Part shown: positions 1 through 34,745 of the stretch, one piece after another
Position numbering within the stretch: position 1 is the stretch's first letter
Layout: each line of letters begins with the position of its first letter
Source of the DNA: Clostridiales bacterium
GTDB lineage: Bacteria; Bacillota; Clostridia; Oscillospirales; Oscillospiraceae
Length of the DNA: 34,745 bases
Direction: 5' to 3'
Assembly: GCA_021202515.1 (NCBI GenBank)
Contig: JAJQCW010000071.1
Location: 1 to 34,745, forward strand
Program-made: the position numbers and the translations under genes
The notes under the pieces: model-generated
What the model saw: the letters and a program-made list of their open reading frames with translations, nothing else
Told to the model about the DNA's origin: nothing
Database searches by the model: none

Positions 1-71
1 GCTTCACTATTTTTGCGGGTTACTTTTCTCTACCCCAACTCTTGACATAGAACCACTTTTTTGCCGGAGGG

Positions 72-100
72 TTTACATTTCCCCCCGTCCCCGATATAAT
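72..100 (+). promoter_or_regulatory. Sigma-A type promoter for the methionine cluster
   Basis: TTTACA (72-77) and TATAAT (95-100) are separated by 17 bp, a near-consensus housekeeping promoter. It lies 30 bp upstream of the first gene. A separate TTGACA at 42-47 is too far from this -10 box to pair with it. Seen directly; function inferred. Confidence 0.75.
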
Positions 101-130
101 AGAACCAACAACCTTCTAAAGAGGTAGGAA

Positions 131-829
131 TTGACTGCCATGCTGCACCCAAAACTGGAACACATCAACCCCAACGAGGTCCTGCTCTACCTGGGGTACA
201 ACGGCGGGGAGGTGCCGCCAGAGCTGGAGGCGGACATCGCCGCCTGTTCCCGGCGCATTTTGGAGACCGCCCGTCCCCGGCTGACCTACCGGGTCTTTCC
301 CCTGGACGGGGGGCGGCTTCGGGGAACGGACTTCGCCCTGGAGGGGCAGGACATCCAGACCCTGCTGGCGGGGTGCGGCGAGGCGGTGCTGATGGCCGCC
401 ACCCTGGGGCCGGACGTGGAGACGCTGCTCATGCGCGCCCAGGTGACGGACATGGCAAAGGCGCTGATTTTGGACAGTTGCGCCAGCACCGCCATAGAAG
501 CGGTTTGCGACAACTTCGAGGCCGATTTGAAGCGGGAGTACGCCGCCCGTGGCCTCCACCTGACCGACCGGTTCAGCCCCGGCTACGGCGACCTGCCCAT
601 CGGTCAGCAGCGGGGGTTCTGCGAGCTGCTGGACACCCGGCGGCGCATCGGGTTGACCGTCAGCCAGAGCGGGATTTTAATTCCCCGCAAGTCGGTGACA
701 GCGGTGCTGGGCGCGGCGGACAGCCCCCGGCCCCACCGGGAGCCAAGCTGCGCGAGCTGCGGACTGTTCCGCACCTGCCAGTTGCGGAAGAACGGGAAAA
801 CCTGCGGAAGAAAACCAATTAGCAATTAG
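131..829 (+). CDS. Stand-alone methionine synthase reactivation-domain protein
   Basis: This 232-residue protein resembles the C-terminal AdoMet-binding activation domain of cobalamin-dependent methionine synthase. That domain reductively remethylates inactive cob(II)alamin using AdoMet. The hallmark is the RFSPGYGD segment at residues 147-154, which in the family contacts AdoMet. The C-terminus adds a Cys cluster (C207, C210, C216, C225) that could bind a metal. The next gene is a MetH lacking exactly this domain, so the two probably act as a split enzyme, as known for Thermotoga maritima. The TTG at 131 is preferred because GAGG at 121-124 is 6 bp upstream; the in-frame ATG at 140 is too far from it. 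The last few codons and the TAG stop lie inside an R1 repeat arm, so the original C-terminus may have been altered. Confidence 0.85.
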   Translation: MTAMLHPKLEHINPNEVLLYLGYNGGEVPPELEADIAACSRRILETARPRLTYRVFPLDGGRLRGTDFALEGQDIQTLLAGCGEAVLMAATLGPDVETLLMRAQVTDMAKALILDSCASTAIEAVCDNFEADLKREYAARGLHLTDRFSPGYGDLPIGQQRGFCELLDTRRRIGLTVSQSGILIPRKSVTAVLGAADSPRPHREPSCASCGLFRTCQLRKNGKTCGRKPISN

Positions 830-977
830 CAATGTGAAATGTGCAATTATGCGGGAAACCGACCCTCTACTGTCGCCTTGCGGCGAGACGTGGCAGGCTG
901 TTTTCCGGGCCTTTCTTGCAACGAATCAGGCTGCAAACCCGTCCATTGCACATTGCTAATTGCACATTGCAAATTTG
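816..977. repeat. R1 repeat pair (MITE-like), copy 1
   Basis: Two AT-rich arms in inverted orientation (about 816-848 and 943-977), built from TGCAATGTGCAATTAGCAAT-like units, enclose about 95 bp. The interior holds a CGCC-TTGC-GGCG hairpin. The pair fills the gap between the activation-domain gene and metH. The same arms recur at several other sites in the window. Confidence 0.75.
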
Positions 978-997
978 AATAGTGAGAGGTCCCCTAT

Positions 998-3367
998 ATG
1001 AACTTTGTAGAATTATTAAAATCCCGCCCTTACCTCCTATTGGACGGCGCCATGGGCACCCAGCTTCAGGCGGCGGGCCTGAAGCTGGGCCAGAGGCCGG
1101 AAATTCTCTGCTTCACCGCGCCGGAGGTGGTGACGGACGTTCACCGGAGGTATCTCCAGGCGGGGAGTGACATCGTCTATGCCAACACCTTCCAGGCCAA
1201 CGGACACAAGCTGGAGGGCACCGGGTACGCAGTCAGCCAGGTCATCCACCAGGCGGTGGCGCTGGCCCGCGCCGCCGTAGAGGGCACCGGGGCGCTGGTG
1301 GCGCTGGACGTTGGCCCCATCGGGGAGCTGCTGGAGCCGCTGGGCACCCTGCGGTTTGAGGACGCTTACGAGCTGTATCGGGAGATGGTGACGGCGGGCG
1401 AGGACGCTGGGGCCGACCTGGTGGTGTTTGAGACATTTACCGACCTCTACGACATGAAGGCCGCTGTGCTGGCGGCGAAGGAAAACACCCATCTCCCCAT
1501 CCTCTCCACCATGACCTTTGAGGAAAACCACCGCACCTTCACCGGCTGCACCGTCCCCGCCATGGCGCTGACGCTGGAAGGGCTGGGGGTGGACGCGATT
1601 GGGTTCAACTGCTCCCTCGGCCCGAAGGAGATTTTCCCGCTGGCCCAGGAGCTGGCCCAGTGGACCACCCTGCCCATGGTGGTCAAGCCCAACGCGGGTC
1701 TCCCCGACCCGGCGACCAACCTCTACACCATCACCCCGGAGGAATTTTCCACCCAACTGCTGCCCTATCTGGACCTGGGGGTGCAACTGCTGGGGGGCTG
1801 CTGCGGCACCACGCCGGAGTTCATCTCCTCCCTGCGGGCTAAGCTGGAGGGGAAAGCCCCCGCGCCCCGGCGGGGCAAACCCCGGCAGGGGGTGTGCTGC
1901 CCCTCCCACGTCACCGAGCTGAACGGTGTGCGGGTCATCGGGGAGCGCATCAACCCCACCGGCAAAAAGCGGTTCCAACAGGCCCTGCGGGAGTACGACC
2001 TGAACTATATTCTGGAGCGGGGCATCGAGCAGCAGGACGCGGGCGCGGACATTCTGGACGTCAACGTGGGGCTGCCCGGCCTGGACGAGCCAAAGATGAT
2101 GGCCGACGTAGTGAAGGCCCTCCAGGGCGTGGTCTCCCTGCCCCTGCAAATCGACTCCTCCGACCCCAAGGCCATCGAAGCCGGGCTGCGGGTGTGCAAC
2201 GGCAAGGCCATCGTCAACTCGGTCAACGGCAAACGGGAGGTGCTGGACACCGTTCTCCCCATCGTGAAAAAGTACGGCGCGGGGGTGGTGGGCCTGACCA
2301 TGGACGAAAACGGCATCCCCCAGACCGCCGAGGCCCGGTTCGCCATCGCGGAGCGGATTTTGAACGCCGCCCTGTCTTACGGCATCCCCAGAGAGGACGT
2401 CTACATCGACTGCCTGACCCTGACCGTCTCCGCCCAGCAGGATCAGGCGGTGGAGACGCTGAAAGCCGTCCGCTGGGTGACGGAGCGGCTGGGATTGCAT
2501 ACGGTACTGGGGGTGTCCAACATCAGCTTTGGTCTGCCTGACCGTATCCGCATCACCCAGAGCTTTTTGACCCAGGCCATGTATTGCGGCCTGGACCTGC
2601 CCATCGTCAACCCCAACCAGGCGCAAATCATGGACACCATCGCCGCCTACCGGGTCCTCTCCGGCGAGGACGTGGACAGCGCCGCCTATATCCAGCGCTT
2701 TGCCAACGCCGCCCCCTCCCCTGCCGTGGCTCCCGCCGCCAATGCCGGGATGGACATCGACACCGCCATTGCCAAGGGGCTAAAGGACGAGTGCGCCCGG
2801 CTGACGAAAGAGCTGCTCCAGAGCAAGACCGAGCTGGAAATTATCAACGAGCTGCTCATCCCCGCCCTGGACAAGGTGGGGGACCGGTACGAGAAGGGCG
2901 AGATTTTCCTGCCCCAACTCATCAACTCCGCCAACGCCTCCTGTGAAGCCTTCGAGGTCATCAAGACCAGCATCCTGAACCGGGGCGGCTCCAGCGTCAG
3001 CAAGGGGAAAATCATCGTCGCCACCGTTCAGGGGGACATCCACGACATCGGCAAGAACATCGTCAAGGTGATTTTGGAGAACTACGGCTATCAGGTCATC
3101 GACCTGGGCCGGGACGTGCCGGTGGAGCGGGTGGTGGAGGAGACCATTCGCCAGGACGTGCATCTGGTGGGCCTTTCCGCCCTGATGACCACCACCGTCT
3201 CCTCCATGGCGGCCACCATTCAGGCACTGCGGGAGAGCGGCCACCCCTGTAAGATTTGGGTGGGCGGCGCAGTGCTGACCCCGGAATACGCCGCGGAAAT
3301 TGGCGCGGATTATTACGCGAAGGACGCGAAACAGAGCGTGGATATTGCAAAAGAGGTGCTGGGGTGA
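998..3367 (+). CDS. metH: Cobalamin-dependent methionine synthase, lacking activation domain
   Basis: This 789-residue enzyme transfers the methyl group of 5-methyltetrahydrofolate to homocysteine through cobalamin. Its order is homocysteine-binding barrel (about 1-290, with the zinc motif GGCCGTTPEF near 265-275), pterin-binding barrel (from about 310, GERINPTGKKRF), B12 cap (from about 595), and Rossmann-like B12 domain with DIHDIGKN near residue 680, whose His is the lower axial cobalt ligand. E. coli MetH is about 1,227 residues; the missing part is the AdoMet activation domain, encoded here by the preceding gene. The ATG at 998 has GAGAGG 8 bp upstream. It is probably co-expressed with the flanking methionine genes, although R1 repeats sit in both gaps. 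Confidence 0.96.
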   Translation: MNFVELLKSRPYLLLDGAMGTQLQAAGLKLGQRPEILCFTAPEVVTDVHRRYLQAGSDIVYANTFQANGHKLEGTGYAVSQVIHQAVALARAAVEGTGALVALDVGPIGELLEPLGTLRFEDAYELYREMVTAGEDAGADLVVFETFTDLYDMKAAVLAAKENTHLPILSTMTFEENHRTFTGCTVPAMALTLEGLGVDAIGFNCSLGPKEIFPLAQELAQWTTLPMVVKPNAGLPDPATNLYTITPEEFSTQLLPYLDLGVQLLGGCCGTTPEFISSLRAKLEGKAPAPRRGKPRQGVCCPSHVTELNGVRVIGERINPTGKKRFQQALREYDLNYILERGIEQQDAGADILDVNVGLPGLDEPKMMADVVKALQGVVSLPLQIDSSDPKAIEAGLRVCNGKAIVNSVNGKREVLDTVLPIVKKYGAGVVGLTMDENGIPQTAEARFAIAERILNAALSYGIPREDVYIDCLTLTVSAQQDQAVETLKAVRWVTERLGLHTVLGVSNISFGLPDRIRITQSFLTQAMYCGLDLPIVNPNQAQIMDTIAAYRVLSGEDVDSAAYIQRFANAAPSPAVAPAANAGMDIDTAIAKGLKDECARLTKELLQSKTELEIINELLIPALDKVGDRYEKGEIFLPQLINSANASCEAFEVIKTSILNRGGSSVSKGKIIVATVQGDIHDIGKNIVKVILENYGYQVIDLGRDVPVERVVEETIRQDVHLVGLSALMTTTVSSMAATIQALRESGHPCKIWVGGAVLTPEYAAEIGADYYAKDAKQSVDIAKEVLG

Positions 3368-3401
3368 AACAGCCCACAGGCGAAAGCCCCGCCGATTGCC
3401 A

Positions 3402-3560
3402 GAATGTGCAATGTGCAATGAGCAATTTGCAATGGTTGGTTTTTCAGCCGTGTTCATTGCAGAGAAGTGACTGAAAAACGAAAGCCTCCCTCGCCGCAAG
3501 GCGACAGCAAGAGGCTGGTTTTTCGCAGAATTGCACATTGCTAATTGCTAATTGCTAATT
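3402..3560. repeat. R1 repeat pair (MITE-like), copy 2
   Basis: AT-rich arms at about 3402-3434 and 3529-3560 are inverted relative to each other. The interior hairpin segment (CTCGCCGCAAGGCGACAGC, near 3490) is the reverse complement of the one in copy 1, so this copy is in the opposite orientation. It fills the gap between metH and the next gene. Its right arm ends just before that gene's ribosome binding site. Confidence 0.75.
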
Positions 3561-3576
3561 TCAAAAGGAACACCAC

Positions 3577-5358
3577 ATGGATATTAGAACTTACTTACAC
3601 TCCCGACCCCTCCTCTTCGACGGGGCCATGGGCACCTACTGGGTGCAGCAGAACCGGGACGCGGACTTCACCTGTGAGCTGGCAAACCTTCGTCGCCCGG
3701 AGAGCGTGCTGGCCATCCACCGGGCCTATCTGGACGCCGGTGCAAAGGCCATCAAGACCAACACCTTCGGCCTGAACGCCGTCTCCTTGGGAGGCGAACA
3801 CGCCCTGCTCCGGGAGGCCGTTGCCGCCGGGTGGCATCTGGCCTGCGAAGCCGCTCAGGGCCGGGACGCCTTCGTCTTTGCCGACCTCGGCCCGGTCCCC
3901 CAGGTGGGAGAGGACAGCGCCTGGCCCGCAGTGCGGGAGGTGCTGGACGTGTTTCTGGAGCTGGGGGCCGTCCATTTCCTCTTCGAGACCAACAGCGACC
4001 AGTCCTGTCTGGCCCAGGCCGCGGCCTATGTCAAGGAGAAATGCCCCGACGCCTTTGTGCTGGTGTCCTTCGCCGTCCAGCCCGACGGGTACACCCGGGA
4101 AGGGCGCAGCGGCGGGGCGCTGGTACAGGAGCTGCGGGCCTGCCCCCAGGTGGACGCGGTGGGGCTGAACTGCGTCTCCGGCGCGTACCATATGCGCCGC
4201 CTGGTGGGGGAGCTGGACCTGCAAAACACCCTCTTTTCCGCCATGCCCAACGCGGGGTATCCCGTGGTGGTGGACGGGCGCACCCTCTACGACGGCGACC
4301 CCGGCTATTACGCCCTGCAAATGGCGGAGCTGGCCGGGCTGGGGGTGCGCATTTTGGGGGGCTGCTGCGGCACCACCCCGGAGCACATCGCCCAGACCGC
4401 GGCCCTGTTGGAGCAGCGGGGGACAACGCCTGTCCACCATATCGCGCCCCACCCCTCCGCTCCGGCGGCGAAGCATGTTCCAAATCGCCTGTGGGACAAG
4501 CTGGAGCGGGGGCAAAAGGTCTTTGCGGTGGAGCTGGACCCGCCCAAGAACGCCCAGATCGGGAAGTTCATGGCAGGGGCCTGGACGCTGAAGGCCGCCG
4601 GGGTGGACGCCATTACCATCGCGGACTGTCCCATCGGGCGGGCCAGCATGGATTCCTCGCTGCTGGCCTGTAAGCTGCGGCGGGAGTTGGACATTGACCC
4701 CATCCCCCACCTGACCTGCCGGGACCGGAACCGCAACGCCACGAAAGCCCTGCTCCTGGGGCTGAACGTGGAGGGGGTGGACAACGTGCTGCTGGTCACC
4801 GGCGACCCGGTGCCCTCCGCCGAGCGGGACGAGGTCAAATCGGTTTTCCAGTTCAACTCCCGGAAGCTGGCCCGGTTCGTAGGCGACCTGAACCGCACCG
4901 AGCTGGAGCGGCCCTTCCGGGTCTACGGCGCGCTGAACGTCAACGCCCGGAACTTCCAGGTGGAGCTGTCCCGCGCCAGAGAGAAGGAAGCGGCGGGGGT
5001 CAGCGGTTTCCTGACCCAGCCGGTGCTGACCGCCCGCGCCCTGGAAAACCTGCGCCTTGCCCGTGAGACCCTGACGGGCAAAATTTTAGGGGGCATCATC
5101 CCCGTGGTCAGCTACCGCAACGCCTGTTATATGCAGAGCGAAATTGCCGGCATTGACGTGGCGGACGAAATTATCGCCCTCTACAAGGACAAGGACCGGG
5201 CCGAGAGCGAAGACCTGGCGGTGCGCATCTCCGCTGAGGTCGCCCGGCAAATTGCCCCCTACGTGGACGGGTATTACCTGATGACCCCCTTCCTGCGGGT
5301 GGGGCTGATGGTACGTATTATGGAGGAAATTCGGAAGGTACTGGGAGAGAGCGACTGA
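3577..5358 (+). CDS. Homocysteine S-methyltransferase / methylenetetrahydrofolate reductase fusion
   Basis: This 593-residue two-domain protein has a YitJ-like layout. Residues about 1-290 form a homocysteine S-methyltransferase barrel, with DGAMGT near the N-terminus and the zinc-binding GGCCGTTPEH near 261-270. From about 310 to the end is a methylenetetrahydrofolate reductase (MetF) domain, containing FAVELDPPKN, HLTCRDRN and LLVTGDP. The MetF half would make 5-methyltetrahydrofolate, the methyl donor for the MetH just upstream. The N-terminal half may remethylate homocysteine from another donor such as S-methylmethionine, which the sequence cannot settle. The ATG at 3577 is preceded by AAAGGA with 7 bp spacing. 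Both zinc-ligand Cys clusters are intact. Confidence 0.93.
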   Translation: MDIRTYLHSRPLLFDGAMGTYWVQQNRDADFTCELANLRRPESVLAIHRAYLDAGAKAIKTNTFGLNAVSLGGEHALLREAVAAGWHLACEAAQGRDAFVFADLGPVPQVGEDSAWPAVREVLDVFLELGAVHFLFETNSDQSCLAQAAAYVKEKCPDAFVLVSFAVQPDGYTREGRSGGALVQELRACPQVDAVGLNCVSGAYHMRRLVGELDLQNTLFSAMPNAGYPVVVDGRTLYDGDPGYYALQMAELAGLGVRILGGCCGTTPEHIAQTAALLEQRGTTPVHHIAPHPSAPAAKHVPNRLWDKLERGQKVFAVELDPPKNAQIGKFMAGAWTLKAAGVDAITIADCPIGRASMDSSLLACKLRRELDIDPIPHLTCRDRNRNATKALLLGLNVEGVDNVLLVTGDPVPSAERDEVKSVFQFNSRKLARFVGDLNRTELERPFRVYGALNVNARNFQVELSRAREKEAAGVSGFLTQPVLTARALENLRLARETLTGKILGGIIPVVSYRNACYMQSEIAGIDVADEIIALYKDKDRAESEDLAVRISAEVARQIAPYVDGYYLMTPFLRVGLMVRIMEEIRKVLGESD

Positions 5359-5398
5359 CGAACGGGTATCCCATGAAGAACTGCTGTCCCATTATTGA

Positions 5399-5614
5399 CC
5401 ACCCCTCTCGCCGCCCCTGTGAAGCGCTGGCCGACAGGGAGGGGCGAAGCCCCGGAAGTGCCCTTGACGGCAATGGCCAATTCCTTTTTAGCGCAAATGC
5501 AGGCAGGGAGCGCAGCGGAAGTGCCGCTTGACGGCGGAGCTATGGCCCCTTTGGGCCATGCGAGTCGCAAAGGGGAGGAGGGCCGCCGCCTTTAGGCGGT
5601 GGCGGAGGAGTTTC
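5399..5614 (+). repeat. R3 long repeat, copy 1
   Basis: About 215 bp that recurs in inverted orientation at 9974-10193. By eye they differ at only about half a dozen positions plus one 1-bp indel. It ends in a GCCGCCGCC/GGCGGTGGCGG hairpin. It sits in the gap between the methyltransferase-reductase fusion and the reverse-strand MerR gene. An open frame runs through it but has no recognisable family; see rejected items. Confidence 0.9.
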
Positions 5615-5628
5615 CCAGCTACGCAGAA

Positions 5629-5676
5629 CGATAGAAATATACGCCCCCGGCAGAGCCAAAACTCCGCCGGGGGCGC
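5629..5676 (-). terminator. Intrinsic terminator of the MerR gene
   Basis: CGCCCCCGGC (5642-5651) pairs with GCCGGGGGCG (5667-5676). Read on the reverse strand, the stem is followed by TATATTTCT, a modest T-rich tract. It begins 10 bp after the MerR stop codon. Confidence 0.7.
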
Positions 5677-5685
5677 TGTTCTGTT

Positions 5686-6462
5686 TCAGAACAAAAAGTG
5701 GAATTTGTCATTGAGCAGCATTAACACCACCCACAGGATGACCAGCATCCCCGCCACCACCGCCAGAGCGGCGATGAGTTTCCGCCACAGTTGAGCAGCC
5801 TTGGGGAACCTTTTCCGCAGCAGGAACTCAGGCAGGGCCAGGACGGAGACCAACAGGAACACCATCAGAGGCGTTGTGAAGCCCTGGAGGAAGGTATCGC
5901 CCAGCAGCATGGCAAATAATCCCACTGCTACCAGCACCGCCAGCAGCATGAGCAGCGGGTACACTTTGGCCCTCCAGCCGGTCCAGCCGCTCTGCTGCGC
6001 CATGTCCTCTCCGTCCCAGAATACCTGGTTGAACACGTCCTTCTCGAAGGCCAGGTAGTCCTTGCAGATGTCCAGGAAGCCGCCGCCGGCCTGCTCTTCC
6101 CGGTGCATTTCCTCCCAGTAGTAGTCCTGGTCGAAGGTGTCCAGTTCCACCTGCTGCTGCTCCAGGCGGCGGCACAGGGCCAGCGCGCCGTTTAGCTCCT
6201 CCAGTTGCTTTTTCAGATGTTCCTCGTTCTCCGCCAGGGCGTCGGTCATGGACTGCCGCCCGTTGAGAATTTCCCGAATTTCCGCCACCGGCACCCCCAG
6301 CTTGCGCAGGATAATAACGGTCTTGAGCCGGGCCACGTCCTCCTGGCTGTAGTCCCGGTAGCGGTTTTCGTTCCGGGCCGGGAGCAGCAGCCCCTCCCGT
6401 TCGTAATAGCGGATGTTGGCGCGGTCCACGCCCAAAATCGTTTCGACCTCTTTTATTTTCAT
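5686..6462 (-). CDS. Membrane-anchored MerR-family transcriptional regulator
   Basis: This 258-residue protein has an N-terminal MerR winged helix-turn-helix (residues 1-70, with NIRYYEREGLL at 16-26). A coiled-coil-like dimerisation helix follows (about 72-108), then a linker. Three hydrophobic segments (about 168-188, 196-213 and 229-250) are likely transmembrane helices. Typical MerR proteins are soluble and end in a ligand-binding domain, so the membrane part suggests sensing of an envelope or membrane signal; this is inference. No classical metal-binding Cys motif is visible. AGGAGG is 8 bp upstream of the ATG. A promoter of the distorted 19-bp-spacer type controlled by MerR proteins lies upstream, suggesting autoregulation. 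No target gene is adjacent on the same strand. Confidence 0.85.
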   Translation of the reverse strand: MKIKEVETILGVDRANIRYYEREGLLLPARNENRYRDYSQEDVARLKTVIILRKLGVPVAEIREILNGRQSMTDALAENEEHLKKQLEELNGALALCRRLEQQQVELDTFDQDYYWEEMHREEQAGGGFLDICKDYLAFEKDVFNQVFWDGEDMAQQSGWTGWRAKVYPLLMLLAVLVAVGLFAMLLGDTFLQGFTTPLMVFLLVSVLALPEFLLRKRFPKAAQLWRKLIAALAVVAGMLVILWVVLMLLNDKFHFLF

Positions 6463-6518
6463 CTCGACGTCCTCCTGTCAGGCGGTTGGTTGGGATCCTT
6501 GCCGGTCCTCATGATAGG

Positions 6519-6549
6519 AGTGTAGTGTATGAACCAGCTTCACAGTCAA
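6519..6549 (-). promoter_or_regulatory. MerR-type promoter/operator with 19-bp spacer
   Basis: On the reverse strand TTGACT (6544-6549) and TACACT (6519-6524) are separated by 19 bp, the overlong spacer typical of promoters remodelled by MerR regulators. The spacer contains an imperfect dyad, TGAA-GCTGG-TTCA. It lies about 57 bp upstream of the MerR start, so autoregulation is likely. Confidence 0.7.
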
Positions 6550-6588
6550 GTGTTTTTATCCCTTTTTTCGAAAATTTTTTCTGTGAAG

Positions 6589-6703
6589 CCTCGTCGTCGC
6601 AAGCTCCATATCGCTCCCTTCCGCGCAAGCGCGAAAGGTCACTCATTCCGGCTGCTCCTCCTCTCCCCACCGAACCCGCTTCGCTGGGCTTCGGCGGGGA
6701 CCC
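6589..6703 (-). repeat. R4 repeat, copy 1
   Basis: The reverse complement of this stretch matches 12348-12463 over about 115 bp, with roughly 80% identity by eye. Shared blocks include GAAGCCCAGCG, GCGGGTTCGGT, GGGAGAGGAG and CGACGAGG. A degenerate sub-copy of its CTCTCCCC-AACCCGCTT-GCTGGG part follows at 6740-6773. Confidence 0.7.
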
Positions 6704-6773
6704 CATATAGGCGGGGTCCGCCCATTCCGTCACGCCTCCTCTCCCAGCCAAACCCGCTTTGGCTGGGTTCCCG

Positions 6774-6809
6774 CTCATTGCAAATTGCACATTGCTAATT
6801 GAACATTGT
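6774..6809. repeat. R1 solo arm
   Basis: One AT-rich arm made of ATTGCAAATTGCACATTGC- and TAATTGAACATTG-type units abuts the R4-derived stretch. No partner arm was seen within 200 bp. Confidence 0.65.
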
Positions 6810-6891
6810 ACCACACCCTCCGTCGCCGCACCACAAAACTTCGTTCTGTCCCCACCCTTCGACCGGGTTTTTGCCCCGCGTCCCGTATAAT

Positions 6892-6932
6892 CGTCCTGTA
6901 CCGCCCCGTCGGGCGGCGCGGGACGTTTTTTT
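6892..6932 (+). terminator. Strong intrinsic terminator without an obvious upstream gene
   Basis: CGTCC (6892-6896) pairs with GGACG (6921-6925), and CCGCCC (6901-6906) pairs with GGGCGG (6911-6916), followed by seven T residues (6926-6932). It is forward-oriented, but the nearest upstream gene is on the reverse strand. A TATAAT box abuts its 5' edge. Confidence 0.85.
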
Positions 6933-7006
6933 AGTTATCTCACAGATGCAGGCTTGCGATTTGGTACGCAGCTTTGCTCACGATTCTATTTTTTGCTGTC
7001 GTATGT

Positions 7007-7074
7007 GTAGGGGCGGCCCTCGGCCGCCCGCCATTCAGAGCATAGGCTTTCGGGCGGCCACGGGCCGCCCCTAC
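7007..7074. repeat. R2 palindromic repeat, copy 1
   Basis: GTAGGGGCGGCC...GGCCGCCCCTAC inverted repeat of 68 bp with inner CGGCCGCCCG/CGGGCGGCCACGGG arms. It would form a long stable hairpin. It ends 76 bp before spoIIAA, so it could sit in the operon's promoter or leader. Confidence 0.85.
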
Positions 7075-7150
7075 AGGAAAGCGGGAATCCTTACCAACAG
7101 GCCAACACAAAGGAATGACCGCGTTTCGTTACCGAAGGGGGACAAACACC

Positions 7151-7465
7151 ATGCCAATGACCTGTACCGCAAAAAAACGGGAGCTGATGGTGAAACTCTC
7201 CGGCGAGATCGACCACCACGCCGCCCGGCAACTGATGCTGGAGCTGGACCGGGAGATCGAGAGCCGGTTCCCCCGGCGGCTGGTGCTGGACCTGGCCCAG
7301 GTGACGTTTATGGACTCCTCCGGCATCGCGGTGCTGCTGCGCACCTGCCGCCGGATGCAGGAGGTGGGCGGGACGATGCAGGCCGTCAACGTGCCCCGTC
7401 AACCGGCCAAGGTCATTCGTGCGGCCAATTTGCATAAGGTGCTGTCCGTGTCGTTTCTGCCGTGA
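7151..7465 (+). CDS. spoIIAA: Anti-sigma F factor antagonist SpoIIAA
   Basis: This 104-residue STAS-domain protein, when unphosphorylated, binds SpoIIAB and frees sigma F in the forespore. The conserved loop VTFMDSSGIAVLL is at about 51-63; its Ser pair (56-57) includes the residue phosphorylated by SpoIIAB. The start at 7151 is chosen because GAAGGGGG ends 9 bp upstream. The ATG at 7115 would add 12 atypical residues and has a purine stretch too close to it. Its length matches the family. The next two genes are its partner kinase and sigma F, in the order conserved across endospore formers. Confidence 0.93.
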   Translation: MPMTCTAKKRELMVKLSGEIDHHAARQLMLELDREIESRFPRRLVLDLAQVTFMDSSGIAVLLRTCRRMQEVGGTMQAVNVPRQPAKVIRAANLHKVLSVSFLP

Positions 7466-7479
7466 CAGGGGGGTTACAT

Positions 7480-7920
7480 ATGAGACCGATCAACCAGGTA
7501 AAGATGGAATTTGACAGCCGCAGCGCCAACGAGGGTTTTGCGCGGGCGGCGGCGGCCTGCTTCGCGGCCCAGTTGGACCCCACGCTGGAGGAGCTGGGGG
7601 ACGTGAAAACCGCCGTCTCCGAGGCGGTGACCAACGTTATCGTCCACGCCTACCCCGACGCCATTGGCCGGGTGCTGCTGCGCCTGCGGCTGTTCGAGGA
7701 CAACACAGTGGAGATCACCGTCCGGGACTGGGGCGTGGGCATCCCCGATCTGGACAAGGCCAGGGAACCCATGTTCACCACCGGCGGCGCGGACCGCAGC
7801 GGTATGGGCTTCACCATCATGGAGAGCTTTATGGACGCCATGCGGGTCAGGTCGGCGGTGGGCAAGGGCACCACCGTCACCATGCGGAAGAAAATTTCTG
7901 TCCGGGTCGGGCGACCATGA
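7480..7920 (+). CDS. spoIIAB: Anti-sigma F factor / serine kinase SpoIIAB
   Basis: This 146-residue GHKL-fold protein binds and inhibits sigma F and phosphorylates SpoIIAA using ATP. The N box (EAVTNVIVHAY, residues 48-58), the DWGVGIPDL box (83-91) and the glycine-rich GADRSGMGF lid region (103-111) form the ATP site. The ATG at 7480 has AGGGGGG 6 bp upstream and starts 14 bp after the spoIIAA stop. The GTG at 7462, which overlaps spoIIAA, has no good ribosome binding site. Its ATGA overlap with sigF indicates translational coupling, which would keep regulator and sigma factor in balance. Confidence 0.95.
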   Translation: MRPINQVKMEFDSRSANEGFARAAAACFAAQLDPTLEELGDVKTAVSEAVTNVIVHAYPDAIGRVLLRLRLFEDNTVEITVRDWGVGIPDLDKAREPMFTTGGADRSGMGFTIMESFMDAMRVRSAVGKGTTVTMRKKISVRVGRP

Positions 7921-8627
7921 CGGTGGAGCAGGGCGCGCTGCTGGAGGCCGCCCAGAGCGGCGACCGGGCGGCCTGCGAGCAGATCTTGGTGGAAAACGAC
8001 CGGCTCGTCTGGTCGGTGGTCAAGCGGTACACCGGGCGGGGCGTGGACCCGGAGGATTTGTTTCAACTGGGGTGCATCGGGTTTTTGAAGGCCATCCAGG
8101 GCTACGACCCGGCCTACGGCACCCAGTTCTCCACCTATGCGGTGCCCAAAATCGCGGGGGAGATCCGCCGGTTCCTCCGGGACGACGGGACGGTGAAGGT
8201 CAGCCGCACCGTCAAGGAGAAGGCGGCTCAGGTCTGCGCTGCGCGGGAGGCGCTGCGGCGGGCGCTGGGCCGGGAACCGGCCCTTTCCGAGCTGGCGGCG
8301 GAGACGGGCCTGGAGCCGGAGGACATCGCCGCCGCGGAGAACGCTGTGGCGACTGTGGCGTCCCTCCAAATGGAGACCGCCGACGGGCTGACGCTGGAAT
8401 CCCTGCTGGGGGACGATGGCATGGAGGAACAGGTACTGGAGCGGCTGTCCCTCCGGGAGGCGGTGGACCGCCTGCCCCAGCGGGAGCGGATGGTCATTCT
8501 CCTGCGCTATTACCGGGGGCTGACCCAGGAGAAAACGGCGAAAATCATCGGGGTCAGCCAGGTGCAAGTCAGCCGCATTGAGAAAAAGGCCGTGGCGGAG
8601 CTGCGGCGGCAGCTTGCCGAACCGTGA
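7917..8627 (+). CDS. sigF: Forespore RNA polymerase sigma factor SigF
   Basis: This 236-residue sigma-70-family protein directs early forespore transcription. Region 2 contains DPEDLFQLGCIGFLKAI and the GTQFSTYAVPKIAGEIRR core- and -10-binding helix. Region 3 follows at about 100-150. Region 4 ends with the helix-turn-helix LTQEKTAKIIGVSQVQVSRI. Sigma G is similar in sequence, but the position directly after spoIIAA-AB identifies SigF (SpoIIAC). The start overlaps the spoIIAB stop by 4 bp. No strong terminator follows; only a G/C-poor run with a T7 tract is seen near 8665. Confidence 0.94.
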   Translation: MTVEQGALLEAAQSGDRAACEQILVENDRLVWSVVKRYTGRGVDPEDLFQLGCIGFLKAIQGYDPAYGTQFSTYAVPKIAGEIRRFLRDDGTVKVSRTVKEKAAQVCAAREALRRALGREPALSELAAETGLEPEDIAAAENAVATVASLQMETADGLTLESLLGDDGMEEQVLERLSLREAVDRLPQRERMVILLRYYRGLTQEKTAKIIGVSQVQVSRIEKKAVAELRRQLAEP

Positions 8628-8703
8628 CCGGACAGGGAAATGGAAACGTCAGGGAAAAGACCGTTTTTTTGAGCAAAAACTTTGTAAACAGCAAAAGAAA
8701 CCG

Positions 8704-8732
8704 TGGAAAATCCTCCGGCGCTGTGGTATACT
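8704..8732 (+). promoter_or_regulatory. Candidate sigma-A promoter for cdd
   Basis: TGGAAA (8704-8709) and TATACT (8727-8732) have a 17-bp spacer, 46 bp upstream of the cdd start. The -35 box is weak (4 of 6). Confidence 0.5.
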
Positions 8733-8778
8733 GTCAGTTACCTCATTTGGTGAATATCCTGGAAAGACGGTGATCGAT

Positions 8779-9174
8779 ATGACTGACAGCGCTCTGGTGG
8801 AGCTGGCCTTCTCCATGCTCCCGCGCGCCTACTGCCCCTATTCCCACTTCCCCGTCGGCGCGGCGCTGCTCTGTGACGACGGCAGCGTTTTCACCGGCTG
8901 CAATGTGGAAAACGCTGCCTTTGGTTCCTCCTTCTGCGCCGAGCGTACCGCCCTGGTCAAGGCCATCAGCGAGGGCCGCCGGGACGGGTTTGTCAAGCTG
9001 GCCATCGCGGGCAACAGCGACGATTACTGCTGGCCCTGCGGCTCCTGCCGCCAGATGCTCTATGAGTTCGCGCCGGAGTTGGAGGTGCTCATCGCCAAGG
9101 GCGACCACGCATATGTCTCCCTGCCGCTGAAGGAGCTGCTGCCCTACGGCTTTGGGCCGGATTATTTGAAGTAA
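8779..9174 (+). CDS. cdd: Cytidine deaminase
   Basis: This 131-residue zinc enzyme deaminates cytidine and deoxycytidine to uridine and deoxyuridine in pyrimidine salvage. The catalytic signature is C53-A54-E55, with C87 and C90 in PCGSCR. Three Cys ligands mark the small homotetrameric type, and the length fits it. The N-terminal YCPYSHFPVGAAL and GCNVENAAFG segments form the nucleoside-binding part. The ATG at 8779 is chosen by family alignment. GTG at 8770 (3 codons earlier) is possible because GGAAAG at 8761-8766 is close; an upstream open frame to 8578 overlaps sigF and is not family-like. A terminator follows closely. Confidence 0.95.
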   Translation: MTDSALVELAFSMLPRAYCPYSHFPVGAALLCDDGSVFTGCNVENAAFGSSFCAERTALVKAISEGRRDGFVKLAIAGNSDDYCWPCGSCRQMLYEFAPELEVLIAKGDHAYVSLPLKELLPYGFGPDYLK

Positions 9175-9194
9175 AGCGGGAAAACGCGCAAAAC

Positions 9195-9240
9195 CTGCGC
9201 CGGAATCTGGGTGGATACCTGGGTTTCGGCGCGGTTTTTT
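9195..9240 (+). terminator. Intrinsic terminator of cdd
   Basis: CTGCGCCG (9195-9202) pairs with CGGCGCGG (9227-9234, one G-T pair) and is followed by six T residues. The 24-nt loop contains a small inner hairpin. Confidence 0.75.
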
Positions 9241-9263
9241 GCTGTGATTGCGGTCCTATGTGT

Positions 9264-9330
9264 GTAGGGGCGGCCCTTGGCCGCCCGCAGGGAAGGATAT
9301 GTTTTTCGGGCGGCCACGGGCCGCCCCTAC
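9264..9330. repeat. R2 palindromic repeat, copy 2
   Basis: Same GTAGGGGCGGCC...GGCCGCCCCTAC arrangement and length as the copy before spoIIAA, with a different loop. Both copies are preceded by a T-run plus GCTGT. Confidence 0.85.
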
Positions 9331-9484
9331 AGGATATTGGGTAAATTTTCCGCACGTTATGAAAGGAAACTCCGAAAAGTTTACATCCTGTAACAATTTT
9401 TCACCATTTGTCACTTGCTTTTTTGTGGTTCATCTGTCATATTCATAGTAGTTCAAAACACTTTGCTAGAGAGGACGATACACC

Positions 9485-9796
9485 ATGAAAAAGAAGCCCC
9501 TGACCTACCGCGCCCGTCGGCGGCTGATGTGCGGCGTGATGGCGGCGGGGGTTTTGGTGGGGCTGCTGACCTGCCTGCTGACGGCGCTGACCCCGATGGA
9601 CGAGGACGTTCTCATTCTGCTGCTCTGCCTGGCCTTTGGGCTGATCTTCGTGTCGCTGGGGCTGCGGCTGCTGCTCTGGCGATGTCCCCGGTGCGGGTGG
9701 TGGATGCGTAGCTGGTTCTTCTGGGACGGCTCCACCTATTGCAAGCGCTGCGGGCGGGAGATCTTCCTCGACGACGCCCCTGCCGACGAGGGATGA
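9485..9796 (+). CDS. Small two-helix membrane protein with C-terminal zinc ribbon
   Basis: I do not recognise this 103-residue family. A basic N-terminus is followed by two hydrophobic helices (about 15-36 and 41-65). A cytoplasmic tail carries two CxxC knuckles (C67/C70 and C86/C89) spaced like a zinc ribbon. Such tails usually bind one zinc ion and may contact protein or nucleic acid; no function can be assigned. AGAGAGG lies 10 bp before the ATG. A weak promoter candidate, TTGCTT (9415-9420) and CATATT (9438-9443) with a 17-bp spacer, lies upstream. A good terminator follows, so it appears monocistronic. Confidence 0.8.
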   Translation: MKKKPLTYRARRRLMCGVMAAGVLVGLLTCLLTALTPMDEDVLILLLCLAFGLIFVSLGLRLLLWRCPRCGWWMRSWFFWDGSTYCKRCGREIFLDDAPADEG

Positions 9797-9812
9797 AGTA
9801 TGTTATTGAGGC

Positions 9813-9849
9813 GGCGCCGCACGATTTGACCGTGCGGGCCGTCTTTTTT
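9813..9849 (+). terminator. Intrinsic terminator
   Basis: CCGCACG (9817-9823) pairs perfectly with CGTGCGG (9831-9837) and is extended by GGC/GCC across one mismatch. TCTTTTTT follows. It ends the zinc-ribbon protein gene. Confidence 0.8.
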
Positions 9850-9869
9850 CCATTTCTTCGCTCTGCCGC

Positions 9870-9898
9870 TTGCAACCTGCCGGAAAAGAGGATATAAT
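9870..9898 (+). promoter_or_regulatory. Sigma-A promoter for metG
   Basis: TTGCAA (9870-9875) and TATAAT (9893-9898) are 17 bp apart. Transcription would start near 9905, giving a leader of about 390 nt that includes an R3 repeat. I did not find a T-box specifier structure or antiterminator sequence in it. Confidence 0.7.
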
Positions 9899-9973
9899 GT
9901 GCTTTGCCGCCTGATTTTTCGAGTTGCGGTATATAGCATGATCTGATTATCTCAATTTGTTCAGCTTTGCGGT

Positions 9974-10193
9974 GAAACCCCTCCGCCACCGCCAAAGGCG
10001 GCGGCCCTCCTCCCCCTTGCGACTCGCATGGCCCAAAAGGGCCATAGCTCCGCCGTCAAGCGGCACTTCCGCTGCGCTCCCTGCCTGCATTCGCGCCAAA
10101 GAGGAATTGGCCATTGCCGTCAAGGGCACTTCCGGGGCTTCGCCCCTCCCTGTCGGCCAGCGCTTCACAGGGGAGGCAAGAGGGGATAGCGCT
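9974..10193 (-). repeat. R3 long repeat, copy 2, within the metG leader
   Basis: Reverse-complement partner of 5399-5614, about 97% identical by eye over the central 200 bp. The hairpin end is at 9974-10010. The other end reads GGGGAGGCAAGAGGGGATAG, which recurs inverted at 12325-12343. The gap 9797-10296 otherwise holds only a terminator, a promoter and a CCCCGC/GCGGGG hairpin (10259-10280) just before the metG ribosome binding site. Confidence 0.9.
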
Positions 10194-10296
10194 TACCGTT
10201 TGATTGAAGATACCAAAAAGGGCTGTGCAAAAGGAAGAACCAGATGGCATATCCATATCCCCGCTTCCATTCGGCGGGGGACAGGAGGAAGAAGAA

Positions 10297-12279
10297 ATGG
10301 CAAAGAAGTTTTATATCACCACCCCCATCTACTATCCCTCGGACAAGCTGCACATCGGCCACACCTACTGCACCGTGGCCACCGACGTGATGGCCCGCTA
10401 CAAGCGGATGTGTGGCTACGACGTGATGTTCCTGACCGGCACCGACGAACACGGCCTGAAAATCGAGCAGAAGGCCAAGGCAGCCGGTGTCACCCCCCAG
10501 CAGTTTGTGGACAACATCGTGGAGGGGCCTGGCGGCATCAAGGACCTGTGGAAGCTGATGAACATTTCCAACGACCGGTTCATCCGCACCACCGACGATT
10601 ACCACGTCAAGTCCATCCAAACCATCTTCAAGAAGATGTACGACAAAGGGGACATTTACAAAGGGACCTACAAGGGCAAGTACTGCGTCCCCTGCGAATC
10701 CTTCTGGACAGAGAGCCAGCTTGTGGACGGCAGGTGTCCCGACTGCGGCCGGGAGGTGAAGGACGCGGAGGAAGAGGCTTACTTCTTCCGCCTGTCCAAA
10801 TATCAGCAGCCCATCCGGGACCTGCTGACCAAGACTGATTTTCTGGAGCCGAAAACCCGTGTGAACGAGATGGTGAACAACTTCATCGACCCCGGCCTGG
10901 AGGATCTCTGTGTCTCCCGCACCAGCTTTACCTGGGGCATCCCCGTCACTTTTGACCCGAAGCACGTGGTCTACGTCTGGGTGGACGCCCTCAGCAACTA
11001 TATCACCGCTCTGGGTTACGGGAACGACAAATACGACGATTTCGACAAGTACTGGCCCGTTGACGTTCACTTTGTGGGCAAAGAGATCGTCCGGTTCCAC
11101 TCCATCATCTGGCCCGCCATGCTGATGAGCCTGGGCGTGCCCGTGCCGCAAAAGGTTTACGGTCACGGCTGGCTGCTGCTGGACGGCGGCAAAATCTCCA
11201 AGAGCAAGGAGAACACCACCGTCAACGTGGTGGACCCGGTGATTCTGGCCCAGCGCTACGGCGTGGACGCCCTGCGGTACTACCTGATGCGGGAGTTCCC
11301 CTTCGGCAGCGACGGCAACTTCTCCAATGAGCTGCTCATCAACCGCATCAACATCGACCTGGCCAACGACCTGGGCAACCTGGTCAGCCGCACCACCGCC
11401 ATGGTGGGCAAATACTTCGGCGGCAAGCTGCCCACAGAGCAGGCCGCAGACGAGGAGAAAGATTCTGAGCTGATTTCCATGGCCTCCGGCCTCCGGGAGA
11501 AGTACGAGGGCCTGATGGAGACGTACACCTTCCAGACCGCCCTCATCGAAATCTTCAAGGTCATCGACCGGGCCAACAAGTATATCGACGAGAACACCCC
11601 CTGGGTGCTGGCCCGCAGCGAGGACACCAAACCCCGCCTGGCCCGCGTCATGTATAACCTGCTGGAGACCATCCGCATTTGCTCTGTCCTGCTGACCCCC
11701 TTCATGCCCGACACGGTAGAGAAGATTTTCGCCCAGATCGGGGCCGACCGCACCGACTGGGACAGCGCCGCCCAGTGGGGTCTGCTGGCCCCCGACGCCG
11801 CCGTCACCAAGGGCGAGAACCTGTTCCCCCGCATCGACCTGAAAAAGGAGCTGGCGGAGCTGGCCTCCATCGAGGCCGAGAAGAAGGCCGCCGAGGCCAA
11901 AGCCGCCCTCCCCGCCCTGGAGGTGGAGCCGCAGGCCGAGGAAAAGGTAGACTTCGCCACCTTTGAGAAGAGCGACTTCCGGGCCGTGAAGGTCAAGGAC
12001 TGCCAGGCCGTGAAGAAGTCCAAGAAGCTGCTGCGCTTCACCCTGGACGACGGCACCGGCACCGACCGGCAAATTCTCTCCGGCATCGCCGCCTGGTACA
12101 AGCCGGAGGAGCTGGTGGGCAAGACCCTGGTGGCCATCGTCAACCTGCCCCCCAGAAAGATGATGGGCTTTGAGTCCAACGGAATGCTCATCTCCGCCGT
12201 CCACACCGAGTACGGCGAGGAAAAGCTGAACCTGCTGATGGTGGACGATAAAATTCCCGCCGGAGCCAAGCTCTGCTGA
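10297..12279 (+). CDS. metG: Methionyl-tRNA synthetase
   Basis: This 660-residue class I aminoacyl-tRNA synthetase charges tRNA-Met. HIGH is at 19-22 and the KMSKS-type loop KISKS at 299-303. A zinc knuckle has Cys pairs C130/C133 and C147/C150. A helical anticodon-binding domain spans about 350-540. A Lys/Glu/Ala-rich linker leads to a C-terminal EMAP/Trbp-like tRNA-binding domain (about 555-660) that usually mediates dimerisation. The ATG at 10297 is chosen because AGGAGG lies 8 bp upstream and the family begins with this MAKKFYITTPIYY segment. The open frame extends 31 codons upstream but reads a non-conserved leader. Loosely related in role to the methionine genes at the window start. Confidence 0.97.
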   Translation: MAKKFYITTPIYYPSDKLHIGHTYCTVATDVMARYKRMCGYDVMFLTGTDEHGLKIEQKAKAAGVTPQQFVDNIVEGPGGIKDLWKLMNISNDRFIRTTDDYHVKSIQTIFKKMYDKGDIYKGTYKGKYCVPCESFWTESQLVDGRCPDCGREVKDAEEEAYFFRLSKYQQPIRDLLTKTDFLEPKTRVNEMVNNFIDPGLEDLCVSRTSFTWGIPVTFDPKHVVYVWVDALSNYITALGYGNDKYDDFDKYWPVDVHFVGKEIVRFHSIIWPAMLMSLGVPVPQKVYGHGWLLLDGGKISKSKENTTVNVVDPVILAQRYGVDALRYYLMREFPFGSDGNFSNELLINRINIDLANDLGNLVSRTTAMVGKYFGGKLPTEQAADEEKDSELISMASGLREKYEGLMETYTFQTALIEIFKVIDRANKYIDENTPWVLARSEDTKPRLARVMYNLLETIRICSVLLTPFMPDTVEKIFAQIGADRTDWDSAAQWGLLAPDAAVTKGENLFPRIDLKKELAELASIEAEKKAAEAKAALPALEVEPQAEEKVDFATFEKSDFRAVKVKDCQAVKKSKKLLRFTLDDGTGTDRQILSGIAAWYKPEELVGKTLVAIVNLPPRKMMGFESNGMLISAVHTEYGEEKLNLLMVDDKIPAGAKLC

Positions 12280-12320
12280 TAGACTGTTCACGAGAAAGCA
12301 AAATCGCAAACTGACCCTCA

Positions 12321-12503
12321 AGCACTATCCCCTCTTGCCTCCCTAATGGGGACCCAACCGAAGCCCAGCGACAGCGGGTTCGGTTGGGAGAGGAGCCGCA
12401 ACGGAATAAGTGAGACCTGCCGCTTGCGGCGGGGCGAACGCTATGAAGTCTGCGGCGACGAGGGAGGAGGGCCGCCGCCTTCAGGCGGTGGCGGAGGGGT
12501 TTG
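12321..12503 (+). repeat. Chimeric repeat: R4 core with R3-type ends
   Basis: The left end (12321-12343, ACTATCCCCTCTTGCCTCCC) and right end (12466-12503, GGGCCGCCGCC...GGCGGTGGCGG) match the two termini of R3. The core (12348-12463) matches R4 at 6589-6703 in inverse orientation. It occupies most of the gap 12280-12754, together with a terminator and a promoter. Confidence 0.75.
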
Positions 12504-12537
12504 CAACGCGAGGGGAACAACTTACTTTTCTTCACAG

Positions 12538-12581
12538 AAAACCGCTGGAACATGGATGCTGTCCGTGTTCCAGCGGTTTTT
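12538..12581 (+). terminator. Strong intrinsic terminator downstream of metG
   Basis: AAAACCGCTGGAACA (12538-12552) pairs with TGTTCCAGCGGTTTT (12566-12580) in a near-perfect 15-bp stem with a 13-nt loop and a T run. A-tract on one side and T-tract on the other make it potentially bidirectional. It lies 259 bp past the metG stop. Confidence 0.88.
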
Positions 12582-12641
12582 GCAGTTGAAAGCTTATCGC
12601 TGCCCCCCTTTACAAATGACAAACTGTAATCTTACAAGAAT

Positions 12642-12686
12642 ATTTTGTCGCATATACTTGACAAAATGGCAGGTGTACGCTATACT
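12642..12686 (+). promoter_or_regulatory. Consensus promoter with overlapping inverted-repeat operator
   Basis: TTGACA (12658-12663) and TATACT (12681-12686) have an exact 17-bp spacer. ATTTTGTC (12642-12649) and GACAAAAT (12660-12667) form a perfect 8-bp inverted repeat overlapping the -35 box. A third ATTTTGTC is at 12731-12738, next to the ribosome binding site, and an imperfect GACAAACT is at 12618-12625. The XRE regulator at the operon end is the likely ligand (inference). Confidence 0.75.
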
Positions 12687-12754
12687 ATAGCCATCCTAGG
12701 AAGCGACCCCTTCCCCTTCCGCAACACCGTATTTTGTCAAGGAGGATGACGACT

Positions 12755-13264
12755 ATGTATGATTTGGTATTTTTCGGCGCGCTGGCTGGAATCGTGGTGC
12801 TTCTGGCTATAGCCGCCCTCAGCAACCGTATTACAAAAGGTAAGTTCAGCCTGGAGGTCGGCGGCGACTACGATGAGCGGCAGCAGGCTGCCCGGGGCGT
12901 GGCTTACCGCAACGCCTTTTGGACGGTGGTGGGCTACCTGGCCCTGTTCCAGTTGTTGGACATCTGGAACCCGCCGCTATATGTGCTGTCCTTTGTGGGG
13001 CTGTTCCTGGCGCTGGCGGTGTTCCTGGTCAGTTGCATTGTGCTGGACGCCTACATCGGCCTGAGCGACGACCCCAAAAAGTGGGTCATCTCCAGCTCTG
13101 TGCTGCTGGTCATCAACCTGGTGGGCATCGCCGCATATGCCCCCACCTTTGAAGAGCTGCCTGTGGCAAACGTGCTCACCGCCGCGTTGCTGGCCGTCAT
13201 ACTGGCCGCGTTTGGCGTGCGGACGCTTCTGCACCGGGGACAGACCGAGGACGAAGACGAATAA
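12755..13264 (+). CDS. Four-helix membrane protein of DERQ-motif type, paralog 1
   Basis: This 169-residue integral membrane protein has four hydrophobic segments: one N-terminal, then a cytoplasmic loop with YDERQ and GVAYRNAFWT, then three more. The C-terminal tail is acidic. A DERQ motif in the first loop and a small XRE regulator in the same operon are typical of several DUF-only Firmicutes families; the function is unknown. The next gene is a clear paralog sharing YDERQ, AYRNAFWT, SCI-LDAY and AFGVR-LLH. The ATG at 12755 is 9 bp after AAGGAGG; earlier in-frame starts overlap that site. It is first in a three-gene operon with a strong, probably repressed promoter. Confidence 0.85.
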   Translation: MYDLVFFGALAGIVVLLAIAALSNRITKGKFSLEVGGDYDERQQAARGVAYRNAFWTVVGYLALFQLLDIWNPPLYVLSFVGLFLALAVFLVSCIVLDAYIGLSDDPKKWVISSSVLLVINLVGIAAYAPTFEELPVANVLTAALLAVILAAFGVRTLLHRGQTEDEDE

Positions 13265-13300
13265 AACCAACACCGCAACGCTTTACTTGGGGGTATCAAG

Positions 13301-13810
13301 ATGAATGTGAATTTATATCATGCGCTGGGCTTTGCAGCGGGGGTCGGCGTGACGCTGCTGGTGTTCCTGCTCATTCGGCGCATTTGGCAGGGCAAGTGGC
13401 GCGTCGGCAGCGACTACGACGAGCGACAAAAAGCCGCCCAGGGGGTGGCTTACCGCAACGCCTTTTGGACGATGGTTGTGTATCTGCTGTTGGGGTGGGT
13501 ATTGAACCTCTTTGACGTGGAACTGTCCACCTCTCCCCTCTTCCTCTTCGTCGGTGTGTTGCTGGGAGTTTTGGTTTATGCCGTCAGTTGTATCCTGCTG
13601 GACGCATACATGGGGCTGAACGACAACCCCCGGCGGTGGATGGTCGTCACCGCCGTCATCGCGGCAGTCAATCTGGTCTGCGCCCTGTGCAACGCTCACA
13701 ACAGCGCTGTTTGGACGGCCAACCTGCTCTGTGGGCTGCTGCTGATTGCCGTCCTCATTGCCTTTGGCGTGCGGGCGCTGCTGCACCCGAACCAGGAGGA
13801 TGAGACATGA
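13301..13810 (+). CDS. Four-helix membrane protein of DERQ-motif type, paralog 2
   Basis: This 169-residue protein is the same length and topology as the preceding one and shares its motifs (YDERQKAAQGVAYRNAFWT, SCILLDAYMGLNDNP). It probably arose by tandem duplication, and the two may form a heteromer. Function unknown. The ATG at 13301 follows a 36-bp gap, with GGGGG at 13289-13293 as a possible ribosome binding site. Its stop overlaps the XRE start (ATGA), so the regulator is translationally coupled to it. Confidence 0.85.
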   Translation: MNVNLYHALGFAAGVGVTLLVFLLIRRIWQGKWRVGSDYDERQKAAQGVAYRNAFWTMVVYLLLGWVLNLFDVELSTSPLFLFVGVLLGVLVYAVSCILLDAYMGLNDNPRRWMVVTAVIAAVNLVCALCNAHNSAVWTANLLCGLLLIAVLIAFGVRALLHPNQEDET

Positions 13811-14004
13811 AGAATCTGCGCCTGAAAGCGGCACGGGCGGCCAAGGACCTCTCCCAGCAGGCCCTGGCCGACCTGGTCGGCGTCTCCCGCCAGACCATCA
13901 ACGGCATCGAAAAAGGCTCCTACAACCCCACCATCCGGCTGTGCATCGCCATCTGCAAGGCGCTGGACAAGACCCTGGACGAGCTGTTTTGGGAAGAGGA
14001 ATAA
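13807..14004 (+). CDS. Small XRE-family transcriptional regulator (YozG-like)
   Basis: At 65 residues this is essentially a bare Cro/C1-type helix-turn-helix domain. The HTH is QQALADLVGVSRQTINGIEK, and the ending TLDELFWEEE is typical of the short YozG-like group. AGGAGG lies 6 bp upstream, inside the preceding gene. It probably controls its own operon through the inverted repeat at 12642-12667; this is inferred from gene order. Regulators of this type often sit beside small membrane proteins of unknown role. The stop codon is followed immediately by an R1 repeat arm. Confidence 0.9.
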   Translation: MKNLRLKAARAAKDLSQQALADLVGVSRQTINGIEKGSYNPTIRLCIAICKALDKTLDELFWEEE

Positions 14005-14153
14005 CAATGCGCAATTTGCAATGAGCAATTAGCAATGGCCGGGTTTGCAGCCGTGTTCCTATCCTGAAACGTGCAGAGAACAGTCCCTTTTATGAGGAAC
14101 CACCAGCGTTCGGCACCCATAATTGCACATTGCACATTGCTAATTGCTGATTG
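14005..14153. repeat. R1 repeat pair, copy 3
   Basis: Arms at 14005-14037 and 14121-14153 are inverted relative to one another, about 150 bp overall. The interior differs from copies 1 and 2 apart from TTTGCAGCCGTGTTC, also seen in copy 2. The left arm begins at the first base after the XRE stop codon. Confidence 0.75.
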
Positions 14154-14182
14154 AAAATCCTCTTGCGGGGGATTTTCCGCCT

Positions 14183-14683
14183 TTACCCCTCCAAGGGAAG
14201 GGAATACACGAAGTCGTCCATATAAAAGCCGCCGCCGATGTCGTTTTTGACTTCGCCGGTTTTCACGAAGCCCATGATTTCATAAACATAAATGGCGTCG
14301 TTGTGGCGATTGACGTTCAGGGTGACGGCGGAAAGACCGCCCTCCTTGGCTCTGTCCACCACAAAGGCCAGCATCTCTCTGGCGTAGCCTCTCCCCCGAT
14401 GCTCCTTTTTCAGGTAGAACTTGCTCAGGTACAACTCGTTCCCCCTGGGGTAGAAGGCCAGAAAGCCCAGCCGCTCCCCGTCGTCGCCCTCCACGAAGTA
14501 ATACTGATACCCCTGGGCCAGTTGTTCCCGCAGGGCGGGGACCGACTGGAACTTTTCGATCATATAGTCGTTTTGGGCGGGGCCGATGATGGGGTCGAAG
14601 TACTCCTTGACGATGGCCGTAGCCAGGGCGGAGAGCTGCCCGATGGCGGCGTCCTGGCCGGACAAAACCTGTGTAAAAATCAT
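14183..14683 (-). CDS. GNAT-family N-acetyltransferase
   Basis: This 166-residue single-domain acetyltransferase uses acetyl-CoA to acetylate an unknown small molecule or protein. Motif A is visible as YLKKEHRGRGYAREML (about 91-106), whose HRGRGYA loop binds the CoA pyrophosphate. NRHNDAIYVYEIMGFVKTGE forms motif B. The ATG overlaps the stop of the upstream AraC gene by 4 bp, so the two are co-translated. This pairing suggests the regulator controls the acetyltransferase along with itself. The substrate cannot be told from sequence. Confidence 0.9.
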   Translation of the reverse strand: MIFTQVLSGQDAAIGQLSALATAIVKEYFDPIIGPAQNDYMIEKFQSVPALREQLAQGYQYYFVEGDDGERLGFLAFYPRGNELYLSKFYLKKEHRGRGYAREMLAFVVDRAKEGGLSAVTLNVNRHNDAIYVYEIMGFVKTGEVKNDIGGGFYMDDFVYSLPLEG

Positions 14684-15759
14684 ATCGCGCCTCCCTCCGC
14701 CGGGACGAACTCAAACAGCGACAGGTCCCCGCTGGTGTGAATGTCCGCGTCGGTGGCCCGGAACTCCATGGGCGTCATGCCAAAGCGCTGGCGGAACTTG
14801 GTATAGAAAAAGTTCAGATTGGTGTAGCCGCACAGGGCAGCGATCTCCTGCACCGACAGCTCTGAGTGGCGGAGATAGTGGCAGGTCTGTTCCAACCGGG
14901 CGGTGGTCACCAGGTCCCCGAAGGTGTAGCCCGTCCGCTTTTTGATGAGGGCGCTGAGGTACTTGGCGTTGTAGTGGAACTCCTGGGCCAACTGCTCCAG
15001 GTTGCAGCTCGCGCAGTGGGTCTGGATGTACTTCAAAATGGCTTGCATATCCGTCCGGCTGGCGGAGACGATTTGGCTGTCCTGGCAGCGCATGAACAGG
15101 ATGAAAAAGGTCTGGATGTAGTTTTCCACCAGCTTGTCCCGGCAGGGAGAGGGGTCCAAAAACTCGCAGAACAGGTCCTCGAACAGGTTTTTCATCTTGT
15201 CATCCTGGCTGTAATCTGCGATAATGTAGGAAAAACCAGACTTGGGGCTCATCAGCGTCCGGGTCAGGAAGGAGGCCACCGGGCCGTTGCCCGCCAGGTC
15301 GTAGAGCAGCTCCCGGCTGAGAAATTCCCGCTCCAGTTGAAGGCCCAGGATGATGTCGTCCTCCCCGGCGATTTCGAAGGCGTGGGTCACCTCGGCGTTC
15401 ATCAGGTAGAACTGCCCCTCGGTCAGCACGAACTGTTTGTCCGGCAGGTGCAGCGTCAGGTGGCCGGAGTAAACGTAGTTGACGCTGATGAACTCGGTGG
15501 CGTGCATGGGCAGCCGGGTGAACCGGGTGTGGATGATGAGCCGCAGGCACTCCCCCAGCCGGGATTGGAGCCACAGGATGTTTTTTCGGTTCTGCTCCAC
15601 CATCGACGCGCTGGTGAAGCGATAGGTGCCGTGCCGCCCCTTTTTGTTCAGGAAGGTGTCCTCACAGAGAGTATTTCCCTGCTGCTCCATCTGGCGTTTC
15701 AGCTCCTGTTCCCGTTCGGTCAGGGGAAAAATCGCCTGACGGAAAGCTGTTCTGTCCAT
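14680..15759 (-). CDS. AraC-family transcriptional regulator
   Basis: This 359-residue protein has an N-terminal sensor part (about 1-250) with a cupin-like stretch (FISVNYVYSGHLTLHL, TEGQFYLMNAEVTHAFE). The C-terminal pair of helix-turn-helix motifs is at about 260-355, including LEQLAQEFHYNAKYLSALIK and NFFYTKFRQRFGMTPMEFR. GGAGGG lies 5 bp upstream of the ATG. It is divergent from the UbiD gene, and a perfect inverted repeat lies in the shared upstream region. It may therefore sense an aromatic acid and activate the decarboxylase genes; this is inference from position, as the ligand is not evident from sequence. The acetyltransferase gene is directly downstream. Confidence 0.9.
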   Translation of the reverse strand: MDRTAFRQAIFPLTEREQELKRQMEQQGNTLCEDTFLNKKGRHGTYRFTSASMVEQNRKNILWLQSRLGECLRLIIHTRFTRLPMHATEFISVNYVYSGHLTLHLPDKQFVLTEGQFYLMNAEVTHAFEIAGEDDIILGLQLEREFLSRELLYDLAGNGPVASFLTRTLMSPKSGFSYIIADYSQDDKMKNLFEDLFCEFLDPSPCRDKLVENYIQTFFILFMRCQDSQIVSASRTDMQAILKYIQTHCASCNLEQLAQEFHYNAKYLSALIKKRTGYTFGDLVTTARLEQTCHYLRHSELSVQEIAALCGYTNLNFFYTKFRQRFGMTPMEFRATDADIHTSGDLSLFEFVPAEGGAI

Positions 15760-15825
15760 AAAAACCCTCCATTTCCCAAGAAAAAACGCGCTAAAAAAAT
15801 AAATAAAGCATATTTGCCATCATTA

Positions 15826-15865
15826 TAGTGGAAAAATGTCATTTATAAAATATACTTTTCCACTA
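15826..15865. promoter_or_regulatory. Inverted-repeat operator candidate in the araC-ubiD intergenic region
   Basis: TAGTGGAAAA (15826-15835) and TTTTCCACTA (15856-15865) form a perfect 10-bp inverted repeat with a 20-bp AT-rich centre. The left arm overlaps a reverse-strand TATAAT (15822-15827), the likely araC -10 box. It is the best binding-site candidate in the 341-bp gap, which holds no gene. Confidence 0.65.
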
Positions 15866-16011
15866 AAATTATAAGTATACAAGTAGCCGCAAATGTGCAA
15901 ATTTACGAAGAACAGTTAGGAGCTTTCCTCTTCACCGCGCAGATGTGAGTTACACCCAGCTTTCCCCGTTTCCTCATTCCCTTTTGGAATCGGTTCAGGG
16001 GAAAAACGGAA

Positions 16012-16040
16012 TTGCTTGTCGAATTGTTTTAAAATACAAT
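16012..16040 (+). promoter_or_regulatory. Sigma-A promoter for ubiD
   Basis: TTGCTT (16012-16017) and TACAAT (16035-16040) are 17 bp apart, 60 bp before the ubiD start. The imperfect -35 box would suit activation by the divergent AraC regulator. Confidence 0.6.
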
Positions 16041-16100
16041 GGGTACAAGGCCAAATCCTTTGGGCAAAAAGACGAAACAACATAAAAGGAGGATTTCATT

Positions 16101-17576
16101 ATGTCTAAGGTAAACGATCTGCGCTCCGCTCTGGAGCTGCTGAAAACCCTGCCGGGTCAGTTGGTGGAGACCGACGTCGAAGCCGATCCCGTCGCGGAGA
16201 TCTCCGGCGTCTACCGCTATGTGGGTGCCGGCGGCACCGTGGAGCGCCCCACCCGCGAGGGTCCCGCGATGGTGTTCAACAACGTCAAGGGTCATCCCGG
16301 CGCGAAAGTCGTCACCGGTCTGCTGGCCAGCCGTAAGCGCGTGGGCGCGCTGCTGGACTGCCCGCCGGAGAAGCTGGGCTTCCTGCTGAAGGACAGCGTG
16401 GACAACCCCATCCCGCCCGTCACCATCCCCAACGAGCAGGCCAAGTGCCAGGAAGTGGTCCATCTGGCCACCGATCCCGGCTTTGACGTGCGCAAGCTGG
16501 TCCCCGCCCCCACCAACACCGAGGAGGACGCCGGCCCCTACATCACCATGGGCATGTGCTACGCCGCCAGCCCCGAGACTGGCATCACCGACATCACCAT
16601 CCATCGTATGTGCCTCCAGAGCGAGGATGAGATCTCCATCTACATCATGCCCGGCGGCCGTCACATCGGCGCTTTCTTCAACGAGGCCGAGGCCCGCAAC
16701 GAGCCGCTGCCCATCTCCATCTCCATCGGCGTAGACCCCGCCATCGAGATCGCCGCCTGCTTCGAGCCGCCCACGACTCCTCTGGGCTATGACGAGCTGC
16801 AGGCCGCCGGCGCCATCCGCAAGGAGCCTGTGCAGTTGACCAAGTGCCTGACCATCAACGGCAAGGCCATCGCCAACGCTGAGTACGTCATCGAGGGCGA
16901 GATCCTGCCCGGCCGCCGCATCCGTGAGGACGTGAACTCCAACACCGGCAAGGCCATGCCTGAGTTCCCCGGCTACAACGGACCCGCCAACCCCGCCCTG
17001 CCCGTCATCAAGGTCAAGGCCGTCACCACCCGCAAGAACCCCATCATGCAGAGCTGCATCGGCCCGTCCGAGGAGCACGTCTCCATGGCCGGTATTCCCA
17101 CCGAGGCCAGCATCCTGTTCATGGTCGAGCGCGCTATGCCCGGCATGGTCAAGAACGTCTATTGCTGCTCCTCCGGCGGCGGCAAGTTCATCGCCATCCT
17201 CCAGTTCAAGAAGAACCTGGCCAGCGACGAAGGCCGTCAGCGTCAGGCCGCTCTGTTGGCGTTCAGCGCCTTCGCGGAGTTGAAGTATGTGTTCCTGGTA
17301 GACGAGGACGTGGACCCCTTCGACCTGAACGACGTCATCTGGGCCATGACCACCCGGTTCCAGGCGGATACCGACCTCATCATGCTGCCCGGCGTCATGA
17401 GCCACCCGCTGAACCCCTGCAACAACCCCGCTTACTCCCCCAACATCCGCACCCGCGGCATCGCCACCAAGGTCATCTTCGACTGCACCGTGCCCTTCGA
17501 CCAGAAGGACCGCTTCCAGCGCGCCCAGTTCAAGAAGCTGGACCCGAAGAAGTGGCTGCCTGACTTCGACTTTTAA
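16101..17576 (+). CDS. ubiD: UbiD-family prenyl-FMN-dependent decarboxylase
   Basis: This 491-residue enzyme belongs to the UbiD family, which reversibly decarboxylates aromatic or unsaturated acids using prenylated FMN. The expected Arg lies in ITDITIHRMCLQ (R169). An acidic segment, AEYVIEGE (260-267), carries conserved catalytic glutamates, followed by the ILPGRR loop. A ubiX flavin prenyltransferase and an LpdD-like gene lie downstream, as for non-oxidative hydroxybenzoate or gallate decarboxylases such as lactobacilli LpdC. The substrate is thus likely a phenolic acid, but that is inference. AAAGGAGG lies 8 bp before the ATG. The gene is visibly more C-ending in codon choice than some neighbours, consistent with high expression. 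Confidence 0.93.
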   Translation: MSKVNDLRSALELLKTLPGQLVETDVEADPVAEISGVYRYVGAGGTVERPTREGPAMVFNNVKGHPGAKVVTGLLASRKRVGALLDCPPEKLGFLLKDSVDNPIPPVTIPNEQAKCQEVVHLATDPGFDVRKLVPAPTNTEEDAGPYITMGMCYAASPETGITDITIHRMCLQSEDEISIYIMPGGRHIGAFFNEAEARNEPLPISISIGVDPAIEIAACFEPPTTPLGYDELQAAGAIRKEPVQLTKCLTINGKAIANAEYVIEGEILPGRRIREDVNSNTGKAMPEFPGYNGPANPALPVIKVKAVTTRKNPIMQSCIGPSEEHVSMAGIPTEASILFMVERAMPGMVKNVYCCSSGGGKFIAILQFKKNLASDEGRQRQAALLAFSAFAELKYVFLVDEDVDPFDLNDVIWAMTTRFQADTDLIMLPGVMSHPLNPCNNPAYSPNIRTRGIATKVIFDCTVPFDQKDRFQRAQFKKLDPKKWLPDFDF

Positions 17577-17685
17577 TCAGTCACAACTTCATACATGAGT
17601 TTCCCTGGCGGGCGGGGCTTGCCCGGCCCCGTCCGCCCTCGTTCCTATCGCATTTGCACCTATAGAGGAGAAAAGAGGTATTTTT

Positions 17686-18426
17686 ATGCCAATTGGTGTT
17701 ATCATCGACTCTCTCGCCGTTGTCATCGGCGGTGTGCTGGGCGCCCTCTTTGGGAAGTACCTGAAAGAGGACTTCAAGGACCAGCTCAACATGATTTTTG
17801 GCTGCTGCTCCATGTGCATGGGCATCAGCACCATCGTCCTGATGGAGAATATGCCCGCCGTGGTGTTCTCCGTCATCATCGGCACCGCCATCGGCCTTGC
17901 CATCCATTTTGGCCAGTTGGTCAACAAGGGCGGCGTGGCCATGCAGGGTGTGGTCTCCAAGTTTGTCCACACCAACAGCAGCCTGTCTGAGGACGAGTTC
18001 ACCGCCACTCTGGTGACCATCATCGTCCTGTTCTGCGCCAGCGGCACGGGCATCTATGGCTCCATCGTCGCCGGTATGACCGCGGACAACAGCATCATGA
18101 TCTCCAAGTCCATCCTGGACCTGTTCACTGCCATGATCTTCGCCTGCAACCTGGGCCTGGTGGTCTCCCTGATCGCTGTTCCGCAGTTCATCATCTTCCT
18201 GGTGCTGTTCCTCTGCGCCGGGCTTATCTACCCCATGACAACCCCCACCATGATCAACGACTTCAAGGCCTGCGGCGGCTTCCTGATGCTGGCCACCGGC
18301 TTCCGTATGATCAAGGTCAAGATGTTCCCCACCGCAGATATGATACCAGCGATGGTCATTGTTATGCCCATTAGCTGGTTCTGGGTCACATATGTCTCCC
18401 CTGCCGTGGCTGCCCTGGCGGGGTAA
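17686..18426 (+). CDS. DUF554 family integral membrane protein
   Basis: This 246-residue protein has about seven hydrophobic helices. The N-terminal PIGVIIDSLAVVIGGVLGALFGKYL and the internal segment FCASGTGIYGSIVAGMTAD are typical of DUF554 (YdfK-like) proteins, whose biochemical role is not established. It lies 109 bp after ubiD and before a strong terminator, so it is probably co-transcribed with ubiD. It could move the acid substrate or the decarboxylation product across the membrane; this is guilt by association only. GAGG at 17673-17677 precedes the ATG by 8 bp. Confidence 0.85.
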   Translation: MPIGVIIDSLAVVIGGVLGALFGKYLKEDFKDQLNMIFGCCSMCMGISTIVLMENMPAVVFSVIIGTAIGLAIHFGQLVNKGGVAMQGVVSKFVHTNSSLSEDEFTATLVTIIVLFCASGTGIYGSIVAGMTADNSIMISKSILDLFTAMIFACNLGLVVSLIAVPQFIIFLVLFLCAGLIYPMTTPTMINDFKACGGFLMLATGFRMIKVKMFPTADMIPAMVIVMPISWFWVTYVSPAVAALAG

Positions 18427-18441
18427 GCTTCCTTTTCGCTG

Positions 18442-18477
18442 TTGCGGTCCCTCTTCTTTGCGGAGGGGGGACCGCAA
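18442..18477. other. Stable hairpin after the DUF554 gene
   Basis: TTGCGGTCCCTC pairs with GAGGG-GGACCGCAA, 16 bp after the stop codon, with no T-tract following. Its loop (TTCTTTGCG) resembles that of the terminator at 18580. It may protect the mRNA 3' end or be a decayed terminator. Confidence 0.6.
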
Positions 18478-18579
18478 TGAACCTACGGCGCGCAGCCCAA
18501 TTCGCGTGGCTTGGCTGCGGGTGCGCCCGGTAAAATCGCAGGGAGCGTCTCCTGCAAACATACGCTTTGACAGTTTTCT

Positions 18580-18615
18580 GCGGCCTTTCTCTGCGGAGAG
18601 AGGCCGCTGTTTTTA
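18580..18615 (+). terminator. Strong intrinsic terminator of ubiD-DUF554
   Basis: GCGGCCTTTCTC (18580-18591) pairs with GAGAGAGGCCGC (18596-18607) in a 12-bp stem with a TGCG loop, followed by TGTTTTTAT. The 360-bp gap 18427-18786 holds this, the upstream hairpin and the ubiX promoter, and no gene. Confidence 0.88.
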
Positions 18616-18731
18616 TAAGGGACAGACCCCACAGGAAAAACCGCGCTGGAACACCTTTTCCGCAAAATGCAAGGGGGTCTACCCAACAAAAAATAATTCT
18701 CGTAAAGGTCGAAAATTGAGGAAAAATAAGA

Positions 18732-18772
18732 TAGGCAAACTTACCATTTTACGTTATACTTACTTTGTAAGT
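18732..18772 (+). promoter_or_regulatory. ubiX promoter with overlapping dyad
   Basis: TAGGCA (18732-18737) and TATACT (18755-18760) have a 17-bp spacer. ACTTAC-TTT-GTAAGT (18758-18772) is a perfect 6-bp dyad overlapping the -10 box, and a further AAACTTACC half-site lies at 18737-18745. This arrangement suggests a repressor site. Confidence 0.55.
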
Positions 18773-18786
18773 TGGAAGGAGCAACT

Positions 18787-19347
18787 ATGAAGCGGATCAT
18801 TGTCGGCATCAGCGGCGCCAGCGGATTCCCGCTGGCGGTCTGTCTGTTGCGGGAACTGAAAAAACTGCCGGATGTGGAGACCCATCTGGTCTTTACAAGA
18901 GGGGCGGAGCTGACCGCCAAACAGGAGCTGGGCCTGGAGCCGGAGCAAATTCGGGCCATGGCGGACGTGTGTTACGACAACCGGAACGTGGGCGCGGCCA
19001 TTGCCAGCGGCAGCTTCCAGACTGAGGGGATGATCGTGGTCCCCTGCTCCATGAAAACCGTCAGCGGCATCGCCCACGGCTATAGCGACAACCTGCTGCT
19101 GCGGGCGGCGGACGTGGTCATCAAGGAAAAGCGCAAGCTGATCCTTGCGGCCCGGGAAACCCCCCTCAGCCCCATTCACCTGGACAACCTGGCTTACCTC
19201 TCCCGGCTGCAAAATGTGTACATCATGCCGCCGATGATGACCTACTACCAGGGGGCCGACACCGTGGAGAGCATGGAGCGCCACTTCACCGGCAAGCTGC
19301 TCCAGTGCTTCGGCATCGACATGGAGGGTTTCAAACGATGGAGCTGA
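18787..19347 (+). CDS. ubiX: UbiX-family flavin prenyltransferase
   Basis: This 186-residue protein would make the prenylated FMN cofactor of UbiD from FMN and dimethylallyl (pyro)phosphate. Signatures are the FMN loop GISGASGFPLA near the N-terminus, PCSMKTVSGIAHGYSDNLLLRAADV in the middle and the catalytic-region segment KRKLILAARETPLSPIHL. Length is as expected. The ATG at 18787 has GGAAGGAG 5 bp upstream; the TTG at 18772 lies ahead of this site and is rejected. It has its own promoter, separated from ubiD-DUF554 by a terminator. It overlaps the LpdD-like gene by 10 bp. Confidence 0.94.
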   Translation: MKRIIVGISGASGFPLAVCLLRELKKLPDVETHLVFTRGAELTAKQELGLEPEQIRAMADVCYDNRNVGAAIASGSFQTEGMIVVPCSMKTVSGIAHGYSDNLLLRAADVVIKEKRKLILAARETPLSPIHLDNLAYLSRLQNVYIMPPMMTYYQGADTVESMERHFTGKLLQCFGIDMEGFKRWS

Positions 19348-19721
19348 ACCGGCACTATGAGGCCCAGGTCTGCGGCATCACGCTGCTGTGCGACGTGATA
19401 GCCATGGGCCGGGACTACACCATCTGCGTCCGGGACGACCGCTGCGGCCACGTGGGGTCCGCAGCCCTGTCCGTCTCCCGGCCCAGTCTCACCGGCCAGG
19501 GGGTCAGCGCCACCACTTCGGTACTGAACTGCCTGGGCCACAAGGACGACGCCATCGCCTGCCGCTTTGCCGAGGCCGTGGCCGTCCAGCAGCGCTGTAC
19601 GGCGGTCTGTACCTGCGGCATCCACATCGACGGAATCACCCCAGAGCAGATTCAGGCGGTGCTGGAGACCTGCGAGGGATTGAAACAGCAGGTGCTGCAA
19701 GACCTGGCCGCCGAAAACTGA
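19338..19721 (+). CDS. LpdD-like prenyl-FMN decarboxylase accessory protein
   Basis: This 127-residue protein resembles small LpdD-type proteins linked to UbiD decarboxylases and proposed to act as prenylated-flavin chaperones. Features are the CGHVGSAALSVSRPS segment, CLGHKDDAIACRFAEAVA and the C-terminal CGIHIDGITPEQI. I assign it from these patterns and from its overlap with ubiX; no catalytic motif is evident. The ATG at 19338 has GGAGGG 9 bp upstream, inside ubiX, so translation is coupled. It has several Cys residues, including CTCG. No terminator separates it from the following antiporter operon, so read-through is possible. Confidence 0.65.
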   Translation: MELNRHYEAQVCGITLLCDVIAMGRDYTICVRDDRCGHVGSAALSVSRPSLTGQGVSATTSVLNCLGHKDDAIACRFAEAVAVQQRCTAVCTCGIHIDGITPEQIQAVLETCEGLKQQVLQDLAAEN

Positions 19722-19773
19722 CCCATTTCTACTCCGTCTGACTTATTATTCTTAAAACAGGGAGAGGTTGCCT

Positions 19774-20232
19774 ATGTTTCTTGTGTTCTTTTTGGTCTGG
19801 GTCATGCTCAATGGCCGATGGACGGTAGAGATCGCCCTGTTCGGCGTGGGCATCGCCGGGGCGATGTATGCGTTCGTCTGTGTGTTTATGGATTACAGCC
19901 CCGCCAAGGACCTGCGGCTGGCAAAAAAGCTGCCGCTGGCGCTGTGCTACGCCTACCATCTGATAGCGGAGATCGTCAAGGCCAACCTTGCCATGCTGCC
20001 CTTCCTGTTCTCCAACGAAATGCTGCCGGAACCGTCGCTGGTGCTGTTCTACGCGGACCTGAAAACCGACCTGGCCCGGTCGATTTTGGCCAATTCCATC
20101 ACCATCACCCCCGGCACCATCACCGTGGAGCAGGAGGATAACGCGTACTGCGTCCACTGCTTCGACAAGACGATGGGCGAGGGGCTGGACGAGTCCATCT
20201 TTGTCAAGCTGCTACAGCGAATGGAGGAGTGA
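19774..20232 (+). CDS. mrpE: Na+/H+ antiporter subunit MrpE
   Basis: This 152-residue MrpE/MnhE (MbhA) subunit has two N-terminal hydrophobic helices (FLVFFLVWVMLNGRW, FGVGIAGAMYAFVCVFM) and a further one at AYHLIAEIVKANLAML. A soluble domain follows with the family signature SITITPGTITVEQEDNAYCVHC. It opens the ten-gene antiporter operon. The ATG at 19774 is preferred because GGAGAGG lies 6 bp upstream; TTG at 19768 is two codons earlier. The gap to the LpdD-like gene is 52 bp and holds TATTAT (19744-19749) without a good -35 box, so transcription may come from ubiX or from an activated promoter. Confidence 0.93.
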   Translation: MFLVFFLVWVMLNGRWTVEIALFGVGIAGAMYAFVCVFMDYSPAKDLRLAKKLPLALCYAYHLIAEIVKANLAMLPFLFSNEMLPEPSLVLFYADLKTDLARSILANSITITPGTITVEQEDNAYCVHCFDKTMGEGLDESIFVKLLQRMEE

Positions 20233-20237
20233 GGGCT

Positions 20238-20570
20238 GTGAACGAGGGATATCGGATGTTTTTCCTGGTGTGCTGCGTCATTCTGACGATTCTGCTGCTG
20301 CTGTGCCTGGTGCGGGCCATCAAAGGCCCCCGGCTGGCGGACCGCATCATCGCCACCAACATGATCGGCACCATCACCATCGCCATTATCGCGCTGCTCT
20401 CCGTCTACCTGGGAGAGTCGGCGGTGCTGGACATCAGCCTGATTTACGCCGTCATGAGCTTTGTGTCGGTCATCGTGCTGTCGAAGATCTACATGGGCCG
20501 TTTCGCGGAATGGGAAAACGAGCGCGGCGCGCTGGAAGAAGAAAAGGAGGAGGAAGAGCATGGAGCTTAG
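20238..20570 (+). CDS. mrpF: Na+/H+ antiporter subunit MrpF
   Basis: This is a roughly 110-residue three-helix subunit (MrpF/MnhF, MbhB). The family signature is RAIKGPRLADRIIATNMIGT, then a helix and VLDISLIYAVMSFVSVIVLSK. The C-terminus is a charged Glu-rich tail longer than usual. The start is uncertain: GTG at 20238 has GGAGG 10 bp upstream, while ATG at 20256 has GAGGG about 7 bp upstream and fits the usual family length. Its stop overlaps the mrpG start region. Confidence 0.9.
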   Translation: MNEGYRMFFLVCCVILTILLLLCLVRAIKGPRLADRIIATNMIGTITIAIIALLSVYLGESAVLDISLIYAVMSFVSVIVLSKIYMGRFAEWENERGALEEEKEEEEHGA

Positions 20571-20883
20571 TCTGATTCGATTTGTCATTGCCGCCGTCCT
20601 CATCGCCGGGGGCATCGCGGTCATGTGCATCGCCACCTTCGGCGTGTTCCGGCTGAACACCGCCATGAAGCGGATGCACGCCGCGGCCATGGGGGATTCC
20701 ATGGGCATTGGTATGGTCATGCTGGGCCTGATCGTGGTCTACGGCCTGTCGGCCAGTTCCTTGAAGGTGCTGGCGATTTTGGCGCTGTTCTGGTGCGCCT
20801 CACCGGTCTGCTCCCACCTGCTGGCCAAGCTGGAGGTCATGACCAACCTGAACCTGGAAGACGAATGTGAGGTGCCGAAGTAA
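20560..20883 (+). CDS. mrpG: Na+/H+ antiporter subunit MrpG
   Basis: This 107-residue subunit (MrpG/MnhG, MbhC) has three hydrophobic helices and the motif ATFGVFRLNTAMKRMHAAAMGDSMGIG, typical of the family. It overlaps the mrpF 3' end by 11 bp, with AAAGGAGGAGG just upstream inside mrpF. Its TAA stop overlaps the next ATG by one base (TAATG). The E-F-G trio at the front of the operon, rather than at the end as in Bacillus mrpABCDEFG, matches archaeal Mbh/Mbs order. Confidence 0.93.
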   Translation: MELSLIRFVIAAVLIAGGIAVMCIATFGVFRLNTAMKRMHAAAMGDSMGIGMVMLGLIVVYGLSASSLKVLAILALFWCASPVCSHLLAKLEVMTNLNLEDECEVPK

Positions 20884-21191
20884 TGGATATTCTGCGTATC
20901 GTGCTGTTGGCGTCCCTCATCATCTGCGCCATTTCGGTCAGCCTCTCCCGGAACCTGCTGACCTCGGTGGTCATCTACATGGCGTTCAGCCTGACCATGA
21001 CCAGCATCTGGCTGCTGCTGGAGTCCCCGGACCTGGCTATCACCGAGGCGGCGGTGGGCGCTGGCGTGACCAGTATCCTGTTCTTCGTCACGCTGCGGAA
21101 AATCCACTCCATCCAGACAGAAGCGGCGGAAGAGATAGAAGAAATAGAAGAAAAGGAGGAGGACCATGAGCAAGCCGAATCCAAACTATAA
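20883..21191 (+). CDS. MbhD/DUF4040-type subunit (part of the MrpA C-terminal region)
   Basis: This 102-residue protein has about three helices and the DUF4040 signature SPDLAITEAAVGAGVTSILFF, which corresponds to a C-terminal module of MrpA and to stand-alone MbhD in archaeal complexes. In Mrp/Mbh structures this part lies near the proposed Na+ path. The C-terminal tail is highly acidic (EEIEEIEEKEEDHE). It overlaps mrpG by one base and the next gene by 26 bp. Confidence 0.88.
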   Translation: MDILRIVLLASLIICAISVSLSRNLLTSVVIYMAFSLTMTSIWLLLESPDLAITEAAVGAGVTSILFFVTLRKIHSIQTEAAEEIEEIEEKEEDHEQAESKL

Positions 21192-22122
21192 GGGCAGCGC
21201 CTGGGACAAATTCACCCGCTGGGTGAAGGGTACCTATGACCCAGCCGACGGCAAGCTGGAGTCCACGCCGCCCAAGGACAGGCTCTCCCCCGGCGAGCGG
21301 GCGGAGCGGATGCTGCGGGAGTACGACCAGAGCCGGTTCGAGGAGGGCGTCGCCAAGGAGATCGGCGCGTTCCAAATCATCAGCCGTATCTTCTTCGTGC
21401 TGATGGCCCTGTTTATGGTCATCGTCCTGCTGTACACCGTCAGCTTCCTCCCCGCCTTTGGCGACCCCAACTCCCCGGTGAACAACGAAGTCTCTCAGCG
21501 GTACATCGAGCAGGGCCTGGAGGAGACCGGCGCGGTGAACATCGTGGCGGGCATGATTCTGGACTACCGTGCCTTCGATACCTTCGGGGAGTCCTGCGTG
21601 CTGTTCGTAGCCCTGTGCTGCGTGACCATCCTGCTCCGGGCGGACAAGAAGAACGAAATTCGTCTGCGCATCCGGGAGGAACAGGAGACGCTGGAATATG
21701 AACCCCAGGAGGACAACATCCTCCAACAGGCGGCCAAGATACTGGTGCCGTTGATCGTCATTTTCGGCATATACGTGGTGCTGAACGGCCACATCTCGCC
21801 GGGCGGCGGCTTTTCCGGCGGGGCCATCATCGGCACCGGCCTGATTTTGCACCTGACCGCCTTCGGCGTCGGACGCACCCGTCGGTTCATGAACGAGCGG
21901 GTCATCAAGACCCTGACCGTGTGCGCCCTGACCTTCTACTGCTTCGCCAAGAGCTACTCCTTCTACACCGGAGCCAACCACCTGGAAAGCATCATCACCA
22001 CCGGCACGCCGGGGGCCATCCTCAGCGCCGGACTCATCGTCTACCTGAACATCTGCGTGGGCATCGTGGTGGCCTGCACCATGTATTCCTTCTATATTCT
22101 GTTTCGGAGGGGGGCAATCTGA
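21166..22122 (+). CDS. mrpB: MbhE-MrpB fusion subunit
   Basis: This 318-residue protein appears to join two modules that are separate genes in Mbh. The first 70 residues are a hydrophilic, charged extension. Residues about 70-165 match MbhE, the last MrpA module (TGAVNIVAGMILDYRAFDTFGES followed by a helix). Residues about 185-318 are MrpB/MbhF, with the hallmark GHISPGGGFSGGAIIGTG. Usual MrpB is about 140 residues. Together with the preceding gene it supplies the parts normally found at the C-terminus of MrpA. The start is supported by AAGGAGGA at 21152-21159; it overlaps the preceding gene. Confidence 0.87.
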   Translation: MSKPNPNYKGSAWDKFTRWVKGTYDPADGKLESTPPKDRLSPGERAERMLREYDQSRFEEGVAKEIGAFQIISRIFFVLMALFMVIVLLYTVSFLPAFGDPNSPVNNEVSQRYIEQGLEETGAVNIVAGMILDYRAFDTFGESCVLFVALCCVTILLRADKKNEIRLRIREEQETLEYEPQEDNILQQAAKILVPLIVIFGIYVVLNGHISPGGGFSGGAIIGTGLILHLTAFGVGRTRRFMNERVIKTLTVCALTFYCFAKSYSFYTGANHLESIITTGTPGAILSAGLIVYLNICVGIVVACTMYSFYILFRRGAI

Positions 22123-22123
22123 C

Positions 22124-22498
22124 ATGCTGGGCAACCTTTTGACCAACTATGAGGACGTGGCGGCGGTGATATTGTTCGTCATCGGCATGGGCAACCTGCT
22201 GCTCCAGTCCAACCTGGTGAAGAAGATCATCGGCCTGGACATCATGGACTCCGCTGTTTATCTGTTCCTGGCCTCCAAGGGCTACATCGAGGGGGGCGCG
22301 TCTCCCATCTATGTGGACGGCATCATGGATGCGTCCTATTACATCAACCCCATCCCCGCGGGCCTGGTGCTGACCGGCATCGTGGTGTCTGTCAGCGTCA
22401 GCGCGCTGATGATGGCGCTGACCATCTGCCTTTACCGGGAATACCACACCCTGAACCTGGACGAAATCATGTTGAAGCTCGGCAAGGAGGAGATGTAA
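22124..22498 (+). CDS. mrpC: Na+/H+ antiporter subunit MrpC (NuoK-like)
   Basis: This 124-residue three-helix subunit is homologous to NuoK of complex I (MrpC/MnhC, MbhG). Visible features are IGMGNLLLQSNLVKKIIGLDIMDSAV and the helix containing DASYYINPIPAGLVLTGIVVSVSVSALMMAL, whose INPIPAGLVLTGIVVS stretch is diagnostic. GGAGG lies 12 bp upstream of the ATG at 22124, which is one base past the preceding stop. It is followed without a gap by the first large antiporter subunit (TAA then ATG). Confidence 0.93.
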   Translation: MLGNLLTNYEDVAAVILFVIGMGNLLLQSNLVKKIIGLDIMDSAVYLFLASKGYIEGGASPIYVDGIMDASYYINPIPAGLVLTGIVVSVSVSALMMALTICLYREYHTLNLDEIMLKLGKEEM

Positions 22499-23995
22499 AT
22501 GACGCTGGTGCAAAACTTCCCCTTCTTCTGCATCATCCTCTCCATGTTCTCCGCCATCATCTCCTTCCCCATGAATCACCGGTGGGCCATGCGGGTCCAC
22601 CTGGTCATGGTGACGGTGGTGCTGGCGCTGTCCCTGTGCGTGCTGAACTACACCGCCTCCACGGGGGAGAGCTACACCTTCATGATGGGCCACTTCCCGG
22701 CCCCCTGGGGCAACGAAATTCGCATCGGCGTGCTGGAGGCGCTGATGGCGGTGTTTTTCAGTCTCATCATGCTGCTGTCGGTGCTGGGCGGTCTGGCCCA
22801 CATCGGCCGGGAGCTGAAAAATTCCCGGAAGAATCTGTTTTTCATTCTGCTGGACCTGCTGATGAGCTCGCTGCTGGCGCTGATTTATACCAACGACCTG
22901 TTTACGGCCTACGTGTTCATTGAAATCAACACCATCTCCGCCTGCGGCCTCATCATGATCAAAAAGGAGGGCCGGACCTACGTCTCCGCCCTGCGGTACA
23001 TGGTCATGAGCCTGGTGGGTTCCAGCCTGTTCCTCATCGCCCTGACGCTGCTGTACACCATCACGGGACAGCTCCTGATGTCCCCCGCGAAAGAGGCCCT
23101 GGCGGAGCTGGTGGCCGCGGGCGAATACGAGGTGCCCATGCTGGTCATTATCGCCCTGGTGACGGTGGGCCTGGGCATCAAGAGCGGCCTCTACCCCTTC
23201 CACACCTGGATACCCGACGCCTACGGCTACACCACCCCTTCCGCCAGCGCGATTTTGTCCTCGCTGGTGTCCAAGGGCTATCTGTTCCTGCTGATTAAGA
23301 TTTTCTACCGGGTGCTGGACTTCGAGTTCGTGGTCAGCAGCCAGGTGGTGAACCTGCTCTTTATGCTGGGTATCCTCGGCATGATCATGGGGTCCTGGCT
23401 GGCCATTAAGACCCAGAACATCCGGCGCATGGCGGCGTTCTCCTCCGTGGCGCAGATCGGTTACATCTACATGGGCATCGGCCTGGGCACCACCGCAGGC
23501 GTGGTGGCCGCCCTGTTCCACATCATCTCCCACGGCGCCATGAAGTCCCTGCTGTTCATCAGCATTTCCGGTCTCTCCGAGGTGTCCGACGACAAGTCGG
23601 ACTTCGAGTCGCTGAAAGGCGCGGGCTTCCGCAACAAACTGGCGGGGGTGGCCTACACGGTGGGGGCCATGTCCATGATCGGTATGCCCCTGCTGACCGG
23701 CTTCATCTCCAAGTATATGTTCGCCTCCGCCGCCACCACCGCCTTGCAGGGCAAGATGGTGATCGCCTGGATCGCGCTGGCCATCAGCACGATTCTGAAC
23801 ACCGTGTACTTCATGGGCAGCGTGCTGACCATCTACCACTCGGTCCCGGCGGAGCAGCGCAAGCCCCACGGCATGATGCCCTCCCGCGTGGAGTCTGTGG
23901 GAACGGTGGGACTGATCGCGCTGAACGTCGGCCTGGGCATTGCGGCCACGCCGGTCATTCAGGCCATTCAGACTGGCCTTGCCATATTTGGTTGA
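22499..23995 (+). CDS. mrpD: Large antiporter subunit 1 (MrpD/NuoN-type)
   Basis: This 498-residue proton-translocation subunit has about 14 helices. Conserved membrane residues of the NuoL/M/N family are present: E142 (FIEINTIS, helix 5), K228 (GLGIKSGLYPFH, helix 7), K259 (SLVSKGY, helix 8), K349 (SHGAMKSLL) and K405 (GFISKYMF, helix 12). The position directly after mrpC is that of MrpD/MbhH. It ends 15 bp before the next large subunit, and AAGGAGG at the end of mrpC serves as its ribosome binding site. Confidence 0.92.
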   Translation: MTLVQNFPFFCIILSMFSAIISFPMNHRWAMRVHLVMVTVVLALSLCVLNYTASTGESYTFMMGHFPAPWGNEIRIGVLEALMAVFFSLIMLLSVLGGLAHIGRELKNSRKNLFFILLDLLMSSLLALIYTNDLFTAYVFIEINTISACGLIMIKKEGRTYVSALRYMVMSLVGSSLFLIALTLLYTITGQLLMSPAKEALAELVAAGEYEVPMLVIIALVTVGLGIKSGLYPFHTWIPDAYGYTTPSASAILSSLVSKGYLFLLIKIFYRVLDFEFVVSSQVVNLLFMLGILGMIMGSWLAIKTQNIRRMAAFSSVAQIGYIYMGIGLGTTAGVVAALFHIISHGAMKSLLFISISGLSEVSDDKSDFESLKGAGFRNKLAGVAYTVGAMSMIGMPLLTGFISKYMFASAATTALQGKMVIAWIALAISTILNTVYFMGSVLTIYHSVPAEQRKPHGMMPSRVESVGTVGLIALNVGLGIAATPVIQAIQTGLAIFG

Positions 23996-24010
23996 CGGGA
24001 GGGAGAAAAG

Positions 24011-25474
24011 ATGATTGCTTTGCTGATTCCCGTGTTAATGCCCATTGCGGTGGGCGTGCTGCTGATGGTGTTCCCGCCCCGGCAGCGGAAAATCATGCTG
24101 GCCGTGGTGTTTGCGGCGCTGGCCATCAGCCTGGCCCTGGCGGTGGGAGTAGCCCTCCAGCCGGAGGACGCCCTGTGCCTGACCCTGGGCACCGTGGCGG
24201 AAGGCTTGACCTTCTATCTCCAGGTGGACGCCGTGGGCAAGCTGTTCTCGGTGCTGGTGGCCTTTGTCTGGCTGCTGGTGGGGCTGGACGCCTTTGAGTA
24301 CATGAGCCACGAGCACGACGAACCCCGGTTCTTCGGCTTTTACCTCATTGTGGAGGGCGTGCTGGCGGCCCTGTGCTACGCCGGCAACCTGTTCACCTTC
24401 TATGTGTTCTTTGAGGTGATGACCCTGACTTCTGTCCCGCTGGTCATGCACGAGCTGACCCACGAGGCGGTCATGGCGGGTCTGAAATACCTGTTTTACT
24501 CGGTGGGCGGGGCGTTTTTGTCGCTCTTCGGCCTGTTCCTGTTCACCGCCCAGGGCGCTGAGCTGACCTTCACGGCGGGGGGCGTGCTGGACAGCGCGTC
24601 TGCCTCCGGCGTGGCGCGGCTGGCGGTGTTCCTGATGATTTTGGGCTTCGGCACCAAGGCGGGCATGTTCCCCATGCACGGCTGGCTGCCCACCGCCCAT
24701 CCGGTGGCCCCGGCCCCGGCCAGCGCGGTGCTGTCCGGCGTCATCACCAAGGCCGGTGTGCTGGGCATCCTCCGCACCGTGTACTATGTGGCGGGGCCGG
24801 AGCTGATCCGGGGCACCTGGGTGCAGTACGCCTGGATCGGCCTGACGCTGATCACCGTCTTTATGGGGTCCATGCTGGCCTACCGGGAGAACGTGCTGAA
24901 AAAGCGGCTGGCCTATTCCACCGTCAGCCAGGTCTCTTATGTGCTGTTCGGCCTGTCCCTGCTCCAGCCGGTGGCCTTTGTGGGGGCGCTGCTCCATGTG
25001 GTGTTCCACTCGCTGGTGAAGAACGGCCTGTTCCTCTCGGCGGGCGCCATCATCTGCAAGACCGGCAAGACCAAGGTGGACGAGCTGAAAGGCATCGGCA
25101 AGGAAATGCCCGTGGTCCTGTGGTGCTTCACCCTGGCGGGCGTGACTTTGGTGGGTATCCCGCCCACCAGCGCCTTTGTCAGCAAGTGGTATCTGGCCAC
25201 CGGTTCGCTGGCCTCCGGTATCCCGGTGGCCTCCTGGCTGGGGCCGGTGGTGCTGCTGGTCAGCGCCCTGCTGACGGCGGGGTACCTGCTCACCGTCTCC
25301 ATCGACGCGTTCCTGCCGGGCAGCGACTACAACTATGCCGCGCTGGAAAAACACGAACCCACCTGGCAGATGCTGGTTCCCATCGTGACGCTGACCGCTC
25401 TGGCGGTGCTGCTTGGGGTCTGGCCCGGCGGACTGACGGCGCTGCTCACCAACATCGCCGGCAGCGTGCTTTGA
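24011..25474 (+). CDS. Large antiporter subunit 2 (NuoM/MrpD-type)
   Basis: This 487-residue paralog of the preceding gene keeps the full set of conserved charges: E135 (YVFFEVMTL), K216 (GFGTKAGMFPMHGWLP), K247 (GVITKAGV), K337 (HSLVKNGLF) and K392 (AFVSKWYLA). It also has the HPVAPAPASAVLSG loop, shared with subunit 4 and with complex I/hydrogenase-4 types. It should carry out proton or cation translocation in the same complex. GGAGGGAG lies about 7 bp upstream of the ATG. Canonical Mrp operons lack this extra subunit. Confidence 0.9.
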   Translation: MIALLIPVLMPIAVGVLLMVFPPRQRKIMLAVVFAALAISLALAVGVALQPEDALCLTLGTVAEGLTFYLQVDAVGKLFSVLVAFVWLLVGLDAFEYMSHEHDEPRFFGFYLIVEGVLAALCYAGNLFTFYVFFEVMTLTSVPLVMHELTHEAVMAGLKYLFYSVGGAFLSLFGLFLFTAQGAELTFTAGGVLDSASASGVARLAVFLMILGFGTKAGMFPMHGWLPTAHPVAPAPASAVLSGVITKAGVLGILRTVYYVAGPELIRGTWVQYAWIGLTLITVFMGSMLAYRENVLKKRLAYSTVSQVSYVLFGLSLLQPVAFVGALLHVVFHSLVKNGLFLSAGAIICKTGKTKVDELKGIGKEMPVVLWCFTLAGVTLVGIPPTSAFVSKWYLATGSLASGIPVASWLGPVVLLVSALLTAGYLLTVSIDAFLPGSDYNYAALEKHEPTWQMLVPIVTLTALAVLLGVWPGGLTALLTNIAGSVL

Positions 25475-25493
25475 GAGGGGAGGGAAACGCTGT

Positions 25494-26969
25494 ATGAGTC
25501 CTTATTTCATTCTGGTGCCCATTCTGGTCCCCATCCTGGCGGGAATCTTGCTGATGACCTTCCCCATCCAGGACTACAAAACCCGGGCCGTGGCGGTGGA
25601 GTCGGTGGTCATCCTCAACTCCATTTTGGTGTTTGTGCTGCTGCTGAACCGCCCGGCGGAACGGCTGTATCTGTTTTCCTTTGTGGAGGGCCTGCCTCTG
25701 ACGCTGAACATCGACGGCATGGCCACCTTCTTCGGCGGGCTGGTGGCCTTCCTGTGGCCCCTGGCGACCCTGTACACCTTTGAGTATATGCGCCACGAGG
25801 AGCGGGTCAACACCTTCCTCTCCTTCTACACCATCACCTATGGCGTGACGCTGGGTGTGGCTTTCGCGGGGAATATCGTCACCATGTACCTGTTCTACGA
25901 GGCGCTGACCATGGTGACGCTGCCGCTGGTCATCCACACCATGACCGAGGAGGCCCAAAAAGCCACCCGGAAGTATTTGAACTACATGATCGGCGGCACC
26001 GCCTTCGCCTTCATCGGCATCGTGTTCTACTCCCTGTTCTGCACGGACATCGAGTTCGTGCTGGGGGGCAACCTGGACGTTGCCAATCTGGGCGAGTACG
26101 CCAACATCGCCCTGCTGGTCTACGTGCTGGCCTTCTTCGGCTTTGGTGTGAAAGCGGCGGTGTTCCCCTTCCACGGGTGGCTGCCCTCGGCGTCGGTGGC
26201 CCCCACCCCGGTCACTGCCCTGCTCCACGCGGTGGCGGTGGTCAAGTCCGGCGTGTTCGCCATTATGCGCCTGACCTACTTCTGCTTCGGCGCGGACTTC
26301 CTGAAAGGCACCTGGGCGCAAACCGTTGTGGTTATCGCGGCGATGGTCACCATCGTCTATGGCTCCACCCAGGGCGTGCGGGAGAACCACTTCAAACGCC
26401 GTCTGGCCTACTCCACCGTCAGCAACCTGTCCTATATCCTGCTGGGCGTGACCATGATGTCCCCCTTGGGGCTGGTGGCGGGGCTGTGCCACATGTTCGT
26501 CCACGCCATTATGAAGATCAGCGGCTTCTTCTGCGCCGGCGCGGTGATGCACCAGACGGACAAGAATTACGTCTACGAGCTGGACGGGCTGGGCTACGCC
26601 ATGCCCGCCACCTTCACGGCGCTGCTGATTTCCGGCCTGTCGCTGACGGGTATCCCCCTGTTCGCGGGCTTCGTCAGCAAGTGGAGCATCGTCCAGGCCC
26701 TGCTGGAGCAGCCCTCCATCATGGGCTATGTGGGAGTGTTCGTGCTGCTGTATTCGGCGCTGATGACGGGTATTTATATGCTGTCCATCAACGTGCGGGG
26801 CTGGTTCTCCGGCGGAACTGCCGCCCGGCAGGACAGCGCCAGGTTCCACGACCCCAGTTGGCTGATGCTGCTGCCGCTGGCGATCTTCTCGGTCATCACG
26901 GTGGCCCTGGGCCTGAACGCCCAGGCGCTGCTGGCGTTCGTCCAGAGCATCGCCACCGGGACGTTCTGA
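25494..26969 (+). CDS. Large antiporter subunit 3 (NuoM/MrpD-type)
   Basis: This is a 491-residue third paralog. Key residues are retained: E136 (MYLFYEALTM), K220 (GFGVKAAVFPFHGWLP), K251 (AVVKSGVFA), K341 (HAIMKISGFF) and K396 (GFVSKWSIV). The helix 7-8 loop reads SASVAPTPVTALLH, the NuoL/M-like version, different from subunits 2 and 4. GAGGGGAGGG at about 25474-25483 precedes the ATG. Tight spacing (19 bp before, 16 bp after) places it in the same transcript and complex. Confidence 0.9.
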   Translation: MSPYFILVPILVPILAGILLMTFPIQDYKTRAVAVESVVILNSILVFVLLLNRPAERLYLFSFVEGLPLTLNIDGMATFFGGLVAFLWPLATLYTFEYMRHEERVNTFLSFYTITYGVTLGVAFAGNIVTMYLFYEALTMVTLPLVIHTMTEEAQKATRKYLNYMIGGTAFAFIGIVFYSLFCTDIEFVLGGNLDVANLGEYANIALLVYVLAFFGFGVKAAVFPFHGWLPSASVAPTPVTALLHAVAVVKSGVFAIMRLTYFCFGADFLKGTWAQTVVVIAAMVTIVYGSTQGVRENHFKRRLAYSTVSNLSYILLGVTMMSPLGLVAGLCHMFVHAIMKISGFFCAGAVMHQTDKNYVYELDGLGYAMPATFTALLISGLSLTGIPLFAGFVSKWSIVQALLEQPSIMGYVGVFVLLYSALMTGIYMLSINVRGWFSGGTAARQDSARFHDPSWLMLLPLAIFSVITVALGLNAQALLAFVQSIATGTF

Positions 26970-26985
26970 GAGGAGGATGTGTGTT

Positions 26986-29088
26986 ATGACTGGAAATCCC
27001 ATTCTCCTGCTGCTGGTGCTCGGCCCCATGGCGGCGGGTATCGTCAGTTACCTCATCGGGCGGCGAAACAAGGCCCTGCGGGATATCTTCGCCATCGCCG
27101 TCACCGTGGCGGAGGCGGCAATCATGTTGCTGCTCGTGCTGATGGGCGGGGAAGTGTCCCTGTCCGTGCCGGGGGTCTGCGGTATGGGCCTGTCCTTCCA
27201 GATGGACGGCTTCCGGGGCATTTTTGCCACCGTCACCGCCTATATGTGGATGATGACCACCATTTTCTCCCGGGAGTACCTGGCCCACTCCCGGAACCGC
27301 AACCGGTATTACCTGTTCCTGCTGCTGACCCTGGGCGCGACGATGGGGGTGTTCCTCTCCGACGACCTGTTTACCACCTTCGTGTTCTTTGAACTGATGA
27401 GCATGGCCTCTTACGTCACCGTCATTCACGACGAGAAGCCAGAGACCCTCTACGCCGGCGGCGTCTACCTGGCGGTGGCGGTCATCGGCGGCCTGGTGGC
27501 GCTGATGGGCATCTTCATGCTCTACAGCGTGACCGGCACCCTCCAGCTCTCTGAGCTGCTGGCCGCTTGTCAGGCGGCGTTCCCCGGCAACGAGGCGTGG
27601 TTCTACGTGCTGGGCGGCTGCATCCTCTTCGGCTTCGGCGCGAAGGCGGGCATGTACCCCCTCCACGTCTGGCTGCCCATGGCCCATCCCGTGGCCCCGG
27701 CCCCGGCCAGCGCCCTGCTGTCCGGTATCATCACCAAGTCGGGCATCTTCGGGGTGCTGGTGCTGTGCACCCGCATCTTCGCGGAGAACGCCTACTGGGG
27801 CTTTGTCATCCTGCTGCTGGGCGTGGTGACCATGCTGCTGGGCGGCCTCCTGGCCATCTTCTCGCTGGATCTGAAGCGGACGCTGGCCTGCTCCTCTATG
27901 TCCCAGTTGGGCTTTATCTTCGTGGGCATGGGCATGATGGACCTGCTGGGCGAGGAAAACGCCCTGGCGGTCCGGGGCACCCTGCTCCATATGTTCAACC
28001 ACTCCAATTTGAAGCTGGTGCTGTTCATGGCCGCCGGTGTGGTGGTGATGAACCTCCACAAGCTGGACCTGAACGACATCCGTGGCTTTGGCCGCAAAAA
28101 GCCCCTGCTGTGCTATGTGTTCCTGATGGGTTCCCTGGGCATCGGCGGCATCCCCCTGTTCAACGGCTACATCAGCAAGACGCTGATCCACGAGAGCATC
28201 GTGGAGTACATCGAGCTGCTGGAGGAGGGCCACAGTGTGGTCAGCTTCGCCGCAGCCAACAACGCCACCCTGTTCCACGTCATCGAGTGGCTGTTCATCA
28301 TCACCGGCGCCATGACGGTGGCCTATATGACCAAGCTGTTTGTGGTGCTGTTTGTGGAAAAGAACCGAGACCGGGCGGTGCAGGCGTCCTTCGAGGCCAA
28401 TACCCATTACTGCAACAAGGCCACCGCCGCTGTGCTGGCGGTCAGCGCCACGGTGCTGCCCATTTTGGGCGTGCTGCCTTACCTGACACTGAACAAAATT
28501 GCTGACCTGGGCCAGGGCTTCCTGAACGGCGTCTCCCCGGAGCACGCGGTCAACTACTTCTCCCTGACCAACCTGAAAGGCGGTCTGTATTCCATCGTCA
28601 TCGGCGCGGTCATCTACCTGCTGGTCATCCGGCTGGGGATGCGGGTGAAGCAGCCGGACAGGACCTATGTCTATGTCAACCGCTGGCCCAAACATCTGGA
28701 CCTGCTGGAGCTGGTCTATCGCCCGCTGGTGCTGGGCCTGCTGCCCACTGTGGCCGGGTTCCTGTGCCGCTGCCTGGACTATGTGCTGGACGGCCTGGTG
28801 TTGCTGGGCCGAAAGACCACCCACAAGCAGCTCCGGGAGGGTCGTCTGCTGCCCAAGGGCTTCGAGCTGGCCTACGTGGTGGGCAGTCTGCTGGACGGCG
28901 GAGTGGCCCTGCTGAACGCCACCTTCTGCAAGCGCAATCCCATTCAGGCGGACTTTGTGCGGTTCTTTGCCGACCAGAGCCGCATCTATGAGGAGACCAA
29001 GCGGGAGGTCATGTCCGGCGTGTCCTTTAGCCTGATGATGTTCGGCGTGGGCATTATGCTCGTGGTCATTTACCTGCTGGTGGTGTGA
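26986..29088 (+). CDS. Large antiporter subunit 4 (NuoL/HyfB/MrpA-like, long C-terminus)
   Basis: At 700 residues this is the largest subunit. The first 500 residues are a NuoL/M/N core with E136 (FVFFELMSM), K220 (GFGAKAGMYPLHVWLP), K251 (IITKSGIF), K343 (HSNLKLVLF) and K398 (GYISKTLI). The remaining 200 residues carry extra hydrophobic segments and a long amphipathic stretch, reminiscent of the C-terminal extension of NuoL/HyfB or of the MrpA N-terminal subunit; homology of this part is unproven. The ATG at 26986 is chosen because AGGAGG (26971-26976) lies 9 bp upstream; ATG at 26977 abuts it. It is the last gene of the operon, followed by a terminator. No hydrogenase, ferredoxin or quinone module follows. 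Confidence 0.9.
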   Translation: MTGNPILLLLVLGPMAAGIVSYLIGRRNKALRDIFAIAVTVAEAAIMLLLVLMGGEVSLSVPGVCGMGLSFQMDGFRGIFATVTAYMWMMTTIFSREYLAHSRNRNRYYLFLLLTLGATMGVFLSDDLFTTFVFFELMSMASYVTVIHDEKPETLYAGGVYLAVAVIGGLVALMGIFMLYSVTGTLQLSELLAACQAAFPGNEAWFYVLGGCILFGFGAKAGMYPLHVWLPMAHPVAPAPASALLSGIITKSGIFGVLVLCTRIFAENAYWGFVILLLGVVTMLLGGLLAIFSLDLKRTLACSSMSQLGFIFVGMGMMDLLGEENALAVRGTLLHMFNHSNLKLVLFMAAGVVVMNLHKLDLNDIRGFGRKKPLLCYVFLMGSLGIGGIPLFNGYISKTLIHESIVEYIELLEEGHSVVSFAAANNATLFHVIEWLFIITGAMTVAYMTKLFVVLFVEKNRDRAVQASFEANTHYCNKATAAVLAVSATVLPILGVLPYLTLNKIADLGQGFLNGVSPEHAVNYFSLTNLKGGLYSIVIGAVIYLLVIRLGMRVKQPDRTYVYVNRWPKHLDLLELVYRPLVLGLLPTVAGFLCRCLDYVLDGLVLLGRKTTHKQLREGRLLPKGFELAYVVGSLLDGGVALLNATFCKRNPIQADFVRFFADQSRIYEETKREVMSGVSFSLMMFGVGIMLVVIYLLVV

Positions 29089-29121
29089 CAATGAGCAATG
29101 TGCAATGAGCAATTTGCAATG
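29089..29121. repeat. R1 solo arm after the antiporter operon
   Basis: AT-rich R1 arm (CAATGAGCAATGTGCAATGAGC-type units, shortened here) that begins at the first base after the last antiporter stop codon. No inverted partner was seen before the next gene. Confidence 0.65.
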
Positions 29122-29163
29122 AGCTGTTGACGGTTCGCGCGTTGACTGTTCCTGAGAAGCGTT

Positions 29164-29200
29164 TCCCCACCCGTGGCGTGGCTGCGGGTGGGGATTTTCC
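29164..29200 (+). terminator. Intrinsic terminator of the antiporter operon
   Basis: CCCCACCCG (29165-29173) pairs with CGGGTGGGG (29185-29193), extended by T-A, followed by ATTTTCC and TGTTTTTG. Confidence 0.8.
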
Positions 29201-29230
29201 TGTTTTTGTGAACTTTTTGGCTTCGTCATT

Positions 29231-29298
29231 GTAGGGGCGGCCCGTGGCCGCCCTGGAAACCCACGCGGAACCTGCGGGCGGCGGAGCGCCGCCCCTAC
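29231..29298. repeat. R2 palindromic repeat, copy 3
   Basis: GTAGGGGCGGCCCGTGGCCGCCC and, inverted, GGCGGAGCGCCGCCCCTAC flank a short loop. The right arm differs somewhat from the other two copies. Length about 68 bp. Confidence 0.8.
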
Positions 29299-29304
29299 AC
29301 AAAC

Positions 29305-29348
29305 GAAGATGTTCACAGCGCGGTAAAGCGCTGATTTAGAACATCTTC
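29305..29348. other. Perfect two-tier hairpin
   Basis: GAAGATGTTC (29305-29314) pairs perfectly with GAACATCTTC (29339-29348), and CAGCGC (29316-29321) with GCGCTG (29328-29333). Together they form an almost uninterrupted 16-bp stem with a GGTAAA loop. A short TTTGCTT follows. It lies in a 595-bp non-coding gap. It could be a terminator or a structured RNA. Confidence 0.75.
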
Positions 29349-29594
29349 TTTGCTTCGGCGGAACCCACACCGCCAGGCGGCGCCCCACCCGGAGCGCCGC
29401 CTTTTCCGGGCCAGCGCCTGCCGACCCCTATTCCAAGACAGCCGACGCGGGGCCTCTGGGGGACATCCCCCGCGCCGCTGCGGAGGGCTGGCCACCGGAA
29501 GCGCGGCCTCTGCTGAGAACCGCCGCCTTGCCGTCTGACAACAGTATGGCCCGACCCGCCGGGGTTATCCCCGGTAAAAGCTGTTTAACCTGGC

Positions 29595-29624
29595 ACATAT
29601 TGGGGCATACTGTGGGCATAGGAT
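29595..29624 (+). promoter_or_regulatory. Candidate sigma-E promoter for the DUF2508-bofA pair
   Basis: ACATATT (29595-29601) matches the sigma-E -35 consensus KMATATT at 6 of 7 positions. CATAGGAT (29617-29624) matches CATACAHT at 6 of 8, with the expected 15-bp spacer. In Bacillus, bofA is sigma-E controlled. The promoter is 60 bp upstream of the gene pair. Confidence 0.55.
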
Positions 29625-29649
29625 AAGCTATCCGGGGCCTGTATGCCCC
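29602..29649. promoter_or_regulatory. Nested dyads over the candidate sigma-E promoter
   Basis: GGGGCATAC (29602-29610) and GTATGCCCC (29641-29649) are a perfect 9-bp inverted repeat enclosing a second perfect one, GGATA-AGC-TATCC (29621-29633). They cover the -10 region and the likely transcription start, so they may form an operator or a 5' stem-loop. Confidence 0.6.
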
Positions 29650-29683
29650 TGTAAATCTTGTAAAGACGGAAGGAGAAACGGCT

Positions 29684-29938
29684 ATGACGGAAGTATTACG
29701 CTGGCTGCGCAGACCCCAGGAGACCGAGGAGGAGCGGGAGCGGGCCGCCCTGACCAACCAGCTCCACGAGACCCGGTGCGCCATTCAGCGCACTTATCTA
29801 CAGTTCAACTCCACCGGCGACCCGGACCTGATCGACGCGGCGGTGTTCGACCTGAAAGCGGAACAGGCCCGGTATTCCTACCTGCTGCGGCGGCTGAAAA
29901 ATCTGGACCGCACCAACCAGGCGCTGAAAGCCGAATGA
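29684..29938 (+). CDS. DUF2508 (YaaL-like) protein
   Basis: This 84-residue soluble, charged protein has the DUF2508 signature DPDLIDAAVFDLKAEQARYSYLLRRLK in its C-terminal half. YaaL in Bacillus subtilis lies between recR and bofA, and here too the family precedes bofA. The role is unknown; conserved linkage suggests sporulation. AGGAG (29671-29675) is 8 bp upstream of the ATG. Its stop overlaps the bofA start by 4 bp (ATGA), so the two are co-translated. Confidence 0.88.
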   Translation: MTEVLRWLRRPQETEEERERAALTNQLHETRCAIQRTYLQFNSTGDPDLIDAAVFDLKAEQARYSYLLRRLKNLDRTNQALKAE

Positions 29939-30198
29939 CGGACGAGCAAGTATTGCTGGCGGGGCTGGGGCTGTTCGCGGCGCTGTTTCTGGCGATTCTG
30001 CTGCGGCGGGTGCTGGGAATGCTGTGCCGGGTGGCCCTGCGGGCGGCGGTGGGCGGCGGCGTACTGGCGGCGCTGGAACCCTTCGGCGGTCTGCTGGGGC
30101 TGCATTTAGGTGTGAACCTGTGCAACGCGCTGGTCATCGGGGTGCTGGGCGCGCCGGGGCTGGGGCTGCTGATGATGCTGAACTGGCTGATGCGATAA
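29935..30198 (+). CDS. bofA: Pro-sigma K processing inhibitor BofA family protein
   Basis: This 87-residue, mostly hydrophobic protein has two or three membrane helices and ends with the BofA-type stretch LHLGVNLCNALVIGVLGAPGLGLLMMLNWLM. In Bacillus, BofA sits in the outer forespore membrane with SpoIVFA and holds the SpoIVFB protease inactive, delaying sigma K maturation; in clostridia the pathway can differ. The first 30 residues are a helix with basic residues after it (LLRRVLGMLCRVALRAAVGGG). It is coupled to the DUF2508 gene, and no clear terminator follows. Confidence 0.88.
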   Translation: MTDEQVLLAGLGLFAALFLAILLRRVLGMLCRVALRAAVGGGVLAALEPFGGLLGLHLGVNLCNALVIGVLGAPGLGLLMMLNWLMR

Positions 30199-30288
30199 AC
30201 GCAGATGGAGAATAGTTCCATTCCAAAATCGAAACGGGGCGTGTGCGGCAGTTTATCCTTGTCAGAGCGAAACGCCTAGGAAGGAGCA

Positions 30289-30424
30289 GTGTGCAATGAT
30301 GGGGGGATCTCCGGCCAGTTGTTGTCGCCCCGCGGAACAAAGCGTTTTCCAAGTGCGTTCTCGTGATACGGACACGGCGGCAAAACGGGTCATTGCACAT
30401 TGCACATTGCTAATTGCTCATTGT
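30289..30424. repeat. R1 repeat pair, partly degraded
   Basis: A short left remnant (GTGTGCAATGAT, about 30289-30300) and a full right arm (CATTGCACATTGCACATTGC then TAATTGCTCATTG, 30391-30424) enclose about 90 bp. The rest of the 371-bp gap 30199-30569 contains only the promoter of the next gene; I see no other feature. Confidence 0.6.
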
Positions 30425-30479
30425 ATCTCCGGCGGATGATTTTATTCCCCCGATTCGTCAGGTTTTTCTGTCAGGGGGC

Positions 30480-30508
30480 TGGAAATTTGGCGCAGCTTCG
30501 ATTATACT
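30480..30508 (+). promoter_or_regulatory. Candidate promoter for the Gfo/Idh/MocA gene
   Basis: TGGAAA (30480-30485) and TATACT (30503-30508) have a 17-bp spacer, 61 bp before the start codon. The -35 box is weak. The same box pair precedes cdd. Confidence 0.5.
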
Positions 30509-30569
30509 ATAAAATACAGAAAAAAAGCGCCCCAAAGCCCGGGGTGTCAGGAATATCGAGGTAACTGCC

Positions 30570-31532
30570 ATGTTGAAAATAGGAACCGTCGGAACCGGCG
30601 CGATCACCGAGCAGATGCTCCGCGCCATGGCCCAGGTGGAGGGCGTGGAGTGCGCCGCCGTCTGCTCCCGCAGCCAGGAGCGGGCCACCCAGTTCGCCCA
30701 GAACCACCAGATCCCCCTGGCGTTCAGCTCCCTGGAGGAGATGGTGCAGAGCCGCGACATCAACACCGTCTATCTGGCCTCTCCCAACAGCCTCCACGCG
30801 GCCCAGGCCCTCCAGGCCATCGCCGCAGGGAAGCACGTCATCTGTGAAAAGCCCCTGGCCACCACTGCGGCCCAGGCCAAAGAGGTGTTTCAGGCCGCCC
30901 GCGCCAGAGGGGTCTTTGTGTTCGAGGCCGTCTCCACCCTGTATATGCCCAACTTCCTCCGCTGCGCGGAGCTGATGCAGGAGGTGGGCCAGGTGAAAAA
31001 CGTGGTGTGCAGCTACACCCAGCGCTCCAGCCGCTACAGCGCCTACCTGCGGGGGGAGCACATCAACGCCTTTGACCCGGAGATGGAGGGCGGCGCGCTG
31101 AACGACCTGGGGGTCTACGCTGTCCACGCGGTGGTGTGGATGCTGGGCCGTCCTCACGGCGTCACCTACTTCCCCATCCGGGGCAAAAACGGGGTGGACG
31201 TGTCCGGGATGCTGACGCTGGAGTACCCCGACCTGAAGGTGGAGGTTTTCTGCGCCAAAAACTGCGCCCGGGGCAGCAGCTTCCTGCTCCAGGGCGCCGC
31301 CGCCACCCTGCGGGTGGATGGCCCCCTGAACACCTTCGGCCAGTGCTCGCTGGACACGGCGGGGCGGTCCCAGCCCTTCCAGCTCCAGGACAACGACAGG
31401 CGGCTGTGCTACGAGCTGGCCGCCTTCCGGGAGGCCATCGACGGCGGAGACCAGGACCTCTTCGAACAGATGGCCGTCCAGAGCATCGAGGTGTCCACGG
31501 TGCTGGAGCTGGCCCATAAGAATTGCCGGTAA
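30570..31532 (+). CDS. Gfo/Idh/MocA family NAD(P)-dependent oxidoreductase
   Basis: This 320-residue protein has an N-terminal Rossmann fold with GTVGTGAITEQ (5-15) for NAD(P) binding. The catalytic-Lys motif GKHVICEKPLAT is at about 87-98. The C-terminal alpha/beta domain contains GGALNDLGVYAVHA, where the family usually places its Asp/His pair. Such enzymes oxidise or reduce sugars, inositols or related polyols; the substrate cannot be inferred here. GAGGT lies about 7 bp upstream of the ATG. It has its own promoter and no sugar-pathway neighbours, so it is probably a stand-alone gene. Confidence 0.92.
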   Translation: MLKIGTVGTGAITEQMLRAMAQVEGVECAAVCSRSQERATQFAQNHQIPLAFSSLEEMVQSRDINTVYLASPNSLHAAQALQAIAAGKHVICEKPLATTAAQAKEVFQAARARGVFVFEAVSTLYMPNFLRCAELMQEVGQVKNVVCSYTQRSSRYSAYLRGEHINAFDPEMEGGALNDLGVYAVHAVVWMLGRPHGVTYFPIRGKNGVDVSGMLTLEYPDLKVEVFCAKNCARGSSFLLQGAAATLRVDGPLNTFGQCSLDTAGRSQPFQLQDNDRRLCYELAAFREAIDGGDQDLFEQMAVQSIEVSTVLELAHKNCR

Positions 31533-31567
31533 GTGGTGGGGTTCCGGCGCTCCCCATCACCACTACG

Positions 31568-31602
31568 GCTGCAAACCTGTTCATTGCAAATTGCAAATTG
31601 AT
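31568..31602. repeat. R1 solo arm
   Basis: GGCTGCAAACCTGTTCATTG and the following GCAAATTGCAAATTG match the right arm and adjoining interior of copy 1 (CTGCAAACCCGTCCATTGCA, from 931). No partner arm was seen nearby. Confidence 0.65.
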
Positions 31603-31619
31603 TTATCCCTGCCGGGGGG

Positions 31620-31649
31620 TTGCGCGGCCATTTGTTTTTTCGATATAAT
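31620..31649 (+). promoter_or_regulatory. Candidate promoter for the small membrane protein pair
   Basis: TTGCGC (31620-31625) and TATAAT (31644-31649) with an 18-bp spacer, 35 bp before the start codon. The -10 box is consensus; the -35 box is weak. Confidence 0.55.
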
Positions 31650-31684
31650 ATAAACGTAAAATCTACTCTACGGAGGTACATACT

Positions 31685-32095
31685 ATGGCTTGCTTTTTAG
31701 TTCCCGCGGCGGAGGCCGCTGTCGTCACCATCGCCGCCCACAGCCTGGAGCTGGCCGAGCAGAAGAAGGCCCAGCGCCTGACCCTCTCCGGCGACCACAC
31801 CGCACTGGCGGAGGAAAACCCCCTGCCCTGGAGCCGGAAGCTCAAGTGGCTGACTTATCTGCTCTGGGGCGGCGTGCTGCTGCTGGCCTTTGAGCACGTC
31901 TGGCACGGCGAGGTCACGCCCTGGTTCCCGTTCCTGACCGCTGCGTCCAACCCGGCGGATATGGTGGAGATGTTCCAGGAGATGGCAACCGTGGGCGTCA
32001 CCATGGCGGTCATCGTCACCGCTGTCTGGGGGGTGCTGGTGGCCTGCGCTTCGCTGTTGCTCAAGCGCTCTGACCGCGCAGAACTGGCCCGGTAA
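31685..32095 (+). CDS. Unknown two/three-helix membrane protein
   Basis: I do not recognise this 136-residue protein. It begins with a hydrophobic helix (ACFLVPAAEAAVVTIA), followed by a charged loop of about 40 residues containing SLELAEQKKAQRL and NPLPWSRKLKWL. Two more helices follow (about 58-75 and 100-125). A Trp/His-rich external segment (FEHVWHGEVTPWFPF) lies between them. The N-terminal segment could be a helix or an uncleaved signal. GGAGG is 8 bp upstream of the ATG. The next gene starts 4 bp after its stop, so the two are one transcription unit and may form a complex. Confidence 0.75.
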   Translation: MACFLVPAAEAAVVTIAAHSLELAEQKKAQRLTLSGDHTALAEENPLPWSRKLKWLTYLLWGGVLLLAFEHVWHGEVTPWFPFLTAASNPADMVEMFQEMATVGVTMAVIVTAVWGVLVACASLLLKRSDRAELAR

Positions 32096-32099
32096 ACCC

Positions 32100-32417
32100 A
32101 TGACCCTGCTCATCACCGTCTTTGCGGCGGTTTTCGCCACAGTCAAGTGGTACGGCCAGACGGACAACCGCTGGAACCTGGCCCCGCTGTGCTTTCTGTT
32201 CTGGGGCGCGTCGCTGATGTGGCTGGCCGACGCCATTTTCGAGTACATGGAGCTGGGGGCCGACTACTTCACCCCTGCCCTGGCGGACATGGTCAACGAC
32301 GCCTATCTGGGCCTCTCCGTGGTGGCCCTGGCGCTGGTGGTCTGGCTGGTCATCTTGCTGGTCAAGGACCCCCAGGGGACCGTCCGCGCCGCTCTGCGGA
32401 AGGGAAAGGCCAATTAG
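32100..32417 (+). CDS. Unknown three-helix membrane protein
   Basis: This 105-residue protein of no recognised family is paired with the preceding gene. Helices lie at about 2-15, 28-45 and 70-92. Acidic and aromatic residues between helices 2 and 3 (DAIFEYMELGADYFTPAL) face one side of the membrane. The C-terminus is basic. No strong ribosome binding site precedes the ATG, consistent with translational coupling across the 4-bp gap. A convergent terminator lies about 60 bp downstream. Confidence 0.75.
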   Translation: MTLLITVFAAVFATVKWYGQTDNRWNLAPLCFLFWGASLMWLADAIFEYMELGADYFTPALADMVNDAYLGLSVVALALVVWLVILLVKDPQGTVRAALRKGKAN

Positions 32418-32469
32418 CGGGCTTTCTACCCTGTTCCCCTGAGAAAAGGCCACTGAAAACTGCAAAAAC

Positions 32470-32510
32470 GACAAAAAAGGAACCTCTGGTGCAAAATCAG
32501 AGGTTCCTTT
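32470..32510. terminator. Bidirectional terminator between convergent genes
   Basis: AAAGGAACCTCTG (32476-32488) pairs perfectly with CAGAGGTTCCTTT (32498-32510). Read on the reverse strand the stem runs into TTTTTT, making it the terminator of the P-type ATPase gene. The forward side has a weaker T-tract for the small membrane protein pair. Confidence 0.85.
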
Positions 32511-32567
32511 GTATTTCTGTTCGGTTCAAAATTGCTGCGCGCTCTGTAGAGGCGTGAGGCGAACAGC

Positions 32568-34745
32568 TCAATTCTTCTGGTACAAAATCCGAATGGAATT
32601 GGCAATGCAGATCATCGCCACGCCGGTGTCGGCAAACACCGCCAGCCACATATTGGCGAACCCCAGCACGCCCGCCACCAGCACCAGCGCCTTCACCGCC
32701 AGGGCGAACACCACGTTCTGCCGGGAGATGGCGGTGCTGCGCCGGGCCAGCCGCACCGCCTTGGGAATGGCGGTCAGCTCGCCGGTCATAAAGACCAGGT
32801 CGGCGGCTTCGATGGCGGCGTCCGCGCCGCTGCCCATGGCAGCTCCCACGTCGGCTCCCGCCAGCACGGGCGCGTCGTTGATGCCGTCCCCCACAAAGAG
32901 GGCCGCGCCGGAGGTCTGACGCACCTCCTCCAGGGCGGAGAGCTTCTCCTGAGGCAGCAGCTTGGCCCGGACCTGATGGATGCCCACCAGCCCGGCCACG
33001 GCCTGGGCGCTCTCCTCCCCGTCGCCGGTGAGCATCACCGAGGTCAGCCCCAACTGGTGGAGCTGGGAGAGGGCCTTTTTCGCGTTGGGCTTGACGGTGT
33101 CGGAGATGAGGATACGGCCCCAATAAGCGCCGTCTTTCGCGGTGAGGACCTGGGTGCAGCCGGGGGCGGGTGCCAGCTCCGGCAGGACCACGCCCGCCTC
33201 CTCCAGCAGCGCCCGGTTGCCGCAGAGGAAACCGGCGGCGGCGACGCCCTTGCCCGCCACCTCCCGCACGTCCGCCGGGGCGGTGACGGTCAGGCCCTGC
33301 GCCTGGGCAGCGGCCTGGATGGAGTGGGCGATGGGGTGGGTGGAGTGCAACTCACAGGCGGCGGCAGCGGCCAGCAGAGCGTTTGCCTCCACGCCGGGGG
33401 CCGGCTCCAGCGACTGCACCACAAAGTTGCCCTGGGTGATGGTGCCGGTCTTGTCCAGCACCACCGCCTTGACTTTCGCCAGCGCTTCCATGGCGTTGCC
33501 GCCCTTGAAGAGGATCTGCTCCTTGGAGGCCGCGCCGATGCCCGCGAAGAAGGCTAGCGGCACCGACAGCACCAGCGCGCAGGGGCAGGAGATGACCAGG
33601 AAGGTGCAGGCGGTCTTGACCCAATAGAGCCAGTCGCCGGTGAACAGGGAGGGCGCCACCGCCACGATGAGGGCGGCGGCCACCACCACAGGGGTGTAAA
33701 TGCGGGAGAAGCGGGTGATGAACCGGTCAATTTGGGGCTTGGCGGCGGCGGCGTTTTCCACGCTGTCCAGAATGCGGCTGACCATGGACTCCGCCAGCAC
33801 CGCCTCCACTTTGACAGTCAGGAGGCCGGTGTTGTTGACGCAGCCGGAGACCACCTTGTTGCCGGGGCGGACGGAGACGGGCACCGGCTCGCCGGTGACG
33901 GCGGAGGTGTCCACCTGGCTCTCGCCCCGGACCACCACGCCGTCCAGAGGGATGCGGTCGCCGGGGCGCACCTGCACCAGGTCGCCCACACGGGCCTCCT
34001 CCGCGGGGAGGACGGTCTCCACCCCGTCATGGAGCAGGGTGACCACTTCGGGCCGCAGGTCCAGCGCGTCCATGATGTTGCTGCGGGACTGGGCCACCGC
34101 CTTGTCCTCGAAGAACTCGCCCACCCGGTAGAACAGCATGACCCCCAGCGCCTCCGGGTACTCGCCAATGGCGAAGGCCCCGATGGTGGCGATGGACATC
34201 AAAAAGTTTTCGTCGAACACCTTGCCGTGGGCCAGGTTTTTCCCGGCGGTGAGCAGTACGTTTCGCCCCACCAGCAGGTAGCCTGCCAGGGCGCACAGCA
34301 GTGTCACCCAAAAGTACCCCTCCGGCAGCAGGTGGTGGGTCAGCAGCGCCGCCAGCAGCGCCACCGCCCCGATGCAGATTTCCACCAGGTCGTGGCCCTC
34401 TTCCTCCGGCTCGGTCTGGGAGGCGCGGGGACGGCCCTCCAGGGGCCGCAGCACCACGCCCGGCTCGGTGCGGTCAATGACCGCCTGAATGTCCCCCAGC
34501 AGGGCCTCCGGGTCGGGGGCTGTGACCCGCATTTGCCGGGTGGCGTAGGTGATGGTCACGTCCTCCACCCCGGCCACGTCGTTGAGTTTGCGCTCCAGCT
34601 TGGCGGCGCAGTTGGCGCAGTCCAGGTTTTCCACCAGATAAATGGCGGTTTTACCCCGTAAATGTTCTGCGTGGTGGACCGGCTCCACCGGCTCGTGGTC
34701 GTGGTGATGATGCTCATGACCGCAGCCGCACTCGTCCTCGTGGTG
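32568..34745 (-). CDS. Zn/Cd/Pb-type P1B ATPase, N-terminus beyond the window
   Basis: This metal-exporting ATPase is cut by the window edge. Counting from the GTG at 34688, residues 15-80 form a heavy-metal-associated domain with C24-A-N-C27. TGE is at 265-267, the membrane CPC motif at 368-370, the phosphorylated Asp in DKTGT at D412, HP at 451-452 and GDGINDAP at 600-607. K666 in helix 7 and D687 in helix 8 (FADTG) match the ZntA/CadA (P1B-2) signature, so Zn(II), Cd(II) or Pb(II) are likely substrates. The GTG is not the true start: the frame stays open to 34745 and encodes a His-rich stretch including CGCGHEHHHHDHE, a probable extra metal-binding tail. The promoter is out of view, and a strong terminator follows. 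Confidence 0.93.
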   Translation of the reverse strand, partial: HHEDECGCGHEHHHHDHEPVEPVHHAEHLRGKTAIYLVENLDCANCAAKLERKLNDVAGVEDVTITYATRQMRVTAPDPEALLGDIQAVIDRTEPGVVLRPLEGRPRASQTEPEEEGHDLVEICIGAVALLAALLTHHLLPEGYFWVTLLCALAGYLLVGRNVLLTAGKNLAHGKVFDENFLMSIATIGAFAIGEYPEALGVMLFYRVGEFFEDKAVAQSRSNIMDALDLRPEVVTLLHDGVETVLPAEEARVGDLVQVRPGDRIPLDGVVVRGESQVDTSAVTGEPVPVSVRPGNKVVSGCVNNTGLLTVKVEAVLAESMVSRILDSVENAAAAKPQIDRFITRFSRIYTPVVVAAALIVAVAPSLFTGDWLYWVKTACTFLVISCPCALVLSVPLAFFAGIGAASKEQILFKGGNAMEALAKVKAVVLDKTGTITQGNFVVQSLEPAPGVEANALLAAAAACELHSTHPIAHSIQAAAQAQGLTVTAPADVREVAGKGVAAAGFLCGNRALLEEAGVVLPELAPAPGCTQVLTAKDGAYWGRILISDTVKPNAKKALSQLHQLGLTSVMLTGDGEESAQAVAGLVGIHQVRAKLLPQEKLSALEEVRQTSGAALFVGDGINDAPVLAGADVGAAMGSGADAAIEAADLVFMTGELTAIPKAVRLARRSTAISRQNVVFALAVKALVLVAGVLGFANMWLAVFADTGVAMICIANSIRILYQKN

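Follow-up and report, generated by a model that had tools for sequence, protein, structure and literature searches.

The window, that is, the whole stretch of Clostridiales DNA that was analyzed (34,745 nucleotides), contains ten plus-strand frames packed between the mrpE ATG at position 19774 and the L4 stop at 29088, with the spacing between adjoining genes ranging from a 26-base overlap to a 19-base gap (Table 1). All ten frames have a Pfam match, which confirms the order mrpE-F-G-mbhD-mbhE/mrpB-mrpC followed by four NuoL/M/N-type subunits (here L1 to L4) that had been read from the sequence in the original prediction. Each of the four large subunits matches Proton_antipo_M (E 2e-47 to 4e-54), while the best NCBIfam model for each scored below half its cut-off, so that no protein was named from NCBIfam. 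The hairpin that follows the block is the longest among 11 terminator-like sites in the scanned region; as a class, these sites are not enriched (11 versus 8.5 in shuffles, sd 3.3).

Table 1. Genes of the block and the downstream hairpin, with the support for each assignment.
Feature	Position	Strand	Support
mrpE (MbhA-like)	19774..20232	+	Pfam MNHE 7.4e-25; P114, H131 equivalents retained
mrpF (MbhB-like)	20229..20570	+	Pfam MrpF_PhaF 4.1e-15; PDB alignments; D29 retained, D35 replaced by Asn (frame N44)
mrpG (MbhC-like)	20560..20883	+	Pfam PhaG_MnhG 1.6e-17 (search on frame taken from 20551); H42, P86 equivalents retained
mbhD (MrpA C-terminal part 1)	20883..21191	+	Pfam MbhD 3.5e-19; E706 equivalent retained
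mbhE/mrpB, fused	21166..22122	+	Pfam MbhE 2.8e-9 and MnhB 2.1e-25 in one protein; D792, E796 equivalents retained
mrpC (NuoK/MbhG-like)	22124..22498	+	Pfam Oxidored_q2 2.2e-17; S36/H37/H40 are Asp/Ser/Tyr
L1, antiporter-like, adjoins mrpC, taken as proximal	22499..23995	+	Proton_antipo_M; best solved match MbsH
L2, antiporter-like, duplicate of L3	24011..25474	+	Proton_antipo_M; residue alignment; tree
L3, antiporter-like, duplicate of L2	25494..26969	+	Proton_antipo_M; residue alignment; tree
L4, antiporter-like with lateral and terminal helix, taken as distal	26977..29088	+	Proton_antipo_M; AlphaFold2; fold matches
Terminator-like hairpin 3' of the block	29164..29194	+	14 pairs, 10 G-C, T-rich tail

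Group 3 Mrp exchangers (CPA3) are defined, in the available excerpt of PMC8415708, by the absence of mrpA and one or more mrpD-type copies. The block encodes MrpB, C, E, F, and G with at least one MrpD-type subunit in a single cluster, has no mrpA gene, and keeps MbhD and MbhE separate from L1-L4. Aligned with E. coli NuoL/M/N and HyfB/D/F and with solved Mrp, Mbh, and Mbs chains, all four large subunits carry the TM5 Glu and the TM7, TM8, and TM12 Lys, as the original prediction had stated and as is the case for the proton subunits of group 3 Mrp. Among relatives these channel residues hold in nearly every readable row, the exception being the TM8 Lys of L3. The presence of all ten subunit types and the intact channel residues support reading the block as a cation/proton exchanger.

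Blocks of the same layout occur at 51 Clostridia loci (46 non-redundant, the window counted), across which the block has been passed on as a unit, and the four-module arm is a stable device of many Clostridia that has apparently moved horizontally. Many of the block-bearing Clostridia are of animal-gut origin. As had been claimed for the window, Pfam finds no complex-I/Mbh-type redox module among its 20 other frames scanned, where the generic enzymes include a Gfo/Idh oxidoreductase and an MTHFR domain. Complex-I/Mbh-type redox genes are likewise missing from the flanks seen of the 51 loci, and homologues of the NuoH/B/D or 4Fe-4S proteins of this genome's own Mbh lie beside none of 53 four-subunit blocks (88 loci searched); across related genomes the ten-gene block recurs and complex-I-type redox neighbors are never conserved. 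One three-subunit locus (L207) has a weak, 16-bit ferredoxin-type match on the opposite strand, which we did not take for a redox module.

Blocks of the same layout with three large subunits are encoded by numerous genomes of the phylum. In those of other Bacillota (among L067-L100 and L202-L212), which are redox-free and EFG-first, the first and the middle large subunit, and usually the last as well, have counterparts in the four-subunit block, but there is one middle subunit instead of two (L2 and L3); we found no description of them in the open PMC literature. The phylogeny of the large subunits traces L2 and L3 to a duplicated middle subunit of such a three-subunit Mrp-like block. Two quick trees were built, with distant references on long branches. 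In the first, which was made without HyfF and NuoN, the position groups of four-subunit loci are broken only by two loci: L203, which belongs to another class, and L207, which has three large subunits, the middle one placed with L2, and seems to have lost L3. The clades of L1-L4 are separate from the E. coli NuoL/M/N-type subunits in both trees, but the latter sit on long branches; in neither tree does L4 group with MrpA. L1 joins MrpD, MbhH, and MbsH in the first tree (support 95), whereas in the second it joins L2/L3 (support 95) with MrpD and MbhH placed elsewhere, a conflict that counts against an exchanger with L1 in the place of MrpD.

The AlphaFold2 model of L4 (mean pLDDT 89) includes a helix at 576-615, and its best matches among solved folds are MrpA chains; the modeled lateral helix would cap the far end of the arm. 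Taking the residues past the TM12 Lys, by alignment column, as the length of the lateral-helix region, we obtained 302 in the window, 257-366 in 18 four-subunit loci, and 233-315 in nine three-subunit loci, while the independent four-subunit loci L096 and L098 have 370 and 349, compared with 300 in their three-subunit kin L094. A rule by which the helix acts as a ruler of subunit number was dropped as inconsistent, several four-subunit loci being shorter than most three-subunit ones. That the region is not consistently longer with more large subunits counts against an exchanger with a lengthened arm.

The block retains most of the residues described for the cation path (alignment read against PMC7419157), and each of those in MrpE, MrpG, MbhD, and MbhE is missing from one readable row at most. 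Replaced are those that mark canonical Mrp, namely MrpF Asp35 and MrpC His37/His40. MrpF Asp35, described as invariant in the Mrp structure paper (PMC7419157), is Asn in all 54 readable four-subunit loci, where it is a new feature, and Asn or Gly in 18/19 loci with three large subunits, whereas Asp is present in the genome's own redox-linked Mbh and in the four solved chains compared. Substitution by Leu inactivates the A. flavithermus Mrp (PMC7419157); according to the available portion of the same source, Glu or Asn at this position proved harmful in E. coli, whereas in B. subtilis itself it did not. In MrpC of the four-subunit loci, His37 has given way to Thr or Ser in 38 of 53 letters (to Ala, Gly, Cys, or Asn in the rest), and His40 to Tyr in 50 and to Phe in three. 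These replacements make Na+ uncertain as the exchanged ion and weigh against the exchanger reading as a whole.

The distribution of other exchangers lends this reading weak support. Within the genus, a CPA-type exchanger (PF00999) is encoded by 12/14 blockless genomes and by 3/11 block-bearing ones (Fisher p 0.005, 25 genomes), as if the two stood in for one another; the genome of the window has no PF00999 or PF03553 match. The stand-in argument is countered by a failed paired sign test, with no significant independent pairs and four to five independent changes on an RpoB tree (21 of the 25 genomes and nine others), by the incompleteness of several of the 25 genomes (61-80%), by the presence of PF00999 in both of the block-bearing genomes from other families (G033 and G038), and by the opposite trend of PF03553 (8/11 block-bearing versus 2/14 blockless genomes).

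Collectively, the data indicate that the block is probably a stand-alone, redox-free group 3 Mrp-type exchanger of monovalent cations and protons with a lengthened proton arm, a reading supported by inheritance as a unit, the lack of adjoining redox genes, the absence of NuoH from many genomes (below), the fold of L4 on MrpA, and the retention of most cation-path residues. On the best reading, the proton arm would be doubled and the cation site retuned. MrpE/F/G, MbhD/E, MrpB, and MrpC would form the cation module, with L1 beside it in MrpD's position, L2 and L3 extending the row as the duplicated middle subunit, and L4 closing the far end through its MrpA/NuoL-like lateral helix. Proton flow through the row of Lys/Glu channels may then be coupled, at the junction of L1, MrpC, and MbhD, to a cation moving in the opposite direction. 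Assembly as one complex in that subunit order and antiport are inferred, and the ratio of H+ per cation would be higher than the 2:1 that has been put forward for canonical Mrp.

The original prediction had left a choice between a pure exchanger, now favored, and a membrane arm awaiting a partner encoded elsewhere, which the neighborhoods and the absence of NuoH disfavor. The subunits are homologous to the arms of Mbh, Mbs, and complex I, and contig 21 of this genome encodes an Mbh-type [NiFe] hydrogenase (NuoH, NuoB, NuoD, 4Fe-4S proteins, HypA, HypD). We rejected this hydrogenase as a partner, since its locus already has an E-F-G-D-E-B-C-H set, separate from the ten-gene block, and since block-bearing genomes without a NuoH-type gene exist. 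NuoH is the adaptor in known redox members. Each of the 14 blockless genomes examined in the genus has a NuoH-type gene, yet 12 of the 21 four-subunit genomes tested have none, those 12 being listed as 93-100% complete. Moreover, the lateral helix of L4 would lie at the presumed far end, the side where Mbh binds its hydrogenase module (PMC7419157), and with complex-I-type redox genes nowhere a conserved neighbor, a catalytic module elsewhere in the genome is very improbable.

Two further alternatives concern how an exchanger would work. L2 and L3 may be spacers or regulators that move no coupled protons, leaving the ratio near that of Mrp, a reading to which we give somewhat less than an even chance. 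Asn replaces the TM8 Lys of L3 in 10/51 rows with a letter, which may weaken the channel in some lineages, the lateral-helix region lacks the consistent lengthening of 2M complex I (PMC9040806, available excerpt), and at normal proton-motive force no plausible need would call for a ratio as high as 4:1. However, no readable row of L2 (55) or L3 (51) lacks the TM5 Glu, the TM7 Lys, or the TM12 Lys, a constancy unexpected of idle spacers, and E. coli NuoL has Thr at the TM8 site, so that Asn need not abolish the channel. It is also possible, though rather doubtful, that the altered cation path serves an ion other than Na+, for example K+ or ammonium. The loss of MrpF Asp35 and of both MrpC histidines is what such a change might leave, but the Asp at the MrpC S36 position resembles MbhG D37, a proposed Na+ ligand (PMC7419157), the path residues of MrpE, MrpG, MbhD, and MbhE are unchanged in nearly every readable row, and B. 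subtilis tolerates the MrpF substitution. More speculatively still, the number of modules in the exchanger may act as a gear: the H+/cation ratio would rise with three or four proton modules per cation module, the loss of MrpF Asp35 (Asn/Gly), seen in nearly all examined blocks with three or more modules, would retune the cation site to match, and the four-module form would let gut fermenters maintain a cation gradient when the proton-motive force is very low.

Parts of this architecture are known from other systems. Canonical Mrp (Bacillus, Anoxybacillus, Dietzia; 7qru, 6z16, 7d3u) shares all subunit types and the channel residues, and its MrpA is the best fold match of L4, but it has two large subunits and an MbhD/E part fused into MrpA (groups 1 and 2), while the block has four and separate MbhD/E. 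Pyrococcus Mbh and Mbs (6cfw, 6u8y) have the same small subunits and gene order, the Asp in MbhG, an MbhE/MrpB-type fusion in MbsE (PMC8415708, available excerpt), and in MbsH the best solved match of L1; unlike the block, they have NuoH/B/D-type redox modules, linked in their loci, and one or two large subunits. The EFG-first order, previously taken as that of archaeal Mbh, does match Mbh but is not exclusive to it. The available excerpt of PMC8415708 describes the stand-alone group 3 Mrp of P. furiosus (mrpEFGBB'CD), which is also EFG-first and without mrpA or redox module, with Na+ entry and proton export proposed at low pH; it has one large subunit instead of four and an MbhD/MbhE rather than an MbhE/MrpB fusion, and group 3 Mrp may have multiple mrpD copies. 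Added antiporter-like copies give four or five ion-pumping subunits in Nitrospira 2M complex I (Chadwick et al., 2018, as cited in PMC9040806), rhizobial green complex I, and Ca. Manganitrophaceae Complex_I_3. As the accessible part of PMC9040806 describes, these are full complex I with NuoH and a redox arm, which the block does not encode, and in two of them the lateral helix is lengthened by a 26-residue insertion that has no consistent counterpart in the block.

A redox-free Mrp with four large subunits was not found in the open PMC literature. How many protons are carried per antiporter-like subunit is a question common to Mrp and complex I, and the accessible text of PMC9568556 states the stoichiometry of Mrp as unknown. 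Besides exposing that MrpF Asp35, a residue regarded as indispensable to the cation path, has changed across the family, the block extends a series of redox-free systems in which homologous cation modules carry one (in P. furiosus, as published), two, three, or four antiporter-like subunits and in which the ratio would be measurable against module number without electron transfer, and it could thus show whether extra channel modules alter the protons exchanged per ion.

The ten-gene block, which encodes mrpE-F-G, mbhD, a fused mbhE/mrpB, mrpC and four large NuoL/M/N-type subunits (L1-L4), is probably a stand-alone Mrp-type exchanger, which may have a raised proton ratio and an altered ion preference. 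Its Pfam domains run MNHE, MrpF, MrpG, MbhD, a single-protein MbhE-MnhB fusion, Oxidored_q2 and four times Proton_antipo_M, and its surroundings are listed in the table. DUF554 is also found upstream of the block in two Lachnospiraceae loci (L115, L127), and relatives of the UbiX and PAC genes lie downstream of it in L132.

Features of the block and its surroundings in the window
Feature	Position	Strand	Remark
Ten-gene block	19774-29088	+	neighbour spacing -26 to +19 bases
Short repeats: CAATGAGCAATG and a palindrome, GGGGCGG...CCGCC	29090-29330		between block and next genes; seen by eye
Terminator-like hairpin	29164-29194		3' of block
UbiD, DUF554, UbiX-type flavoprotein and PAC_bac (proteasome-assembly-chaperone-like) genes	16101-19721	same as block	directly upstream
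Gfo/Idh/MocA oxidoreductase gene	30570-31532		downstream of block
B12-dependent methionine synthase-type gene and adjoining two-domain homocysteine S-methyltransferase/MTHFR protein	998-5358		

When L4 was used as the only query against named genomes, a search limited to close relatives, it recovered 50 loci in Clostridia, mostly in Lachnospiraceae and Oscillospiraceae and, where a source is given, many from animal guts; the isolates Coprococcus catus (L105) and Fusibacillus kribbianus (L126) are among them. The combined scans yielded 87 loci, annotated together with the window as a set of 88, of which 53 have all the small subunits plus four large ones. The original prediction had proposed surveying related genomes for the ten-gene block and for linked redox genes: 51 of the 53 loci (window counted; 46 non-redundant) have the best-hit order L1-L2-L3-L4, while the fourth subunit of the remaining two (L096, L098) is placed by the tree as of separate origin. 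Five of the 51 do not show the gene list in its plain form: in three a gene is split, and in two the cause seems to be ORFs whose long starts overlap. The four-subunit block occurs in 13 of 41 genomes of the window's relatives (its own included; that of G024 is split over two contigs), in at least seven of 291 genomes sampled across the class, two of which (G095, G172) have a separate kind, and in one genome outside the class, where L4 is truncated by the contig end (G398, locus L203). In another genome outside the class (locus L205), additional genes of the L4 type surround an EFG-first block, bringing the count of large subunits in the stretch to five.

As to redox genes, NuoH, NuoB, 4Fe-4S and NuoD proteins from the genome's own Mbh locus matched in six of the 88 loci (L072, L074, L075, L077, L078, L082), all of other kinds, and none beside any four-subunit block. 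The flanks around the 51 blocks (median 2.6 kb upstream and 9.5 kb downstream, with at least 1.5 kb on both sides in 38) contain no constant neighbour family, the commonest being common to 14 loci. The window has a Gfo/Idh-type oxidoreductase close to the block, as do L065/L107 (both from one record) and, on the upstream side, L091, but this association is not constant. The genome's own Mbh-type hydrogenase, on contig 21, has its own E-F-G-D-E-B-C-H set along with NuoH, NuoB, NuoD, 4Fe-4S, HypA and HypD. A NuoH-type gene was found in nine of 21 four-subunit genomes tested, all nine in the window's genus, and in all 14 blockless genomes of that genus; none was found in the other 12 four-subunit genomes (listed as 93-100% complete), two of which (G095, G172) are of the separate kind. 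Members of a sigma-54-type activator family occur near L064, L069, L094 and L097-L100 (three-subunit blocks and L098), mostly upstream and on the same strand, with Pfam checked for L094 only; L129 also has a family member. A GGDEF protein with a periplasmic-binding-protein-like domain, or a relative of it (Pfam checked in L132 only), lies downstream of blocks from Clostridia, Lachnospiraceae among them (L112, L113, L121, L130-L132, L134, L136-L139).

In the window's genome, PF02508 (Rnf) is matched twice and OAD_beta once, and searches of it for PF00999 and PF03553 returned neither. Among 25 genomes of the genus, including some assemblies only 61-80% complete, PF00999 scored above cut-off in 3/11 block-bearing vs 12/14 blockless genomes (Fisher p 0.005), a pattern that weakly favours a role in cation/proton exchange. 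A paired test on the RpoB tree, with only 4 to 5 independent changes, was not significant, two block-bearing genomes of other families (G033, G038) do have PF00999, and PF03553 runs the opposite way (8/11 vs 2/14).

The suggested phylogeny of the four subunits, a quick 129-row tree that covers 18 four-subunit loci and nine three-subunit blocks (same layout, one middle subunit), resolved each position as a single clade (SH-aLRT 100), with positions 2 and 3 as sisters (98) in a supported group (99) with the middle subunits of the three-subunit blocks. Positions 1 and 4 have as sisters the first and last subunits found in six of those nine blocks (98 and 99). Duplication of the middle subunit is therefore the most likely origin of the four-subunit arm. 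In a wider quick tree of 96 rows, including blocks from other parts of the phylum, three-subunit, redox-free, EFG-first blocks elsewhere in the phylum share the first and middle subunits, and five of them have a last subunit from another clade. L1 groups with MrpD, MbhH and MbsH (95) in this tree, whereas in the 129-row tree it joins L2/L3, away from MrpD and MbhH. The two trees thus leave its kinship unsettled; among solved chains, MbsH matches its sequence best. Across all ten genes the window block shares 58-79% identity with its Coprococcus catus counterpart but only 28-56% with the block of G009 (L086), which belongs to the same genus and is closely related by the RpoB tree; this points to an apparent horizontal transfer of the whole block. 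Because block and remaining window have the same GC content (61%), such a transfer is not recent or came from a donor of similar composition.

Alignment with E. coli NuoL/M/N and HyfB/D/F and the solved Mrp, Mbh and Mbs chains bears out the claim that all four large subunits have the TM5 Glu and the TM7, TM8 and TM12 Lys; the ten-gene layout with intact channel residues is no chance pattern. The L3 TM8 Lys is Asn in 10/51 rows (L084-L090, L130, L145, L146), mostly one branch of the family. An AlphaFold2 model of L4 (35-sequence alignment, mean pLDDT 89) has a core resembling that of the family, followed by one helix at 530-554 and the lateral helix at 576-615; after a weak break (616-625) come helices at 630-649 and 660-702. 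With an integrative MrpA-MrpD model set aside, MrpA chains give its best solved matches (TM-score, normalised to the query length, 0.71-0.72) and complex I L subunits the next best; at an rmsd of 12-14 the C-terminal parts of L4 and MrpA do not superpose closely. By analogy with Mrp subunit order, L4 would be the distal cap and L1 the neighbour of MrpC.

Residues of the cation path proposed for A. flavithermus Mrp (PMC7419157) were compared site by site across 53 four-subunit loci. Equivalents of MrpE P114, MrpF D29, MrpG H42 and P86, and MrpA E706, D792 and E796 are kept in every readable row, and those of MrpE H131 and MrpC T75 in all but one. MrpF D35, which that work calls invariant and whose change to Leu inactivates, is Asn in 54/54 four-subunit loci that can be read at this site (another two, both of a single record, cannot). 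Of the 19 loci scored as having three large subunits, 18 have Asn or Gly there and only L213 does not. Asp is present in L072 and L082, the two redox-linked loci having the gene, and in four solved chains. Of four redox-free loci scored as having two large subunits, two have Asp; the remaining ones are L209 and L064, the latter a three-subunit block whose first subunit is fragmented. In MrpC of the four-subunit loci, H37 is Thr or Ser in 38/53 letters, H40 is Tyr or Phe in 53/53, and the S36 position is Asp in 52/53, resembling D37 of MbhG.

Group 3 Mrp is described as lacking mrpA and sometimes having multiple copies of mrpD, and for the stand-alone mrpEFGBB'CD form entry of Na+ and exit of protons at low pH has been proposed (Haja and Adams, PMC8415708); irregular group 3 clusters include one with two mrpD plus mrpA (Ito et al., PMC5703873). 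The structure paper on B. pseudofirmus Mrp gives the stoichiometry as unknown and proposes 2 H+ per Na+ (PMC9568556). Forms of complex I that pump with four or five subunits have been described, with a lateral-helix insertion of 26 residues (PMC9040806), whereas in the block family the region past the TM12 Lys shows no consistent lengthening with more large subunits. By gene content the block thus belongs to a known class, group 3 Mrp; its arm of four modules and its changed cation site make it a new variant.
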